Shown here: positions 1 through 64,000 of the stretch, piece after piece
How the letters are laid out: each line of letters opens with the position of its first letter
How positions within the stretch are numbered: position 1 is the stretch's first letter
Assembly: GCF_029543085.1 (NCBI RefSeq)
Contig: NZ_CP119967.1
Coordinates: 6,331,001-6,395,000 of the forward strand
Reading direction: 5' to 3'
DNA: 64,000 nt
Origin: Pseudomonas sp. A34-9
Lineage (GTDB): Bacteria > Pseudomonadota > Gammaproteobacteria > Pseudomonadales > Pseudomonadaceae
The notes under the pieces: model-generated
What the model was told of the DNA's origin: nothing
Database searches by the model: none
The model's input: only the letters and a program-made list of their open reading frames with translations
Made by a program: the position numbers and the translations under genes

Positions 1-367
1 CGACCACCAGTTGATTGATCCAGCTCTCGCCAAGGATGAACACGATGGTCAGGATCACGCCGATCATCAGGCGCAATACCAGCCAGATCGGGTAACTCGG
101 CAACAGCGCCAGCAGGCCGATGGACAGCGCTCCAGCCCACAGGCACAGGCGCATCAGGTTGGCCGTGCCGAAGCGTGCCGCCAGATGACTGGAAATTTTC
201 GCGCCCAACAACACGCCAATCGCCGGCATCGCCGCCATCACACCGATGGCGAAAGAGCCGTAACCCCAACCCTCCAGGCGCAACGACACCAACGGCATGC
301 TGACCCCCAGGGCCAGGCCGACACTCAAGACAGACGCCAACACGGCGAAATACGTCGCCCACCGCAT
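1..367 (-). CDS. MFS transporter, N-terminal part (truncated by window edge)
   Basis: The first 122 residues of a membrane protein are visible; the rest lies left of position 1. The start ATG is at 367 and the protein opens with MRWATYFAVLASVLSVGLAL, a first membrane helix. Further hydrophobic stretches alternate with short charged loops. The stretch GAKISSHLAARFGTANLMR resembles the loop between helices 2 and 3 of major facilitator family proteins. The substrate cannot be told from this part. It is transcribed in the same direction as the aldehyde dehydrogenase at 554-2047 but is separated from it by an inverted repeat, so it is probably an independent unit. The MFS assignment is from motif and hydropathy reading only. 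Confidence 0.75.
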   Translation of the reverse strand, partial: MRWATYFAVLASVLSVGLALGVSMPLVSLRLEGWGYGSFAIGVMAAMPAIGVLLGAKISSHLAARFGTANLMRLCLWAGALSIGLLALLPSYPIWLVLRLMIGVILTIVFILGESWINQLVV

Positions 368-410
368 GTTCCACGCTCCTGTGGATATTTTTATGTGCAC
401 CACAAAACCA

Positions 411-502
411 CTGTGGGAGCGAGCTTGCTCGCGAATGCAATCTGACAGTCGACATTAATACTGACTGACACACCGCTTTCGCGAGCAAGCTCGCTCCCAC
501 AG
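411..502. repeat. REP-type inverted repeat pair (GAGCGAGCTTGCTCGCGA family)
   Basis: Two copies of a 24-base element face each other (411-434 and 479-502), separated by about 44 bases, and could form a long hairpin. Each arm contains the core GAGCGAGCTTGCTCGC, itself palindromic. The same element recurs at 28511-28575. It sits between the aldehyde dehydrogenase stop and the MFS start. Such pairs are dispersed non-autonomous elements in Pseudomonas and may also help stop transcription. Confidence 0.85.
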
Positions 503-553
503 GGGATCTCTGTACGGTTCGGGAGCCTGAGTGAATCAGGCTCCCTTAACGGC

Positions 554-2047
554 TTACAGCTTGATCCACGTCGCCTTCAGCTCGGTGTACTTGTCGAACG
601 CATGCAGCGATTTATCGCGACCGTTGCCCGACTGCTTGAAGCCGCCAAACGGCGCGGTCATGTCGCCGCCATCGTACTGATTGACCCACACGCTACCGGC
701 GCGCAGCGCCTTGGCGGTCAGGTGCGCCTTGGAGATGTCCTGGGTCCAGACCGCAGCGGCCAAACCGTAAGGCGTGTCGTTGGCGATCTGAATCGCTTGC
801 TCGGCAGTGTCGAAAGCGATAACCGACAGTACCGGGCCGAAGATCTCTTCCTGAGCGATCTTCATCGCGTTGCTCACGCCGTCGAAAATCGTTGGCTCGA
901 CGTAGGTGCCACCGGTTTCCTGCAGGATGCGCTTGCCGCCAGCGACCAATTTGGCGCCGTCGGTATGGCCGGATTCGATGTACGACAGCACGGTATTCAT
1001 CTGCTGCGTATCCACCAGTGCACCGACATTGGTCGCCGGGTCCAGCGGATTGCCCGGCTTCCAGGCTTTCAGCGCCTCAATCACCATCGGCAGGAATGTG
1101 TCTTTGATCGAACGCTCGACCAGCAGACGCGAACCGGCGGTGCAGACTTCGCCCTGGTTGAAGGCGATGGCGCTGGCGGCGGATTCGGCGGCCGCTTGCA
1201 GGTCCGGCGCATCGGCAAAGACGATGTTCGGACTCTTGCCACCGGCTTCCAGCCAGACGCGTTTCATGTTCGATTCGCCGGAGTAGATCATCAGTTGCTT
1301 GGCGATCTTGGTCGAACCGGTAAACACCAGCGTATCGACGTCGTTGTGCAGGGCCAGCGCCTTGCCCACGGTGTGGCCGTAGCCCGGCAGCACGTTGAGC
1401 ACGCCTTTCGGAATACCGGCTTCAACAGCCAGCGCGGCGATGCGGATGGCGGTCAGTGGCGATTTTTCCGATGGTTTGAGGATCACCGAGTTACCGGTCG
1501 ACAATGCCGGGCCGAGTTTCCAGCAAGCCATCATCAGCGGGAAGTTCCACGGCACGATGGCGCCAACCACGCCAACTGGCTCGCGGGTCACCAGACCCAG
1601 TTGATCGTGGGGGGTGGCTGCGACTTCGTCGTAAATCTTGTCGATCGCTTCACCGCTCCAGCTCAGCGCTTGCGCCGCACCCGGAACATCGATGTACAGC
1701 GAGTCACTGATCGGCTTGCCCATGTCGAGGGTTTCGAGCAGGGCCAGTTCTTCGGCGTGCTGTTTCAGCAGGCTGGCGAAACGGATCATGGTGGCTTTGC
1801 GCTTGGTCGGCGCCAGGCGCGACCAGACGCCGGAATTGAAGGTGGCGCGGGCGTTTTCCACGGCGCGCTGGGCGTCGGCGGCGTCACAGCTGGCAATCTT
1901 GCCAAGCAGACGGCCATCGACCGGGCTGATGCACTCGAAGGTCTCGCCGGAGACGGCGTCGGTGTATTCGCCGTTGAGGTAGGCGCGGCCTTCGATCTTC
2001 AGGTCGCGAGCGCGTTGTTCCCAATCGGCACGAGTCAGGGTGGTCAT
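554..2047 (-). CDS. kauB: Aldehyde dehydrogenase, KauB/PuuC type
   Basis: This 497-residue NAD(P)-dependent aldehyde dehydrogenase has the family hallmarks: the PWNFP motif with catalytic Asn168, the LEAGGKSP motif with general base Glu267, and the nucleophile Cys302 in NQGEVCTAG. Length and sequence style fit the 4-guanidinobutyraldehyde / gamma-glutamyl-gamma-aminobutyraldehyde dehydrogenases that oxidise aldehydes from arginine, agmatine and putrescine breakdown to acids. In P. aeruginosa kauB lies just beside the rpmG-rpmB pair, and that context is conserved here. The start at 2047 is followed by a typical soluble N-terminus, and a purine-rich ribosome site (GAGGA) lies just upstream. The gene is divergent from the cupin gene at 2281. 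The exact substrate is inferred from context. Confidence 0.85.
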   Translation of the reverse strand: MTTLTRADWEQRARDLKIEGRAYLNGEYTDAVSGETFECISPVDGRLLGKIASCDAADAQRAVENARATFNSGVWSRLAPTKRKATMIRFASLLKQHAEELALLETLDMGKPISDSLYIDVPGAAQALSWSGEAIDKIYDEVAATPHDQLGLVTREPVGVVGAIVPWNFPLMMACWKLGPALSTGNSVILKPSEKSPLTAIRIAALAVEAGIPKGVLNVLPGYGHTVGKALALHNDVDTLVFTGSTKIAKQLMIYSGESNMKRVWLEAGGKSPNIVFADAPDLQAAAESAASAIAFNQGEVCTAGSRLLVERSIKDTFLPMVIEALKAWKPGNPLDPATNVGALVDTQQMNTVLSYIESGHTDGAKLVAGGKRILQETGGTYVEPTIFDGVSNAMKIAQEEIFGPVLSVIAFDTAEQAIQIANDTPYGLAAAVWTQDISKAHLTAKALRAGSVWVNQYDGGDMTAPFGGFKQSGNGRDKSLHAFDKYTELKATWIKL

Positions 2048-2280
2048 TCGAGTGTCCTCCTCTTGTTGAATAGAGCGCCGCGTTCTTCGCGGACGTCTTC
2101 AGGAATTCTGCCCGGCCAGCCTGCTTTCGGCCCAAGGCATCCGCCACCCTAAACCAGCGGCCGGGGTTGTTTCAATATATTTGACATAAGCGCGCTATAC
2201 GGCCTTGCGGTGTTCATTTTAATAAACATAGACTTTGGCCCTTTCAAGCCACCACGCCGTCCTTACGGGAGAAAACAACA

Positions 2281-2643
2281 ATGAACATCCAGAACGTCGT
2301 CGACATCAGCCTGACCGGCAGCGAAGCCGAACGCTATCGCCCGGACCCGGCCAAAGTGCTCAAGGGCGACCCCGAACAAGCCGTATTCCATCAATACGAA
2401 AGCCCTTGCGGGCAAATGGGTGTCGGCGTGTGGGAAGGTGCGGTGGGCCAGTGGACGGTGAACTACACCGAACATGAATATTGCGAAATCCTGCAGGGGG
2501 TTTCGGTGCTGCGTGACAGCGATGGCAATGCCAAGACATTGCGCGTGGGCGACCGCTTTGTGATTCCGGCGGGTTTCCGTGGCACTTGGGAAGTGCTGGA
2601 GGCGTGCCGCAAGATCTATGTGATCTTCGAACAGAAAGCCTGA
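2281..2643 (+). CDS. Small cupin-domain protein (Cupin_3 / DUF861-like)
   Basis: This 120-residue single-domain protein has a beta-barrel cupin pattern. The stretch WTVNYTEHEYCEILQGVSVL carries the first cupin motif, and LRVGDRFVIPAGFRGTWEVL carries the second. It resembles the cupin family that includes ureidoglycine aminohydrolase, but it is much shorter than that enzyme, so an enzymatic role is not established. It is divergently transcribed from the aldehyde dehydrogenase, and the 233-base gap between them must hold both promoters. A GGGAGAA ribosome site precedes the ATG. A role linked to amine or aldehyde catabolism is only suggested by the neighbour. Confidence 0.75.
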   Translation: MNIQNVVDISLTGSEAERYRPDPAKVLKGDPEQAVFHQYESPCGQMGVGVWEGAVGQWTVNYTEHEYCEILQGVSVLRDSDGNAKTLRVGDRFVIPAGFRGTWEVLEACRKIYVIFEQKA

Positions 2644-2653
2644 TCGAGATGCC

Positions 2654-2741
2654 TGTGTAGGAGCTGCCGAAGGCTGCGATCTTTTGATCTTTTTTTAAGG
2701 ATCAAGATTAAAAGATCGCAGCCTTCGGCAGCTCCTACACA
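2654..2741. repeat. REP-type inverted repeat pair (GTAGGAGCTGCCG family)
   Basis: Two inverted arms, about 36 bases each, read GTAGGAGCTGCCGAAGGCTG and continue with CGATCTTTTGATC. They face each other across a short T/A-rich spacer. This is the commonest repeat family in the window, with paired copies near 5.3, 7.9, 10.6 and 23.9 kb and a solitary arm at 29.2 kb. It lies between the 3' ends of the cupin gene and rpmG. Confidence 0.88.
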
Positions 2742-2767
2742 GACAGCGTGCAAATATCCAAGGCAAC

Positions 2768-2802
2768 AAAAAAGGCCCGTATCGTGAGATACGGGCCTTT
2801 TT
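2768..2802 (-). terminator. Rho-independent terminator after rpmG
   Basis: A perfect stem AAAGGCCCGTATC / GATACGGGCCTTT with a GTGA (complement TCAC) tetraloop is flanked by A and T runs on its two sides. It lies just downstream of the rpmG stop at 2823 on the minus strand. The flanking tracts would allow action in both directions, so it may also end cupin transcripts. Confidence 0.9.
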
Positions 2803-2822
2803 CGTAAGTCAGGAAAAATCAA

Positions 2823-2978
2823 TTACTTGATTTTGCCTTCCTTGTAGATCACGTGCTTGCGAACAACCGGATCATATTTCTTGATCTCGATTTTGTCCGG
2901 AGTAGTACGCTTGTTCTTGTCGGTAGTGTAGAAGTGACCAGTACCGGCGCTCGAGATCAAACGAATCAATTCACGCAT
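2823..2978 (-). CDS. rpmG: 50S ribosomal protein L33
   Basis: This 51-residue basic protein begins [20 protein letters not shown] and ends VIYKEGKIK, the typical bacterial L33 sequence. It has no Cys pairs, so it is the zinc-independent form. L33 is a small part of the 50S ribosomal subunit near the E-site tRNA. The gene follows rpmB by 11 bases on the same strand and shares its transcript, and it ends at the strong terminator at 2768-2802. It is shorter than the usual length cutoff for gene finding but is certain from sequence and context. Confidence 0.97.
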
Positions 2979-2989
2979 GATTAGCTCCC

Positions 2990-3223
2990 TTAAATCTTGC
3001 CATCGCGGCGAAGTTCGGCCAGCACGACAGTGATGCCGCGCTTGTCGATGATACGCATGCCTTTGGCAGATACGCGCAGACGCACGAAACGTTTCTCTTC
3101 TTCAACCCAGAAGCGGTGATGCTGCAGGTTCGGCAGGAAACGACGACGGGTTTTGTTGTTTGCGTGGGAAATGTTATTCCCAGTCACCGGACCCTTACCG
3201 GTAACTTGACATACTCTCGACAT
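2990..3223 (-). CDS. rpmB: 50S ribosomal protein L28
   Basis: This 77-residue protein starts [20 protein letters not shown] and carries the [15 protein letters not shown] segment that marks L28. It is a structural component of the large ribosomal subunit. Length matches the family. It is the first gene of the rpmB-rpmG operon. A well-formed promoter lies about 150-175 bases upstream, giving a leader of about 140 bases. There are no zinc-binding Cys pairs. Confidence 0.97.
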
Positions 3224-3371
3224 GCCTCAGCCCTCTAAAACCACATGCCCAACCCGGCATGGGTTGGCCGCTTAATCTCTCAGTCATTTGGCGCCAGGCG
3301 CCGCGTTTCTTTAGAGGTCTTACCGGCTACACCTACAGTGAAGGAACCGGGCCCCTAGAAAAGAGCGCTGC

Positions 3372-3400
3372 TTTATACCAGAAAGACCGGGGTGCAACAA
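3372..3400 (-). promoter_or_regulatory. Sigma-70-type promoter for rpmB-rpmG, in a 448-base gap
   Basis: On the minus strand a TTGTTG -35 box and a TATAAA -10 box are separated by exactly 17 bases, close to consensus. The predicted start would be near 3365, giving a 140-base untranslated leader before rpmB. The remaining gap (3224-3671) holds no convincing gene. One open frame across 3259-3597 on the plus strand has no ribosome site and no recognisable protein, so I treat it as noncoding. The right end must also hold the promoter of the peptide-binding protein gene. Confidence 0.65.
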
Positions 3401-3671
3401 CTTTCCGTGTGCAATCAATCCACAAAAAAGCGCTTTTACGGCCTGCGAACGCTTTGGATAAAGGCTGGCATCGACTTTTACCACTCGTCGCAGAAAATCA
3501 CCCTTGCGGGCGATTAAGACTTTTGGCTGCGCCACGCGGTCTGAAAAACCGCCATCACTGTGCCCCGAAAATGCAAAAAGGGGATAGTCATTTGTAATCC
3601 AGACCTCTAGGGTAGGCCTTTTCCAGACTGCACTTGCAGATGGGCCTTCGATCTGTAAAAGGAAACCGACC

Positions 3672-5258
3672 ATGCGCCTCGCTGCCCTATCCCTGTTGCT
3701 CGCCCCGCTCCTGCTGAGCCCCCTGGCCCAGGCCGCCGCGCTGAGCGTCTGCACCGAGGCCAGCCCTGAAGGGTTCGACGTGGTGCAATACAACTCGCTG
3801 ACCACCACCAACGCCTCGGCCGACGTGCTGATGAACCGCCTGGTGGATTTTGACACCACGAGTGGCAAAGTCGTCCCGAGCCTGGCCGACAGCTGGGAAG
3901 TCAGCACCGACGGCCTGACTTACGTGTTCAAGCTACACCCGCAGGTGAAGTTTCAAACGACCGATTACTTCAAGCCGAGCCGCGAGCTAACCGCTGAAGA
4001 CGTCAAGTTCAGCTTCGACCGCATGCTCGACCCGGCCAACCCGTGGCACAAAGTCGCCCAGAGCGGCTTCCCGCATGCGCAATCGATGCAGTTGCCGGCA
4101 CTGATCAAGAAAATCGACGCACTTGATCCGCTAACCGTGCGCTTCACCCTTGATCATCCGGATTCGACGTTCCTGGCGACGCTGAGCATGGGCTTCGCTT
4201 CGATCTACTCCGCCGAATACGCCGACAAGCTGATGAAGGCCGGCGCCACCGACAAGCTCAACAGCCAGCCGATTGGCACCGGCCCGTTTGTCTTCAACCG
4301 TTTCCAGAAAGACGCGGCGATCCGCTACAAGGCCAACCCGGATTACTTCGGTGGCAAGCCTGCGGTGGATCCGTTGATCTTCGCCATTACCCCGGACGCC
4401 AACGTGCGCCTGCAAAAACTGCGGCGCAATGAATGCCAGATCGCCCTGTCGCCAAAACCACTGGACGTACAGGCCGCGCTGAAAGAGCCGACACTGAAAG
4501 TCGAAAAGACTGACGCGTTCATGACCGCATTCGTCGGCATCAACAGTCAGCATGCGCCACTGGACAAGCCGGAAGTGCGTCAGGCAATCAACCTCGCCTT
4601 CGACAAGGCCAACTACATCAAGGCTGTGTTTGAAGACACCGCAGAAGCGGCCAATGGCCCCTATCCGCCGAACACCTGGAGTTACGCGAAGAGTCTGCCG
4701 GGTTACCCGCACGATGTCGCCAAAGCCAAGGCGCTGATGGCCAAGGCCGGTTTAAAGGACGGCTTCCAGACCACGATCTGGACGCGCCCGTCAGGCAGCC
4801 TGCTAAACCCGAATCCAAGCCTCGGTGCGCAACTGCTGCAATCGGATCTGGCGGAAATCGGCATTCAGGCAGAAATCCGCGTGATCGAATGGGGCGAATT
4901 GATTCGTCGCGCCAAAGCTGGCGAGCATGACCTGCTGTTCATGGGCTGGGCCGGTGACAATGGCGACCCGGACAACTTCCTCACGCCGCAGTTTTCCTGC
5001 GCCGCGGTCAAATCGGGCACCAACTTTGCGCGGTACTGCAATGCCGATCTGGACAAGCTGATCAGTGCCGGCAAGACCACCAGCGAACAAGGCGTGCGTA
5101 CCAAGCTGTACGAACAGGCGCAGACGCAGATTCAGCAGCAGGCGTTGTGGCTGCCGCTGGCGCATCCGACGGCTTACGCGCTGACCCGCAAGGACGTGCA
5201 GGGTTACTCGGTAAGCCCGTTCGGTCGCCAGGACTACTCGAAGGTCAACCTCAAATAA
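3672..5258 (+). CDS. Peptide ABC transporter periplasmic binding protein (DppA/OppA family, SBP family 5)
   Basis: This 528-residue protein has a clear signal peptide (residues 1 to about 22, ending PLAQA) and is then exported to the periplasm. The family 5 solute-binding pattern is visible: PSLADSWEVSTDGLTYVFKL near residues 66-85, then ELTAEDVKFSFDRMLDPAN, and the C-terminal FMGWAGDNGDPDNFLTPQFSC. Such proteins deliver di- or oligopeptides to an inner-membrane ABC permease. No permease gene is adjacent, so it probably shares the permease of another locus. The equivalent P. aeruginosa gene (PA5317 position) is, from memory, one of several DppA-like proteins. The ligand is not determinable here. 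Confidence 0.88.
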   Translation: MRLAALSLLLAPLLLSPLAQAAALSVCTEASPEGFDVVQYNSLTTTNASADVLMNRLVDFDTTSGKVVPSLADSWEVSTDGLTYVFKLHPQVKFQTTDYFKPSRELTAEDVKFSFDRMLDPANPWHKVAQSGFPHAQSMQLPALIKKIDALDPLTVRFTLDHPDSTFLATLSMGFASIYSAEYADKLMKAGATDKLNSQPIGTGPFVFNRFQKDAAIRYKANPDYFGGKPAVDPLIFAITPDANVRLQKLRRNECQIALSPKPLDVQAALKEPTLKVEKTDAFMTAFVGINSQHAPLDKPEVRQAINLAFDKANYIKAVFEDTAEAANGPYPPNTWSYAKSLPGYPHDVAKAKALMAKAGLKDGFQTTIWTRPSGSLLNPNPSLGAQLLQSDLAEIGIQAEIRVIEWGELIRRAKAGEHDLLFMGWAGDNGDPDNFLTPQFSCAAVKSGTNFARYCNADLDKLISAGKTTSEQGVRTKLYEQAQTQIQQQALWLPLAHPTAYALTRKDVQGYSVSPFGRQDYSKVNLK

Positions 5259-5267
5259 CTCCATCCC

Positions 5268-5354
5268 CTGTAGGAGCTGCCGCAGGCTGCGATCTTTTGA
5301 CTTTTGACTCTAAAAACAAGATCAAAAAATCGCAGCCTGCGGCAGCTCCTACAG
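5268..5354. repeat. REP-type inverted repeat pair (GTAGGAGCTGCCG family)
   Basis: Two facing arms carrying GTAGGAGCTGCCGCAGGCTG then CGATCTTTTGA lie between the convergent ends of the peptide-binding protein gene and radC. The spacer is A-rich on the plus strand. Because it is symmetrical it could stop transcripts from both sides. Confidence 0.88.
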
Positions 5355-5369
5355 GGAGATAGCGAGGAG

Positions 5370-6044
5370 TTACATCCAGCCACACTCAGCCATCGACAAC
5401 GGCTCACCATCGCCAACGATGAAGTGATCCAGCACCCGCACATCAATCAGCTCCAGCGCCTTTTGCAGGCGCTTTGTCAGCAGCCGATCTGCCTGACTGG
5501 GGTCAGTGTTCCCCGATGGATGGTTGTGGCACAGGATCACGGCGGCGGCGTTATTGGCCAAAGCACGCTTCACGACTTCTCGTGGATGGACACTGGTGTT
5601 GTCGATCGAACCGCGAAACAGCGCCTCGAAATTCAGTACCTGATGCTTTGAATCGAGAAACAGACAGCCGAACACCTCGTGCGGCTCATGGCGCAGCATG
5701 GCCTTGAGGTAATCGCGCACGACTTGCGGATTCTCCAGCGCCGGCTTCTTGCGCATGCGCTCGGCCAGATGCCGCCGCGCCATTTCCAGCACCGCCTGCA
5801 ACTGGGCATATTTCGCCGGACCGAGGCCCAATTGCTCGCTGAACGCCGCCAGATCGGCTTCGAGCAAAACCCGCAGGCTGCCGAACTGGTTCAACAGATG
5901 TCGCGCCAGATCCACCGCGCTTTTTCCGGAGACCCCGGTACGTAGAAAAATCGCCAGCAATTCGGCATCGGAAAGGCTTCCCGAGCCGTGTTCCAGTAGC
6001 TTCTCCCGCGGGCGTTCCGCCGCAGGCCAATCGCGAATACTCAT
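5370..6044 (-). CDS. radC: RadC-family JAMM-domain protein
   Basis: This 224-residue protein has an N-terminal helix-hairpin-helix region ([20 protein letters not shown]) and a C-terminal JAB/JAMM metalloprotease-like fold. The metal-binding pattern is [14 protein letters not shown], with the two His and the distal Asp in place. The name comes from an old radiation phenotype; a direct role in repair is disputed and the cellular function is unsettled. The start [12 protein letters not shown] at 6044 was chosen because it matches the usual N-terminus; an ATG two codons earlier (6050) is also open. It is divergent from coaBC, as in other Pseudomonas. Confidence 0.93.
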
Positions 6045-6177
6045 ACACATTCCTTGTCTGTGGGCGCCGCTGTTCCGTAGCGGTCGCTGTGATATCGTAG
6101 CCCATCTTTTTTGCGGTCGATTTATCCCTGGGGAGGGGGCATCGCTCCGCAGTCATCAACGAATGAAAGGCAGACCT

Positions 6178-7386
6178 ATGCAGCGGCTGTATCGGAAACG
6201 CATCGTTCTGGGCGTCGGCGGCGGCATCGCGGCCTACAAGAGCGCCGATCTGGTTCGTCGCCTGATCGATCAGGGCGCCGAAGTGCGCGTGGTCATGACC
6301 CATGGCGGCGCCGAATTCATCACTCCGCTGACCATGCAGGCGCTGTCCGGCCACCCGGTACACCTCGACCTGCTCGACCCGGCCGCCGAAGCCGCAATGG
6401 GCCACATCGAGCTGGCCAAGTGGGCCGATCTGGTACTGATTGCCCCGGCCACCGCCGACTTGATCGCCCGCCTCGCGCAAGGCATCGCCAACGATTTGCT
6501 GACCACACTGGTGCTGGCCACCGACGCCGTCGTGGCGGTCGCTCCGGCAATGAATCAGGCGATGTGGCGCGACCCGGCGACCCAGGCCAACCTGCAACTT
6601 CTGGAAAGCCGTGGCCTGAAGACCTTCGGCCCCGCCTCGGGCAGTCAGGCCTGCGGCGATGTCGGCATGGGCCGCATGATGGAAGCCACCGATCTGGCGC
6701 AATGCGCAGCGGACTGCTTTCAGCGTCAGGCATTGACCGGCAAGCATGTGGTGATCACCGCCGGCCCGACCCAGGAAAACATCGACCCGGTGCGCTACAT
6801 CACCAACCACAGCTCCGGCAAAATGGGCTTTGCCCTCGCCGAAGCGGCAGTTGAAGCCGGCGCCCGCGTCACATTGATCAGCGGCCCGGTGCACCTGCCG
6901 ACCCCGGATCGCGTCACACGCATCGACGTAGTCAGCGCCCGCGACATGCTCGCCGCGTGTGAAGCCGCGATCCCCTGCGACGTGTTCATTTCTTCGGCGG
7001 CGGTTGCGGACTATCGCCCGGAAGTCATTGCCCCGCAAAAACTCAAGAAAGATCCTACGAGCGGTGACGGCTTCGTCCTGCAAATGGTGCGTAACCCGGA
7101 CATCCTGGCCACCATTGCGACCCGTCCCGACCGTCCGTTCAGTGTCGGCTTTGCCGCCGAAACCGAACACCTGCTCGACTACGCTGCACGCAAGCTGAAG
7201 GACAAGAATCTCGATTTGATCGTCGCCAACGACGTCGCCAACCCGAGCATCGGTTTCAACAGCGAAGAAAACGCCTGCAGCGTGATTGACCGTGCGCTGC
7301 ACGCCACGGTTTTCGCCCAGACCAGCAAGAGCAAGATCGCTCGCCAACTGGTCACTTTTATCGCCGAACGTCTGAACCAGGTTTAA
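6178..7386 (+). CDS. coaBC: Bifunctional phosphopantothenoylcysteine decarboxylase / phosphopantothenate-cysteine ligase
   Basis: This 402-residue cytosolic enzyme catalyses two steps of coenzyme A synthesis: cysteine ligation to phosphopantothenate, then FMN-dependent decarboxylation. The N-terminal CoaC part shows [20 protein letters not shown], the APAMNQAMW substrate motif and the catalytic Cys in [13 protein letters not shown]. The C-terminal CoaB part begins at about residue 190 with [27 protein letters not shown] ribosome site precedes the ATG at 6178, although the frame is open further upstream. The gene is followed after only five bases by dut, so the two are co-transcribed. Confidence 0.96.
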
Positions 7387-7391
7387 TTTAC

Positions 7392-7847
7392 ATGCACGCT
7401 TTGCAAGCCAAGATCCTCGACCCACGCATCGGTAGCGAATTCCCGCTGCCGCAATACGCCACGCCAGGCTCCGCCGGCCTCGACCTGCGCGCCATGCTGG
7501 ATCAGGACATCGTGATCAAGCCGGGTGAAACCGTGCTGATCCCCACCGGTCTGTCGGTTTACATCGGCGACCCGAATCTCGCCGCGCTGATCCTGCCGCG
7601 CTCTGGCATGGGCCATAAACACGGCATCGTGCTGGGCAACCTCGTCGGCCTGATCGACTCCGATTACCAGGGCCCGCTGATGGTGTCGTGCTGGAACCGT
7701 GGCCAAACCGACTTCACCATGACCGTCGGCGAACGTCTGGCGCAACTGGTGCTGGTACCGGTGGTGCAGGCGCATTTCGAAATGGTTGAAGAGTTCGTCG
7801 AAACCGAACGCGGCACCGGCGGGTTTGGCCACACAGGCACCAAATAA
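7392..7847 (+). CDS. dut: Deoxyuridine 5'-triphosphate nucleotidohydrolase (dUTPase)
   Basis: This 151-residue trimeric dUTPase hydrolyses dUTP to dUMP and pyrophosphate, keeping uracil out of DNA and supplying dTTP synthesis. Conserved motifs are visible in order: [33 protein letters not shown] and the flexible C-terminal [10 protein letters not shown]. Length is standard. It follows coaBC by five bases in the conserved coaBC-dut arrangement, and a REP pair lies just downstream. Confidence 0.97.
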
Positions 7848-7862
7848 CCGAATACATCTCCC

Positions 7863-7945
7863 GTAGGAGCTGCCGCAGGCTGCGATCTTTTGATCTTGAT
7901 CTTAAAAACAAAGTCAAAAGATCGCAGCCCTCGGCAGCTCCTATA
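7863..7945. repeat. REP-type inverted repeat pair in the 304-base dut-algC gap
   Basis: Facing arms of the GTAGGAGCTGCCG family follow dut directly. The right arm has a few mismatches (CAGCCCTCGGCAGCTCCTAT). The rest of the gap to 8151 holds no gene that I can support and presumably contains the algC promoter and regulatory sites. I could not identify a specific AlgR or sigma-22 site by eye. Confidence 0.85.
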
Positions 7946-8151
7946 GGAGAGAAATTTGTGCAATTTGTGCGACAGGTTTTAACACCGTAAATCAAGGTTT
8001 TGCCGGCCGAAAGCCACGCCAGCCGAGGCGTCATGGCCCTTTCATACCACGAACTCTCTGTGGAAAACGCCGTCATACCCTTCAGTTTGAGCCTGCCGTC
8101 GAACGATTCGTCGGTCTGTCCCGCCACTTTCGAGATGGAGCATTTCCGTAG

Positions 8152-9549
8152 ATGAGCACCCCAGCCAAGATCGCCCCGAAGCTGCCCGACAGCATTTTCC
8201 GCGCCTATGACATTCGCGGCACCGTGCCGGAATTCCTCAATGCCGAAACCGCTTACTGGATCGGTCGCGCTATCGGTTCGCAGAGCCTGGCCCAGGGTGA
8301 GCCGAACGTGTCCGTCGGTCGCGATGGCCGCCTGTCCGGCCCTGAGCTGGTTGCCGAGCTGATCCGCGGTATCGCCGAAAGCGGCTGCCACGTCAGCGAC
8401 GTCGGCCTGGTACCGACCCCTGCGCTGTACTACGCCGCCAACGTGTTGGCCGGCAAATCCGGCGTGATGCTCACCGGCAGCCACAACCCGTCAAACTACA
8501 ACGGCTTCAAGATCGTCATCGCCGGCGACACCCTCGCCAACGAACAGATCCAGGCCCTGCATGAGCGCCTCAAAACCAACAACCTGAGCAGCGGCGCCGG
8601 CAGCGTCACTCAGGTCGAGATTCTCGACCGCTACAACACCGAAATCGTCCAGGACATCAAACTGGCCCGGCGCATGAAGGTCGTGGTCGACTGCGGCAAT
8701 GGCGCGGCCGGCGTGATCGCCCCGCAACTGATCGAAGCGCTGAACTGCGAAGTGATTCCACTGTTCTGCGACGTCGACGGCAACTTCCCCAACCATCACC
8801 CGGATCCGGGCAAGCCTGAAAACCTTGTCGACCTGATCGCCAAGGTCAAGGAAACCAGCGCCGACATCGGTTTGGCGTTCGACGGCGACGGCGACCGTGT
8901 CGGCGTGGTGACCAACACCGGTAGCATCGTCTACCCGGATCGCCTGCTGATGCTGTTCGCCCGTGACGTGGTCGCGCGCAACCCGGACGCCGAGATCATT
9001 TTCGACGTCAAATGCACCCGTCGACTGGTGCCGCTGATCAAGGAATACGGTGGTCGTCCGCTAATGTGGAAGACCGGTCATTCGTTGATCAAAAAGAAAA
9101 TGAAACAATCCGGTGCCCTACTGGCCGGTGAAATGAGCGGGCACATCTTCTTCAAGGAGCGCTGGTTCGGTTTCGACGACGGCATCTACAGCGCCGCACG
9201 GCTGCTGGAGATCCTCAGCAAGGAAAAATCCACCGCGGAAGAGCTGTTTGCGACCTTCCCGAATGATATTTCTACGCCGGAAATCAATATCCATGTGACC
9301 GAAGAGAGCAAATTCAGCATCATTGATGCACTGCACGACGCACAGTGGGGCGCAGGCGCTGACCTGACCACCATTGACGGCGTGCGAGTCGATTACGCCA
9401 AAGGCTGGGGCCTGGTGCGCGCGTCCAACACCACACCGGTGCTGGTACTGCGCTTCGAGGCCGATGACGAGGCTGAATTACAGCGCATCAAGGACGTGTT
9501 CCACGCCCAATTGAAACGCGTTGCACCCGATCTCCAACTACCGTTCTGA
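8152..9549 (+). CDS. algC: Phosphomannomutase / phosphoglucomutase
   Basis: This 465-residue enzyme interconverts the 1- and 6-phosphates of mannose and glucose, feeding alginate, LPS core and O-antigen, and rhamnolipid precursors in Pseudomonas. The phosphoserine loop is TGSHNPSNYNG with catalytic Ser110. The Mg2+ site DGDGDR has Asp244, Asp246 and Asp248, and the sugar-binding loop GEMSGH lies near residues 326-331. The C-terminal phosphate-contact region RASNTTPVLVLRFEA is intact. Length matches P. aeruginosa AlgC closely. It precedes argB by 17 bases and they are probably co-transcribed. Confidence 0.97.
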   Translation: MSTPAKIAPKLPDSIFRAYDIRGTVPEFLNAETAYWIGRAIGSQSLAQGEPNVSVGRDGRLSGPELVAELIRGIAESGCHVSDVGLVPTPALYYAANVLAGKSGVMLTGSHNPSNYNGFKIVIAGDTLANEQIQALHERLKTNNLSSGAGSVTQVEILDRYNTEIVQDIKLARRMKVVVDCGNGAAGVIAPQLIEALNCEVIPLFCDVDGNFPNHHPDPGKPENLVDLIAKVKETSADIGLAFDGDGDRVGVVTNTGSIVYPDRLLMLFARDVVARNPDAEIIFDVKCTRRLVPLIKEYGGRPLMWKTGHSLIKKKMKQSGALLAGEMSGHIFFKERWFGFDDGIYSAARLLEILSKEKSTAEELFATFPNDISTPEINIHVTEESKFSIIDALHDAQWGAGADLTTIDGVRVDYAKGWGLVRASNTTPVLVLRFEADDEAELQRIKDVFHAQLKRVAPDLQLPF

Positions 9550-9566
9550 TCCACCCGGAGCCCTGA

Positions 9567-10472
<906 letters not shown>

Positions 10473-10487
10473 GCGCTGGCGCAAACG

Positions 10488-10527
10488 AAAAGACCCCGCT
10501 CAGTCTGGCTGAGCGGGGTCTTTTTTT
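10488..10527 (+). terminator. Rho-independent terminator after argB
   Basis: The stem AGACCCCGCTCAG / CTGAGCGGGGTCT with a TCTGG loop is followed by a run of seven T. It begins 16 bases after the argB stop and should end the algC-argB transcript. Confidence 0.95.
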
Positions 10528-10558
10528 GCCGGCAGTTGCGAATTCTGCTGCCATCTCT

Positions 10559-10645
10559 CTGTAGGAGCTGCCGCAGGCTGCGATCTTTTGACCCTGGCTT
10601 TAAAAAACAAGAGCTAAGGATCGCAGCCTTCGGCAGCTCCTACAG
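10559..10645. repeat. REP-type inverted repeat pair (GTAGGAGCTGCCG family)
   Basis: Facing arms of the same repeat family sit between the argB terminator and the pyrE stop, again between converging genes. The spacer carries TTTAAAAAACAAGAG. Confidence 0.87.
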
Positions 10646-10672
10646 CGGAGTTGCGTCAGGTTAGCGATCAGG

Positions 10673-11317
10673 TCAGACGCCGAACTGGGCGCGGTAGGCT
10701 TCCACGGCTGGCAGGTGCTGCTTGAGTTGCGGATCATCGGCGAGGAATTCCAGCACCTGATTCAGCGAAACAATGCTGATCACCGGAATGCCGAAGTCGC
10801 GCTCGACTTCCTGAATGGCCGACAACTCACCGTTGCCACGCTCCTGACGGTTCAGGGCGATCAGCACGCCAGCGGCCTTGGCGCCGTCTTGAGAGGCGAT
10901 GATCTGCATCACTTCGCGGATCGCGGTGCCAGCGGTGATCACATCGTCGATGATCAGCACGTCTCCAGTCAGCGGCGCGCCAACCAGGCTACCGCCTTCG
11001 CCGTGGGCCTTGGCTTCCTTGCGGTTGAAGCACCATGGCAGGTCACGGTCGTGATGCTCGGCCAGCGCGACGGCAGTGGTTGCCGCCAGCGGGATGCCTT
11101 TGTAGGCCGGACCGAACAGAACGTCGAAAGGAATGCCGCTTTCGGCAATGGCTGCGGCGTAGAAACGCCCCAGCTGCGCCAGGGCCGAACCCGAGTTGAA
11201 CAGGCCGGCGTTGAAGAAGTAAGGACTGGTGCGCCCGGACTTCAGGGTGAACTCACCGAAGCGCAAAACGCCGCGATCGATGGCAAAACGAATGAAATCG
11301 CGCTGATACGCTTGCAT
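10673..11317 (-). CDS. pyrE: Orotate phosphoribosyltransferase
   Basis: This 214-residue enzyme joins orotate to PRPP to make OMP in pyrimidine synthesis. The PRPP-binding motif [14 protein letters not shown] is clear, and the N-terminal [14 protein letters not shown] is the family signature. I chose the start MQAYQRDFI at 11317 because it matches the standard N-terminus; a start seven codons earlier would add an unusual VFGVFF extension. It is divergent from crc with 82 bases between the starts, the conserved Pseudomonas arrangement. Confidence 0.96.
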
Positions 11318-11399
11318 GAAAAAAACCCCAAATACCACGGATTTAGCTAATTAGCTTGACGCCGTGTATCATACACGCACGCGATTTTTGGGGCCATTT

Positions 11400-12179
11400 A
11401 TGCGGATCATCAGTGTGAACGTCAATGGTATTCAGGCTGCAGTCGAGCGTGGTTTGCTCAGTTGGCTGCAAGCACAGAATGCCGACGTCATCTGCCTGCA
11501 GGACACCCGTGCCTCCGCCTTTGAACTGGATGACCCAGCCTTCCAACTGGATGGCTACTTCCTTTATGCCTGCGATGCTGAAGTCCCTGCCCAAGGCGGC
11601 GTGGCTTTGTATTCGCGGTTGCAACCGAAGGCTGTCATCAGCGGTCTCGGTTTCGAGACGGCCGACCGCTACGGGCGCTACCTGCAAGCAGATTTCGACA
11701 AAGTCAGTATTGCCACCTTGCTGCTCCCTTCGGGGATGAACGGCGATGAGGACTTGAACCAGAAGTTCAAGCTCATGGACGATTTCGGCAAGTACCTGGA
11801 CAAACAGCGACGCAAACGTCGCGAGTACATTTATTGTGGCTCGCTGTACGTGGCGCAGCAGAAGCTCGACATCAAGAACTGGCGTGACAGCCAGCAATCC
11901 CCGGGCTTCCTGGCGCCAGAACGCGCCTGGATGGACGAGATTGTCGGCAACATGGGCTATGTCGATGCCCTGCGCGAAGTCAGCCGCGAAGGCGACCAGT
12001 ACAGCTGGTGGCCGGACAACGAACAGGCCGAGATGCTCAATCTGGGCTGGCGCTTCGATTACCAGATCCTGACCCCAGGCCTGCGACGCTTCGTACGCAG
12101 CGCACGCCTGCCACGTCAGCCGCGGTTCTCGCAGCACGCGCCGCTGATCGTCGACTACGACTGGACGCTGACCATCTAA
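11400..12179 (+). CDS. crc: Catabolite repression control protein Crc
   Basis: This 259-residue protein has the exonuclease III / AP endonuclease fold (opening MRIISVNVNGIQAAVERGLL). In Pseudomonas it does not act as a nuclease; with Hfq it holds A-rich motifs near ribosome sites and blocks translation of catabolic genes when preferred carbon sources are present. Characteristic segments are QNADVICLQDTRASAFELDD and the C-terminal FSQHAPLIVDYDWTL. The start at 11400 gives the standard length; the frame is open for 12 codons upstream but without a better ribosome site. It is followed by a strong terminator. Confidence 0.96.
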   Translation: MRIISVNVNGIQAAVERGLLSWLQAQNADVICLQDTRASAFELDDPAFQLDGYFLYACDAEVPAQGGVALYSRLQPKAVISGLGFETADRYGRYLQADFDKVSIATLLLPSGMNGDEDLNQKFKLMDDFGKYLDKQRRKRREYIYCGSLYVAQQKLDIKNWRDSQQSPGFLAPERAWMDEIVGNMGYVDALREVSREGDQYSWWPDNEQAEMLNLGWRFDYQILTPGLRRFVRSARLPRQPRFSQHAPLIVDYDWTLTI

Positions 12180-12196
12180 GCGTCGTTTCGCAGTAC

Positions 12197-12232
12197 AAAA
12201 AATGCCCGTATCGCAAGATACGGGCATTTTTT
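12197..12232. terminator. Bidirectional Rho-independent terminator between crc and gltS
   Basis: The stem AAAATGCCCGTATC / GATACGGGCATTTT with a GCAA loop has an A tract on the left and a T tract on the right. It therefore works for crc on the plus strand and gltS on the minus strand, which converge here. Confidence 0.93.
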
Positions 12233-12259
12233 ATGTGTCACTTCCCGACAGGCTCCAAT

Positions 12260-13468
12260 TCAGACGGCCGCGAAGAACGGTAAGGCCAGATACAGCTTGA
12301 TCACGATGACATTGATAATGTCGATAAAGAACGCTCCGACCATCGGCACCACCAGAAACGCGATCTGCGAGGGGCCGTAGCGCTGCGTCACGGCCTGCAT
12401 GTTGGCAATGGCGGTCGGCGTGGCACCAAGGCCAAAACCGCAGTGCCCCGCTGCCAGCACGGCGGCATCGTAGTTGCGGCCCATCACCCGGAATGTCACG
12501 AAAATCGCGAACAGCGCCATGACCATGGTCTGCATCGCCAGAATGATGAAGATCGGCAGCGCGAGCGAGGCCAGATCCCACAACTTGAGCGACATCAGCG
12601 CGATCGCCAGAAACAGCGACAGACTGACATTGCCCAGTACCGAGACCTCACGCTCAAACACCTGATACAAGCCCAACGCGGAAAGACCGTTGCGCAGCAC
12701 CACGCCGACAAACAGCACACAAACAAACGTCGGCAACTCGAACGCAGTCCCGTGCAACAGGCCATTCAACAGATTGCCCGCCAGCAAGCTCACTGCAATC
12801 AGAGCCAGGGTTTCGACAAACGAAAATGGCGTGATCGAGCGCTCCTTGTTCGGCTGTTCAAAACCCTTTGGCAACCGTGGCGCTTCCTGTTGATTGCATC
12901 CGGGCACTTGCACACGCTTGATGAGCAAGCGCGCGACCGGCCCGCCGATCAAACCACCCAGCACCAGACCAAACGTCGCAGAGGCCATCGCCAGTTCAGA
13001 GGCAGAAGCCAGACCGTATTTCTCACTGAATACCGTTCCCCACGCAGCCCCTGTGCCGTGACCGCCCGCCAGGGTGATCGAACCGGTCAGCAGCCCCATC
13101 AATGGATCGAGCCCAAGCATTTTTGCCAGCCCGATCCCCATCGCATTCTGCACCACCAACAGCCCGGTGACCGCCAACAGGAATATTCCGACGATCCGCC
13201 CGCCTTTCTTCAGACTGGCAAAGTCTGCGCTCAGCCCAATGGTGGCAAAAAAGGCCAGCATCAAAGGTGTTTGCAAGGAAGTATCAAAGCGAATTTCAAT
13301 ATCGAACGTTCGCAGCAACAATAAAACCAAGGCAACTACCAGGCCACCTGCGACAGGTTCAGGGATATTGTAACTGCGCATGAAGCCAACACGCATAACG
13401 AGACCGCGCCCAAGTAGAAGTACTAAGGAAGCGGCCACAAGCGTTCCGTAAAAATCGAGCTGAATCAT
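12260..13468 (-). CDS. gltS: Sodium/glutamate symporter GltS
   Basis: This 402-residue inner-membrane protein has about ten strongly hydrophobic segments. The repeated GltS pattern is visible: FFATIGLSADFASLKKGG in the first half, then LTGSITLAGGHGTGAAWG, and GHCGFGLGATPTAIANMQAV in the second half, which are the re-entrant loop regions. The family imports L-glutamate with Na+. It is convergent with crc. It is not part of a visible operon, and its upstream gap of 358 bases should hold its promoter. Confidence 0.93.
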   Translation of the reverse strand: MIQLDFYGTLVAASLVLLLGRGLVMRVGFMRSYNIPEPVAGGLVVALVLLLLRTFDIEIRFDTSLQTPLMLAFFATIGLSADFASLKKGGRIVGIFLLAVTGLLVVQNAMGIGLAKMLGLDPLMGLLTGSITLAGGHGTGAAWGTVFSEKYGLASASELAMASATFGLVLGGLIGGPVARLLIKRVQVPGCNQQEAPRLPKGFEQPNKERSITPFSFVETLALIAVSLLAGNLLNGLLHGTAFELPTFVCVLFVGVVLRNGLSALGLYQVFEREVSVLGNVSLSLFLAIALMSLKLWDLASLALPIFIILAMQTMVMALFAIFVTFRVMGRNYDAAVLAAGHCGFGLGATPTAIANMQAVTQRYGPSQIAFLVVPMVGAFFIDIINVIVIKLYLALPFFAAV

Positions 13469-13826
13469 TGGGATTGTTCTTGGCTATTTGTTCAGAGGCG
13501 AATTTTTTACCTGCATCCGCCCCCTGAACAGGCTGATTGTCTCAACACTGATTACTCGGAAATTCAAGAGCCTTCGATGGCTTGAACATGTCTTAATATT
13601 TCAACAGAAATATTAGCCGAGCAACTTTAACAACCGTCGACCTTGATTCCAAGGACATGAATCCTGACTAAGCCGATGCAGTTGTGACTAAAAGTGTATA
13701 TGCGCAAAGAATAAGGACATGTCAGCGCAGTCAGATTATTCCTACATACAGCAGCAATTAATTATGTTGCATAAATAAAAATGCCCTGACAGGTCAGGGC
13801 ATTGATATTGGAACTTTGCGAGCTTC
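13469..13826 (-). other. 358-base intergenic gap with terminator of the DUF4870 gene
   Basis: The gap is AT-rich and has no supportable gene. At 13775-13803 the stem ATGCCCTGAC / GTCAGGGCAT is followed on the minus strand by TTTTTATTTAT, a good terminator for the gene at 13827-14195. The left end must contain the gltS promoter. I did not find a convincing operator or RNA element in the remainder. Confidence 0.7.
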
Positions 13827-14195
13827 TTATTTGATCAGCCGCCAGGTAAACGGATATCGGTAAGGAAAACCTTCATTGGCTTTCACACCGGCGATGATCG
13901 TCAAAACCAGCGCGCCGATCGCCACTATCCCCAACAGGAAGAACCCGATGATCAGCAGCATCAGCAGGAAGCAGATCAACGAAGCAATCGCGACGGTGAT
14001 CTGAAAATTCAGCGCTTCCTTGCCTTGAGCATCGATGAACGGGTCTGTCTCGCGCTTCATCTGCCACAGGAGCAACGGCCCGATCAAATTGCCGAACGGA
14101 ATCCAGATCCCCAACAAGGCGGACAAGTGACAAAACATCGCCCACTGGCGAACCTCCTGGCTCGGCTTGGGCAGCAACTCTTGTTCGTCACTCAT
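13827..14195 (-). CDS. DUF4870 family membrane protein
   Basis: This 122-residue protein has three hydrophobic segments: one about residues 20-45 with the family-typical WAMFCHLSALLGIWIPFGNL, and two more in the C-terminal half (ITVAIASLICFLLMLLIIGF and IVAIGALVLTIIAGVKA). It ends NEGFPYRYPFTWRLIK, also typical. The family is widespread and has no settled function. It lies 28 bases behind rph on the same strand and may be co-transcribed with it; the same neighbour pair occurs in other Pseudomonas. Confidence 0.85.
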   Translation of the reverse strand: MSDEQELLPKPSQEVRQWAMFCHLSALLGIWIPFGNLIGPLLLWQMKRETDPFIDAQGKEALNFQITVAIASLICFLLMLLIIGFFLLGIVAIGALVLTIIAGVKANEGFPYRYPFTWRLIK

Positions 14196-14223
14196 CGCGT
14201 CCTCCTTGCGGTTATCAACCTGC

Positions 14224-14946
14224 TCAGTCGGCCAATGCAGCCTTTTGCAGTTCGAAGATTTCGTTCATGCCTTTCTTCGCCAGATCCAGCATGGCGTTGA
14301 GGTCTTCAGGCTGGAACGGCGCGCCTTCGGCCGTGCCCTGCACTTCGATAAAACCACCGGTGCTGGTCATCACCACGTTGAGGTCAGTCTCGGCGGCGGA
14401 ATCTTCAAGATAGTCCAGATCCAGCACGGCCTCGCCCTGATACATGCCGACGGATACCGCACCGATCATTTGCTTGAGCGGATCGCCGCCCTTCAGGCCA
14501 CCGCGCTTCTTGATCACTTTCAGCGCATCAACCAGTGCAACCATGGCGCCAGTGATGGAAGCGGTGCGAGTGCCACCGTCAGCCTGGATCACGTCGCAGT
14601 CGACGTACAGGGTCACGTCGCCCAGCTTGGACATGTCCAGCGCGGCGCGCAGCGAACGGCCGATCAGACGCTGGATTTCCAGAGTGCGACCGCCTTGCTT
14701 GCCACGGCTCGCTTCACGCTGGTTACGCTCGCCAGTGGCACGTGGCAGCATGCCGTATTCGGCAGTCAACCAGCCCTGACCCTGGCCTTTAAGGAAACGC
14801 GGCACGCCGTTTTCGACGCTGACGGTGCAGATGACTTTGGTATCACCGAATTCGACCAGTACAGATCCCTCGGCGTGTTTGGTGTAGTTGCGGGTAATGC
14901 GGATCGAGCGAAGCTGATCGGCAGCGCGACCACTTGGACGTTTCAT
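14224..14946 (-). CDS. rph: Ribonuclease PH
   Basis: This 240-residue phosphorolytic 3'-5' exoribonuclease trims tRNA 3' ends. The start [20 protein letters not shown] at 14946 gives the standard N-terminus; the 18 extra upstream codons do not look like protein. Family motifs are [15 protein letters not shown], the basic [20 protein letters not shown] segment and [20 protein letters not shown]. It is divergent from yicC across a 268-base region that must hold both promoters. Confidence 0.96.
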
Positions 14947-15214
14947 AGGGAATACCTGTACTGGGGACGGAAAACTGCCGAGCATTATAGAGCGCTGCAC
15001 CGCGCCTGGGCACTCGTTAAAAAATCCGGGCGACGATCGAAGGCCCTCAAACCCCCATTACCGACGGGCTGCAGCCCTTTGTCACACCGTGTGTTTGGGC
15101 GCATTCGCCGCACTGCGCTACAATCCTGCGCCTTTGCTGCCAGTCGGCTTAAATTCATTGATATCGAGCCTGCGGAACATCTGCTGCGCCGATCTGCATT
15201 GCGAGGTCACCGCC

Positions 15215-16078
15215 ATGGTGCACAGCATGACCGCCTTCGCCCGCGTCGAAAAAGCCGGCGCCCAGGGCACCCTGAGCTGGGAACTGCGCTCGGTCAACAG
15301 CCGCTATCTGGAACCCCACCTGCGTTTGCCGGAGTCGTTTCGCGACCTCGAAGGCGCGGTGCGTGAAGCCCTGCGCCAAGGCCTGTCACGCGGCAAACTC
15401 GAGTGCACCCTGCGTTTCACCGAAGAAAGTACCGGCAAAACCCTGCAAGTCGATCGCGAGCGCGCCGCGCAACTGGTCACAGCGGCCGAGACCATTGCCG
15501 GCCTGATCAACAATCCTGCCGCACTCAATCCGCTGGAAGTGCTCGCCTGGCCCGGCGTACTGGTCGGCGATGCGACTGACCCGCAGGCATTGAACGCCGA
15601 CGCGCTGGCCCTGTTCAATCAAGGCTTGAAAGAGTTGAAGGCCGGCCGCGAGCGCGAAGGCGCTGAGCTGGCACGCCTGATCAATGAGCGTCTGACCTCC
15701 ATTGAGGAAGACGTGGTGACCCTGCGTGAACTGGTGCCACAGATGCTGGCCACCCAACGCCAGAAAGTCCTCGACCGCTTCGCCGACATGAAGGCTGAGC
15801 TGGACCCGCAGCGCCTCGAACAGGAAATGGTCATGCTCGCGCAAAAGAGCGACGTGGCCGAAGAACTGGATCGCCTGAGCACCCACATCATCGAAGTGCG
15901 CCGGGTGCTCAAGTCCGGTGGTGCCGCTGGTCGGCGCCTCGACTTCCTGATGCAGGAACTCAACCGCGAAGCCAACACACTGGGCTCCAAGGCCTTCGAC
16001 CCGCGCAGCACCCAAGCCGCCGTCAACCTCAAGGTGTTGATCGAGCAGATGCGCGAACAAGTGCAGAATATTGAGTAA
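15215..16078 (+). CDS. yicC: YicC-family endoribonuclease / stress protein
   Basis: This 287-residue protein begins MVHSMTAFARVEKAGAQGTL and contains ELRSVNSRYLEPHLRLPES near residues 25-45 and the C-terminal GRRLDFLMQELNREANTLGS, all typical of YicC/YloC. In E. coli YicC has been reported to promote decay of the small RNA RyhB, and the family is now regarded as endoribonucleases; a substrate in Pseudomonas is not known to me. The start was placed at 15215 rather than further upstream because of the conserved N-terminus. It precedes gmk by 12 bases. Confidence 0.92.
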   Translation: MVHSMTAFARVEKAGAQGTLSWELRSVNSRYLEPHLRLPESFRDLEGAVREALRQGLSRGKLECTLRFTEESTGKTLQVDRERAAQLVTAAETIAGLINNPAALNPLEVLAWPGVLVGDATDPQALNADALALFNQGLKELKAGREREGAELARLINERLTSIEEDVVTLRELVPQMLATQRQKVLDRFADMKAELDPQRLEQEMVMLAQKSDVAEELDRLSTHIIEVRRVLKSGGAAGRRLDFLMQELNREANTLGSKAFDPRSTQAAVNLKVLIEQMREQVQNIE

Positions 16079-16711
<633 letters not shown>

Positions 16712-16777
16712 TCAGCACTTCCCAAAACGCCTGCAAGCGCTTTACATTGGCACTTGCGGCGCGTTGAAGAGCTTGGT

Positions 16778-16816
16778 TAAAAAATCAGCGCTTCCCTAAT
16801 CGCTGGTGATTTTTTA
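16778..16816 (+). terminator. Possible terminator between gmk and rpoZ
   Basis: AAAAAATCAGCG pairs with CGCTGGTGATTTTTT apart from a three-base bulge, with a loop of ten bases and a T run after the stem. It lies about 70 bases after gmk. The bulge makes it weaker than the other terminators here, and rpoZ may also be reached by readthrough. Confidence 0.5.
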
Positions 16817-16878
16817 AACTGTTGAGTCCGCTCGCCCAACCGGGCAGCGCGCATATTGCATTCGCTCCGAGGAATACC

Positions 16879-17142
16879 ATGGCCCGCGTAACCGTTGAAG
16901 ACTGCCTGAACCACGTGGAAAACCGTTTTGAGCTGGTCATGCTCTCTACCAAACGTGCCCGTCAACTGGCCACCGGCGGCAAAGAGCCACTGGTTCAGTG
17001 GGAAAACGACAAGCCTACCGTTGTTGCCCTGCGTGAAATCGCTGAAGGCCTGATGAGCTACGAGTTCATCGCCAACGCTGAAATCGTCGAAGACGAACCG
17101 CTGTTTGCAGCGTTCGAGGACGAGTCCAACGAGGCCGTCTAA
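16879..17142 (+). CDS. rpoZ: DNA-directed RNA polymerase omega subunit
   Basis: This 87-residue protein begins [20 protein letters not shown] and includes the conserved RARQLATGG and [13 protein letters not shown] segments. Omega assists assembly of the beta' subunit into RNA polymerase and forms part of a ppGpp-binding site in enterobacteria. A GAGGAA ribosome site precedes the ATG at 16879; the frame is open 19 codons upstream but without a matching N-terminus. It is followed after 57 bases by spoT, the conserved pair that links ppGpp synthesis and its target. Confidence 0.96.
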
Positions 17143-17199
17143 GCCTATGCCTGGTCGACGTAGCACGGCGCGGGGTCACAGCCTACGGCAGGAATTATC

Positions 17200-19305
17200 A
17201 TGCCGAGCATAGACGCCCTCGCCGATCGCTTATCGACCTACCTCGGCAACGACCAGGTCAACCTGGTCCGCCGAGCGTATTTCTACGCCGAACAAGCCCA
17301 TGACGGTCAACGCCGTCGCAGCGGCGAGGCGTACGTCACGCATCCTCTTGCCGTGGCCAATATTCTTGCCGACATGCACATGGACCATCAGAGCCTGATG
17401 GCGGCGATGCTGCATGACGTGATCGAAGACACCGGTATTGCCAAAGAAGCGCTGCAAGCGCAGTTCGGTGAAACCGTGGCCGAACTGGTCGACGGGGTCA
17501 GCAAATTGACCCAGATGAATTTCGAGACCAAGGCCGAAGCCCAAGCCGAAAACTTCCAGAAAATGGCCATGGCCATGGCACGCGACATCCGCGTGATCCT
17601 GGTCAAACTCGCCGACCGCCTGCACAACATGCGCACGCTGGAAGTGCTGTCCGGCGAAAAACGCCGACGCATCGCCAAGGAAACCCTCGAAATCTACGCG
17701 CCCATCGCCAACCGGCTGGGCATGCATGCCATTCGTATCGAATTCGAAGACCTCGGCTTCAAGGCCATGCACCCGATGCGTTCCGCGCGGATCTACCAGG
17801 CGGTCAAACGCGCCCGGGGCAACCGCAAGGAAATCGTCAACAAGATCGAAGAATCCCTTGGCCATTGCCTCGCCATCGACGGCATCCAGGGCGAAGTCAG
17901 CGGTCGTCAGAAACACCTCTACGGCATCTACAAGAAAATGCGCGGCAAGCGTCGGGCCTTCAACGAGATCATGGACGTCTATGCGTTCCGGATCATCGTC
18001 GACAAGGTCGATACCTGCTACCGCGTGCTGGGTGCTGTACATAATTTGTACAAACCGTTGCCGGGGCGCTTCAAGGACTACATCGCGATCCCCAAGGCCA
18101 ACGGCTATCAGTCGTTGCACACCACGCTGTTCGGCATGCACGGCGTACCGATCGAGATCCAGATCCGCACCCGTGAAATGGAAGAGATGGCCAACAACGG
18201 CATCGCCGCCCATTGGCTGTACAAATCCAGCGGTGACGAACAGCCGAAAGGCACTCACGCCCGCGCCCGCCAGTGGGTCAAAGGCGTGCTGGAAATGCAG
18301 CAACGTGCCGGCAACTCGCTGGAATTCATCGAGAGCGTGAAGATCGACCTGTTCCCGGACGAGGTCTACGTGTTCACGCCAAAAGGCCGGATCATGGAGC
18401 TGCCGAAAGGCTCCACGGCGGTAGACTTCGCTTACGCGGTACACACCGACGTCGGCAACAGCTGCATCGCCTGCCGGATCAACCGTCGTCTCGCACCGCT
18501 GTCCGAACCGCTGCAAAGCGGCTCCACGGTCGAGATCGTCAGCGCCCCGGGCGCACGACCGAATCCGGCATGGCTCAATTTCGTCGTTACCGGCAAGGCG
18601 CGCACGCACATCCGCCACGCACTGAAACTGCAACGTCGCTCCGAGTCCATCAGCCTCGGCGAACGCCTGCTGAACAAGGTGCTCAACGGTTTCGACAGCG
18701 CGCTGGAGAAGATCCCGGCCGAACGCGTCAAAGCGATGCTCACCGAGTACCGCCTCGAACTGATCGAAGACCTGCTCGAAGACATCGGCCTGGGCAACCG
18801 CATGGCCTATGTTGTCGCCCGCCGCCTGCTCGGCGAAGGCGAACAGTTGCCAAGCCCGGAAGGCCCGCTGGCGATTCGCGGCACCGAAGGTCTGGTGCTC
18901 AGCTACGCCAAATGCTGCACCCCGATCCCGGGCGACCCGATTGTCGGGCACCTGTCGGCGGGCAAAGGCATGGTCGTGCACCTGGACAACTGTCGCAACA
19001 TCAGCGAAATCCGGCACAACCCGGAAAAATGCATCCAGCTCTCGTGGGCCAAGGATGTTACCGGCGAATTCAACGTCGAACTGCGCGTCGAGCTGGAACA
19101 CCAGCGCGGCCTGATCGCTCTGCTGGCCAGCAGCGTCAACGCAGCCGACGGCAATATCGAGAAAATCAGCATGGACGAACGCGATGGTCGCATCAGCGTG
19201 GTCCAGTTGGTGGTCAGCGTCCACGACCGTGTGCACCTGGCCCGCGTGATCAAGAAGCTGCGCGCCTTGACCGGGGTGATCCGCATCACCCGCATGCGTG
19301 CATAA
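17200..19305 (+). CDS. spoT: Bifunctional (p)ppGpp synthase / hydrolase SpoT
   Basis: This 701-residue cytosolic enzyme makes and degrades the alarmone (p)ppGpp. The order of domains is an HD hydrolase domain (His72-Asp73 in LHDVIEDTG, about residues 20-180), a RelA/SpoT synthetase domain (about 235-350, with NEIMDVYAFRIIVDKVDTCY), a TGS domain (about 386-448, VYVFTPKGRIMELPKGSTAV), a helical linker and a C-terminal ACT domain after about 625. The intact HD pair means the hydrolase is likely active, separating it from RelA. It lies between rpoZ and ridA as in other Pseudomonas. Confidence 0.96.
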   Translation: MPSIDALADRLSTYLGNDQVNLVRRAYFYAEQAHDGQRRRSGEAYVTHPLAVANILADMHMDHQSLMAAMLHDVIEDTGIAKEALQAQFGETVAELVDGVSKLTQMNFETKAEAQAENFQKMAMAMARDIRVILVKLADRLHNMRTLEVLSGEKRRRIAKETLEIYAPIANRLGMHAIRIEFEDLGFKAMHPMRSARIYQAVKRARGNRKEIVNKIEESLGHCLAIDGIQGEVSGRQKHLYGIYKKMRGKRRAFNEIMDVYAFRIIVDKVDTCYRVLGAVHNLYKPLPGRFKDYIAIPKANGYQSLHTTLFGMHGVPIEIQIRTREMEEMANNGIAAHWLYKSSGDEQPKGTHARARQWVKGVLEMQQRAGNSLEFIESVKIDLFPDEVYVFTPKGRIMELPKGSTAVDFAYAVHTDVGNSCIACRINRRLAPLSEPLQSGSTVEIVSAPGARPNPAWLNFVVTGKARTHIRHALKLQRRSESISLGERLLNKVLNGFDSALEKIPAERVKAMLTEYRLELIEDLLEDIGLGNRMAYVVARRLLGEGEQLPSPEGPLAIRGTEGLVLSYAKCCTPIPGDPIVGHLSAGKGMVVHLDNCRNISEIRHNPEKCIQLSWAKDVTGEFNVELRVELEHQRGLIALLASSVNAADGNIEKISMDERDGRISVVQLVVSVHDRVHLARVIKKLRALTGVIRITRMRA

Positions 19306-19329
19306 CTCAACCATTACAAGGAGTCATAC

Positions 19330-19710
19330 ATGACCAAGACTGTTATCACCAGCGACAAGGCCCCGACCGCCATCGGTACCTACTCCCAGGCGATCAAGGC
19401 CGGCAACACTGTTTACATGTCGGGGCAGATTCCTCTGGACCCAAAAACCATGGAACTGGTTGAAGGCTTCGAAGCCCAGACCGTCCAGGTGTTCGAGAAC
19501 CTCAAAGCCGTGGCTGAAGCGGCCGGCGGTTCCTTCAAGGACATCGTCAAGCTGAACATCTTCCTCACCGACCTGAGCCACTTCGCCAAGGTCAACGAGA
19601 TCATGGGCAAGTACTTCGACCAGCCATACCCGGCCCGCGCCGCCATCGGCGTTGCCGCCCTGCCAAAGGGTTCGCAGGTTGAAATGGATGCCATTCTGGT
19701 CATCGAGTGA
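19330..19710 (+). CDS. ridA: Reactive intermediate/imine deaminase RidA
   Basis: This 126-residue YjgF/YER057c/UK114 family protein forms trimers and hydrolyses reactive 2-aminoacrylate-type imines released by PLP enzymes. The motif order [20 protein letters not shown], then a conserved Arg in [20 protein letters not shown], is intact; that Arg binds the substrate carboxylate. It starts 24 bases after spoT with an AAGGAG ribosome site and is likely on the same transcript. Confidence 0.95.
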
Positions 19711-19779
19711 TGCGCACGGCGCGGCCTTCAACCGCCGCGCCGACTGCTCAGCAAGAAAAGGTTTTGAAAGGATTCCACC

Positions 19780-20520
19780 ATGCGCAAAGCGCTAGCTCTC
19801 CCGCTGCTCGCCATTTTCCTCGGCGGCTGCGCCAGCAACCCTGCCGACCGTGATATCAGCGGCACCTGGATCAACCAGGTGGCGATTGATGCTGCAGCCA
19901 AGGGCGGCCCCCTGCGCGAAGCGCTTCAGGCTTACGGCCCGAACCTTGAGTGGGACGTCAACACCAAGGCCGGTCAGGCCCGCTATACCAACGGTTTTGA
20001 GAACGTCGAAGGACGGCTGCTGGGTGAACAATCCGGCGCCTGGAAAGTCGACTTCTATGGCAGCTCCGCCAGTGAGCTGAAACGCGACGGCGGGCAGTTG
20101 CAACAGGCCGCCAGCGATAACGAACCTGAGCAACTCTTCGATCGTGCACAGATTCCGGTGCCGGAAGGCGCACCGATCGGCGCCAGCTTCGAACGCGCGC
20201 TGTATTCGGCCTATATGGGCGGCAGCTGGAAAATCGCCAGTGGTCAGGGCGAAGGCCAAACCGTGCAGTTTCAGGCCGATGGCCAGGTCTCCGGCTTGCC
20301 CGGTGCCGACCGCTACGCCTTGTGCCTGGCAGGTGATTGCGCGTCGATGAGCAGCACCAACGACAACATGTGGCTGCAGCTCAACGGTCAGGGCAACGCC
20401 TACATCTTTGCGCGCAAGGGCAAGGAGCTGGAGATATTCCAGGCAGTGAACACGGCGCTGGCGGATGAAATGCCACAGTACACGCCGGGCGAGCGCAAGT
20501 GGTTGCTGGAGAAGCAGTAA
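19780..20520 (+). CDS. Predicted lipoprotein of unknown function
   Basis: This 246-residue protein starts with a lipoprotein signal, MRKALALPLLAIFLGGCASN, with Cys17 as the lipidated residue. Asn at +3 and Ser at +2 do not suggest retention at the inner membrane. The mature part contains WTINQ-like and GSWKIASGQGEGQTVQFQAD segments that look like repeated beta strands. A segment GTWINQVAIDAAAKGGPLRE follows the lipobox. I do not recognise a functional family. It lies 69 bases behind ridA, and a homologous lipoprotein occupies this position in other Pseudomonas, from memory. Confidence 0.8.
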   Translation: MRKALALPLLAIFLGGCASNPADRDISGTWINQVAIDAAAKGGPLREALQAYGPNLEWDVNTKAGQARYTNGFENVEGRLLGEQSGAWKVDFYGSSASELKRDGGQLQQAASDNEPEQLFDRAQIPVPEGAPIGASFERALYSAYMGGSWKIASGQGEGQTVQFQADGQVSGLPGADRYALCLAGDCASMSSTNDNMWLQLNGQGNAYIFARKGKELEIFQAVNTALADEMPQYTPGERKWLLEKQ

Positions 20521-20547
20521 CCACCCTCGCAAGCCCCGCAGATCCAA

Positions 20548-20637
20548 TGTAGGAGTGAGCCTGCTCGCGATAGCTATTTAACAGTCAGCATAGGTGTTGA
20601 ATGTTAAGGCCCCATCGCGAGCAGGCTCACTCCTACA
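20548..20637. repeat. REP-type inverted repeat pair (AGGAGTGAGCCTGCTCGCGA family)
   Basis: Facing arms TGTAGGAGTGAGCCTGCTCG and its complement are separated by about 42 bases. This variant combines the GTAGGAG beginning with the GCTCGCGA end of the other family. It lies between the convergent ends of the lipoprotein gene and the epimerase-like gene. Confidence 0.85.
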
Positions 20638-20660
20638 GTTGTATTTGGGGTGTCTAAAAG

Positions 20661-21518
20661 TCAGCACTTACCTTCAAGGATCGCGGCGTAGCCCTCGCGA
20701 TAGCTTGGGTACGTCGGCGTCCAACCCAACGCTTTCGCCCGGGCATTGCTGCAACGCTTGCTGCCGGTGCGCCGAACGCTGGCATCTTCCGCCCACTCAG
20801 TGACGCCCAGATACTCGCGCAGCCAGCCCACCACTTCGGCCAACGGCGCCGGTGCATCGTCGACACCGATGTAGAAATCCTCCAGCTTCACGCCCTGCCG
20901 AGCCTTCTCCAACAGGCATGCTAACAACCCGGCTGCATCGTCAGCATGAATCCGATTGCCATACAGCGGCGGCTCGACGGCCACGCGATAACCGCGACGC
21001 ACTTGAGTCAGCAGCCACTCGCGACCCGGGCCGTAGATGCCCGTCAGACGCAGAATGCTTGCCGGGATGCCGCTGTTGAGCGCTACCTGCTCGGCTTCAA
21101 GCATCAGCCGACCTGAATAGCCGGCAGCCACGGTCTCTGAGTTCTCATCCACCCACTCGCCGTCCTGCTGCCCGTAAACACTGCTGCTGGACACAAAGAC
21201 CAGCCGCTCCGGCACTTGCCCGTAATCGTCCAGCCAGCTCAGTACGTTCTGCAAACCCTGCACGTAAGCCGCGCGATACCCAGCCTCATCGTGGTCGGTG
21301 GCAGCCGCGCAGTACACCAGGTAATCCACCGCCCCCACCGGCCAGGTCGCCGGGCAGTCTTCGTTGAACAGGTCACCGGCCACGCCGATCACCCCATCAG
21401 GCAGCTTCGAAACATCCCGGCGCAAGCCATGAACTTCCCAGCCAGCCGCCAGCAATTGCTTGGCCAGACGACTGCCGACATCACCACAACCGGCAATCAA
21501 AACAGAAGGCGCGGACAT
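20661..21518 (-). CDS. NAD-dependent epimerase/dehydratase-like (extended SDR) protein
   Basis: This 285-residue protein opens with a Rossmann nucleotide-binding motif, VLIAGCGDVGSRLAKQLLAA (GxGxxG), and has the SDR-typical VSSSSVYGQ. The usual catalytic YxxxK is not seen: the corresponding position reads YSGRLMLEAE, with Leu where Lys is expected. It may therefore bind NAD(P) without standard SDR chemistry, like other small YeeZ-type proteins of unknown role. The start was set at MSAPSVLIAGCG (21518), directly before the Rossmann strand. It is divergent from the exbB operon. Confidence 0.8.
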   Translation of the reverse strand: MSAPSVLIAGCGDVGSRLAKQLLAAGWEVHGLRRDVSKLPDGVIGVAGDLFNEDCPATWPVGAVDYLVYCAAATDHDEAGYRAAYVQGLQNVLSWLDDYGQVPERLVFVSSSSVYGQQDGEWVDENSETVAAGYSGRLMLEAEQVALNSGIPASILRLTGIYGPGREWLLTQVRRGYRVAVEPPLYGNRIHADDAAGLLACLLEKARQGVKLEDFYIGVDDAPAPLAEVVGWLREYLGVTEWAEDASVRRTGSKRCSNARAKALGWTPTYPSYREGYAAILEGKC

Positions 21519-21706
21519 CAAAAAACTCCCATCGGAAAGCGACAGACTAGCCTTCGCGAAGGACGAACGGCTAGCAATCAAGGAAAAAAAGAAACTCTAT
21601 TACTTTTGTTAACAAGAATTACTTGCAATAATGCACGCCACTTTTGTTCTCGGCCCTACGAGGCCTGGAAGAGCATCAACGTTTTTCTATCTCAGGTCCG
21701 GCCAGC

Positions 21707-22651
21707 ATGACACGCAATCGAATCCCCGCTTCGCCAACCAAACGACCTCGCGCTTTCAGCGCGCTGGCGGCACTGTTGTTCAGCCTGATGCTGGCACCGA
21801 CCGCCGCTTTCGCCGACGCTCAAGCACCCGCCACGCCAGCAGCCACCGAGCAGAGCGCGCCCGCTGCCGCCCCGGTCGCCACCGATCCGGTACAGGCTGT
21901 CGATGCGGCCGACGTTCCTGAAGTCCTCGAAGCCGACAACTCCCTGGGCATGGCCCACGACCTGTCGCCATGGGGCATGTACCAGAACGCCGACATCATC
22001 GTGAAAATCGTGATGATCGGTCTGGCCATCGCTTCCATCATCACCTGGACCATCTGGATTGCCAAAGGCTTCGAGCTAATGGGCGCCAAGCGTCGTCTGC
22101 GTGGTGAAATCGCTGCACTGAAAAAAGCCACCACCCTTAAAGAAGCCAGCGCCACGGCCGGCAAGGAAGGCACCCTCGCCAACCTGCTGGTGCACGACGC
22201 GCTCGAAGAAATGCGCCTCTCGGTCAACAGCCGCGAGAAAGAAGGCATCAAGGAACGCGTCAGCTTCCGTCTTGAGCGTCTGGTTGCAGCCTGCGGTCGC
22301 AACATGAGCAGCGGCACTGGCGTTCTCGCCACCATCGGTTCCACCGCGCCGTTTGTCGGCCTGTTCGGTACCGTGTGGGGCATCATGAACTCCTTCATCG
22401 GCATCGCCAAAACCCAGACCACCAACCTTGCTGTCGTAGCGCCCGGTATTGCTGAAGCACTGCTGGCCACTGCACTGGGTCTGGTTGCCGCGATCCCGGC
22501 CGTTGTGATCTACAACGTCTTCGCCCGCTCCATCGCCGGTTACAAGGCGCAGGTTTCCGACGCCTCGGCAGAAGTCCTGCTGCTGGTCAGCCGTGACCTC
22601 GACCACCAGCCTGAGCGCAGCTCGCAGCCGCACATGGTCAAAGTGGGGTAA
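21707..22651 (+). CDS. exbB: TonB-system biopolymer transport protein ExbB
   Basis: This 314-residue inner-membrane protein has a signal-like N-terminus (residues about 17-36), an Ala/Pro-rich periplasmic stretch, then three membrane helices: IIVKIVMIGLAIASIITWTI, GVLATIGSTAPFVGLFGTVW and EALLATALGLVAAIPAVVIY. The latter two carry the MotA/TolQ/ExbB proton-channel signature. It forms the proton channel with ExbD that energises TonB-dependent uptake of siderophores and cobalamin. The long periplasmic N-terminal region is typical of Pseudomonas ExbB. ATG at 21707 is the first with a sensible export sequence. It is followed by exbD and tonB. Confidence 0.95.
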   Translation: MTRNRIPASPTKRPRAFSALAALLFSLMLAPTAAFADAQAPATPAATEQSAPAAAPVATDPVQAVDAADVPEVLEADNSLGMAHDLSPWGMYQNADIIVKIVMIGLAIASIITWTIWIAKGFELMGAKRRLRGEIAALKKATTLKEASATAGKEGTLANLLVHDALEEMRLSVNSREKEGIKERVSFRLERLVAACGRNMSSGTGVLATIGSTAPFVGLFGTVWGIMNSFIGIAKTQTTNLAVVAPGIAEALLATALGLVAAIPAVVIYNVFARSIAGYKAQVSDASAEVLLLVSRDLDHQPERSSQPHMVKVG

Positions 22652-22657
22652 TCGGCC

Positions 22658-23086
22658 ATGGGCCTGCATTTGAAAGAAGGCGCAGACGACGATCTGGCCG
22701 AGAACCACGAAATCAACGTCACGCCGTTCATCGACGTGATGCTGGTGCTGTTGATCATCTTCATGGTGGCCGCTCCCTTGGCCACCGTGGACATCAAAGT
22801 CGACCTGCCCGCTTCGACCGCCAAACCGGCGCCGCGACCAGAGAAACCGGTGTTCCTCAGCGTCAAGGCTGACCAGCGCCTGTACATCGGCGACGACGAA
22901 GTGAAAGCCGACACCCTTGGCGCCGTGCTCGACGCCAAGACTCAGGGCAAGAAAGACACCACTATCTTCTTCCAGGCTGATAAAGGCGTGGATTACGGCG
23001 ACCTCATGAGCGTGATGGACAAGCTGCGCTCCGCCGGTTACCTGAAGGTCGGTCTGGTCGGACTTGAGACGGCAGCCAAGAAATGA
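22658..23086 (+). CDS. exbD: TonB-system biopolymer transport protein ExbD
   Basis: This 142-residue protein has one membrane helix near residues 22-45 (INVTPFIDVMLVLLIIFMVA). The conserved Asp in PFIDVMLVLLI carries the proton-motive coupling. The C-terminal part is periplasmic and contacts TonB. It starts six bases after exbB, and its stop overlaps the tonB start in ATGA, so translation is coupled. Confidence 0.96.
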   Translation: MGLHLKEGADDDLAENHEINVTPFIDVMLVLLIIFMVAAPLATVDIKVDLPASTAKPAPRPEKPVFLSVKADQRLYIGDDEVKADTLGAVLDAKTQGKKDTTIFFQADKGVDYGDLMSVMDKLRSAGYLKVGLVGLETAAKK

Positions 23087-23829
23087 TCACGACGCGCCGT
23101 AAGCTGACGCGTTACAGCGGTAGCCTGGCCGTGGTGCTGGGCGTTCACGCGCTGGCCATCGCGCTGGCGTTGAACTGGACCGCCCGCCCGCCCATCGAGT
23201 TGCCGCCACAGGCAATGATGGTCGAACTGGCCCCGGTTCCGGCCCCGCCACCGCCTGCTCCGCCGAAAGTCGTCACACCACCGCAGCCACCGGCTCCGGT
23301 TGAAGAGTTGCCGATTCCGAAGCTGGCCGAAGCACCGAAAGCGGAAATCGCGGTGCAGAAACCCAAGCCGAAGCCCAAGCCGAAACCGCCAAAGCCGGTC
23401 GAGAAGAAGCTGCCTGATCCGCCGAAGGAAAAACCTTCCGAGGAAAAACCGGCTGACACGCAACCGACTCAGGCGCCGACGGAGAAATCCGCCCAGCCTG
23501 CACCGGGTCCGTCGCCTGCTCAGATGGCTGCCAAAGCCAGCTGGCAAGGCACCCTGCTCGCGCATTTGGCCAAGTACAAAAAGTACCCGGCCAGTGCTCA
23601 GGCACGGGGCAAGGAAGGCTTGAATCGCCTGCGTTTCGTGGTCGATGCCGAAGGTAATGTGTTGTCGTTCGAACTGGTGGGCCGCTCGGGCAACGCTGAT
23701 CTGGACCGGGCCACCCTGGAAATGATCCGCCGCGCGCAGCCGCTGCCCAAGCCACCGGTCGACATGCTGAACAACGGCTCGATCGAAATTGTTGCGCCGT
23801 TTGTTTACTCCCTCGAACGCCGCCGCTAA
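23083..23829 (+). CDS. tonB: Energy transducer TonB
   Basis: This 248-residue protein has one N-terminal membrane helix (about residues 13-32), a long Pro/Lys/Glu-rich periplasmic spacer with repeats of PKPKPKPKPP, and a C-terminal TonB domain from about residue 150 (KYKKYPASAQARGKEGLNRL). It transmits ExbBD energy to outer-membrane receptors via their TonB boxes. The spacer codons make a low-complexity stretch near 23.36-23.50 kb. The start overlaps the exbD stop. Confidence 0.95.
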   Translation: MITTRRKLTRYSGSLAVVLGVHALAIALALNWTARPPIELPPQAMMVELAPVPAPPPPAPPKVVTPPQPPAPVEELPIPKLAEAPKAEIAVQKPKPKPKPKPPKPVEKKLPDPPKEKPSEEKPADTQPTQAPTEKSAQPAPGPSPAQMAAKASWQGTLLAHLAKYKKYPASAQARGKEGLNRLRFVVDAEGNVLSFELVGRSGNADLDRATLEMIRRAQPLPKPPVDMLNNGSIEIVAPFVYSLERRR

Positions 23830-23839
23830 ATAGCAGATC

Positions 23840-23915
23840 AAAAGATCGCAGCCTTCGGCAGCTCCTACAGATGATCGCATTTCAATGTAGGAGCTGCCGA
23901 AGGCTGCGATCTTTT
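23840..23915. repeat. REP-type inverted repeat pair (GTAGGAGCTGCCG family, opposite order)
   Basis: Here the arms point outward in reverse order: AAAGATCGCAGCCTTCGGCA comes first, then GTAGGAGCTGCCGAAGGCTG. It is still a long inverted repeat with a 20-base spacer. It begins 10 bases after tonB and may end the exbBD-tonB transcript. Confidence 0.87.
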
Positions 23916-24011
23916 GCTTTTTGCCGCAGTCGCATTGAGCGCTCAGTCTGATAACGTGCGTCTATCGATTGCAGCCGGTATGCTTGGCCCGCATCTTCAT
24001 GGACGCTTGCT

Positions 24012-24941
24012 ATGACCCTCACAGAATTACGCTACATCGTTACCCTCGCCCAAGAGCAGCATTTCGGCCACGCCGCCGAACGTTGCCACGTCAGCCAGCC
24101 GACCCTGTCGGTGGGCGTGAAAAAGCTTGAAGACGAACTCGGTGTGCTGATTTTCGAGCGCAGCAAAAGCGCCGTGCGCCTGACCCCGGTCGGCGAAGGC
24201 ATCGTCGCCCAGGCACAAAAAGTCCTGGAGCAAGCGCAAGGCATCCGCGAACTGGCCCAGGCCGGCAAGAACCAGCTGACCGCACCGCTGAAAGTCGGCG
24301 CGATCTACACCGTCGGCCCTTACCTGTTCCCGCACCTGATTCCGCAACTGCACCGGGTCGCCCCGCAGATGCCGTTGTACATCGAAGAAAACTTCACCCA
24401 CGTGCTGCGCGACAAACTGCGCAACGGCGAGCTCGACGCGATCATCATCGCCCTGCCGTTCAATGAAGCCGACGTGCTGACCCTGCCGCTCTACGACGAG
24501 CCGTTCTACGTCCTGATGCCGGCCCAGCACCCGTGGACGCAAAAAGAAACCATCGACGCCGGCCTGCTCAACGACAAGAGCCTGCTGCTGCTCGGCGAAG
24601 GCCACTGCTTCCGTGATCAGGTTCTCGAAGCCTGCCCGACCCTGACCAAGGGCAACGACGGCGCCAAGCACACCACGGTCGAATCCAGCTCGCTGGAAAC
24701 CATTCGGCACATGGTCGCGTCCGGCCTGGGCATCTCGATCCTGCCGTTGTCGGCGGTCGACAGCCACCACTACGCCCCGGGCGTGATCGAAGTGCGGCCG
24801 CTGTCGCCACCGGTGCCGTTCCGCACCGTGGCCATTGCCTGGCGCGCGAGCTTCCCACGGCCAAAAGCCATCGAGATCCTCGCCGACTCCATTCGCCTGT
24901 GTTCGGTGGCCAAGCCAGCGGCACCGGTTACGGCCGGTTAA
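24012..24941 (+). CDS. oxyR: Hydrogen peroxide-responsive LysR-type regulator OxyR
   Basis: This 309-residue LysR-family protein has an N-terminal helix-turn-helix (HFGHAAERCHVSQPTLSVGV) and a sensory domain with the redox cysteines at the classical positions Cys199 and Cys208 (GEGHCFRDQVLEACP). Oxidation of these by H2O2 to a disulfide switches the tetramer to an activator of catalase, alkyl hydroperoxide reductase and related genes. The gene is followed by recG after nine bases, the known oxyR-recG operon of Pseudomonas. Confidence 0.96.
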   Translation: MTLTELRYIVTLAQEQHFGHAAERCHVSQPTLSVGVKKLEDELGVLIFERSKSAVRLTPVGEGIVAQAQKVLEQAQGIRELAQAGKNQLTAPLKVGAIYTVGPYLFPHLIPQLHRVAPQMPLYIEENFTHVLRDKLRNGELDAIIIALPFNEADVLTLPLYDEPFYVLMPAQHPWTQKETIDAGLLNDKSLLLLGEGHCFRDQVLEACPTLTKGNDGAKHTTVESSSLETIRHMVASGLGISILPLSAVDSHHYAPGVIEVRPLSPPVPFRTVAIAWRASFPRPKAIEILADSIRLCSVAKPAAPVTAG

Positions 24942-24950
24942 GCGAGCGTC

Positions 24951-27026
24951 ATGACGGAGCTGTCGCAAGTGTCGGTGACGGCACTCAAGGGTGTCGGCGA
25001 AGCCATGGCCGAGAAGTTGGCCAAGGTCGGCCTGGAAAATCTCCAGGACGTGCTGTTCCACCTGCCGTTGCGCTATCAGGATCGCACCCGCGTGGTGCCG
25101 ATCGGCGCATTGCGGCCAGGGCAGGACGCCGTGGTCGAAGGCACTGTCAGTGGTGCCGATGTGGTCATGGGCCGCCGGCGCAGCCTCGTCGTGCGTTTGC
25201 AGGACGGCACCGGCGGCCTCAGTCTGCGCTTTTACCATTTCAGCAACGCGCAGAAAGAAGGCCTCAAGCGCGGCACGCGGGTTCGCTGCTACGGCGAAGC
25301 CCGGCCCGGCGCCTCAGGACTGGAAATCTACCACCCGGAATACCGCGCCATCACCGGCGACGAACCGCCGCCGGTGGACGAAACCCTGACCCCGGTTTAT
25401 CCGCTCACCGAAGGCCTGACCCAGGCACGTCTGCGCCAGTTGTGTATGCAAACGCTGACCATGCTTAAGCCTGACACCCTGCCCGACTGGTTGCCGACCG
25501 AACTGGCCCGCGACTATCAACTGGCGCCGCTGGCCGATGCGATCCGCTACCTGCACAACCCGCCCGCCGATGCCGACGTCGACGAACTCGCCCTCGGTCA
25601 TCACTGGGCCCAGCATCGCCTCGCCTTCGAAGAGCTGCTGACCCACCAACTGTCGCAGCAACGCCTGCGCGAAAGCATGCGTTCGCTGCGCGCACCCGCG
25701 ATGCCGAAAGCGACCAAGCTGCCGCCGAAATATCTGGCCAACCTCGGCTTCAACCCGACCGGCGCCCAACAGCGCGTCGGCAACGAAATCGCCTACGACC
25801 TCAGCCAGCACGAACCGATGCTGCGCCTGATTCAGGGCGACGTCGGCGCGGGTAAAACCGTGGTCGCCGCCCTCGCCGCCCTGCAAGCGCTGGAGGCCGG
25901 TTATCAAGTCGCGCTGATGGCGCCGACCGAGATCCTTGCCGAACAACACTTCATCACCTTCAAGCGTTGGCTCGAACCGCTGGGCATCGAAGTCGCGTGG
26001 CTGGCCGGCAAGCTCAAGGGCAAGAACCGTGTTGCCGCGCTGGAGCAGATCGCCAGCGGCACGCCAATGGTGGTTGGCACCCACGCGCTGTTTCAGGACG
26101 AAGTGCAATTCAAGAACCTCGCGTTGGTGATCATCGACGAACAACACCGCTTCGGCGTGCAACAGCGTCTGGCGCTGCGGCAGAAAGGCGTTGGCGGGCG
26201 CATGTGCCCGCATCAACTGATCATGACCGCCACGCCGATTCCACGGACGCTGGCAATGAGCGCCTACGCCGACCTCGACACTTCGATCCTCGATGAACTG
26301 CCGCCGGGTCGAACCCCGGTCAACACTGTGCTGGTCACCGACACCCGCCGCGTCGAAGTCATCGAACGGGTGCGCAGCGCCTGCGCCGAAGGGCGTCAGG
26401 CCTATTGGGTGTGCACGCTGATTGAAGAATCCGAAGAGCTGACCTGTCAGGCCGCCGAAACCACGTTTGAAGACCTCACTCTTGCCCTCGGCGAACTGAA
26501 AGTCGGGCTGATTCACGGGCGCATGAAACCCGTGGAGAAAGCCGCCGTCATGGCCGAATTCAAGGCCGGCAACCTGCAACTCCTGGTCGCGACCACGGTG
26601 ATCGAAGTCGGCGTCGACGTGCCCAACGCCAGCCTGATGATCATCGAAAACCCCGAACGCCTGGGCCTCGCGCAACTGCACCAGTTGCGCGGCCGCGTCG
26701 GCCGAGGCAGCGCCGCCAGCCATTGCGTGCTGCTCTACCATCCGCCGTTGTCGCAAATTGGTCGCCAGCGCCTGGGCATCATGCGCGAGACCAACGACGG
26801 CTTCGTCATCGCCGAAAAAGACCTCGAACTGCGCGGCCCCGGCGAAATGCTCGGCACCCGCCAGACCGGCCTGCTGCAATTCAAAGTCGCCGACCTGATG
26901 CGCGACGCCGACCTGCTGCCCGCCGTGCGCGACGCCGCGCAAGCGCTACTGGAACGCTGGCCGACCCACGTCAGCCCATTGCTCGATCGCTGGCTGCGCC
27001 ACGGGCAGCAATACGGCCAAGTGTGA
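24951..27026 (+). CDS. recG: ATP-dependent DNA helicase RecG
   Basis: This 691-residue helicase remodels stalled forks and branched DNA. The N-terminal wedge/OB region (about 1-235, VVEGTVSGADVVMGRRRSLV) is followed by helicase domain 1 with Walker A GDVGAGKTVVAALAAL and the DEQH box VIIDEQHRFGVQQR. Domain 2 has LVATTVIEVGVDVPNASLMI and LHQLRGRVGRG. Length is standard. It follows oxyR by nine bases, and oxyR-recG co-transcription links it to oxidative damage tolerance in Pseudomonas. Confidence 0.96.
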   Translation: MTELSQVSVTALKGVGEAMAEKLAKVGLENLQDVLFHLPLRYQDRTRVVPIGALRPGQDAVVEGTVSGADVVMGRRRSLVVRLQDGTGGLSLRFYHFSNAQKEGLKRGTRVRCYGEARPGASGLEIYHPEYRAITGDEPPPVDETLTPVYPLTEGLTQARLRQLCMQTLTMLKPDTLPDWLPTELARDYQLAPLADAIRYLHNPPADADVDELALGHHWAQHRLAFEELLTHQLSQQRLRESMRSLRAPAMPKATKLPPKYLANLGFNPTGAQQRVGNEIAYDLSQHEPMLRLIQGDVGAGKTVVAALAALQALEAGYQVALMAPTEILAEQHFITFKRWLEPLGIEVAWLAGKLKGKNRVAALEQIASGTPMVVGTHALFQDEVQFKNLALVIIDEQHRFGVQQRLALRQKGVGGRMCPHQLIMTATPIPRTLAMSAYADLDTSILDELPPGRTPVNTVLVTDTRRVEVIERVRSACAEGRQAYWVCTLIEESEELTCQAAETTFEDLTLALGELKVGLIHGRMKPVEKAAVMAEFKAGNLQLLVATTVIEVGVDVPNASLMIIENPERLGLAQLHQLRGRVGRGSAASHCVLLYHPPLSQIGRQRLGIMRETNDGFVIAEKDLELRGPGEMLGTRQTGLLQFKVADLMRDADLLPAVRDAAQALLERWPTHVSPLLDRWLRHGQQYGQV

Positions 27027-27105
27027 GCACCGTCGCAGTTTCTGACAGATCGTTCTGACCAAGGTGGTTATACTCCTGCCATTGTTTCAAAAACGGATAC
27101 AGATC

Positions 27106-28506
27106 ATGACCGAAGCCGCTCTCGCCCCCGAATCCCCGCACGCGCCGTCTGTCATTCGGCTGCTGCTAGGCAAACTCGGGATCGCCTACGAAGAAGTGCT
27201 CGACCACCACGGCCTCAATGCATCGCGCAAGGTACAAGCCGTGTTGCTGGACGACGCCGTCGGCGCGTTGATGGTGCTGTTTCCACAGAGCCAGTTGCTG
27301 GATCTCAATCGCCTCGCCGAACTCACCGGCCGTCGTCTGACCGCCGTCTCGACCGAGCGCCTGGAAAAGATGCTCGGCAAACACAGCCTGAGCCTGCTGC
27401 CAGGCCTGCCGGCGCTGACCAGTTCGCCGTGCCTCTACGAAGAAAGCCTGCTGCGCGAACCGAAGCTGCTGATCAACTCCGGCGAGCCAGGCCTGCTGCT
27501 GGAAATCGCCAGCGAAGACTTCAAGACCATGCTGACCAAGGCCAGCGCCGCCAACTTCGGCGAAGCCCTGAGCAGCATCCGCCCGAACCTCGACCGCCCG
27601 GACGATGACCGCGAGGAAATCACCCAGGCCGTGCAGGCGTTCACCGCGCGGCGCATCCAGCAACGTCTGGAAGCGACCATCGAGATTCCACCGCTGGCCG
27701 AAACCGCACAAAAAATCATCAAGCTGCGCGTTGACCCCAACGCCACCATCGACGACATCACCGGTGTGGTCGAAACCGACCCGGCGCTGGCCGCGCAAGT
27801 GGTGAGCTGGGCGGCGTCGCCGTACTACGCCTCGCCGGGCAAAATTCGTTCGGTGGAAGACGCGATCGTCCGCGTGCTCGGCTTCGATCTGGTGATCAAC
27901 CTGGCGCTGGGCCTGGCCCTCGGCAAGACCCTGAGCCTGCCGAAAGACCACCCGCAACACACCACGCCGTACTGGCAGCAATCGATCTACACCGCCGCCG
28001 TCATCGAAGGCCTGACCCGCGCCATGCCGCGCGCCCAGCGCCCGGAAGCCGGCCTGACCTACTTGGCTGGCTTGCTGCACAACTTCGGTTACCTGCTGCT
28101 GGCCCACGTGTTCCCGCCGCACTTCTCGCTGATCTGCCGCCACCTGGAGGTCAACCCGCACTTGTGCCACAGCTACATCGAGCAGCACCTGCTCGGTATT
28201 AGCCGCGAACAGATCGGCTCGTGGCTGATGCGCTACTGGGACATGCCCGATGAACTGGCCACCGCCCTGCGCTTCCAGCACGACCCAAGCTACGACGGCG
28301 CCTACGCCGAATACCCGAACCTCGTCTGCCTGGCCGTGCGCCTGCTGCGCAGCCGCGGCATCGGCTCCGGCCCGGATGAAGACATCCCCGACGCCCTGCT
28401 CGAACGCGTCGGCCTGACCCGCGACAAGGCCAACGACGTCGTCAGCAAAGTCCTCGAAGCCGAAGTGCTGCTGCGCGAACTGGCCTCGCAGTTCAGCCAG
28501 GCCTAA
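27106..28506 (+). CDS. HDOD-domain protein with N-terminal YbaK-like domain
   Basis: This 466-residue protein combines an N-terminal half resembling aminoacyl-tRNA editing (YbaK/EbsC) folds (VIRLLLGKLGIAYEEVLDHH onward) with a C-terminal HDOD domain from about residue 188. The HDOD part shows IPPLAETAQKIIKLRVDPNA, then SVEDAIVRVLGFDLVINLAL and GLTYLAGLLHNFGYLLLAHV. HDOD domains are HD-like regulators usually lacking metal-dependent hydrolysis. This gene follows recG in other Pseudomonas as well. A signalling or stress role is likely, but no specific function is established. The start at 27106 excludes an upstream ILLPLFQK stretch. Confidence 0.82.
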   Translation: MTEAALAPESPHAPSVIRLLLGKLGIAYEEVLDHHGLNASRKVQAVLLDDAVGALMVLFPQSQLLDLNRLAELTGRRLTAVSTERLEKMLGKHSLSLLPGLPALTSSPCLYEESLLREPKLLINSGEPGLLLEIASEDFKTMLTKASAANFGEALSSIRPNLDRPDDDREEITQAVQAFTARRIQQRLEATIEIPPLAETAQKIIKLRVDPNATIDDITGVVETDPALAAQVVSWAASPYYASPGKIRSVEDAIVRVLGFDLVINLALGLALGKTLSLPKDHPQHTTPYWQQSIYTAAVIEGLTRAMPRAQRPEAGLTYLAGLLHNFGYLLLAHVFPPHFSLICRHLEVNPHLCHSYIEQHLLGISREQIGSWLMRYWDMPDELATALRFQHDPSYDGAYAEYPNLVCLAVRLLRSRGIGSGPDEDIPDALLERVGLTRDKANDVVSKVLEAEVLLRELASQFSQA

Positions 28507-28510
28507 AAAC

Positions 28511-28575
28511 TTCGCGAGCAAGCTCGCTCCCACAAGGTTTCGGTGACCTCCTGTGGGAGCGAGCTTGCTCGCGAA
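28511..28575. repeat. REP-type inverted repeat pair (GAGCGAGCTTGCTCGCGA family)
   Basis: Facing arms TTCGCGAGCAAGCTCGCTCC and complement are separated by an 18-base spacer. It is the second copy of the repeat at 411-502, in the opposite order, and begins four bases after the HDOD gene stop. Confidence 0.88.
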
Positions 28576-28607
28576 CAATCCAACTCGGTCTAACTGACCA
28601 CCCTGAT

Positions 28608-28632
28608 CGTTCCCACGCTCTGCGTGGGAACG
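28608..28632. repeat. Perfect palindrome CGTTCCCACG-CTCTG-CGTGGGAACG
   Basis: A ten-base stem with a five-base loop. It is a separate, shorter repeat type adjacent to the REP pair, without a T tract. I know this motif as a recurrent intergenic element in fluorescent Pseudomonas; a function is not known to me. Confidence 0.75.
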
Positions 28633-28662
28633 CATCCCGTGACGTTCCGCGTCAGCAAAGGC

Positions 28663-29046
28663 TCAAGCCTTAGGCTTAGCCTTCCTCGGCACTAAATACT
28701 TCATCAACCCCTGAAACCACATCACCAGCGCCGGATTACCCTTCAGCTGGATCGACTTGTCCTGAATCCCCTGCATAAACGCCAACTGCTTGTTCTTCGC
28801 CTGCATCGTGGCAAAGCCATAACCGGCATCTTTAAACGCAATCGCAAACGCCGGCTCCGCCACCACGCCAGACTTGCTGGTGATGCGCTGATCCTTGACC
28901 ACGAAATGCCGTGCCACTTTCCCATCCAGCGTCTGCAGCTGAAACACCAGATCCTTGTCACCCAACTGCTGCTGGAACGCAGGATTTGTCCGGCTGGCCT
29001 TACCCATCAACAAACCCATCATCCACAGAAGAAAACGAAATTTCAT
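28663..29046 (-). CDS. Small SCP2 sterol-binding-like protein
   Basis: This 127-residue protein has a hydrophobic N-terminus (MKFRFLLWMMGLLMGKA) that could be a membrane anchor. The remainder resembles the SCP2/sterol-carrier fold: strand-rich LVFQLQTLDGKVARHFVVKD, then PAFAIAFKDAGYGFATMQAK, then a GNPALVMWFQGLMKYL helix. A lipid-binding role is inferred by similarity of pattern only. I used the ATG at 29046; an ATG two codons earlier is also open. It ends in a Lys/Ala-rich tail (VPRKAKPKA). Confidence 0.65.
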   Translation of the reverse strand: MKFRFLLWMMGLLMGKASRTNPAFQQQLGDKDLVFQLQTLDGKVARHFVVKDQRITSKSGVVAEPAFAIAFKDAGYGFATMQAKNKQLAFMQGIQDKSIQLKGNPALVMWFQGLMKYLVPRKAKPKA

Positions 29047-29210
29047 GCGCACAGCCTCAAAAGGAAAATGAACGGCCGGGGCAGTGTAAGGGATTCGGAC
29101 GATAACGCCAGTATCTGACGCTGTTGGAAGAGGATGCAGACCAATTCCCGCACGATGACTGCCAAGTCACGATTCCGCAAGCAACGTCCTACACCTGTTG
29201 AAACACATCC

Positions 29211-29243
29211 CTGTAGGAGCTGGCGAAGCCTGCGATCTTTTGA
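29211..29243. repeat. Solitary REP arm (GTAGGAGCTGGCG)
   Basis: A single copy of the CTGTAGGAGCTGGCGAAGCC / TGCGATCTTTTGAT element without its inverted partner. It lies in the 365-base gap 29047-29411 and is the last member of this family in the window; none occurs from 29.3 to 64 kb. Confidence 0.75.
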
Positions 29244-29286
29244 TCTTCCGGCCCGCAAATCTATGGGAAATTTCCTGCAAAGTGCG

Positions 29287-29400
29287 GGGCTGTCCATGAA
29301 CTAGGCGAGTTGGCAGGCTAGCGATAGGCTCTGTGGGTCGCCGCAAAATCGGTGGCCGGATGTGCAAGTCCGAACTCGGGGAAATCAATTAACTGCTCAG
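29287..29400 (+). promoter_or_regulatory. Candidate structured leader of the DUF6124 gene
   Basis: The segment contains GGTCGCCG-CAAAAT-CGGTGGCC, an eight-pair stem with two G-U pairs, and next to it a ten-codon open frame starting at 29360 (MCKSELGEIN) that ends just before the DUF6124 gene. The density of structure directly upstream of a small gene suggests an RNA leader or attenuator. Alternatively the region could be coding, because the DUF6124 frame stays open upstream to a GTG at 29352. The rest of the gap from 29047 holds no gene I can support. Confidence 0.4.
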
Positions 29401-29411
29401 GATTTACGCCG

Positions 29412-29774
29412 ATGACCGATGAAACATTCAGCACTGAAGCAATCTCGCCTTACGAATCCCCCAATTCGAAGAAATTCCACGAAGCCGCCGAGCGCGCCCT
29501 CGACCACCATTTCAAACCAGCCGTCGATCCACACCCCAAACGCGAGAACGGCCTCTTCAAACTCTCCCCCGGCACCGACGCCGAGGCCCTCATGGCCAAC
29601 GCCTCCGAAGACCTCCTGTCCATCAGCGTCATCGCCTGCGACCTGGCCGACGACCTCCACGGCTCCCGCCGCTCGGTGGCACTGGCCCTGAGTAGAATGG
29701 CGGACGGGGTGAGATTGATGGTGGAAGGGACGCTCGACCAGATTGAAGTGCGAAGCGTGGCGGCCAAGCCGTAG
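29412..29774 (+). CDS. DUF6124 family protein (formerly DUF3077)
   Basis: This 120-residue acidic protein starts MTDETFSTEAISPYESPNSK. The stretch KKFHEAAERALDHHF, followed by a helical C-terminal half (EDLLSISVIACDLADDLHGS), fits the DUF6124 family of fluorescent Pseudomonas. No function is known to me. No membrane segment or signal peptide is visible. The upstream frame is open to a GTG at 29352 that would add 20 residues. The gene has its own leader and ends at the hairpin terminator at 29790-29816. Confidence 0.75.
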   Translation: MTDETFSTEAISPYESPNSKKFHEAAERALDHHFKPAVDPHPKRENGLFKLSPGTDAEALMANASEDLLSISVIACDLADDLHGSRRSVALALSRMADGVRLMVEGTLDQIEVRSVAAKP

Positions 29775-29789
29775 CGAGGTTTATGGATG

Positions 29790-29816
29790 AAAAAAAGGGG
29801 ACGTTAAGTCCCCTTT
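29790..29816 (+). terminator. Terminator with GGGGAC-GTTAA-GTCCCC stem (copy 1)
   Basis: A six-pair GC-rich stem is bracketed by AAAAAA before and TTT after. Nearly identical hairpins follow the genes at 30336 and 31522 on the minus strand (positions 30294 and 31481). It lies 15 bases after the DUF6124 stop. Confidence 0.75.
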
Positions 29817-29844
29817 CTGCAACTGCCTGTGAAAATCCAGGCAC

Positions 29845-29874
29845 AAAAAAACTGCCAATCACGGCAGCTTTTTT
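29845..29874. terminator. Bidirectional terminator with CTGCC-AATCAC-GGCAG stem
   Basis: An AAAAAAA run precedes and a TTTTTT run follows a five- to six-pair stem. On the minus strand it ends transcription of the small gene at 29890-30051. On the plus strand it is a second terminator after the DUF6124 gene. Confidence 0.85.
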
Positions 29875-29889
29875 GAGAATCCGAAATCG

Positions 29890-30051
29890 TCAGCCAGCCA
29901 ATCGACCGACAGGCTCGAAATCACTGCCCTTGGACAGTGCAACATCCAGAAAGCGGCTGCGCTTGCCAGAGCGCTTGGCCAAAACTTCACGAGCTTCAGC
30001 CTGGAACCGGGCAGCCATCATAGGCTTGGGTTCATGTTTGGACTTTTTCAT
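29890..30051 (-). CDS. Small basic hypothetical protein, 53 residues
   Basis: The protein reads MKKSKHEPKPMMAARFQAEA at its start and ends SKGSDFEPVGRLAG. It is rich in Lys/Arg and has no membrane segment. A strong GAGAGG ribosome site lies eight bases before the ATG at 30051, and a good terminator follows the stop, so a small real gene is likely. The function is unknown. It could bind nucleic acid given the charge, but nothing in the sequence proves that. Confidence 0.6.
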   Translation of the reverse strand: MKKSKHEPKPMMAARFQAEAREVLAKRSGKRSRFLDVALSKGSDFEPVGRLAG

Positions 30052-30293
30052 GGAAACCTCTCGGGTCTCGAAATTTGACTGGTTCGCCCTGTTTGCCGGC
30101 GCCACCCGCCCCCTTGATTCTTGGGCATGGATAATCAATGGCAATTTTGAAGGTTGAGAGAGTAGCGATATTTGAAAGCTTTTGAATAGCCGCCGGAAAC
30201 ACCCCGACATTGATTATCTGATCGAAGCAAACCGCAGATTCTATACCTGTCTCTGACTCATCACGCATCGGCGAGACGGGATTGACTACCCAT

Positions 30294-30316
30294 AAAGGGA
30301 CGTTAAGTCCCCTTTC
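30294..30316 (-). terminator. Terminator with GGGAC-TTAAC-GTCCC stem (copy 2)
   Basis: On the minus strand AAAGGGGACTTAACGTCCCTTT follows the stop of the gene at 30336 by about 20 bases. It is almost identical to the hairpins at 29790 and 31481. The 284-base region 30052-30335 holds otherwise only the promoter area of the small 53-residue gene. Confidence 0.65.
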
Positions 30317-30335
30317 TGATCCTTAACAACAACGA

Positions 30336-31454
30336 CTAACGAAAATCCTCTGCGCTTTTCTGGCGTGTTTCCAACCCCCGGAGCGCCGCCCGGTTTATGT
30401 AGGCATTCCCTCCCTCACCGCAATACTGCCGGAACACCGCCTTGTCCTCCTTGAGCACCGTCAGATAACTCAGAAAGGCTTGATTAACGAGGTAGGTATA
30501 AGCACCGTTTTTGAACTTGATGATGTTCAAGTTCACGCTGCCTTCCGAAGCGTTCACGACAAAGAATTTTCCCTTGGGCGGCGAAGCCGTCTTCGGATAG
30601 ATCATCTCTATTTTGCTGGGCACGCCGTAACGGTACTGAACAGAACCGGCCGTGGGCTTGCTGTTTCCCCGTGCACAAATGGAAACCGTCTTACCACCCT
30701 CCAACGGGCAACTGAAGTAAATGTCTTCGTCATCCGAACACAACGTTCCATCCTGCCCGCCCTGCAATGGCGCTGTTTCTTGCGAAACGCGTGCTGGGGA
30801 TTGAGTGACATCGGCGCAGTTGGACAAACACACTAGCTTCGAAAGATCCGGAACATCGCTTTCAGTAAACAGGTAGGCTGCTGAACCGTCCCGGTTGCGG
30901 GCGTGGTAAACGGGAACACTGACGGCCAGCCCCTTGGCAGATACGGGGCCTGCCTTGTCTTTTCCTGAGACCACCCTGCCCTCAGCACCACCGCACAACG
31001 CCTCCAAGGCAACGTCACTGAAGGGTTCCTTCGTTGGCACTGCGAACGGCTTGGCATCACCTCGGCAGTCGTAGCCGTGCCAGTAAGGTCCGGTGTTCGG
31101 GTGAATGTCGATCGAGAAAATATAGGCGCCGTCGAGTACTACTTTTCCGCTGTCGTAGGTAAAAACCAGCCAACGGCGCGACTTTGCCTGGGAGTAATTT
31201 TCGTTCTCCAGGATGTAACGCTCGCCATCTCGATACAGCCAGAAACCACTCATTGCCCCGGCCGACTCCGCCTCCTCGGAGAAACGTTGTCCGGACATTG
31301 CGTCTACAAGAACGTTGTCTATCAGCGCTAAGGCGCAACCACTATCCGCGTCCATACATGACTTGAGCGCCGGGAACATTGGCCCCGCAGCCACAGAGAA
31401 AGAACACAGCAATAACGCGATCAAGACTATTTTTTTCAACTTGCCTCCCTGCAT
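30336..31454 (-). CDS. Predicted exported protein of unknown function
   Basis: This 372-residue protein has a signal peptide (KKIVLIALLLCSFSVAAGP, cleavage about residue 24) and eleven or so Cys, so a disulfide-bonded periplasmic protein is likely. A central segment, CSDDEDIYFSCPLEGGKTVS, with YRYGVPSKIEMIYP after it, is a pattern I have seen in uncharacterised exported proteins of Gram-negative bacteria. It is the last gene of the minus-strand accessory run, with its own terminator and 67 bases from the gene before it. A role in immunity is suggested only by its place in the island. Confidence 0.7.
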   Translation of the reverse strand: MQGGKLKKIVLIALLLCSFSVAAGPMFPALKSCMDADSGCALALIDNVLVDAMSGQRFSEEAESAGAMSGFWLYRDGERYILENENYSQAKSRRWLVFTYDSGKVVLDGAYIFSIDIHPNTGPYWHGYDCRGDAKPFAVPTKEPFSDVALEALCGGAEGRVVSGKDKAGPVSAKGLAVSVPVYHARNRDGSAAYLFTESDVPDLSKLVCLSNCADVTQSPARVSQETAPLQGGQDGTLCSDDEDIYFSCPLEGGKTVSICARGNSKPTAGSVQYRYGVPSKIEMIYPKTASPPKGKFFVVNASEGSVNLNIIKFKNGAYTYLVNQAFLSYLTVLKEDKAVFRQYCGEGGNAYINRAALRGLETRQKSAEDFR

Positions 31455-31480
31455 ATGATTTACGGGCCTGATTGAATATG

Positions 31481-31506
31481 AAAAAAGGGACGTTCAGTCC
31501 CCTTCC
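31481..31506 (-). terminator. Terminator with GGGGACTGAACGTCCC stem (copy 3)
   Basis: The stem follows the stop of the gene at 31522 on the minus strand, with AAGGGG before and TTTTTT after. One loop base differs from copies 1 and 2. It also lies just upstream of the 30336-31454 gene, so that gene probably has its own promoter or depends on readthrough. Confidence 0.7.
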
Positions 31507-31521
31507 TGAATATTCCCTGCC

Positions 31522-31953
31522 TCACCATTGGCAACCTGTTTCAGGTTTCGAATCCACGTTGTAATCGTTTTCGAACGAATACTTCTTTGCGGACTTGTAA
31601 TTCGTATACGTCATCGCATCAACCCGGCCACCCTGAGTGACCATCTGATATTCACCTGTCAGCGCACCGTCAACCACTTCAAACCAAGTTGTCGTGTACT
31701 GGTAGGGCCTGCCATAGACCAACTCCTCTTGTTCAGTATTGCGATGAACCAGAGTGATGGCCTTCTTCGACTTGCTGTACTTGACGCCAGCACCGCTCCA
31801 TTTGGCGACAGAGTCGTAATAGGTTCGGAATTCAAAATTTATGGGTTTGCCTTCATAGGAGCGGAAGCAAAAAACCTCGGTCGTGACCTCGCTATGAGCC
31901 GCCAGAGGAACGAAAGCGAGCAACGCGGAAAACAATGCAGACGAAAATTTCAA
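31522..31953 (-). CDS. Predicted exported protein, 143 residues
   Basis: A signal peptide MKFSSALFSALLAFVPLAAH ends near SE22. The mature part is strand-rich (VFCFRSYEGKPINFEFRTYY, then GALTGEYQMVTQGGRVDAM) and has only two Cys, one early and one near the C-terminus, which could pair. I recognise no family. It is separated from the preceding LprI-domain gene by 52 bases and is probably in the same operon. Confidence 0.68.
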   Translation of the reverse strand: MKFSSALFSALLAFVPLAAHSEVTTEVFCFRSYEGKPINFEFRTYYDSVAKWSGAGVKYSKSKKAITLVHRNTEQEELVYGRPYQYTTTWFEVVDGALTGEYQMVTQGGRVDAMTYTNYKSAKKYSFENDYNVDSKPETGCQW

Positions 31954-32005
31954 ACCGAATATTCCTTTAGCGGTTTCATGAGTATCAGCAAACTATTCGG
32001 GCCTG

Positions 32006-32764
32006 TTAAGCACCAGGCTCAAGCGCGCCGCACTTCAGCTCTTTGATTTGCTCGTTCTTGATCGGAATCACACAGGCAAGGCGCTTCTCTCCGAGCCCAC
32101 GAAGTTCCGTCAAACTGAGCGTCACGTGCAACCCATCCTCGGCAAACACATGATCCTCAAACCCGGCATCGGCGTAGTCCGTCCAAAATGCCTTGCCCTC
32201 GAAACTGCAAAACCGCTTGGAGGACAGCACTCTCCAACCGCCATTGGGCGCCAATATCTGGACTGTCAGGCATGGGCTGCCAAAGGTGCTGACATAACGC
32301 GCGACGACATCGCCAAAGCGCTGGGAGCCAGACAGGTACACCTTGTTGAGATCGACCACATCACCCGGCTCATCAGTGACGATCGTGTCCAGGTAAGCCG
32401 CACGCTCCAGACTCAGCCTGGCCATGCAGTTGTTGATCGTCGTGACATGCGCTGCCACTCCTGGCTCGATTTCCGTGGCTTCAAGCGGGCACGTGGTGTC
32501 GCGTAGCTTGATCCAGGCGCGCTGGGATTCTCTGGCCATGGCGACCAGCGCCTTACCCTGCTCAGGGTCGCGCCGTTGTTGAGCCTCAAACCGTCCCAGC
32601 AGTTTCTTGTAGCTGGCATTGAGTTGCTTATCGGCTTCCTTGCGGGCTGCCTCCACACACCGATCGACCTGGGCGCTCACGGTGATTTCCTTGCAGTCGT
32701 CCTCGGCCATCGCAAAAGAGGCAAACAGGCATCCAAAGGATAACGCGATAAAACGCACAAACAT
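32006..32764 (-). CDS. Exported LprI/DUF1311-domain protein (lysozyme inhibitor-like)
   Basis: This 252-residue protein has a signal peptide (to about residue 21, AMAED) and an LprI-type N-terminal domain (about residues 24-130) with Cys at 24, 36 and two further positions. The core is ADKQLNASYKKLLGRFEAQQ then ESQRAWIKLRDTTCPLEATE and INNCMARLSLERAAYLDTI. The same domain in the protein at 39653 is strikingly similar. LprI of Mycobacterium inhibits lysozyme, hence the domain name; many DUF1311 proteins are uncharacterised. I took the ATG at 32764, two bases after the upstream stop, over a TTG two codons earlier. Confidence 0.78.
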   Translation of the reverse strand: MFVRFIALSFGCLFASFAMAEDDCKEITVSAQVDRCVEAARKEADKQLNASYKKLLGRFEAQQRRDPEQGKALVAMARESQRAWIKLRDTTCPLEATEIEPGVAAHVTTINNCMARLSLERAAYLDTIVTDEPGDVVDLNKVYLSGSQRFGDVVARYVSTFGSPCLTVQILAPNGGWRVLSSKRFCSFEGKAFWTDYADAGFEDHVFAEDGLHVTLSLTELRGLGEKRLACVIPIKNEQIKELKCGALEPGA

Positions 32765-32766
32765 GT

Positions 32767-33615
32767 TCAATTTTTCATTCCCTGAATTGCGGATCGCTCA
32801 ACTACGCGTTGAGGTATTTTCTGCGCCTTGCCATCGGCGCTCATCGCGTCGCGGTACTGGCTGTAATAACGCTGCGCTTCGTCTTTTCGATCAAGTCGCC
32901 ATAGTGAGTCGGCCATGTTCAACATCAGTACCGTGCGTTTACCAACGGCCTCAACGCCGCGATAAAACTTCAGCGCCAACTCATCTCTACCGCCCTCGGC
33001 CAGATAAAAACCGAGGTCGTTGTAGACCCGAACATTTTGCGCCGGGGGATGGCATGCCATGTAGGACTCTGGACTTAGAAAGTTCAGGCTCGATTCGATG
33101 GACTCTGCGCGGGACTGTGCCGGCTCGATACTTGAGGCATATTTCAGCAAGTCCTTTGGGGACGTCGTCTCTAGGGTGAGAGTGAGCACATCGCCGTCTT
33201 CGGAAACCCATTGATTGCCCTTCCAGTGACCGACACCAAAAGTCGCCCAACGATCAGCCAGCACACAACCGGTCTCCATGGAAATCACAACGCAATGCTG
33301 TTGCGACTCCAGTTTTTCTTCGCCATTTTCGAGCGACAACATGCCGAACACGACGGGGTCGAGCAGTAAGGTTTTCTTGTCAGGACTGAGCCAGTCCGGG
33401 TGTCCGTCGGCGCCAACATCGGCACTGAAGAGCGGGAAGGTTTTGCCGTTGGCGGTGTACCATGCGATCGCCGAATCCACACCCGGCATCGTCCATTTTG
33501 TTGCTCTAAACGTCACGGTGTGTCCGTCGATGCCGACTATCGGTGGATCCTCGGCAAAGGCACTTGTGGCGGCAAGAAAGCTGCCGATCATCAACACCCA
33601 TTTAAGGCTGGCCAT
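32767..33615 (-). CDS. Predicted exported protein with TPR-like C-terminus
   Basis: This 282-residue protein has a signal peptide (LKWVLMIGSFLAATSAFAED, cleavage about residue 22). The N-terminal two thirds is strand-rich with HTVTFRATKWTMPGVDSAIA and a possible disulfide (HCVVISMETGCVL). The end, DLGFYLAEGGRDELALKFYR then NMADSLWRLDRKDEAQRYYS, looks like two tetratricopeptide units, which bind partner proteins. The start overlaps the upstream gene by 14 bases, so the two are translationally linked. No function is recognised. Confidence 0.7.
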   Translation of the reverse strand: MASLKWVLMIGSFLAATSAFAEDPPIVGIDGHTVTFRATKWTMPGVDSAIAWYTANGKTFPLFSADVGADGHPDWLSPDKKTLLLDPVVFGMLSLENGEEKLESQQHCVVISMETGCVLADRWATFGVGHWKGNQWVSEDGDVLTLTLETTSPKDLLKYASSIEPAQSRAESIESSLNFLSPESYMACHPPAQNVRVYNDLGFYLAEGGRDELALKFYRGVEAVGKRTVLMLNMADSLWRLDRKDEAQRYYSQYRDAMSADGKAQKIPQRVVERSAIQGMKN

Positions 33616-34150
33616 AGACGATCCTCTTCACCGCCAGGCTTTCTGACATTAACTGTCTCTTCGTAACGCCATAGGCATCGATCAGCCCTTCCCGAGATCC
33701 CTTCGAACCAAAGGAGCGTTGGTTACTATCGAAGCTGTATTGCTCCAATCGTCCTGTTGTCGAGTAATAGCCGTGCCACTCCGCGCAGGCACCACAACCG
33801 CCATAGCCGCCTATAGAAACAAGACTGTCCTTGGTGCCTTCCACACAATCCATCGCCACAACAACATTGCTCAACATCTTCGTCCTCGCACCGTCGGAAG
33901 TGAGCTGTGAAACTTTGCCGATATCGCGTCGAAGCACTTTGCCGCCGATGTTGATGGTCTGGTCGGAGCAGACCGGGATGACGTGGGTTTCCGCACCATC
34001 CACCGTCACCGATCGGCACGACGAAACCAACACCACTTCAACACCGCCACACTGCATGACATCGCGCTGGGTGTAAGCATCCGTCGGCGCGGCTAAGGTT
34101 GGGGAAGAGAACAACCATGCCAGCCACCCGGAAAACAAAAGTTGATTCAT
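33602..34150 (-). CDS. Predicted exported Cys-rich protein, 182 residues
   Basis: I set the start at MNQLLFSGWLAWLFSSPTLA (34150), which gives a signal peptide; upstream codons in the frame look noncoding. The mature protein has about six Cys, including SIGGYGGCGACAEWHGYYS with a CGAC pair, and the pattern MQCGGVEVVLVSSCRSVTVD. It is likely periplasmic with disulfides. No family is recognised. It lies 19 bases behind the next gene upstream in the run. Confidence 0.65.
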   Translation of the reverse strand: MNQLLFSGWLAWLFSSPTLAAPTDAYTQRDVMQCGGVEVVLVSSCRSVTVDGAETHVIPVCSDQTINIGGKVLRRDIGKVSQLTSDGARTKMLSNVVVAMDCVEGTKDSLVSIGGYGGCGACAEWHGYYSTTGRLEQYSFDSNQRSFGSKGSREGLIDAYGVTKRQLMSESLAVKRIVYGQP

Positions 34151-34169
34151 TGAGAAATCCTTTTCGCCG

Positions 34170-34541
34170 TTAACCAGCCTGCTGTTCCGCCAAGCACTTC
34201 GCATAGCCGTCCGCAAACTTGGCATCGAATGACAATGCCACTGGCTCCTCCAACTCCGCCGAGCTATTGAGCAATACACGGGTAGCCGGGGTGTATTTGA
34301 TCCAGCCAATCGTGCCGGCGCCGTCGGTGTCGAAAAACAGCTGAGCGCGCACTACTTCACCGTCGTCCTCGTCGATCAGCAAATTGACCTTGTCCTTGCC
34401 GACATAACGAAAAGGAAAATCGCTGCTCCTGACAAGCTCAGTAAGGTAGCCGTAGCAACTCCCTTCGCTGGCAATAGCGGGCAGTGAATGAGGTAATAGC
34501 GAAAGCGCGATCAGCACAGGTCGAATGAAAAACCGGTTCAT
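34170..34541 (-). CDS. Predicted exported protein, 123 residues
   Basis: The start MNRFFIRPVLIALSLLPHSL at 34541 is chosen because a GAGGAG ribosome site precedes it, overlapping the end of the upstream gene, and because it gives a signal peptide ending near AIASEG. The mature protein is acidic and strand-rich (VGKDKVNLLIDEDDGEVVRA, FFDTDGAGTIGWIKYTPATR) with two Cys that could pair. No family is recognised. Confidence 0.65.
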   Translation of the reverse strand: MNRFFIRPVLIALSLLPHSLPAIASEGSCYGYLTELVRSSDFPFRYVGKDKVNLLIDEDDGEVVRAQLFFDTDGAGTIGWIKYTPATRVLLNSSAELEEPVALSFDAKFADGYAKCLAEQQAG

Positions 34542-34545
34542 CCAC

Positions 34546-35052
34546 TCACTCCTCATCCATCGGCGAGGATTCCACATCGGTCATGCTCATCAGCCGGAAT
34601 TCGTTGTTCACAAACTCGTAGTAACGATCCCGGTTACCGCTTTCCAACGCATTCCCTTGGACGTCCTCTTCACCGTCGAGCGTGATGCCGGAGACAATGA
34701 TCAAGCGGCTCTCGGGCTGGTAAACCATGCCGAAGGTGCTGCCGTCGTAAGCATTGGGCAGACCGCCAACGACTTCACCGGTCTGGGCGTCCAGCACTTC
34801 GCCGCAAATCGCGCTGCCGCCACAGCCGAGCCTGTGCAGGATGTAATGGCCGGCGAAGTTGACCTTGCCTTTCAGGGCTTTCACCCGTGCCTGATCCATC
34901 ATTGGGCTGCTGTTTTCTTGCGGCACCAGTTTATGGTTGGAGCCGGTGAAAACTGGCGTGACGGTGTAATCCTTGAAGGCTGGATCGGCGGCGAATGCCA
35001 TGGACGCGGCAGCCAATATCAAGCTGCCGAGAAGCACTGAAAATCCTTTCAC
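34546..35052 (-). CDS. Predicted exported protein with NFAGHY signature
   Basis: This 168-residue protein has a signal peptide ending at AMAFAAD. Its mature part contains VNFAGHYILHRLGCGGSAIC, then DAQTGEVVGGLPNAYDG, and LIIVSGITLDGEEDVQGNAL. I have seen the NFAGHYILxxxGCG pattern in uncharacterised periplasmic proteins of many proteobacteria; its function is not known to me. It is four bases before the next gene in the operon. Confidence 0.7.
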   Translation of the reverse strand: MKGFSVLLGSLILAAASMAFAADPAFKDYTVTPVFTGSNHKLVPQENSSPMMDQARVKALKGKVNFAGHYILHRLGCGGSAICGEVLDAQTGEVVGGLPNAYDGSTFGMVYQPESRLIIVSGITLDGEEDVQGNALESGNRDRYYEFVNNEFRLMSMTDVESSPMDEE

Positions 35053-35087
35053 GTAGTAACTCCGTAAATGCAGTGGGGACCGTCGAC

Positions 35088-35597
35088 TTACTCAGACTGC
35101 CCTTCATAACGCTGTGTCTGCGGATTGAATTGCCACCGATGGGGACGGGTCATGGCCTCTTTGCCCTTGTAGCGGATCTGGCCGCGCTTATCCCGGATGT
35201 AGGAGTAAATCTCGATGTCTTTTACATCGCCGCCGTTATTGGGCGAACCGTCCAGAACTTTTATCTCGGCGAAATAATCGCCCCCTACATGCTTCAAGTA
35301 ACCGTGGCACTGGATGAGGAAGGCGAAGGTCGAATCACCCGCTGAACCGCGGCTTGAGTAAGAGGTGAAAATGAAGTCTTCCTGGCCGTCATCATTGAGA
35401 TCGCCGCGGTACACCACCTTGCCCTCCTCCAGACTGAATCCATCAGTCTGAAGACTTGAATGTATGTCCAAGACGTAATCGGGTCTTTCCACCCATTGCG
35501 AGAGAAAATTCTTCGTATCGGTCTCCGAATTGCACAGATCCGTCGCCATGCTCACCATCGGCAACCAGGCCATACACATCAACAACAGTCGTTTCAC
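35088..35597 (-). CDS. Predicted exported protein with FG-GAP-like calcium motif
   Basis: This 169-residue protein has a signal peptide (MKRLLLMCMAWLPMVSMATD). A GDLNDDGQEDFIFTSYSSRG segment near residue 65 resembles FG-GAP or EF-hand type calcium loops (DxNxDG). The start overlaps the stop of the 816-residue fusion gene by four bases (ATGA), so it is translated in concert with that gene. That coupling is the best clue that the exported proteins belong to one operon with the two enzymes upstream. Confidence 0.7.
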   Translation of the reverse strand: MKRLLLMCMAWLPMVSMATDLCNSETDTKNFLSQWVERPDYVLDIHSSLQTDGFSLEEGKVVYRGDLNDDGQEDFIFTSYSSRGSAGDSTFAFLIQCHGYLKHVGGDYFAEIKVLDGSPNNGGDVKDIEIYSYIRDKRGQIRYKGKEAMTRPHRWQFNPQTQRYEGQSE

Positions 35598-38044
35598 TTC
35601 GCATCCTTCGAATTCATCAGTTCCAACTCACCATCCCGATACACCACCTCACACCCCACCCACGCCGGATCCACCTGCGGTATCACCGCCGAAGGCTTGC
35701 GCAGCTCCCGCAACAACGTCGAGCCATGCGACAAGCGCCCACCCATCCGCGCAATCACCGCCCGCGCTGTTTGGTAGTGCGCGTGCCGCCCCGGATCGAG
35801 GGTGTCTTCGAGCAGGATGTCGGCGCCGAGGATGCCTTGCACCTGCCCCGGATAAATCATGAACCCGGTGGCCTGCTCAGCACCTTCGCGACCGTCCTGC
35901 CAGAAGCTGCCGTCTCGGGCGCGCACATCCGGATGCGGCGCGAACCAGTGCTCGCGGTCGGCTAGGGGCATGGCATGGTGGAGACGGAAGAAGATGCGCA
36001 TCAGGTTGTCGCGGTACCACTCGCGCACTTGCAGGTAGTAACCACGCAGGCCCGGCAGGCCGGTCGCGTTGGCGAGGCGGATCAGCCCTGACCATTGTGG
36101 GAATGGTTGTAATGGCAGCTCACTCGACGCGGGTCTAGGGGTGGCCGGATCGGTCTCCCAAGGCAATCGATGCGGACTGTTTTCAAGATTGTCGTAAGCC
36201 GTCGGCGGGCGTCCGAGCCAATCGCCGCCGCTACTCGCCAGCGCCGTGGCGATGCACAGATTGCCTTGCACCACGAATACGTAAAACCGGGTGAACCAGT
36301 CCGCCAGTTGTTGGCCATCGGCAGCCTGGGCGACGAGTTCTGCGAGTTCCTGATCAAAGCGCTGCAAGCCACTTTCCAGATTCAGCAAATGCCCGCGAGC
36401 CTTGCGTTGCATACGCAAAAACAGCGGCAACGAACGCAGCATCTTCAGCGGTTGCCACGGCAGATGCGGAGTCGCGCCACCGACTTCACCAGCGTAGTTA
36501 CTCGCGCTAATGCCCCAGTCGGCCAGCCGGGCGAGAAACAGATCATTGTTGATGTAGGACGCGCCGCCGAACACCGCGGTGAACGGCTCGTTGTCCTGCA
36601 GCACCCGCGCATCCCAACGCGCCATGATCGCCGGAATACTCGCGGCGGCTCGGCGTTGGGCGTATTCCACCAGTACGCTCGGTTGTGGCGGCAGGATCTC
36701 GGCGATGTTGGCGGCGGTCAGGTGCCGGCGCCAGCCGTAGTCGCTGATCGGCCGGTATTGCAGCAACCACAATTGCGAGCCGTCCCAGGCCCATTCGACA
36801 TCGCCGGGCACGTAGTGGAATACGCGCAACACGTCTTGCAGAAACTGCCACAGCAGCGCTTCGGTCAAACCGTGGGACGTGGTGAACGTGCAGCTGCGCC
36901 AGGCATCACCGAGCCGCGACAGCGTCGCCCGATCAGGGCTGACGTGACCGTCGGCCAGCGACTCCAGATGGCCTTCAACCCATTCCAGCTCCACCGACAG
37001 ATGCCGGACAAACGCGATGCCGGAAACCAGCGGCGTGATGAAGCGCTGCACCACTACTTCCTCGACGCCTGCGGCGGTCAGTTCGGCGATGCGCGTCGGC
37101 ACGTTGGCGCGCGGCACGCGCAGATAAGTGGTGGTCAGGCCGGCATTCGCCGAGTCGGCCTGATCTTCGCCATAACTGGAGGAGCGCACCGCCCAGGTCA
37201 CGTCGGGTTGGGCGGCGAGAAACGCAGACAGACGCGGATCATCGCAATCGTTGAGGGTCAGCGCCGCCGGCACCGGTTGCCGGGCCAGTTCAGCGAGGCG
37301 CAACCGACCGCCCTTGGTGTGCGCGACAAATCCGCGCTCGCCGGACTCCAGCCACGCGGCAAATTCTGCCGGCGCGTCAATCCACGGGTAATGGCCCCAA
37401 CGGGGTTTGAGGCTGATGGTCAGATCGGCGCGAGCCAGAATCGCTGACCACGCCGCCGCTTGCTCGATGCCCAACACGTTGTCCTGATCGCCCCAAACCA
37501 GCTCGACCGGATCGGTGATCCACTCCAGCAGCGGCAGCGCAGTATCGGCGCGAACCAGATCCCAATGCGGCACAAACGCACGGCAGCGCGCATAGCCGGC
37601 GCCCATGCGCTGGTACTGCGCGGGCGTCCAGGTCTGGTTGGAAAACTTGCGGGCGAATAGCGTGGGTTTGTTTGACAGCAGCCAGTGGATGGTCTTGCGA
37701 ATCGGCAGTGGCGACATCAGTGCCGGCAACCGCCGCTGCCACAGAAAAGCACCGACCGGCGCCAACAGAACACTACGAGAAAAATGTCCGGGCCGACGTT
37801 GCAACGCGTGCAGCACCAGCAACGCATTGACTCCGACCGCCATGATCGCGCTGCCCTTCTGCGTCATCGCCAGTAAGGTCTGCGCGTAGTCCGCCAGATC
37901 CTCGCAGGGCGGTTGCGGGTTGGTGCCGAAGCCCGGCAACTCCAGCGGCACCACGTCGTAGCGCTGAAAGTGCGGCAACGCGTCATCCCACCAATCAGCG
38001 GCGCTGCCGTTGCCGGCCAGCAGGTACATCAAGGGCTTGCTCAT
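35594..38044 (-). CDS. Fusion: degenerate alpha/beta hydrolase + PEP synthase-like ATP-grasp and phosphohistidine domains
   Basis: This is an 816-residue cytosolic protein. Residues 1-230 form an alpha/beta hydrolase fold (LAGNGSAADWWDDALPHF, acid region VELVWGDQDNVLG, His region RWGHYPWIDAP). The nucleophile elbow, normally GxSxG, reads AVGVNALLV with Asn73 in place of Ser, so classical esterase activity is unlikely. From about 270 there is a PPDK/PEP-synthase ATP-grasp part (AVRSSSYGEDQADSANAGL; VVVQRFITPLVSGIAFVR; WLLQYRPI). The C-terminus has the swivelling PEP-utiliser domain with catalytic His773 in GGRLSHGSTLLRELRKPSAV. It may transfer phosphate between ATP and a small molecule; the substrate is unknown. 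It lies nine bases behind the epimerase gene. Confidence 0.72.
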   Translation of the reverse strand: MSKPLMYLLAGNGSAADWWDDALPHFQRYDVVPLELPGFGTNPQPPCEDLADYAQTLLAMTQKGSAIMAVGVNALLVLHALQRRPGHFSRSVLLAPVGAFLWQRRLPALMSPLPIRKTIHWLLSNKPTLFARKFSNQTWTPAQYQRMGAGYARCRAFVPHWDLVRADTALPLLEWITDPVELVWGDQDNVLGIEQAAAWSAILARADLTISLKPRWGHYPWIDAPAEFAAWLESGERGFVAHTKGGRLRLAELARQPVPAALTLNDCDDPRLSAFLAAQPDVTWAVRSSSYGEDQADSANAGLTTTYLRVPRANVPTRIAELTAAGVEEVVVQRFITPLVSGIAFVRHLSVELEWVEGHLESLADGHVSPDRATLSRLGDAWRSCTFTTSHGLTEALLWQFLQDVLRVFHYVPGDVEWAWDGSQLWLLQYRPISDYGWRRHLTAANIAEILPPQPSVLVEYAQRRAAASIPAIMARWDARVLQDNEPFTAVFGGASYINNDLFLARLADWGISASNYAGEVGGATPHLPWQPLKMLRSLPLFLRMQRKARGHLLNLESGLQRFDQELAELVAQAADGQQLADWFTRFYVFVVQGNLCIATALASSGGDWLGRPPTAYDNLENSPHRLPWETDPATPRPASSELPLQPFPQWSGLIRLANATGLPGLRGYYLQVREWYRDNLMRIFFRLHHAMPLADREHWFAPHPDVRARDGSFWQDGREGAEQATGFMIYPGQVQGILGADILLEDTLDPGRHAHYQTARAVIARMGGRLSHGSTLLRELRKPSAVIPQVDPAWVGCEVVYRDGELELMNSKDAK

Positions 38045-38053
38045 GGACGATCC

Positions 38054-39448
38054 TCAGGTCAGATCGCGCAGAGCAGCGTCGAGGGTTGGATAACGGAATG
38101 TATAACCGGCTTCGGTCAAACGCTGCGGCACCACACGCTGGCCGTCGAAGAACAGCTGAGCCATTTCCCCGGCCAACGCACGCACTGGCGCGTCGGGAAT
38201 GTGGAACCACACCGGGCGCTTGAGAACCTTGCCGGCACGGGCGGCGAACGCTGCCTGACTGACCGTTTCGGGCGCGACCATGTTGTAAGTGCCGACCAGA
38301 CTTTCATCGTCGAAGGCCCGTGCGATCACCTGAAGCACATCGTCGCGATGCACCCAGCTCATGATCTGCCGACCATCGCCCATGCGTCCGCCGAAGCCCA
38401 GGCGGAACGGCAGCAGCAACGGCGCCAACGCACCGCCGGGGCCGAACACTACGCCGAGGCGCAGCACCACCTGACGCACGCCAAACTCGGTGGCCGGTTG
38501 CGCGGCGACTTCCAAACGCGCACAGAGTTCGGCCATGAAACCGTCGCCCTTGCAGGCGTGTTCGTCGAGGCTTTCGCTGGCATCGCGCACGCCGTAAAAA
38601 CCGATGGCCGAGGCTTGAATCCACAGCGCCGGTTTTTGCTTGGTGTTCTGCAACCAGGTCATCAGCGCTTCGGTGGTGCCGACTCGGCTGGCGAGCAGTT
38701 GCGTCTGACGCTTGGGGCTCCAGCGCGGGCCGGCGACGGGTGCGCCGGCGAGGTTGATCACCACGTCGAAGGTTTCATCGTGGCTGAGTTCGCTTAGGGA
38801 CTGCACGCTGCGAACGCGCCCGTCGAACAGATTTGCTGCTTTCAATGGATCACGTGCCAGCACACTCACGGTGTGGCCGGCGTCGAGTAATTGATTGACC
38901 ACGGCCTCGCCAATAAACCCGGTGCCGCCGGTGATTAGCACGCGCTTGTAGGCGATCTCGGCAAAGGGGTTGGGCTTGCTCGACGTCTTGATTGAAGGGG
39001 ATTTTCGGCGGTCATGGCGGTACAGCCAAATCAGCGGCGGCAACAGCAGCAACAGTGCAAAACCGTCGAGCCACAGGTGCGACCAGACCTGTTGTTGCGC
39101 CGAGAGCCACATGTCCTGCGGCGCCCATAACAGGATGCCCGCGATCAACCAGCCCCAGACTGCCGGGGATTTCAAGCGATTGCCCAGGTGCACCAGCGCG
39201 AGCATGTACAGCGAATAACTTTGCAGCGTCGCGCCGAACAGCGCGAGCCACCAGACTTGTTGTTCGTGGCCGGCGGTGGGCACCGCATCGGCGCCCCAGA
39301 ATGCGAGTTCGAGGGTTTGCAGATAGCCGTCGAGTAATCCGGAGTGACCGGCCCAAGTCAGGGTGAGACCGGCGAGAATGTGCACGATTGCGGCGGCGTA
39401 TAACCAGAGCACTAACGCGCGGCGAAGGGAGATCGAGGGGGCTGGCAT
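38054..39448 (-). CDS. TIGR01777 epimerase with N-terminal membrane domain
   Basis: This 464-residue protein has four or so N-terminal membrane helices (DoxX-like region, about residues 10-135) followed by an extended SDR domain. The Rossmann motif is VLITGGTGFIGEAVVNQLLD. Family TIGR01777 hallmarks are INLAGAPVAGPRWSPKRQTQ, SAIGFYG and FRLGFGGRMGDGRQIMSWVH. TIGR01777 proteins are widespread; one plant member is a cell-division-related factor (SulA homologue), but bacterial functions are unclear. I took the ATG at 39448 because AGGA lies six bases upstream; an ATG six codons earlier (39466) has its AAGGA directly adjacent. It begins the operon with the fusion gene. Confidence 0.8.
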   Translation of the reverse strand: MPAPSISLRRALVLWLYAAAIVHILAGLTLTWAGHSGLLDGYLQTLELAFWGADAVPTAGHEQQVWWLALFGATLQSYSLYMLALVHLGNRLKSPAVWGWLIAGILLWAPQDMWLSAQQQVWSHLWLDGFALLLLLPPLIWLYRHDRRKSPSIKTSSKPNPFAEIAYKRVLITGGTGFIGEAVVNQLLDAGHTVSVLARDPLKAANLFDGRVRSVQSLSELSHDETFDVVINLAGAPVAGPRWSPKRQTQLLASRVGTTEALMTWLQNTKQKPALWIQASAIGFYGVRDASESLDEHACKGDGFMAELCARLEVAAQPATEFGVRQVVLRLGVVFGPGGALAPLLLPFRLGFGGRMGDGRQIMSWVHRDDVLQVIARAFDDESLVGTYNMVAPETVSQAAFAARAGKVLKRPVWFHIPDAPVRALAGEMAQLFFDGQRVVPQRLTEAGYTFRYPTLDAALRDLT

Positions 39449-39560
39449 TCCGTGTCCTGAGCGCATTCCTTGGGGGTGGGGAGTTTAAAGGAAAATCGCG
39501 GTCGTCAGATGCTCAAGTATTAAACGTTTAAGCGCCGCGGATTCTGGCTCAGCGCATATG

Positions 39561-39593
39561 AAAACGCGTTAGCCATGATGGCGGAACGCGTTT
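39561..39593. terminator. Possible terminator or hairpin between the epimerase and the 474-residue gene
   Basis: AAACGCGTTAGCC pairs with GGCGGAACGCGTTT apart from an internal mismatch. A second smaller hairpin, GGGCG-CTGTAAA-CGCCC with a weak T-rich end, lies near 39620. Both sit downstream of the stop at 39653 on the minus strand. They may end the effector/immunity transcript before the enzyme pair begins. Confidence 0.5.
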
Positions 39594-39652
39594 GATCACA
39601 TCGCAGTGAAAAGGCGTCGGGCGCTGTAAACGCCCTTCTTCACTTAACCGCA

Positions 39653-41077
39653 CTAAAAACAGCTGCTGGCCACTATCGGTTCGGCCACTTCGGACTGAAG
39701 TCGCTTAATCGCATTGATGCCCGAGTCGTTACCTTTGTCGGCAGCAAGCTGATAACAGGCCAAGGCGCGAGGAGTATCTTTCTTTCCTAGATCGCCGCTT
39801 TTCCAATAATCGCCTAACGAAACGAATGCGTGCGTTGATCCCATGGTGGTAGCACGAATCAACTCTTTTTCAACGTCCAGCGGGCGCTGGCAGGGTCCTG
39901 AACCGGCCAATTCATTGCCAAAACAATAGAAGCCAGCCAACGACTCAGCACCGCTCGGTGAATCAACGGCTGCTGCTTTGAAAAGAGCCTCAACTTTGCC
40001 GTATTCCAATTGCGGGGCCATACCCGACAGACTCAGCCCAGCCGCAGCCGAACTAGATATAGGATCGCCTGAAGCGGCCGCGCACAGGTAATTTTCCAAA
40101 GTCGCCTCAAAAAGTTCTCCTGTCAGCCGGTATTGCTCAAGGCCGCCCAAGCCAGCAAATCCTTGTCCGCGCTGCCAACAGAAATTCTCTGCACGACTCA
40201 TTTTCCGCGTGCTGGCTACAGAAAGCTCTTTTTCAGGAATCGACCAGTCCTCAACCCCATCAAGCGTCCAGCAGGACTTCCGAGAAAAGTTGAAAATCTT
40301 GATATTGCTGTTGCCGGCGCGTTTATCCACAACGTTAACGTGGCGGTCATCCACCTTCTCGATCTCTATTCCTTCCACTTTCCCATCGGGCACAGCCACC
40401 ATTAAGGGAAACGCCATATCGCGTCCCACCTCCGCAGTAACGTAAGTCACAATCCGCCCTATATCCGACGTCCCCTTTAATACCAGCAGCTTCACGGCCT
40501 GTGCAGTTAGTCGCTTCTGCGATTCGGCATTAGCGGAGAATGCTGGAAGAAACTGTGCAAAGTCTTGCGTAGGGCACGAGCCACGTCCAATTGTCGGGCC
40601 ACTCCCGGTATCGGACGCGATATTGTCCAAAAACACTGAACGGTCACGACTCATACTGGCGATGCAATTGTTCACCGCTGCCACATGCACCGAAGAGCCC
40701 GGTTCCGTCTCCAACGCATCGACCTGGCAATCGGTATCGCGCAGTTTGATCCAAGCGCGCTGAGCCTCCTGAACCGTTGCCTTTTGCCTCGCCGCAAGAA
40801 CTGGATCAGTTTGATACCCACCCTCGAGCCGAACCATCAGTTCTTGATAACTGGTATTCAACTGCTTATCTGCAGCAACCTTGGCACTCACAGAACATCG
40901 TTCACTCTGTGAGTTCGTAGTGATATCGGCACATGCATCGTCAGCAAATGCATGTCCCCCCAACAGAGATAAACCACCAATCAGCACGGCGGGCAGCACC
41001 GGAATAAGATATTTACTCAAGGCAAATTCCAACAATTTTTTGCGAAAGTGTATTTTTAAGTCGTGCTTATTCTTCAA
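39653..41077 (-). CDS. Exported LprI-domain protein with Sel1-like repeats
   Basis: This 474-residue protein has an N-terminal signal (hydrophobic residues about 24-43, ending GGHAFADD) and an LprI/DUF1311 domain (about 47-155) with the core ADKQLNTSYQELMVRLEGGY, QRAWIKLRDTDCQVDALETE and VNNCIASMSRDRSVFLDNI. It has a middle region of unknown fold (GKVEGIEIEKVDDRHVNVVD), then C-terminal Sel1/TPR-like repeats (ALACYQLAADKGNDSGINAI). Its LprI domain closely matches that at 32006. The predicted periplasmic location and adjacency to a lysozyme-like effector make a lysozyme inhibitor or immunity role likely. Its start overlaps the upstream gene by 11 bases. Confidence 0.75.
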   Translation of the reverse strand: MKNKHDLKIHFRKKLLEFALSKYLIPVLPAVLIGGLSLLGGHAFADDACADITTNSQSERCSVSAKVAADKQLNTSYQELMVRLEGGYQTDPVLAARQKATVQEAQRAWIKLRDTDCQVDALETEPGSSVHVAAVNNCIASMSRDRSVFLDNIASDTGSGPTIGRGSCPTQDFAQFLPAFSANAESQKRLTAQAVKLLVLKGTSDIGRIVTYVTAEVGRDMAFPLMVAVPDGKVEGIEIEKVDDRHVNVVDKRAGNSNIKIFNFSRKSCWTLDGVEDWSIPEKELSVASTRKMSRAENFCWQRGQGFAGLGGLEQYRLTGELFEATLENYLCAAASGDPISSSAAAGLSLSGMAPQLEYGKVEALFKAAAVDSPSGAESLAGFYCFGNELAGSGPCQRPLDVEKELIRATTMGSTHAFVSLGDYWKSGDLGKKDTPRALACYQLAADKGNDSGINAIKRLQSEVAEPIVASSCF

Positions 41078-42206
41078 GGGAGATAGCCATTTTCAGAGTA
41101 GATCCATTCAGATAAACGACTGCTTCGCGCCCATTAATATCGACAGGGGTAGGATTCTGGATCATTCCTTCATCACTAGCCTTCGCAATTTTTGTTAACG
41201 TCTTATCCGCAACATTGGCACGCCAAATAGTTTCATCACCATTCTTGAAATAAAACGTCGGCCGTGACTTGCTCCAAATCGGAGCATATATATTCCAACT
41301 GGCCTCGGGCCGACCAGCCTGCGCTATCGTTTCATACCCTGAGGTGTGCGAGTAGTACGCTTGCAATTTTCCATACTCACCACCCCAACCGAATGTCAAA
41401 CCACTAACAGCATTTTCATCAGTATTTGGCCACTGCTGGAACAGCAAACTGCTTTCCAATGGCGGAGATTTTGAGCCGAGCTTATAAACCATCCCCCGCA
41501 GCTGATTCTTGGAGAGCTGCTGTCGATAGTAAAACGCCCCATCCAAGATTCCCGCGAATCTTTTCCCTTCGTCGTTTGAACCCAAACTCAAAGCACCATC
41601 AAAACCGATATCTTTCGCAATCGTGTGCAATACCGGCCTGTCGTTGCGATCAACGTACTCATATAGATTACCCCGGTACGCAATCATCGCCGCATCAAAA
41701 TGCCCTTCAAACACGATGACATGCAACATGCCTGAAATTGTTTCAGCTGAGATCAAAAATCGTTCGACAGCCCCTTTTTCATTGGGAAGCCCTGTTAAAT
41801 CAATGACCTTCCATGAGCGCTCAAACTGTGTGTACGGCTTATCACCCAACATTAACTTAATATCTTTCTGAGTTGGCCTAGGCGCAATAGAAACCGGTGT
41901 GAGAAAGCTTATCTGCTGAACATAAGCTTCCTCTAAACACTCGACTGACTCACAAGAATTACGCTCTGACTCAAGCCAATCACTTTCGATTATTTGCAAG
42001 GCTCGCCGATGTTTTATCGGTTTGAAGACCTCACCTAGCTTTTCATCCATTACCGACAAAGAAGGAGAACTACAAATTTTCCTCTCTACGTCCGTCGAAG
42101 CTTTGCCACATTCGAAACTCGCAGAAAACGCCACCGAACTGAAAAACAAAAAGGCTAACGGTAAAAAGCCAGGGAGCGAATATATATTTTTCATTGAATC
42201 AGCCAT
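41067..42206 (-). CDS. Exported protein with N-terminal LprI-like domain, 379 residues
   Basis: The signal peptide covers hydrophobic residues about 10-28. The mature N-terminus, SFECGKASTDVERKICSSPS, with LSVMDEKLGEVFKPIKHRRA and SDWLESERNSCESVECLEEA, is the typical Cys-bearing DUF1311/LprI beginning. The remainder (IYAPIWSKSRPTFYFKNGDE, NGREAVVYLNGSTLKMAIS) has no family I recognise. No good ribosome site is seen at ATG 42206 or at the ATG four codons in, so the start is uncertain. AT content is higher than in the core genome. It overlaps the 39653 gene end. Confidence 0.68.
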   Translation of the reverse strand: MADSMKNIYSLPGFLPLAFLFFSSVAFSASFECGKASTDVERKICSSPSLSVMDEKLGEVFKPIKHRRALQIIESDWLESERNSCESVECLEEAYVQQISFLTPVSIAPRPTQKDIKLMLGDKPYTQFERSWKVIDLTGLPNEKGAVERFLISAETISGMLHVIVFEGHFDAAMIAYRGNLYEYVDRNDRPVLHTIAKDIGFDGALSLGSNDEGKRFAGILDGAFYYRQQLSKNQLRGMVYKLGSKSPPLESSLLFQQWPNTDENAVSGLTFGWGGEYGKLQAYYSHTSGYETIAQAGRPEASWNIYAPIWSKSRPTFYFKNGDETIWRANVADKTLTKIAKASDEGMIQNPTPVDINGREAVVYLNGSTLKMAISLEE

Positions 42207-42270
42207 CGAAGAAATTTTCCCACCACGAAACGGATACGTTTACGCTCCGCCTCAAAATCAAATAATTTTG

Positions 42271-42293
42271 GCGCAAAAAATAAATCCGTCCCC
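42271..42293. repeat. Direct repeat GCGCAA.AAATAAATCCGTCCC (copy 1)
   Basis: Copy 1 reads GCGCAAAAAATAAATCCGTC followed by CCC. A near-identical copy lies at 43269-43290. Both lie shortly 3' of exported-protein genes on the minus strand. In the 185-base gap 42207-42391 I see no separate gene. Confidence 0.6.
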
Positions 42294-42391
42294 TTTCACA
42301 CGTAAAGGAAATAGCGCAAAAAAGAGAAAGAAAAGTTTGTTCATGCTCATCCAAGTCGACGCTTTCGCGCGAATGCACTGGCTTGTCCGTT

Positions 42392-43141
42392 TCAACGTCT
42401 GCTCTTGTCCGGAGCCAAAGCCAATTGGCGAGCACGCTCTATCGTCGCGCGAATTAGGCAGGCATCGGACCACTCACCGAAAACTGATTTATGCAATTTC
42501 GGGTCGGCTTGGCACTCCGCATCTCGAAATTTCATCCAGGCTCTTTGAGTTTCCCTCAGTGCTTTCTGACCGCTTTCGTCCAGCCGACTCATACGATCCC
42601 GATATACAGAATTCAGCAATGCATCCGCATCAGGAACCATCAGATCAATTACACCATTTCCCGAGGGAAACCACTCAACGTCCGCCAATGCCTGTTCGCT
42701 CTCATTGTTCCAATTGTAGAGGCCGTTTTCTTCGATCTTCAGTGTGGCGGATCGCTGATGGTGATTCGTCGGATCGCTCTCGCTGACCTCCGAGCGATAA
42801 ACAATTTCCAAATAGATAGGGTCGGTTGTGCGCTGAGGATCATTCAATAGCGTTTGCCGAACAATGGCCCGTTGCTTATTGCTCTCAGTGATCTCTATCG
42901 AAAAGCATGGATCCGGCCCAGGACGTTCTGCGGACGCCTTCCTCTCCAGGCATCGATTACGAACCGCCATGGAAGGGGTATCCGAACCGCCACCCACATC
43001 AACGACTCTGACAAGCAACCGGACTTCCGGATCCTTGGAAAAGTCGGCCTGAAGGATGGTGGCAATCATCGTGCCCTCAGCCATGACCACAGGCGACAGT
43101 ATTGAAAGTAAAAAAATGAGGCTGAATCTGAAAATCTGCAT
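42392..43141 (-). CDS. Exported protein with C-terminal LprI/DUF1311-like domain
   Basis: This 249-residue protein has a signal peptide (MQIFRFSLIFLLSILSPVVM, cleavage about residue 21). The N-terminal half is strand-rich without a family match. The C-terminal half carries LNSVYRDRMSRLDESGQKAL, RETQRAWMKFRDAECQADPK and WSDACLIRATIERARQLAL, a full LprI/DUF1311 core with Cys pair, placed at the opposite end from its neighbours. It is the second gene downstream of the effector and a plausible lysozyme inhibitor. Confidence 0.72.
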   Translation of the reverse strand: MQIFRFSLIFLLSILSPVVMAEGTMIATILQADFSKDPEVRLLVRVVDVGGGSDTPSMAVRNRCLERKASAERPGPDPCFSIEITESNKQRAIVRQTLLNDPQRTTDPIYLEIVYRSEVSESDPTNHHQRSATLKIEENGLYNWNNESEQALADVEWFPSGNGVIDLMVPDADALLNSVYRDRMSRLDESGQKALRETQRAWMKFRDAECQADPKLHKSVFGEWSDACLIRATIERARQLALAPDKSRR

Positions 43142-43268
43142 TCCTTGGCGTCCGTAAAAAACTCAGTGATCCGTTCAATTCTGAAAGAGCCTGCGACAGA
43201 AGATAGAGTCAGAACCGACAAACGGGCCAGATCTATTTAAGTTCTCAACCAAATTCAAAGCGATCGAG

Positions 43269-43290
43269 CGCAACAAATAAATCCGTCCCG
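43269..43290. repeat. Direct repeat GCGCAA.AAATAAATCCGTCCC (copy 2)
   Basis: It reads GCGCAACAAATAAATCCGTC followed by CCG. It lies seven bases 3' of the 43297 gene stop and matches copy 1 at 42271-42293 in about 20 of 22 bases. On the minus strand it is GGGACGGATTTATTT, a motif I have seen as a dispersed element in gammaproteobacteria. Confidence 0.6.
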
Positions 43291-43296
43291 TTTTCC

Positions 43297-43908
43297 TCAA
43301 AGATTTTCTCTCATGTCCATGCACTCCCTCGCATCCGCGAGGACTTTGCGCTCACCATTATTGAGGACGCACACAGGTTTTTTGAAGGTGCCTTTCATCT
43401 TTTGACAGACCGTGCTACCCGCTTCCTTATAAACACATTGCTCACCAGAAATGATCAACTCTTTACCTGGAGTCAAAGTCACAACTTTAGTACTTTCAAT
43501 ACGGTAAACGTTCTCGTAAATTGAATCACCGGACTGTTGAATATCTTTATAGGTACCATCCTCCAACTCCGAAGAACTAGCAGGGATGTCTCCGATATAT
43601 GTGGCTTTTCCACCTTTAGCTACAGCAGAAAAAATCATAACCTGAGCGTTTAGGCCCATATCATCACTGGTTGGATAAGAAAATATAATTGCTACATTTT
43701 CGGCCCCTGCCACTTCTCTAACAACATAATCTGACCGACATCCGCGATCAGCATTATCAAGAGAGAAGACTCCCCCTTCAAAAGAAAGAGTCAAGCTAGC
43801 TTGATCGGCATTCTGATCAGCTTCTTTACATATCAGGCTATGCTCAGTTGAAGCCGAATAAGCAGCGCCACTATAAATGGACAACAAAAACACCATTAGG
43901 CGAATCAT
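43297..43908 (-). CDS. Predicted exported protein; leading candidate for cognate immunity to the effector
   Basis: This 203-residue protein has a signal peptide (MIRLMVFLLSIYSGAAYSAS). The mature part is strand-rich with six or seven Cys (SLICKEADQNADQASLTLSF, RGCRSDYVVREVAG, GEQCVYKEAGSTVCQKMKG), consistent with periplasmic disulfides. It starts ten bases after the effector stop, with the TGAGG ribosome site overlapping that stop. This is the usual place for an immunity gene against a periplasm-acting T6SS effector. No family is recognised, so immunity is inferred from position and export. Confidence 0.7.
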   Translation of the reverse strand: MIRLMVFLLSIYSGAAYSASTEHSLICKEADQNADQASLTLSFEGGVFSLDNADRGCRSDYVVREVAGAENVAIIFSYPTSDDMGLNAQVMIFSAVAKGGKATYIGDIPASSSELEDGTYKDIQQSGDSIYENVYRIESTKVVTLTPGKELIISGEQCVYKEAGSTVCQKMKGTFKKPVCVLNNGERKVLADARECMDMRENL

Positions 43909-43918
43909 TCAAATGACC

Positions 43919-46273
43919 TCAGAAAAATTTTAGAAGCTTATTTGTCATTGTTTCACGAGCCGAGAAGTTCGCAGCAGCCGGCCAGGGATGAGCAGCATCG
44001 GTCCCGACTAAAGAACCGTCACCCCTAATACGGCGAGTCATTTGGGGTATGTCATTAGAGTCGGCAATTCCCAGCAATTTGTTTTTCGCCCAAAACCAGC
44101 CAGCCGTATCAATACAGGTGAAGGGCTCATCTTTTACACGATCAGGATTAACTATAATAGGCGGTCTGATTTGCGCATCCAGTTGTGCAATTGTGGCAGC
44201 ATTTTGAATTGGTAGCGTCGCAGTCTGCGCGCCAGTAACTGTAGGTCCAGAAATGGTAATACCCCACCAAGAAGTGTGTTTCCACCAGTTATTTGAAAAA
44301 GTACTAGCTTGCAGCCACCCTCTGTAAACCCAATAGTTTGCATAGTTTGCCCTGCCTGTAAGCTGCTTCAAACCACGCCCTCTAAAGTCCCCACCATCAT
44401 TGTATTTTATATTACCGAGCCAACCATTATAATTTTTGGCGCTGGCATAACGCCTAAAATAATCATGTGGTGTACCATTGTATAGTTCAGATACTGTATT
44501 GAGCTGACCAGACTCCACTCCTGCCTGCCCAAAAAAGTGAGAGCGTCTCAAGCGGCCAACTATTAGATATTTAGCAAGTGTTTTATTTATGTGGACAATA
44601 TATTTATTAATGTTTGCATCGGACGCGGCCGGGTAAACCCCCTTCATATCGCTCTTGGTAAGCCAACCACACTGGCTGAAGGTACGGATAAATTCTTTAG
44701 GAGGAAAATGCCAATGCATATGATCGATCCCTACCAATGCTGCCTCCTCCCAGAATCCCAAGGCTTGCTGGTGAGACTTCAACTTTGCGTATTGATCTTC
44801 CGGCAGCGGACCGCCCTCCGCAACCTTCTTTAACCAATCATATCGAGTATCAAAGTCATTTCTACACCACTCACTTGGGAATTTGCACACTAGTCGCTTT
44901 ACACGATCTTGAACTTCAGACTTTTCAAGTAATGACTGCGTCAACTGGCGCTCTGCGACGTATCTAGTTGAAAGATCCTGCTGCTCATTAGCCGAAAGAG
45001 TTGCATATGCGGGAGATTTGGCGATGCTAACAGCATCTAGATTATCAGAAACGACTTTACCAGCATCCAAATTTAATACAGCTCGGATGAATTGAGATTG
45101 GCAGTGGCTATCAGCGTCTGTATCGTCATCTACTAACTGCCACCCTTGCCAATGCGGAAAATCTGCATCGCTAAATTTAGTCACAGAAAAAGAATTGAGA
45201 TCTATCCAACCAGCCTTACTTTCCTCACCAGTTTTTCCTGGAATTTTTATTTTCCGCCAATGGGCCGCATCAGCTGGCATAAGTTGGTCACCGCTCAACA
45301 CTCTACCGAACCTAAGCAGTTCGAATCCCGCGCTAGGCGACTTTGGAAACTTTTCGGTCGCTGTGTTATATAGGTCGTATTCATAACTACCACTCTCGGC
45401 CTGCGAGCCTAGCTCAAAGCCAGAATGGCTATATGTAGTAAGCTTGCACTGCCCTTTGGCGTAACTCATCCTAAGGAACATGCCATTTTGCAGCTCCGAA
45501 GCTAACGACCAATCATACCCCTGAACTGAATCGTTGACATTTGATGTGGGCGCCCCAGCTTCCTGAATCGGGGCTGGCCCCGAAGGCATGGCGGGGCATC
45601 TATATACAACGGGAGAATCATTCTGTGCTGATAGAATATTATTTGGCGCTCTTTCATAAATAAGAACCTCTGGAGGAATAAAAAAATAAGTATCTCCCCA
45701 AACGCAATCTGAGCGCCCATGACCTGTCTGAAATTTTAAATCCCTTTCTTTCCTACCTACTAGATTCTCAATTTGGCCTTGATCAGCGACTACTTCAAAA
45801 TGAATTCTCCCGCTCTCTCCATATATACTACCCGCCTCACCAATTTTATCTTTACGGGCAATCGCTTTACCCTTCTGTGGCGCTGCAATTAATATTTTCG
45901 AAAGGTGCATGTAAATAGAAAAAAATACGACCTTCGCCTTTTCGCCTTCACCTATTTCTGTTTCATGTCGAATAACCACACATCCGTCATCAGTCCATTT
46001 GTTCCGATAGCGTAATGCATGATCTGGAGGCGCAGTGCTTTCAAGGGTAGGCTGACGAAAATAAACCAGAGTGCCATCTGAGATAGCCTTTACGGGCAAT
46101 GTACCCCCTCCTTCTTGAGGAGCAGTTAGATGGATGCCACCATGCCAATTAAGGTCAAAACTCAGCGGATAACCACCATCACCAGGAATGCCACCCACCA
46201 TGGCACGTGCCAGATAAGCGTCGTCGGTTTCACCCGCCACTGGAGCAGGAATAAAGGGAGGGCTAATGATCAT
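43919..46273 (-). CDS. Putative T6SS peptidoglycan-hydrolase effector (M23-like + GH19 lysozyme-like)
   Basis: This is a 784-residue protein without a signal peptide. Residues about 40-165 resemble an M23 peptidase: LNWHGGIHL, FFSIYMHLSK and ESGRIHFEVV. His44, His123 and His158 match family positions, but the usual Asp is His48 and the first His of HxH is Arg156, so activity is doubtful. A middle region has SH3-like segments (AAHWRKIKIPG). From about 500 there is a GH19 chitinase/lysozyme-type domain: HFFGQAGVESGQLNTVSELY, with Glu587 and Glu596 as candidate catalytic acids, and FRGRGLKQLTGRANYANYW. Position directly after vgrG, lack of signal, and exported neighbours fit a T6SS effector acting on cell wall. 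Base composition is markedly AT-richer than neighbours, suggesting transfer. Confidence 0.8.
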   Translation of the reverse strand: MIISPPFIPAPVAGETDDAYLARAMVGGIPGDGGYPLSFDLNWHGGIHLTAPQEGGGTLPVKAISDGTLVYFRQPTLESTAPPDHALRYRNKWTDDGCVVIRHETEIGEGEKAKVVFFSIYMHLSKILIAAPQKGKAIARKDKIGEAGSIYGESGRIHFEVVADQGQIENLVGRKERDLKFQTGHGRSDCVWGDTYFFIPPEVLIYERAPNNILSAQNDSPVVYRCPAMPSGPAPIQEAGAPTSNVNDSVQGYDWSLASELQNGMFLRMSYAKGQCKLTTYSHSGFELGSQAESGSYEYDLYNTATEKFPKSPSAGFELLRFGRVLSGDQLMPADAAHWRKIKIPGKTGEESKAGWIDLNSFSVTKFSDADFPHWQGWQLVDDDTDADSHCQSQFIRAVLNLDAGKVVSDNLDAVSIAKSPAYATLSANEQQDLSTRYVAERQLTQSLLEKSEVQDRVKRLVCKFPSEWCRNDFDTRYDWLKKVAEGGPLPEDQYAKLKSHQQALGFWEEAALVGIDHMHWHFPPKEFIRTFSQCGWLTKSDMKGVYPAASDANINKYIVHINKTLAKYLIVGRLRRSHFFGQAGVESGQLNTVSELYNGTPHDYFRRYASAKNYNGWLGNIKYNDGGDFRGRGLKQLTGRANYANYWVYRGWLQASTFSNNWWKHTSWWGITISGPTVTGAQTATLPIQNAATIAQLDAQIRPPIIVNPDRVKDEPFTCIDTAGWFWAKNKLLGIADSNDIPQMTRRIRGDGSLVGTDAAHPWPAAANFSARETMTNKLLKFF

Positions 46274-46313
46274 TCAAAAAATTCCTTGTTCATATTGTCG
46301 CTTGTCCGTCCGC

Positions 46314-48350
46314 TCAAAGCGAGAAAGGGTAATCAACTGTCGGCTTAACCTTCTCAGGCACCGCATTCCCCAACGCCTGATCCATCAAACTCCCCGCCTT
46401 ATCCTTATCCGCCGCCCCCGGCAGCACCGGCGGTTTAATCCCGATCCCTGTGCCGGAGCCAGCCGAGCCACCCGCGTTGATTTTGATCACCGGCCCAACC
46501 ACCGTCACGCCACCGCCATCGAGCTTGATAAAGCTCCCACCCCCAAGAATGGTCAGCTCCGTCCCCGCCTCAATAACAATCTTGTCCCCAGCCTTGAGGT
46601 GAATCTCTTTGCCCACACTGGTCAGTTGCGCAGTCCCCAACTTCACATGCTGGTTCTGCCCAACCGTGAGGTGATCATCCAGCTTCGCTTCAACCTTGCG
46701 GTCGGAGATCGTGGTGCGGTGTTCTTCGGCCTTCAGCTCGGTGTAGGTGTTCTTCACCACCGTGTCATGACGTTCATTCCCGACCCGAATCTTCTGATCG
46801 TGCTCAATGTTTTCATCCCAATCACGCTGGGCATGAATGTAGATCTGCTCCGCACCTTTCTTGTCTTCGATGCGCAGTTCGTTATACCCACCACCACCCG
46901 GCGAGCTAAGCGTTTTGAAGACGCTGCGGGTTTTGTTTGCCGGCAAGGCGTACGGCACCGGGTTTTCCTTGTGGTACAGGCAGCCGGTGACGAGGGGTTG
47001 GTCGGGGTCGCCTTCGAGGAAGGTGACGAGGACTTCCATGCCGATGCGCGGGATGGAGATGGCGCCGTAGCGGTCGCCGGCCCAGGAGCTGGAGACGCGC
47101 AGCCAGCAGCTGGTTTTGTCGTCGGCGAGGCCTTCGCGATCCCAGTGGAATTGCACTTTGATGCGGCCGTATTGGTCGCAGTGGATTTCTTCGCCTTTGG
47201 GGCCGGTGACCATGGCGGTCTGGCTGCCGAGGACGCGTGGTTTCGGGTGTTCGAGGGCCGGGCGGTAGAACACGTCCCACGGGGTGGCGAGGAAGGTGTT
47301 GCGGTAGCCCTGATGGAAGTCGTCCTTGTTGTCGGTGGTGTCGCTGGTCACGCCTTCTTCGAGGACTTGCGGCTGTTTGCCTTCGTGGAAGATTTCGGTG
47401 AGCAGCCACAGGTCGTTCCACTCGCTGCGCGGGTGGTCGGACAGGGCCATGAAGTGGCCGCTGACCAGTTTGGTCTGGTCGCCGCGACCTTCGGCCTGAC
47501 GGTAGTCGGCGCGGTGGCGTTCGAGGGCGCGCTGGCTGAGGAACTTGCCACGGGCGCGGTCGATGAAGCGACCGGGGTAGTCGTAGTCTTCCAGATCTGG
47601 CTCAGTGCTCTCGCCTTCGGGTTTGTACGCGGATTCCATTTGCAGGCGCGGTTTTTCGAAGTCGTAGTCGCGGCGCGTGGTGCGGCTGGTGCGGGTTTCC
47701 AGGCGCAGTTTGAAGCCTTTGATCACCGGTTCTTCGGCGATCATGCCGCTGCCTTGCACATACGCGGTCGGCTGGCCGAGGTCGGGGAACACGGTCTGGT
47801 CGTCGCCGAACACCAGCAGGTGGCCTTTGTCGCTGTGCTGGAAGTGGTAGTGAATGCCTTCCTCTTCGCACAGGCGCTGAACGAAATGCAGGTCGGTTTC
47901 GTCGTACTGCACGCAGTAGTCGCGATCCGGGCACGGCTGGCTGAGCTGGAAGCTGTAGGCGTTGCCCTTGATGCCGTGCTCTTCGAGGATCAGCGCGATG
48001 ATTTTCGGCGCCGACATCTGCTGGTAGATGCGCTGGTTGGTGCGGTGATGCAGGTATTGCAGTTGCGGCACCATCGACACTTTGTAGCGGGTCAGGCGCT
48101 TGCCGGCATCGCCTTGGGCGACGCGGTAGATCTGCCCGTGGATGCCCGAGCCTTGTGGATCGAATGCGAGAAACGCCTGTTTGTGCAGCAGTTGTTCGAG
48201 GTCCAGATCAGGGTTTTCGCTGACCAGTTCGAGGTCGAAACGATACGGCTGGCTGATGCCTTCGGTGCCGGTGAACGACAGCACTTGCAGGTCGCCCACG
48301 TAGTCTTCGACCTTGAGGCTGAAGTGGGTTTCGTTAGCTGGGTTGAACAT
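46314..48350 (-). CDS. vgrG: Type VI secretion spike protein VgrG
   Basis: This 678-residue protein forms the trimeric tip of the T6SS needle. The gp27-like N-terminus begins FNPANETHFSLKVEDYVGDL. The gp5 OB-fold shows CDQYGRIKVQFHWDREGLAD, SCWLRVSSSWAGDRYGAISI and PRIGMEVLVTFLEGDPDQPL. The C-terminal beta-helix with DUF2345-like part (VEAKLDDHLTVGQNQHVKLG) ends in a short Gly-rich tail without an extra toxin domain. The ATG at 48350 matches the standard start. It lies 28 bases behind the kinase gene and 40 before the effector, the order expected for a dedicated vgrG-effector pair. Confidence 0.95.
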   Translation of the reverse strand: MFNPANETHFSLKVEDYVGDLQVLSFTGTEGISQPYRFDLELVSENPDLDLEQLLHKQAFLAFDPQGSGIHGQIYRVAQGDAGKRLTRYKVSMVPQLQYLHHRTNQRIYQQMSAPKIIALILEEHGIKGNAYSFQLSQPCPDRDYCVQYDETDLHFVQRLCEEEGIHYHFQHSDKGHLLVFGDDQTVFPDLGQPTAYVQGSGMIAEEPVIKGFKLRLETRTSRTTRRDYDFEKPRLQMESAYKPEGESTEPDLEDYDYPGRFIDRARGKFLSQRALERHRADYRQAEGRGDQTKLVSGHFMALSDHPRSEWNDLWLLTEIFHEGKQPQVLEEGVTSDTTDNKDDFHQGYRNTFLATPWDVFYRPALEHPKPRVLGSQTAMVTGPKGEEIHCDQYGRIKVQFHWDREGLADDKTSCWLRVSSSWAGDRYGAISIPRIGMEVLVTFLEGDPDQPLVTGCLYHKENPVPYALPANKTRSVFKTLSSPGGGGYNELRIEDKKGAEQIYIHAQRDWDENIEHDQKIRVGNERHDTVVKNTYTELKAEEHRTTISDRKVEAKLDDHLTVGQNQHVKLGTAQLTSVGKEIHLKAGDKIVIEAGTELTILGGGSFIKLDGGGVTVVGPVIKINAGGSAGSGTGIGIKPPVLPGAADKDKAGSLMDQALGNAVPEKVKPTVDYPFSL

Positions 48351-48378
48351 AAAGTGCTCCCTGTTCGAATGTCGTCCG

Positions 48379-49380
48379 TTACGCCCGAAGTCGCAACCGT
48401 TGCAGCCAGGACGAAGTGGCGCCCAAGGCGTCACGCAATTGTTGGGCAGTGATGCTGCGTTCTGCCGGGTCGAAGCTCAGCGCGGTTCGCAGCGCTGGCC
48501 AGCTGTGTTTGGGTAAGTTCGCCGGCGCTTGCAGCTCGCGCTCCAGGTGCTCGTCGCGGGCCTGGATCGAGGGCAGGCGGCGGAACGGGTGTTTGCCGCC
48601 CGCCAGTTCATAGATCACGCAGGCCACGCCGTACACGTCCGCGCTGGCCGACAACGGTTGGCCCTCAAGCAGTTCGGGGGCGGCGTAGCCCGGGGTCCAG
48701 GCGTTGAAGCGTTCGCGGCTCAGGTGCGGCAGGCCGGGCAAGGTGCCCTCCTCTGCCTGGCCCAAGCCGAAGTCAAAGAGGCGCAGGCCGTCTTCGCTGA
48801 GCATGACGTTGCTCGGTTTCATGTCACCGTGCAGCACGCCGCGACCGTGGGCGTAGGCCAGCGTATCGAGCAGCGGCAGGACGATGTCGCGCAGTTCTTG
48901 CCACGGCAGGCCGAGGGGCCGCTCGCAGAGCAATTTGTCCAGGGTCAGGCCACGCATGTATTCCATGGTGATGAAGGCCCGCTGGCAGTCGGTGTCGACT
49001 TCAAAGGTGTGCGCACGCACGACGTTGTCGTGGCGCAGGCGTCGGGTCAGGGCGAACTCGCTGTAGAGCAAGGCACTGGCGTCCGGCGATTCGGCAAATT
49101 CTTCGCTGAGGATTTTCAGCGCAATGTAAGGATCGGGATCACCGAACTGTTCGTGCAGCAGATCCCGCGCCCGGTAAACAGCGCCCATGCCACCGGCCCC
49201 GAGCAGGCGCTCGAGGTGGTAGCGACCGGCGAGTACATCCGGCAGTGCACCGATGCTGGCCTTGGTTGGCGCCAGCAAAGGCTCTGCTTTGTTCTCCTTG
49301 GCGAAGGCGAAGTAGGTCAGGTTGTTGGCCTGTTCTTCGCTCATCAGCAAGTCATCGATTGGCGATTCGATATTGGTCAT
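48379..49380 (-). CDS. T6SS-associated serine/threonine protein kinase (Stk1/PpkA type)
   Basis: This 333-residue protein has a kinase domain from about residue 53: Gly loop LLGAGGMGAVYRARD, Lys89 in YIALKIL, catalytic loop VLHGDMKPSNVML (Asp186; HGD in place of HRD), and DFG at 203-205 in LFDFGLGQ. It lacks the transmembrane and periplasmic part of PpkA and so resembles the shorter Stk1 encoded in the P. aeruginosa H2 cluster. It should act with the phosphatase on the FHA protein to control assembly. ATGA overlap with the phosphatase gene upstream indicates coupling. Confidence 0.92.
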   Translation of the reverse strand: MTNIESPIDDLLMSEEQANNLTYFAFAKENKAEPLLAPTKASIGALPDVLAGRYHLERLLGAGGMGAVYRARDLLHEQFGDPDPYIALKILSEEFAESPDASALLYSEFALTRRLRHDNVVRAHTFEVDTDCQRAFITMEYMRGLTLDKLLCERPLGLPWQELRDIVLPLLDTLAYAHGRGVLHGDMKPSNVMLSEDGLRLFDFGLGQAEEGTLPGLPHLSRERFNAWTPGYAAPELLEGQPLSASADVYGVACVIYELAGGKHPFRRLPSIQARDEHLERELQAPANLPKHSWPALRTALSFDPAERSITAQQLRDALGATSSWLQRLRLRA

Positions 49381-50105
49381 TGGCGGATCACCACGGCTGT
49401 CAGGTTGTCGCGCGCGGCGCCACGCAAGGCGCCGTCGAACAAACGTTCCAGCGCCACGTGCGGCGCGCTGAGGCTGAGGGCGTTGCCGAGGGCATCGCTA
49501 CTCAGGCCCTGATACAAACCATCGCTGCACAACAGGAACGCATCGCCCGGATAGACCTCGAGTTCGAGGACATCCAAGGTCAGCTGTTCGGCGGCGCCAA
49601 CGGCTCGGGTCAAGGCCTGAGCCGCCGGATGCGCCGCCGCCTGTTCAACGCTCATTTGCTGTTCGTCGATCAGTTGCTGTTGCAGCGAATGATCCTTGGA
49701 CAGCTGATACAGCCGCTGCCCGCGCCACATATAGCAACGACTGTCGCCGGCCCAGATGCAGGCCGCGCGATTGCCTTCCATCAGCAGCGCCACGACGGTG
49801 CTGCCCATGATGCTGTCGTGGCGTCCGGCGGTGACCGTCAACTCCTGCCCCAAACGCCGGTTCAGCCAGTGCAGGCACTGGCGGATGGCTTTGAGGCGTT
49901 CGTCGAAATCCTCGTGTTGCGGCAATTCAGCCAGGCTGGCGACGATCAACTGGCTGGCGATGTCGCCACCCTGATGACCGCCCATGCCGTCCGCGACCAC
50001 CCACAGCCCCTGCTGCGGCGAGTCGAGGAAGGCATCTTCGTTGCGCGCCCGCACCTTGCCCGGGTCGGTACGCGCCGCGCTGCGCCAGGCACTGGCCACC
50101 AGCAT
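49377..50105 (-). CDS. T6SS-associated PP2C-type phosphatase (Stp1/PppA type)
   Basis: This 242-residue protein has the PP2C pattern: RTDPGKVRARNEDAFL, GLWVVADGMGGHQGGDIASQ, LLCSDGLYQGL and the final RDNLTAVVI, giving the acidic residues for two metal ions. It would reverse phosphorylation by the adjacent kinase. The start at 50105 overlaps the tssM stop in TGATG; the upstream in-frame stretch overlaps tssM and is not used. The stop overlaps the kinase start. Confidence 0.92.
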   Translation of the reverse strand: MLVASAWRSAARTDPGKVRARNEDAFLDSPQQGLWVVADGMGGHQGGDIASQLIVASLAELPQHEDFDERLKAIRQCLHWLNRRLGQELTVTAGRHDSIMGSTVVALLMEGNRAACIWAGDSRCYMWRGQRLYQLSKDHSLQQQLIDEQQMSVEQAAAHPAAQALTRAVGAAEQLTLDVLELEVYPGDAFLLCSDGLYQGLSSDALGNALSLSAPHVALERLFDGALRGAARDNLTAVVIRQ

Positions 50106-53100
50106 CAGAGCTGCACCGGCATACGGAAGGTACGCAGCACGCCCATGTCGAACGGGTTCGGCGTGCGCTGGCTGGTCAGCAGGTAGTTGGCGCGCAGGCC
50201 ACCCACGTCGGCTTTCAGCACCAGCACGTCGCGACCGCTCAGGTACTCGGTCTGCATCAGGTCGAACAGACGGAACAGCGACCATGGGCCGGAGTTCTTC
50301 TCGATACCGATCGGGCGCCCGGCCATTTTGTCCATGACCAGACTGGTGCGACCGTCTTCAGCATCGGTCGGCCATTTGAACGACATCGGCAGGATCGGAC
50401 CGTGGCGGTATTCCATGGTCTTGTCGCCGAACTTGAACTCGGATCGGCTGACGGCCGGGTCGAGGGTGTACGGCTCCAGTTTGAACTGCACGGTCGGCTC
50501 GGCCGGGTTGATCGAGAAGAAGCTCTGGCGAATCGTCAGGGCTGCCGCCATCTGGTCGAGATACATCTTCGACACCGGCAGGCTGTGGCCGTCGACGCTG
50601 CGCATCCGGTAGTTACCCGGATCACCGCTGACGAACGGACGCATGTAGCTGTCGAAGAAGCGGTCGACAGTGCCTTGAGCCCGGAAGAACTCGCGGAAAT
50701 CGCTGATCGCCACGTCGCTGGTGCTGCTGGCGCTGAACGGATAACGCTTGCTGATGGTTTTGCCATACACGCTGTACAGCTCGTTCTGATAACGGCCGTT
50801 CAGGTATTGGTAAGCATCGTTGAGTACCAGACGCCACGAGTCTTCGGCCAGCACGTTGAACCACACGCTCAACGGGCGCGGCAGGCGACCCGAGGCCGCA
50901 CGCAGGTTGGTCAGCGCATCACGCTGGCCGCTCATGCGGGTCTTGGCCATTTCGAACGCGGCTTGTTCCGGCGTACTGGAACGGGCCAGACCGGACAGTT
51001 GCAGTTGCAGGTCGTTGAGCGCGCTGAGGGCCGGAGTGAGGTCCGCCGCCGGGCCGTTGTTGTCATCGAGCAAACGATGCAGCGGTTCGAAGCGACGTTG
51101 CAGCGACTTCTTCGCGGTGTCCGGCAGGGTCTTCGCCACGTTCAGGGCCGAAGCCTTGTCCGCCACTGCAGACGCCAGTTTGCCGACTTTGCCCAGTTTG
51201 CCTTTCTGCCCCGCCAGTGCATCAGCGGCATCGCCGGCTTCATCCACCGGATCGGCGGCGGCCTGGAAGCGCGTGTTCTCGCGCACTTCAGTGAGCAAGG
51301 CCAGTACCGGCGAGTTGGCCGAAGTCAGGCCCGCCAGTTGCTCGGCGCCTTCACCGGCGTCGCTGATTGGCGGCAGTGCAACCTGACCGACGGCTTCGCT
51401 CCAGTAGTTGGCGTAGTCGCGGAAATACAGTTGCTCCAGCTCGACCATCAGACGACGCAAGTCCATGTCGCTGATGCCTGCGCCTTCGCCCAGCACCCAG
51501 TTGTCACGCAGGATGTCGGTGACCAGCGCCGAGCCCTGCACCGAGAAATACTGTTGATAACCGGTTTGCGTGTAGAAACCCGGGATCACGTATTCGGTGC
51601 CGATAAACAGCGAGCCTTGTGGACCGAGGTGTTGGCTGAAGCGATAGTCCGGCAGGTTGCGTGCCTGCTCGCGGAGCATGCGGTAAACCACCGTGGCCAG
51701 CGATTCGCTGCGCAAGACCTGACGCGCCTGGGTAACCAATTGGTCGTTCAGCGGGTAGATAAACGGCTGCTGCAGCAGACGTTCCAGATGCGCGTTCAAA
51801 CCGTTTTGCACAGCGGTGTTGCCGGTGTAGCGCGTCGACCAGTCAGTGGCGACCCAGTCCTTGAGCCACGCCGCATCGCGACGGTCCTTCATGTTCAGCA
51901 TCAGGTACGCGCGCAGGCTGTTGAGCAGGCGGTCGCGGTCCTTCATGTTGGCGCGGATCTGCCCTTCGAGCATCGTCGCCACCCGTGGCAGCAGTTGCTT
52001 TTCAAGCTCGCGCTCGTAAGCCTCCTTGACCACTGGATTGACGTCTTCGCCCTGATACAGACCGCCACGTTCGTGGTACGAAACGTCGCCCTTTTTCGGG
52101 AAGACCTGTGTCGCGGCGTAGCTGCTGTCGAGGGTTTTCAGCACGCCCATGGCGTCATCACGCGGCGACAATGCCGTGCGCTGCTGCGTCCAGTTCTGCG
52201 CCAGATTGCGCAGGTTTTCCAGACGCTCGTAGTTGGCCGAGAAACCGCCCGCCCACAGCATGCCAAACAATGCCAGTGCCGCCAGTGCGCCGACGTACAA
52301 CGCACGCTGGCCCCAATGGATGCGGCTGCGTTCGCGCTTGTCCAGACCGGCCAGATCGGCTTCGGGGAAAATAACCTGGCTGAGCAAATGATGGATGAAC
52401 CGCGAACGGCCGCTGCGCAAGGTCGGCAGCACACCGGCGCTCATGCCGAGGCTGGCGCCGATGCCGGCGGTGGTCGCGTCCATCTCTTGGGTCAGGTGCG
52501 GCGCGCTGGTCAGGTAGAAACCACGCAGTTGCGTGGCACGCTGGTAACGGTTGCCGGTGAACGCCATGTCGACGAACAGGCACAGGCGTTCGCCGATCTG
52601 CCCCAGTTGATGCGGGAAGTCGAGGATGCGGCCACGGCGCTGAGTATCGCGCTCGGAGTGCATGCGCATGATCACTTGGCTATTCAAGCGACGCAGCAGT
52701 TCTTCGAACTCGTTGCGCAGCACGGCCACGTCGGTGCCGACCTGTTCCTTGCGGAAACTGGTACCGAGCACCTGATCGCTTTCTTCGCGGGTCAGTTGAT
52801 CGAAGAACTCGTCGAAACCGAGCAGCTTGTCAGCCTTGCTCAGCACCAGATACACCGGCACGTCGACGTGCAGCTTCTGATGCACGTCTTGCAGACGACC
52901 ACGCACCTGGCGCGCGAGGGTATCGATGTCCTGCTCACTGCCGCCGAGCAGGGTTTCCACCGGAATGGTCACCAGCACGCCGTTCAACGGACGCCCGCGA
53001 CGACGTTTGCGCAGCAACTCCAGCAATGTCGTCCAGGCACTGCCGTCGACTTCCGCGTCAGGCTGGGTCAGGTAACGCCCGGCGGTGTCGATCAACACAC

Positions 53101-53644
53101 CGTGGTCGGCGAAGTACCAGTCGCAATGACGAGTGCCGAGGGTGTCGCGAGTCAGCTTGCGGTCGATCTTGTTGATCGGGAATTCCAGACCGGAAAAGTC
53201 CAGCAGACTGGTCTTGCCCGAGGCCTGCGGACCGATCAGCAGGTACCACGGCAAGTCACTGCGCCAGCGTTCGCTGCGGCCGCGATACAGGCTCGAGGTC
53301 TTCAGGGTTTTCAGCGCGTCTTTGAAGCGCGCCTTCAACTCTTTCTGCTCTTCGTCGATCAGCTCTTCGCGGCGGATACGATCCTGGCCGTCCTCGCTTT
53401 CTTCAACGGCTTTCTTGCGGATACCCGCGCGCCAGCTGACGAAGACCATGGTCAGGCCCCAGATCAGGAACAGCACGCTGATGGTCAGCAAACGCGAGGT
53501 CGCGCTCTCCCAGAACTTGTAGTCATCGACCGCCAACAACGGGCCGACAAACCACACCAGCAGTGCCACGAACAGCACCAGCAGCAAGGTCCAGACCCAG
53601 GTCTGGCGCAGGAAGGCGCCGACTTTCTTGAAAAACTTTTTCAT
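50105..53644 (-). CDS. tssM: T6SS membrane complex protein TssM (IcmF)
   Basis: This 1179-residue inner-membrane protein forms the trans-envelope complex with TssL and TssJ. Two N-terminal helices (about residues 17-38 and 53-71) precede a cytosolic GTP/ATPase-like domain with Walker A LLIGPQASGKTSLLDF (Gly138-Thr145). A third helix lies near 455 (ALYVGALAALALFGMLWAGG). The remainder is a large periplasmic part ending with the C-terminal VVS domain that contacts TssJ. I used the start MKKFFKKVG (53644), with AGGGACGTGTG before it. The phosphatase gene overlaps the stop. Confidence 0.96.
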   Translation of the reverse strand: MKKFFKKVGAFLRQTWVWTLLLVLFVALLVWFVGPLLAVDDYKFWESATSRLLTISVLFLIWGLTMVFVSWRAGIRKKAVEESEDGQDRIRREELIDEEQKELKARFKDALKTLKTSSLYRGRSERWRSDLPWYLLIGPQASGKTSLLDFSGLEFPINKIDRKLTRDTLGTRHCDWYFADHGVLIDTAGRYLTQPDAEVDGSAWTTLLELLRKRRRGRPLNGVLVTIPVETLLGGSEQDIDTLARQVRGRLQDVHQKLHVDVPVYLVLSKADKLLGFDEFFDQLTREESDQVLGTSFRKEQVGTDVAVLRNEFEELLRRLNSQVIMRMHSERDTQRRGRILDFPHQLGQIGERLCLFVDMAFTGNRYQRATQLRGFYLTSAPHLTQEMDATTAGIGASLGMSAGVLPTLRSGRSRFIHHLLSQVIFPEADLAGLDKRERSRIHWGQRALYVGALAALALFGMLWAGGFSANYERLENLRNLAQNWTQQRTALSPRDDAMGVLKTLDSSYAATQVFPKKGDVSYHERGGLYQGEDVNPVVKEAYERELEKQLLPRVATMLEGQIRANMKDRDRLLNSLRAYLMLNMKDRRDAAWLKDWVATDWSTRYTGNTAVQNGLNAHLERLLQQPFIYPLNDQLVTQARQVLRSESLATVVYRMLREQARNLPDYRFSQHLGPQGSLFIGTEYVIPGFYTQTGYQQYFSVQGSALVTDILRDNWVLGEGAGISDMDLRRLMVELEQLYFRDYANYWSEAVGQVALPPISDAGEGAEQLAGLTSANSPVLALLTEVRENTRFQAAADPVDEAGDAADALAGQKGKLGKVGKLASAVADKASALNVAKTLPDTAKKSLQRRFEPLHRLLDDNNGPAADLTPALSALNDLQLQLSGLARSSTPEQAAFEMAKTRMSGQRDALTNLRAASGRLPRPLSVWFNVLAEDSWRLVLNDAYQYLNGRYQNELYSVYGKTISKRYPFSASSTSDVAISDFREFFRAQGTVDRFFDSYMRPFVSGDPGNYRMRSVDGHSLPVSKMYLDQMAAALTIRQSFFSINPAEPTVQFKLEPYTLDPAVSRSEFKFGDKTMEYRHGPILPMSFKWPTDAEDGRTSLVMDKMAGRPIGIEKNSGPWSLFRLFDLMQTEYLSGRDVLVLKADVGGLRANYLLTSQRTPNPFDMGVLRTFRMPVQL

Positions 53645-53657
53645 CACACGTCCCTGT

Positions 53658-54533
53658 TTACGGCTGCGACTGCGGTTGCACCGCGGCCGGATCAAGCGGC
53701 TGATAAGGTTGCAGAACGGTGTCGCGCTGCTCGCCCAAGACCCAGGCGAAGCCCGAATACATCACCACCAGGCAGACGAGAGTGAACAACACCACCATCC
53801 ACGCCGGCACGATGCGCACCAGGTTGCGACGCTGATCGTTGAGACCTTCCCAGTGCGGCGACAATTCGCGCGGTACGTCGCCACGCAACTGACGGATCTG
53901 CCGGTACAGGGCGTCGCGGATGCCTTCGAGTTCGAGCATGCCACGCGCCTGCACGCGGTACTTGCCTTCGAACCCGAGGGACAGGCACAGGTACATCAGC
54001 TCGAGCATCGGCAGGTGCTTGACCGGGTTTTTCGACAACCGATCGAGCAACTGGAAAAACTTCTCGCCACCGAAGGTCTCGTTGTGGAAGCTGCTCAGCA
54101 GGCTCATCTGCGACCACTCGCTTTCATTGCCCCACGGCGTGGTCACGACCGCTTCGTCGACCACGGTGCAGAGCACGTAACGGGCGGCCATCACCTGGCT
54201 GCTTTCGGCGCCGTTGTGCAGGGCGCGCACTTCAAACAGTTTGAGCCCGGCAGTCAGACGCTCGTTGAGCGCGTACAAGTCTTCGCGGGTTTCGCTGTGC
54301 TTGAGGCGCACCACTTCCGAGAGCAGCTCGGACGAGGCAGCGACCAGCGAATTGAGGCTGATGTTGAACGCTTCTGCCGGGCGCAGGCGCGCGGCGTAGA
54401 TCATGCGTTCTTCCAGTTGCTCGAAACGCGGCGGCGCGGCGAAGTCGGTCAGCGGACTCGCTGCCGGTCCGTGGCCTTGACGATCGAGCAGGACGGTTTT
54501 GTCGTCCTGGCTGTAATCCGTTTCCTTGATCAT
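53658..54533 (-). CDS. tssL: T6SS membrane complex protein TssL (DotU)
   Basis: This 291-residue protein has a DotU cytosolic domain (LVAASSELLSEVVRL, ARYVLCTVVDEAVVTTPWGN, FFQLLDRL, LPMLELMYLCLSLGFEGKYR) followed by one membrane helix near residues 243-263 (WMVVLFTLVCLVVMYSGFAW). It ends soon after the helix, so there is no C-terminal OmpA-like peptidoglycan-binding domain. Peptidoglycan binding, if needed, must come from another protein. It follows tssK by five bases and precedes tssM by 13. Confidence 0.95.
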   Translation of the reverse strand: MIKETDYSQDDKTVLLDRQGHGPAASPLTDFAAPPRFEQLEERMIYAARLRPAEAFNISLNSLVAASSELLSEVVRLKHSETREDLYALNERLTAGLKLFEVRALHNGAESSQVMAARYVLCTVVDEAVVTTPWGNESEWSQMSLLSSFHNETFGGEKFFQLLDRLSKNPVKHLPMLELMYLCLSLGFEGKYRVQARGMLELEGIRDALYRQIRQLRGDVPRELSPHWEGLNDQRRNLVRIVPAWMVVLFTLVCLVVMYSGFAWVLGEQRDTVLQPYQPLDPAAVQPQSQP

Positions 54534-54538
54534 GTCGG

Positions 54539-55870
54539 TCAGTTCCTGATGGCCCAGAATTTCAGTTCAAGCTCGGCGAATTCGCCGGACACGTGGAACG
54601 CGAAACCGCCGGAGCGCTCGAGTTGTGCCAGGTCTTCGGAACTGAGTTCGAGGATGAAATAGGTTTTGTTCGAGTGGAACGCGATCTGCCGCGGGGCCAC
54701 CGGCAACGGTTTGACCTTGATCCCCGGCAAGTGCAGGTTGACCAGTTGGCGGATGCGCTCCACCGGGCCGACCTTGAGGTGCGCCGGCAAGCGATGGCGC
54801 AGTTCTTCGGAATCGCAGTTGGCACTGGCCGCCAGCACGAACGAGGCCGAGCCGAGCAGTTTGTGGTCGTGCAACGGCGAGACGATGATGCCGTACTGAC
54901 GCGCTTGCAGGATCAGTTCGATGGCGTGCTGTTCGAGCACCATCGACAGCACCTGACGAATCGCTTCCATCAGCTTGCGGAAGCTCGCGCCCTGGTCGGC
55001 GTGGGAGTAGCGGCTGTCCAGACGCGGACGTTTGCTCTCGCCGGAGAAGGTCGCCAGATCGCCGAGCATGGTCAGCAGCGTGCGATACAACTCTTCCGGG
55101 TGCACTTGCTCCAGGCCGAGATAGTGACGCAGCAGCAGTTCGGTGCGGTTGATCAGTTGCAGCATCATGAAGTCGCCGACTTCGGCGCCGCCAACCTTGC
55201 CGTTGGAGCGAATCCGCTCGGCAATCGTGTCGCCACGGTGGCTGAGCATGCTGATGACTTCTTTCAGGCACGACAGCAGATAGCTGGAAGCGTGGGCCTG
55301 AATGTAGGTCGGCACGAAGTCCGGGTCGAGGCTGATCACGCCGTCGGGCGTGGTGTCGAGCACGTCGCAGATTTTCAGCTTCACGTAGGCCTGATCGCTC
55401 TGCTGCTCGCCGAGCAACAGTTTGAAGTCCGGGCGACCGCAGCTGACCTGGCTGGCGGAATCGTCGCCGGCGTTGGAATCGGCCACTTCGGCGTCGTACG
55501 CGGTATAACGCGCCAGCACGTCGGATTGCTCCGGACGGCGCGACTCGATGTGGTTACCGGTGACCAGCGGCAGCGCCAGGTAGATCGGCGTGTTGCCGGT
55601 GTTCGGCGGTACGTCCAGCGCCAGCGGCTCGGTGTTGCCACCGAGTTCGAACAGGCTGCCGTCCGGCAGAATCCCCGAGGCTTCACTGATCACCAGTTTG
55701 CCCATGTTGAGGAACTGCAGGTCGATCTCCAGATTGAGGAAACCCCAGGTGTAGCCACCGAGCAATTGCGTGCGGGTTTTCATCTGGTGATCGTAATAAC
55801 GATCGTTGTGCTGGAAGTGCTGCGGACGCAGCAGCATGCCTTCCTGCCAAATGACTTTATGGGTATTCAT
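54539..55870 (-). CDS. tssK: T6SS baseplate protein TssK
   Basis: This 443-residue protein opens with the family signature VIWQEGMLLRPQHFQHNDRY and YLLSCLKEVISMLSHRG near the middle. It connects the baseplate wedge (TssEFG) to the TssJLM membrane complex as trimers. Length is standard. It starts two bases after tssJ and is translated from the same long transcript. Confidence 0.95.
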   Translation of the reverse strand: MNTHKVIWQEGMLLRPQHFQHNDRYYDHQMKTRTQLLGGYTWGFLNLEIDLQFLNMGKLVISEASGILPDGSLFELGGNTEPLALDVPPNTGNTPIYLALPLVTGNHIESRRPEQSDVLARYTAYDAEVADSNAGDDSASQVSCGRPDFKLLLGEQQSDQAYVKLKICDVLDTTPDGVISLDPDFVPTYIQAHASSYLLSCLKEVISMLSHRGDTIAERIRSNGKVGGAEVGDFMMLQLINRTELLLRHYLGLEQVHPEELYRTLLTMLGDLATFSGESKRPRLDSRYSHADQGASFRKLMEAIRQVLSMVLEQHAIELILQARQYGIIVSPLHDHKLLGSASFVLAASANCDSEELRHRLPAHLKVGPVERIRQLVNLHLPGIKVKPLPVAPRQIAFHSNKTYFILELSSEDLAQLERSGGFAFHVSGEFAELELKFWAIRN

Positions 55871-55872
55871 GT

Positions 55873-56382
55873 TCAGTCATCCGCCTTGGCGAGCACTTGA
55901 TGAGTGTTACGGATGCCGGTCTGGTCCAGGGTCAGATCGACTTCGGTGACTTCCAGCGGCGTGATCTGCACCGTGTAGCGCCATTGGGTTTCCGGCAAAT
56001 CGCGGTAAGCGGCGAGAACGCCGACATAACTGCTGCCCTCTTCCACCTTGAGTTTCATCTCCACGGTTTCACCCGGGCGCAGTTCGAGTTCTTCGCTGGC
56101 CACCAGATCCGGGTTGAGGGATTCCTTGGCGCGCTCGTAGAGGCTGAAGAAATCAGCGTTCTCGAAGGTCACCGGATGCTTGAGTTCGAACAGGCGCACA
56201 ACAATCGGCGACGGGCGCCCGTTGAGGTCCGGGTTGAGCTGATCGCTGCCGGTCAGCTTCAGGTTGATCTTGGTCACTTTCGAGTACGGCGACAGCGACG
56301 AGCAACCGGCGAGCAACACCAGCACGGTGAGCGCCGTCAGCGTCTTGAAAAAAGCGGTCGAGCGGCGAGACATGCGCATCAT
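55873..56382 (-). CDS. tssJ: T6SS outer-membrane lipoprotein TssJ
   Basis: This 169-residue protein has a lipoprotein signal with lipobox VLLAGC (lipidated Cys at about residue 27) and then the TssJ beta-sandwich (LKLTGSDQLNPDLNGRPSPI, VVRLFELKHPVTFENADFFS, GETVEMKLKVEEGSSYVGV). It anchors the TssLM complex to the outer membrane. Ser follows the Cys, consistent with outer-membrane sorting. The ATG at 56382 overlaps the fha stop in ATGA; an in-frame ATG three codons later (56373) has better spacing to AAGGA and could be the real start. Confidence 0.94.
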   Translation of the reverse strand: MMRMSRRSTAFFKTLTALTVLVLLAGCSSLSPYSKVTKINLKLTGSDQLNPDLNGRPSPIVVRLFELKHPVTFENADFFSLYERAKESLNPDLVASEELELRPGETVEMKLKVEEGSSYVGVLAAYRDLPETQWRYTVQITPLEVTEVDLTLDQTGIRNTHQVLAKADD

Positions 56383-57575
56383 CCTTGGTGGTCGGTGTGG
56401 AGGGTGGAGATCAGGCGGATCTGTTCTTCGTAGGCTTGGGCGAAGTCGCGGGCCAGCAGGCGCTCGCTCCAGTCATCGTCCTGACGCAGCGCCTGGTGAT
56501 AACGGCCGAACGCTCTCCAGCGCCCGCCCGATGTCGCGATCAACGGCTTGTTGTCGCGCTCGAAACGCAGGGTCAGTTGCTCCGGCGAGAAGTGCTCCAG
56601 GGTGCCGCGCACGGCGGCGCGGCTGGCGGTCAGCAGTGCGACTTGATGCGCCTGCAGGTCGCGGAACGCGCGGGAGATGGCTTGCTCGGCCGGCAGATGG
56701 CCGGGCTTGCTTGGCTGCAACAGAATCTCCAGTGCTTCGCTCGGGTCGACAGCGAATTTCAACGGATTTTTGTTGGTGCCTTGCACGGTGGTCTGGGCCA
56801 GACGCAGTTCGTTTTTCAGCTCCGAGCGGGTACGCAGGCTCTGCTGCAAACCGCCGATGCTTTGGCGCAGCAGACGCGCGGCGTTCAACGCCAGGGCTTC
56901 GCGCTCGTCGTGGCTGAGGCCTTTGACGTCGACACCCAGCGCCGCACCGAAGTGCTCCCAGAAACCCTCGCTTTGACGCTCAACGGCTTTTGGTGCCGGA
57001 GCAGGCTCAGGTTCGGCAGGCGCGGCGATCAGTTCCGGCACCATCAGGCTTTCCATGTCGATGCGCGCGTAGTCGGCGCGCTGACGGGAATCTTCAGGTT
57101 TGGTGTTCGGCGCCAGCAGCTCGTCGATTTCCGAGTACACACGCTCTTGCTGTTCGAGGGCGTTGAGCGGATCGAGATCGAGGAACGCGTCGTCGGGGAT
57201 GATGCTGCCGGCCGCGCGCGGGCGCCCGACCTCACCGTCGAAAGTTGCCGGGTCGCGCACCAGCCGTGCGCGGATTTCGAAGTCGCCGAGCACATAGGTG
57301 CTGCCGTGCTCGATACGCACCGGTTCGCCCTTGTGCAGGCGTGCGCCGCTCTCGCCGTCCTGGACACCGTTGCTGCTGGTGTCGGTGAGGAAGAACGTGC
57401 CCTCGCGGTAACTGACAATCGCGTGGTGATTGGACAGGTGACGCTTGCGGTCGGGGATGATCCAGTCGCAGTCCTCGCCTCGCCCGATCACGCCGCCGGC
57501 CTGTTTAAAGGTCTTCTGGCACAACTCGGTGGGCACGAACTGCTTGGTGTTCAGCATTTCGAAAACCAATTCCAT
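56379..57575 (-). CDS. T6SS forkhead-associated (FHA) domain protein
   Basis: This 398-residue protein has an N-terminal FHA domain (about residues 20-110: GRGEDCDWIIPDRKRHLSNH, then HAIVSYREGTFFLTDTSSNG), which binds phosphothreonine. The rest is the TagH/VasC-type C-terminal region (FGAALGVDVKGLSHDEREAL; LAARDFAQAYEEQIRLISTL). In the related P. aeruginosa systems the Fha protein is phosphorylated by the kinase and dephosphorylated by the phosphatase, turning the machine on. The kinase and phosphatase genes are six genes downstream here. It overlaps tssJ by four bases. Confidence 0.93.
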   Translation of the reverse strand: MELVFEMLNTKQFVPTELCQKTFKQAGGVIGRGEDCDWIIPDRKRHLSNHHAIVSYREGTFFLTDTSSNGVQDGESGARLHKGEPVRIEHGSTYVLGDFEIRARLVRDPATFDGEVGRPRAAGSIIPDDAFLDLDPLNALEQQERVYSEIDELLAPNTKPEDSRQRADYARIDMESLMVPELIAAPAEPEPAPAPKAVERQSEGFWEHFGAALGVDVKGLSHDEREALALNAARLLRQSIGGLQQSLRTRSELKNELRLAQTTVQGTNKNPLKFAVDPSEALEILLQPSKPGHLPAEQAISRAFRDLQAHQVALLTASRAAVRGTLEHFSPEQLTLRFERDNKPLIATSGGRWRAFGRYHQALRQDDDWSERLLARDFAQAYEEQIRLISTLHTDHQG

Positions 57576-57593
57576 GTTTGATGCTCCTTGCGG

Positions 57594-57734
57594 TCACTTG
57601 CCGCGATTGACCGCTTGCGGATCACCCAACGGGCGATAGTCGTTGTCGTTGAATTTGTAATTGCCGCTACAGCCGCCAAGGCCGCATAGAACGACGAGGG
57701 TCAGCAGGACAGCGTGCCAGTGACGAACAGACAT
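57594..57734 (-). CDS. Small predicted T6SS-linked lipoprotein, 46 residues
   Basis: The protein reads MSVRHWHAVLLTLVVLCGLG, then GCSGNYKFNDNDYRPLGDPQ and AVNRGK before TGA. The hydrophobic start with GLGGC is a complete lipobox (lipidated Cys22), leaving a mature peptide of 25 residues. The gene begins downstream of the hairpin at 57755-57790 and ends 18 bases before the fha ATG, with fha's AAGGAG between. In the P. aeruginosa H2 cluster a small orfX gene occupies this position, as I remember. Its function is not known to me. It is too short for most gene-finding cutoffs. Confidence 0.78.
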   Translation of the reverse strand: MSVRHWHAVLLTLVVLCGLGGCSGNYKFNDNDYRPLGDPQAVNRGK

Positions 57735-57754
57735 CAGAGGGTCTCCAGGTGTAG

Positions 57755-57790
57755 ACAAAGCACAAAGCGCCGACCCTTGCGGGCGGCGCT
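57755..57790 (-). terminator. Hairpin with GCAA tetraloop between the sigma-54 activator and the small lipoprotein
   Basis: On the minus strand AGCGCCG-CCC-GCAA-GGG-T-CGGCGCT forms a nearly perfect stem capped by a stable GNRA tetraloop, followed by TTTGTGCTTTG. It would act as a weak terminator or mRNA stability element between two operon segments. The T tract is interrupted, so readthrough is probable. Confidence 0.6.
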
Positions 57791-57827
57791 GAAATTGGTT
57801 TTTGCGGGAAAATCGATGATCTTTTGC

Positions 57828-59348
57828 CTACCCATCGAAATCTCCCAGATTGATATTCAGGCGGCCGAGGCGGTACAGCAGCGTGCGTCGCGGCAGGCCC
57901 AGTTCGCGGGCGGCGAGGGTCTGGTTGCCGTCGTTTTTGCGCAGGCAATCGAGCAACAAGGTGCGTTCGACCTGCTCGAGGCGTTCGCGCAGATTCAGGT
58001 GGCTGTTGTCTTCCGGCATCGGTTCCATGCGCAGGGAGAAATGCTCGGCGAGCAACTCGCCGCCTTCGCACAACAACACCGCCCGCTCGACCAGGGCTTT
58101 GAGTTCACGCACATTGCCGGGGAAGTTGTAGCCGGACAGATGTTCCAGGGCGCCGCTCGACCAGCGCACCGGATCGCGTTGCAAATACGTGCAGGTTTTC
58201 TCGGCGAAGTGCTGAGCCAGTTCGAGGATGTCGCCTTCACGCTGACGCAGGGCCGGCAGCTCGATCGGGAATTGCGCGAGGCGGTAATACAAGTCCTCGC
58301 GGAATTTGCCTTCGCTGACCAGCGTCGACAGATCGCGGTGCGTCGCGGCGATGATGCGTACGTCGATCTTGTGCGTGTCGTTGGAACCCAACGGACGAAT
58401 CTCGCCTTCCTGCAACACGCGCAGAATCTTCGCCTGCAACGACAGCGGCATGTCGCCGATCTCGTCGAGCAGCAGCGTGCCGCCATTGGCCGCATCGAAC
58501 AGGCCGGCACGATCACGGTCGGCGCCGGTGAACGCGCCTTTGCGATAGCCGAACAGCTCACTTTCAAGCAGGTTTTCCGGGACCGCTGCGCAGTTCTGCA
58601 CGATGAATGCCTGGGACCGACGCGGGCCGCAATCGTGAATCGCCCGCGCGACGACTTCCTTGCCGGTGCCGGTTTCGCCGCGCAACAACACGGTGTAAGG
58701 GCTGTGCAGAACTTTGCTGATCAGCGAATGGGTCTGGCGCATCGCCGCGCTTTTACCGATCAGGCCATAGCCACTGATGCTCGGCACACTGCGCGCGACC
58801 GTTGCCGATTCCGCCAGCGGCTGGCGCAGGCGTTGCAGCAAATGCAACTGTCCGAGCACAAACGAGCCGAGCTGGCCGAGGGAATCAGCGAAGCCTTGCA
58901 GGTTGGTGCGACGACGGCTGGCACACAGCAGCAGACCTTCGACAGCCTTGTGCTGATTGACCAAAGGCACGCACAACAGTGACTGCCACGGCGAGGTCGC
59001 CGCCGGCAGGAAACTGGTTTCGTGCAGGCTGCCGCTCAAGTCGTCGAGGCACACCACGCGGTTCTGGCACAGGGCGAATTGCAGCAGTTGCTCACCGTTG
59101 TAATCCGCCGGCAGGCTCGCCGCTTCCCGTGGTTGCAGCGCACCGTCGAGGCATTCGGCGTTCATCCCCAGGCACGTGTGGGTGGCGTCGAGCAAATACA
59201 GTTGCGTCAGTTCGCAACCGCTCAGCTCGGCCAGCCCGCGCACAAAGTCACCCAGCAACGCAGCTCCGTCCGCCGCCCGCGACAGACTGGCGAACTGCGC
59301 CAGCAACGCTTCGGCATAGACCAGTGGCTGCGGCACCTGAGTGAACAT
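57828..59348 (-). CDS. Sigma-54-dependent T6SS transcriptional activator (Sfa2/VasH type)
   Basis: This 506-residue protein has an N-terminal GAF-like sensory region (about 30-190), then an AAA+ domain with Walker [21 protein letters not shown] loop (in [19 protein letters not shown]) for sigma-54 contact, Walker [12 protein letters not shown], and a C-terminal Fis-type helix-turn-helix ([19 protein letters not shown]). The intact GAFTGA means it can work with RpoN. It probably switches on T6SS operons including hcp. I took ATG at 59348 over a GTG three codons earlier, because GAGGTGGG lies well spaced. It follows clpV closely. Confidence 0.93.
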
Positions 59349-59358
59349 CACGCCCACC

Positions 59359-62016
59359 TCAGGCGAACTCGCACGTCACGCTGGCTTCACCGTCGAGCGT
59401 GGCATGCACACGCTTGAGGCTTTCACCGGTGGCCATGGCATCGAGCAAACGATCCGCCACCAGCGGCAGCACGTGCTGATCGAGCAGATGGTCGATCAGG
59501 CGCGCGCCGCTGTCGCTTTGCGTGCAACGCTCGGACAGGTGATCGACAAGGTTCTGGCACCAGCTGAAATCCAGCTGACGACGGTGGAGGCGCTCGCCGA
59601 GACGACCGAGTTTGATCTCGATCAGCTCGCGCAATACCGGGCCGCCGACCGGGTAGTAAGGCACCACTTTCATCCGCGCCAGCAGCGCCGGTTTGAAGTG
59701 TTTGCTGAGCACCGGGCGAATGGTTTCTTCGAGGACTTCGGCAGTCGGGCGTGCGCCGTTCTCGCAGAGGTCGCTGATCTTGTCGCTGCCCAGGTTCGAG
59801 GTCATCAGGATCAACGTATTGCGGAAGTCGATCTCGCGACCTTCGCCGTCGTTGGCCACGCCTTTGTCGAAGATTTGGTAAAACAGGTTAAGCACGTCCG
59901 GGTCAGCCTTTTCGACTTCATCGAGCAGCACTACCGAGTACGGCTTCTGGCGCACGGCTTCGGTGAGCATGCCGCCCTCGCCGTAACCGACGTAGCCCGG
60001 TGGCGCACCGATCAGGCGGGAAACGGTGTGCTTCTCCTGGAATTCGGACATGTTGATGGTGGTGATGAAACGATCACCGCCGTACAGCAAATCAGCGAGC
60101 GCCAGCGCGGTTTCGGTTTTACCGACGCCGCTCGGGCCGACCAGCAGGAACACGCCGACCGGTGCGTCAGGTTTGTTCAGGCCGGCAGCGGTGGCGCGCA
60201 TCGAGCGATCCAGTGCGTGCACGGCTTGTTCCTGACCACGGATGCGCGTGCGCAGGTCGGTGGCGAAACTGGCGACTTTGGCGTTGTGTTCGCGGGCCAG
60301 TTGCGCCAGTGGCACGCCGGTCCAGGCGCTGATCACTTCGGCGACCAGACGCGGGCACACTTCGAAGCTGACCAGACGCTCTTTGACCTGGGCCGCGGTC
60401 AGGGCGCTGTGGGTTTCGTTGAGTTGGGCTTCCAGAGCTTCGACGCTCTGGCCTTCTTCGACTTCGGCGGCAACGGTTTCGATCACGGTGCCTTCGGCGT
60501 CTTCTTCAACGGTGACCACAGCCTCGACGGCTGCGGCTTCGCGGGCCTTGGCCAGTTGCTGACGCAGTTCCAGCAGGCGCTCGGCCAATGCTTTCTGTTC
60601 AGTCCACAGGGTTTCCAGCGCGACCATTTCGCTTTCGGCTTCGTCCAGACGCGCTTCCAGTGCATCCAGCGCTTCGTGGTCGATCAGCAGACCGGCCTCG
60701 GCATCGCGACGCAGGGCCTGACGCTGACGGCCACCTTCAGCCAGTTCGCCACGCAGGCGCTCAAGGCTTTCCGGGGCTGCAGCGAGGCTGATGCGCACGC
60801 GGGCGCAAGCAGTGTCGAGGACGTCGACGGCTTTGTCCGGCAGTTGCCGACCGGCCAGATAACGTGCGGACAATTCCGCCGCCGAGACCACCGCGTCATC
60901 ACGCAGGTAGATGCCGTGGCTCTTCTCGTACACCTGAGCCAGACCACGGAGGATGGTCACCGCTTCGCTGACGGTCGGTTCGTGCAGTTGCACTGGCTGG
61001 AAACGACGGGCCAGCGCCGGGTCTTTCTCGAAATATTTCTTGTACTCGGCCCACGTGGTTGCAGCGATGGTGCGCAATTCACCACGGGCCAGCGCCGGTT
61101 TCAGCAGGTTGGCCGCGTCGGAGCCGCCGGCATTGCCGCCCGCGCCGATCAGGGTGTGGGCTTCGTCGATGAACAGAATGATCGGTTTCGGCGAGGCTTT
61201 GACTTCGTCGATCACGCCCTTGAGGCGACGTTCGAACTCACCTTTGACGCTGGCACCGGCCTGCAGCAGGCCCATGTCCAGCGACAGCAATTCAACGCCT
61301 TTGAGCACTTGCGGCACTTCACCGGCAGCGATGCGCGAGGCCAGGCCTTCGACGATGGCGGTCTTGCCGACACCGGCCTCACCGACGACGATCGGGTTGT
61401 TCTTGCGGCGACGGGCGAGGATGTCGACCATCTGGCGGATCGCGCCGTCACGGCACAGCACCGGGTCGAGTTTGCCGTCGCGGGCCTGTTGGGTCAGGTT
61501 GTGGGTGAAGCGCTGCAACAGCGATTCGCCCTGCGCGGCGGGTTTGCCATTGGCCGCCGGTTGCTCTTTTTGCGACAGGGCAAATTCCTTCAGGCGATCA
61601 ATGTTCAGCTTGGCGAGCAGCGGCTGATAACGGCTGCCGGCGTAGCGCATCGGATTGCGCAGCAGGGCGAGGATCAACGCGGCATCTTCAACCTGGGTCT
61701 GGCCCAGTTCGAGGTTGGCCACCAGCAGCGCGTCTTGCAGCCACTGCACCAGCTCCGGGGCGAATACCGGGTTGCGCGAAGCGCTGTGTTCGACGCGCGA
61801 TTGCAGCGCGGCGCTGAGTTCACCGGCGTCGACGTCTGCATCCTGCAGCGCGCGCGACAGCAAACCGTTCGGACGCTCCAGCAGGCCGAGCATCAAGTCT
61901 TCGACGAGGATCTTGCTGCCACCACGGGCCACACAACGCTCGGCGGAACGTTCCAGATCACGACGGGTTTCGGCGTCCAGCGCCTGGATGAGTTGTTGCA
62001 GGTCTACGTTGATCAT
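59359..62016 (-). CDS. tssH: T6SS ATPase ClpV (TssH)
   Basis: This 885-residue AAA+ protein disassembles the contracted TssBC sheath for reuse. It has an N-terminal ClpN domain (about 1-145), AAA domain 1 with Walker A GEAGVGKT (212-219) and Walker B LFIDEAHTLIG (about 281-291), and a middle coiled-coil (about 430-540). AAA domain 2 has Walker A GPSGVGKT (627-634) and VVLLDEVEKADPDVLNLF. The middle domain carries an unusually acidic and Ala/Val-rich insert (VEAVVTVEEDAEGTVIETVA). It starts 11 bases after tssG. Confidence 0.96.
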   Translation of the reverse strand: MINVDLQQLIQALDAETRRDLERSAERCVARGGSKILVEDLMLGLLERPNGLLSRALQDADVDAGELSAALQSRVEHSASRNPVFAPELVQWLQDALLVANLELGQTQVEDAALILALLRNPMRYAGSRYQPLLAKLNIDRLKEFALSQKEQPAANGKPAAQGESLLQRFTHNLTQQARDGKLDPVLCRDGAIRQMVDILARRRKNNPIVVGEAGVGKTAIVEGLASRIAAGEVPQVLKGVELLSLDMGLLQAGASVKGEFERRLKGVIDEVKASPKPIILFIDEAHTLIGAGGNAGGSDAANLLKPALARGELRTIAATTWAEYKKYFEKDPALARRFQPVQLHEPTVSEAVTILRGLAQVYEKSHGIYLRDDAVVSAAELSARYLAGRQLPDKAVDVLDTACARVRISLAAAPESLERLRGELAEGGRQRQALRRDAEAGLLIDHEALDALEARLDEAESEMVALETLWTEQKALAERLLELRQQLAKAREAAAVEAVVTVEEDAEGTVIETVAAEVEEGQSVEALEAQLNETHSALTAAQVKERLVSFEVCPRLVAEVISAWTGVPLAQLAREHNAKVASFATDLRTRIRGQEQAVHALDRSMRATAAGLNKPDAPVGVFLLVGPSGVGKTETALALADLLYGGDRFITTINMSEFQEKHTVSRLIGAPPGYVGYGEGGMLTEAVRQKPYSVVLLDEVEKADPDVLNLFYQIFDKGVANDGEGREIDFRNTLILMTSNLGSDKISDLCENGARPTAEVLEETIRPVLSKHFKPALLARMKVVPYYPVGGPVLRELIEIKLGRLGERLHRRQLDFSWCQNLVDHLSERCTQSDSGARLIDHLLDQHVLPLVADRLLDAMATGESLKRVHATLDGEASVTCEFA

Positions 62017-62027
62017 GGCTCACGTCC

Positions 62028-63035
62028 TTAATGAATTTTGCTGCCCAGGGTCACCACGCCGTCCGCTTTTTCGCGGCCCAGCCAACTGGTCCAACCGAGG
62101 CGACAGGCGTTCTGCTCACCGATGCGCAGTTCGCGGATTTCTTCCTGGCGCAAAACCAGGCGGATGTCGTAATCGAGCGGGTCACGCAGGGTGAACCGCA
62201 CCAGCGCGCAGAGCGGCTGGTAACCGAAACCGATCGGCAGGAATTCATGGAATCGCTGCCAGTCGAGTTCAGTGATGTGAATGCGGAATTTGCCGCTGCG
62301 GTCGCGCACCTGTTCGCCGAGCACGAGGTCTTCACCGAGCAGGCTGTTGGCACGACCCAAACGATTGCGCTGCTCCTCGAGAATTTCCACGCGGCGCTCG
62401 ATGCACTGCTCGATGACCAGGTCTTCGTGCTTGAAGTAGTAACGCAGCACGGCTTCGATCAGCGCCGCCGAGTGCGCCCGCAAGCTGAGCAAACCGAGGT
62501 ACGGCAGCAGGCGTTTCCAGTTGAGTTCCTTGGCCTTGCGGATCTCTTCGCCGCCCAGACCGATCAGCGCGAACAGTTGCGAGGAGAACGGGTCGATCGC
62601 GCCACTCTGGAAGCTTGCGCGATAGCGATACTTGCGCCAGATCGGCAGCATCAACCGTTGCAGGCGATGGTGGAACAGGTCGAGAAAATTGCGCGTCGGG
62701 TTGCCGTCTTCGCTGTCACCCAGGGCCTGTTCGCCGTAGAACGCCGGCAGCGGCGAACCGGAACCGACCAGGCCGATCAGGTTGAAACGCATGCGCGCGC
62801 GCATCTGCCCGTGTTCTTCGAAAAACTCGACGCGATCGACGTCGCTGCGCGGAAAGCCCAGGCTCGGGTTGGCCTGAAACTCCACATGGTCGTACAAATC
62901 GTCTTCGCTCAGGTGCGGGTGCGCATCGCGCAGCCGGTCGATCACCAGCAGCACGGCCTGAAACAGCGAGTATTCGCGTATTACCCGGGTCAACCCGCTT
63001 AAAGCAGGGGTTGCAGACCCATACGTGGTGTCCAT
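62028..63035 (-). CDS. tssG: T6SS baseplate protein TssG
   Basis: This 335-residue protein carries the TssG/ImpH signature RVIREYSLFQAVLLVIDRLR near the start, VEFQANPSLGFPRSDVDRV and LPAFYGEQAL. It forms the baseplate wedge with TssE and TssF. Its ATG at 63035 lies 37 bases inside the end of tssF, so translation is coupled. It precedes clpV by 11 bases. Confidence 0.95.
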   Translation of the reverse strand: MDTTYGSATPALSGLTRVIREYSLFQAVLLVIDRLRDAHPHLSEDDLYDHVEFQANPSLGFPRSDVDRVEFFEEHGQMRARMRFNLIGLVGSGSPLPAFYGEQALGDSEDGNPTRNFLDLFHHRLQRLMLPIWRKYRYRASFQSGAIDPFSSQLFALIGLGGEEIRKAKELNWKRLLPYLGLLSLRAHSAALIEAVLRYYFKHEDLVIEQCIERRVEILEEQRNRLGRANSLLGEDLVLGEQVRDRSGKFRIHITELDWQRFHEFLPIGFGYQPLCALVRFTLRDPLDYDIRLVLRQEEIRELRIGEQNACRLGWTSWLGREKADGVVTLGSKIH

Positions 63036-64000
63036 TGGTACACCTCTCCCTGTGTGCTTTTTACGCGCAGCTCATGGAATGAATTGAGACTGGCGTAAAG
63101 CGCGAAAAACTCGTTAAGAACCGAAGCGAAAACGAACAGGTCGCCTTCGCCGATATACCCTTCCGGGTCGATGGTCAGTTCGGTGCGCAGACCGCGCACC
63201 GGTAACCCACGGTGCAAACGGTCAACGTGGTGATGCTTGATGTGCTTGAGGCCGCCGAGCAGTCGTTTGCTGACCTTCTCCGCGTGCTGGTCGTAGTAAC
63301 GCGGCAGGTCGTAGGTTTCGAGAATCACCTTCAACGCATTGACGTCGGCCAGCGACAGATAGTTAAGCGACATGTTGCTGATCAGCTTCCACAGGAAGTC
63401 ACGGTTCAGCGGTGGCGCGAAGCTGGAAGTCGCCGGGGTGATGTTGCGGAAACTGAGGAACTCCGGCGTCTCTTCGCAGGCCATGCAGATGTCGCCGAGC
63501 TTGAGCTTGCGCGGCAGGTTCTGGTTGGTGCACATCAGCTCGATCGACAGGGTTTCGTGGGCTTCGGTGTGGCGGATGCCGAAGCTCAGGTAGGTGTCGA
63601 GGCCGTCGTGCAGCAAGGACGAACGCTGGCGAATGCTGTAATGCGGACGGCTGTTGGGCACGTCGAAACTCGGGTCGTGCTCGAAGGATTCGAACGGCAC
63701 GTACTCCTGATAACCGAGACCGCCGGGCTTCCAGCCGGTCACGGTTTCCACCGAGAACACACCGCAGTTTTCCAGATCGTATTCCGCCGGCAGCAACAGG
63801 TATTCGTCCTGCTTGCCATCAAGGCGAATCGGCAGTGCGTCGTGCGCGAACAGGTTGGCAATCGGCGTGCAGAACAGCTTCACGTTATCCAGAGTCGGAC
63901 GCATGCGCATGATGCCGCTCTTGCGAATGTCGAAGCGCAATTCCAGGCCGCGCATCTGCTTGAGCGTGTCTTCCGGCAGCGCGTTGATGATGTCCAGACC
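62999..64000 (-). CDS. tssF: T6SS baseplate protein TssF, C-terminal part (truncated by window edge)
   Basis: The visible 333 residues form the C-terminal part of TssF (VasA/ImpG), whose full length is about 600. The frame continues to the right edge without a start; residues at the edge read GLDIINALPEDTLKQMRGLE. Family segments include YEPFESFEHDPSF-like YVPFESFEHDPSFDV, RTELTIDPEGYIGEGDLFVF and ASVLNEFFALYASLNSFHEL. It begins the visible T6SS operon; tssE, tssC, tssB and tssA are expected just outside. Confidence 0.95.
   Translation of the reverse strand, partial: GLDIINALPEDTLKQMRGLELRFDIRKSGIMRMRPTLDNVKLFCTPIANLFAHDALPIRLDGKQDEYLLLPAEYDLENCGVFSVETVTGWKPGGLGYQEYVPFESFEHDPSFDVPNSRPHYSIRQRSSLLHDGLDTYLSFGIRHTEAHETLSIELMCTNQNLPRKLKLGDICMACEETPEFLSFRNITPATSSFAPPLNRDFLWKLISNMSLNYLSLADVNALKVILETYDLPRYYDQHAEKVSKRLLGGLKHIKHHHVDRLHRGLPVRGLRTELTIDPEGYIGEGDLFVFASVLNEFFALYASLNSFHELRVKSTQGEVYQWTPRMGLQPLL

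Follow-up and report, generated by a model that had tools for sequence, protein, structure and literature searches.

In the 64,000-nt stretch of the Pseudomonas sp. A34-9 genome analysed here (the window), a predicted T6SS effector is followed by a row of exported proteins, several of which carry LprI (DUF1311) lysozyme inhibitor domains. The question raised by this locus is which toxins these proteins are directed against. We interpret the locus, with a probability of roughly 0.76, as a site of T6SS effector exchange with an orphan-immunity array, in which the LprI genes are leftovers against pesticin heads and the gene directly behind the effector (i1) is the cognate one.

Organization of the Locus

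The effector-proximal features are:

46314..48434, minus strand: vgrG (T6SS spike; TIGR03361, 3.1e-205)
43919..46273, minus strand: effector, 784 aa, with a WHxxxH motif and a C-terminal head similar to endolysin PWe2
46130..46147, minus strand: WHGGIH, the WHxxxH motif of WHIX, effector residues 43-48
43922..44650, minus strand: C-terminal GH19/endolysin-like head of the effector, residues 542-784 (phmmer)
43297..43908, minus strand: i1, likely cognate immunity gene, not LprI (+1 homologs, and a stub in L067)
42392..43141, minus strand: i2, N-domain and C-terminal LprI (PF07007, 2.7e-13)
42422..42631, minus strand: LprI domain of i2, residues 171-240 (Pfam PF07007)
41067..42206, minus strand: i3, divergent LprI-like N-domain and all-beta C-domain (model pLDDT 81)
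41901..42125, minus strand: LprI-like domain of i3, residues ∼28-102 (BLASTP and model)
39653..41077, minus strand: i4, LprI fused to module Y (Pfam, homology to genes of relatives)
40637..40933, minus strand: LprI domain of i4, residues 49-147 (PF07007, 1e-14)
39656..40582, minus strand: module Y of i4, residues 166-474 (stand-alone homologs in relatives)
38054-39466, minus strand: epimerase/DUF1731, conserved, between the two array parts
35594-38044, minus strand: hydrolase/PEP-utilizer, conserved, between the two array parts

The effector reads as a subclass I WHIX effector with one C-terminal toxic head. The motif of the first WHIX region is present (as it is in 46 of 48 panel effectors), and the nearest solved relative of the C-head by sequence is an endolysin (PWe2, PDB 9ms7; phmmer 1.8e-13, residues 542-645). 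GH19 (PF00182) has no Pfam match in the window effector, and below-cut-off GH19 matches occur in its C-head cluster mates L062, L082, and L060. An M23 head was rejected because the weak Pfam match (residues 44-165) overlaps the WHIX motif. The GC content is 0.43-0.52 in the effector and i1-i4, versus 0.60-0.64 in vgrG and the two conserved genes, and the epimerase is present in the flanks of 28 of 35 relatives.

The row of exported, LprI-bearing proteins that the first-pass annotation described behind the effector was confirmed, with PF07007 scores of 50.7 bits for i2 and 55.2 bits for i4 (Pfam cut-off 22), and with i3 as a divergent LprI-like member. For i2, a search found 44 proteins; its match to a cognate-position gene is weak (4.8e-4, through LprI only), and its LprI domain falls clearly in no group of an LprI tree in which many nodes are poorly supported. 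In i3, PF07007 was not matched in the Pfam search and an hhalign comparison with LprI was negative; the assignment of its N-domain as divergent LprI-like is kept on other evidence, including a BLASTP match (2e-11) to a PF07007 protein and weak PF07007 matches in three of nine family members. The i3 C-domain is predicted to be all-beta and is possibly propeller-like, a tentative reading given that structural comparison of the model with beta-propellers yielded low TM values (about 0.1-0.4). No cognate-position homolog of i3 was found in the relatives' loci compared.

An Array of Orphan Immunity Candidates

Beyond the two conserved genes, the array continues with the following:

35088..35597, minus strand: x_35088, orphan immunity candidate (+1 homolog in L055 and L067, 3e-46)
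34546..35052, minus strand: x_34546, orphan immunity candidate (+1 homolog in L072 and L075, 1e-36)
34170..34577, minus strand: x_34170, exported protein (no cognate-position homolog found)
33602..34309, minus strand: x_33602, orphan immunity candidate (+1 homolog in L081, 1e-51), with its true start probably near 34150
32767..33615, minus strand: x_32767, orphan immunity candidate (+1 homologs in L089, L079, and L068)
32006..32770, minus strand: LprI_32006, LprI (residues 16-133) fused to module Z (136-248)
31522..31953, minus strand: x143, orphan immunity candidate, 143 aa (+1 homolog in L077, 1.7e-33)
30336..31454, minus strand: x_30336, orphan immunity candidate, parts of which match +1 genes of other effectors

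Nine of the 12 array proteins match genes in the cognate position (+1 or −1) of relatives' effectors below 1e-5; among 245 control ORFs, of which 42 are exported-like, none did so at 1e-3. Members of the array are thus homologous to cognate-position immunity genes of other strains, and its putative antidotes mostly match toxins of other strains. In x_30336, residues 231-372 correspond to the +1 gene in L052, L054, and L049, and residues 10-215 match the +1 gene in L092. Kinship of x_35088 with XAC2610 was considered and discarded (NCBIfam 0.21 only, with no XAC2610 match in a second search).

Retention without a matching effector is seen in relatives (panel L052-L086, chosen by the presence of i4). 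In L052 the effector differs, with two parts that are 29-33% identical, but i3 and i4 are 96 and 99% identical. In L067, a stub corresponding to window effector residues 727-784 (83%) immediately precedes a homolog of i1 (96%), and both follow a different effector with an exported +1 gene; the 1.8-kb segment bearing this stub is 95.5% identical to the window, versus 88-90% in the outer flanks. Stubs of other effectors occur in L040, L042, L062, L065, and L080; a search of the array in the window itself yielded none. Median dN/dS values range from 0.10 to 0.23 across the nine array genes for which they were computed, and the epimerase has 0.15. A housekeeping role would also account for such purifying selection.

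The Likely Cognate Gene and the Proposed Partners of LprI

The likely cognate immunity gene of the window effector is i1, which has no solved relative by sequence. In L056 and L037, which have this effector type, its homologs occupy the +1 position.

By the same kind of comparison, T6SS effectors whose head is a pesticin-type lysozyme would, in this genus, usually have LprI as their antidote. LprI occurs at +1 behind 11 of the 15 pesticin-headed effectors examined, and module Z behind three, while stand-alone pesticins have neither in this position (0/15); these pairings were counted on 30 of 53 pesticin matches, and L133 is an exception. When 47 effectors were typed by C-head, LprI or Z stood at +1 in all seven of the pesticin-type cluster and in none of the 31 of the window C-head cluster (this panel and the pesticin panel overlap, with L093 and L135 denoting a single place). 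Pesticin (PF16754) has no match in the window genome (G000), and 47 of 398 genus genomes have one; when an effector combining an N-head with a pesticin head was searched against the window genome, the sole match was a weak one, to the window effector.

Alternative Explanations

The first-pass annotation supposed that i1-i4 act jointly against the adjacent effector. The four genes do lie on the same strand with short gaps, and L056 retains all of them alongside an effector that is 95% identical. However, i2, i3, and i4 are retained with other effectors in L053 (45% identical, with another +1 gene) and L055, and i1 and i2 with another effector in L067; the L037 effector (60%) is followed by the i1 homolog and none of i2-i4, and the window effector is without the N-terminal extension that would need module Y. 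Together with the lack of any +1 LprI in the window C-head cluster, these observations make joint action unlikely. The proposal of stacked immunity, as opposed to a single immunity protein, thus survives in the form of an orphan-immunity array, while its direction against a GH19 effector does not, since it is i1, and not LprI, that is tied to this effector.

It is also improbable that the LprI proteins stand here by chance and serve to protect the envelope from lysozyme of the host or the environment, or from lytic enzymes of the cell itself. LprI is a lysozyme inhibitor in Mycobacterium tuberculosis (as cited in the available part of PMC8867033), the array genes are under purifying selection, and of the 94 LprI places in the genus, 74 have no listed vgrG nearby. 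Even so, LprI near vgrG exceeds expectation (20 observed versus 3.0 expected); the first-pass annotation had named LprI genes unlinked to T6SS loci elsewhere as a result that would refute its reading, and this enrichment runs counter to such a result. The pairing with pesticin heads and the fusion of LprI to T6SS immunity modules Y and Z also argue against an envelope role, as does the identity of the i4 and LprI_32006 LprI domains to the +1 LprI of L059 (47-49%) compared with two other LprIs of the same genome (26-32%), although many other +1 LprIs show no closer identity (21-45%) and T6SS and other LprIs intermingle in the tree. Decaying junk that hitch-hikes with vgrG exchange is very improbable: it would suit the low GC of the effector and i1-i4 and the frame-split copies elsewhere (i2 in L064, i3 in L058), but the window copies are all open and the dN/dS medians of the nine computed are low.

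Putative Fused Antidotes and a Proposed Mechanism

Several array proteins were apparently built by joining two separate antidotes, one of them a lysozyme inhibitor. In LprI_32006 (PF07007, 58.6 bits, cut-off 22; PDB 3gi7, DUF1311, 2.6e-9), LprI is fused to Z, and in L134 the two follow each other as separate genes. In i4, whose LprI part is of low confidence in the structure model, LprI is fused to module Y, an NTF2-like/DUF4348-type beta domain with Sel1 repeats. Since their parts are each found alone as immunity-position genes, both are putative polyimmunity proteins.

Module Y occurs as a separate gene between vgrG and N-headed effectors in seven relatives' loci (iE about 1e-111 to 4e-120). 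The 12 panel loci that have a Y-type −1 gene all fall into a single N-head cluster, to which none of the 36 other loci belongs. The remoter form of Y pairs with NlpC/P60 matches (4/4 N-heads examined, three below the cut-off), and the close form with N-heads not recognised by Pfam (0/5 examined); the suggestion that Y blocks an NlpC head therefore draws on the clustering of these N-heads, those paired with close Y having no Pfam NlpC/P60 match. Tai3/DUF3828 was not among the matches of Y, although such kinship may still exist. No effector of the panel had both Y upstream and LprI downstream; Y was accompanied by Z in L090, L093, and L095.

From the observed gene order, fusions, head-antidote pairing, retention, and stub, we infer expression, binding, protection, and the following order of events. 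The current effector would be a WHIX protein with one C-terminal cell wall-cutting head, countered by i1. When an incoming effector-immunity cassette recombines, the old effector would be cut away and its immunity gene would stay, so that antidotes accumulate downstream and finally on both sides of the two conserved genes. The LprI leftovers would then block a pesticin-type head injected by a rival strain. Two antidotes that are separate in relatives would be joined in i4 (LprI and the N-head antidote Y) and in LprI_32006 (LprI and the second anti-pesticin antidote Z), and one exported chain may thereby act against the two blades of a double-blade effector at once, or against two variants of a single blade. 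Tentatively, and with rather less assurance than the array itself, i4 could be a single-chain antidote to double-blade T6SS effectors (LprI half against the pesticin-type lysozyme head, NTF2/Sel1 half against an NlpC/P60-like head), with LprI_32006 stacking two alternative anti-pesticin modules. If so, a strain without the effector would survive a rival's whole double-blade effector with one orphan protein, and LprI_32006 would make resistance robust to switching between pesticin variants.

Relation to Known Systems

The array resembles the Vibrio cholerae T6SS orphan arrays (Kirchberger et al., 2017; PMC5361080), where, in the sections available, an arriving module takes the place of the old effector, the old immunity gene remains downstream, and an effector 3′ end that has been shifted back is reported. 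It differs in genus and effector class, in extending beyond two conserved genes, and in that some members are immunity-module fusions. The available text on WHIX effectors (PMC12135965) shares the WHxxxH motif, the VgrG neighbor, upstream immunity for the N-domain and downstream immunity for the C-domain (AwiU and AwiD bind the respective domains experimentally), LprI/DUF1311 among the neighbors, and pesticin and GH19 among the C-heads; there, however, "orphan" concerns effectors, and a fusion of upstream- and downstream-type immunity does not appear in that text. Polyimmunity loci and proteins (Zhang et al., 2012; PMC3482391) likewise have tandem immunity genes and several immunity domains per chain, but the families named in the accessible portion are SUKH, SuFu, and Imm, with no LprI, DUF1311, lysozyme inhibitor, or "periplasmic" found.

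In Salmonella Dublin, a signal-peptide LprI is predicted as immunity to a T6SS cell wall effector (LysM-LprI pair SED_RS06235/SED_RS06230; PMC8867033), although that is a single LprI for one effector, with no array or fusion in the part of the paper available. In TseP-TsiP of Aeromonas dhakensis (PMC11893102), one immunity protein blocks amidase and lysozyme halves, as proposed for i4, but LprI and DUF1311 are absent from the text available. Within the accessible PMC literature on LprI/DUF1311, T6SS orphan, poly-, and dual immunity, WHIX, and pesticin, no LprI fusion immunity was found.

The locus shows how orphan immunity genes can be stored up in Pseudomonas, accompanied in a relative by the "fossil" remnant of an effector, and it cautions that mere proximity is a poor ground for assigning an immunity gene to an effector. 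It also suggests that modules of orphan immunity can become joined into antidotes against several heads, a point relevant to the way in which bacteria keep up with double-blade effectors. Furthermore, LprI, often annotated only as "lysozyme inhibitor," gains a concrete, testable partner in the pesticin-type T6SS heads of Pseudomonas.

Locus Layout and Effector Class

The genome that holds the window is a single contig of 6.54 Mb. The locus is read along the minus strand behind a PpkA-like kinase gene, in the following order (single numbers are the lower coordinates of genes):

46314-48434, minus strand, vgrG
43919-46273, minus strand, 784-aa effector
43297, minus strand, i1, first gene downstream of the effector
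42392, minus strand, i2
41067, minus strand, i3
39653, minus strand, i4
38054 and 35594, minus strand, two conserved genes
reaching 30336, minus strand, second run of exported proteins

The first-pass annotation described four exported proteins behind the effector, three of them with LprI cores, and this was borne out: in Pfam, PF07007 (LprI, DUF1311) is matched by i2, i4, and an additional gene in the second run at 32006 (LprI_32006), which are three of the six matches in the whole genome, and i3 is probably a divergent relative. All 35 contigs with the same locus, found using i4, are from Pseudomonas, and vgrG is present in the flank of 32 of them.

Pfam returned only a sub-threshold M23 match for the window effector. 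The matching stretch starts within WHGGIH, an instance of the WHxxxH motif from which the WHIX class of type VI secretion system (T6SS) effectors is described as taking its name (PMC12135965), and which is shared by 46 of the 48 effectors compared. Because the long N-terminal extension ahead of this motif is absent, the window effector reads as a WHIX subclass I protein with a single, C-terminal toxic head. This head is similar to an endolysin (PDB 9ms7, 1.8e-13); GH19 matches were confined to its cluster mates, all below cut-off.

Probable Cognate Gene and Proposed Effector Displacement

The comparison panel (loci with L numbers) was drawn from genus genomes and from the 35 contigs, the latter chosen by the presence of i4. 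For each vgrG, the gene directly after the effector (+1) and any gene before it (-1) were collected, giving 47 +1 and 13 -1 genes once the window's own genes and products of at least 400 aa were excluded. Where L056 and L037 carry the same effector type, the +1 gene is a homolog of i1 (90 and 32% identity, respectively). The order in L067 is a different effector, an exported +1 gene, a 58-codon stub of the window-type effector, and then homologs of i1 and i2 (both 96% identical to those of the window). These arrangements make i1 the likely immunity partner of the window effector, and L067, with the stub behind a different effector and ahead of i1, is on this gene order a snapshot of effector displacement. 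L040, L042, L062, L065, and L080 contain stubs of other effectors; a search for one inside the window's own array found none.

L055 (2031-6767) and L067 (2521-7245) have C-terminally longer VgrG proteins (815 and 811 aa) and, at the same site, a different 590-aa effector without WHxxxH, which in L055 matches PG_binding_1. L044 carries a tandem pair of vgrG-effector units, with one vgrG spread over two frames. L087 (4661-7336, reverse orientation) has an effector broken up over several frames, its pieces 97.6-100% identical to the L059 effector; this may be an assembly fault.

Apparent Orphan Immunity Genes

For nine of the 12 array proteins, a +1 or -1 gene at some other locus matches below 1e-5; among these nine are seven of the eight exported proteins of the second cluster (30336-35597). 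Protein i2 reaches 4.8e-4, through LprI only, and i3 and x_34170 (second cluster) match none of the 47 +1 and 13 -1 genes. The 245 control ORFs, drawn from twelve genome stretches and the remaining window, gave no match to these genes at 1e-3. The Fisher value for nine of 12 array proteins against none of 42 exported-like controls (4e-8) overstates certainty because the sequences are related and kinship was left uncorrected; the hydrophobic-stretch scoring used is no signal-peptide predictor. In L052, i3 and i4 are 96 and 99% identical to those of the window, and the effector differs (29-33% identical, in two parts). Median dN/dS was 0.10-0.23 for the nine array genes computed, similar to a neighboring epimerase (0.15).

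From these comparisons, the array genes other than i1 look like orphans. The earlier proposal is partly borne out: the immunity looks stacked, but directed at the effectors of other strains. Published work describes arrays of orphan immunity genes (PMC5361080), polyimmunity proteins (PMC3482391), and T6SS immunity as a predicted role of LprI (PMC8867033, PMC12135965); what looks new is the exported, LprI-based fusion of upstream and downstream immunity modules.

Around the second cluster, ∼250 nt (29481-29726) are 73% identical to DNA that L053 and L055 carry within their immunity arrays. The TTG start of x_33602 (33602-34309) yields no signal peptide, and its true start is probably near 34150.

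LprI and Pesticin Heads

When 47 effectors were clustered on their last 210 residues, those with LprI-type (3) or Z-type (4) +1 genes (module Z being residues 136-248 of LprI_32006) all fell within one seven-member cluster, every member of which has a Pfam Pesticin match (four above cut-off, three below). No LprI or Z profile match at 1e-2 was found among the remaining +1 and -1 genes (60 in total), and therefore none in the 31-member cluster holding the window effector. A Pesticin search across 398 genomes of the genus listed 53 matches; 30 of these were examined as loci, some shared with the clustering panel. Behind longer-frame pesticins (282-1010 aa, n = 15), LprI takes the +1 position in 11 cases and Z in three, the exception being L133, at a contig end; neither lies within 1.5 kb of any of 15 short stand-alone pesticins. 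Given this pairing, and since the genome that holds the window lacks any Pesticin match, its LprI genes would most likely face an effector absent from the same strain.

Identity to the L059 +1 LprI is 47% for the LprI half of i4 and 49% for that of LprI_32006, vs. 26-32% to two other LprIs of the window's genome. In the LprI tree, T6SS and non-T6SS proteins are mixed, with low support at many nodes. In another genus of the class, an LprI-like gene lies downstream of a sub-threshold pesticin match (L148, 5.7e-10).

Fusion Proteins

In L072, L073, L075, L081, L082, L090, and L094, module Y (i4 residues 166-474) forms a separate 342-aa gene that lies between vgrG and the effector (1e-111 to 4e-120); L062, L070, L086, L093, and L095 have a remoter form of 347-361 aa. 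One N-terminal head cluster is common to all 12 Y loci and absent from the 36 others, at an author-chosen threshold (1e-12 on 155 residues) above which looser settings merge heads. NlpC/P60 was matched in all four effectors with the remoter form given to Pfam (L062, L064, L093, and L095; three below cut-off), and no N-terminal match was found in five with the close form. As the N-domain of a studied WHIX effector is reported to be bound by the upstream gene product and the C-domain by the downstream one (PMC12135965), i4 seems to join an upstream-type to a downstream-type antidote; Y upstream and LprI downstream of a single effector were not seen in the panel. LprI_32006 joins LprI to module Z, and judged from position both are anti-pesticin; in L134 (1999-3006, effector orientation) they are separate neighbors behind a pesticin-headed effector.

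The predicted structure of i4 has a beta domain and Sel1 repeats, mostly with good confidence, and an LprI half of low confidence. The beta domain is NTF2/DUF4348-like (PDB 3sbu, 1.6e-3), and the -1 gene of L059 matches DUF4348 at 1e-3, below cut-off.
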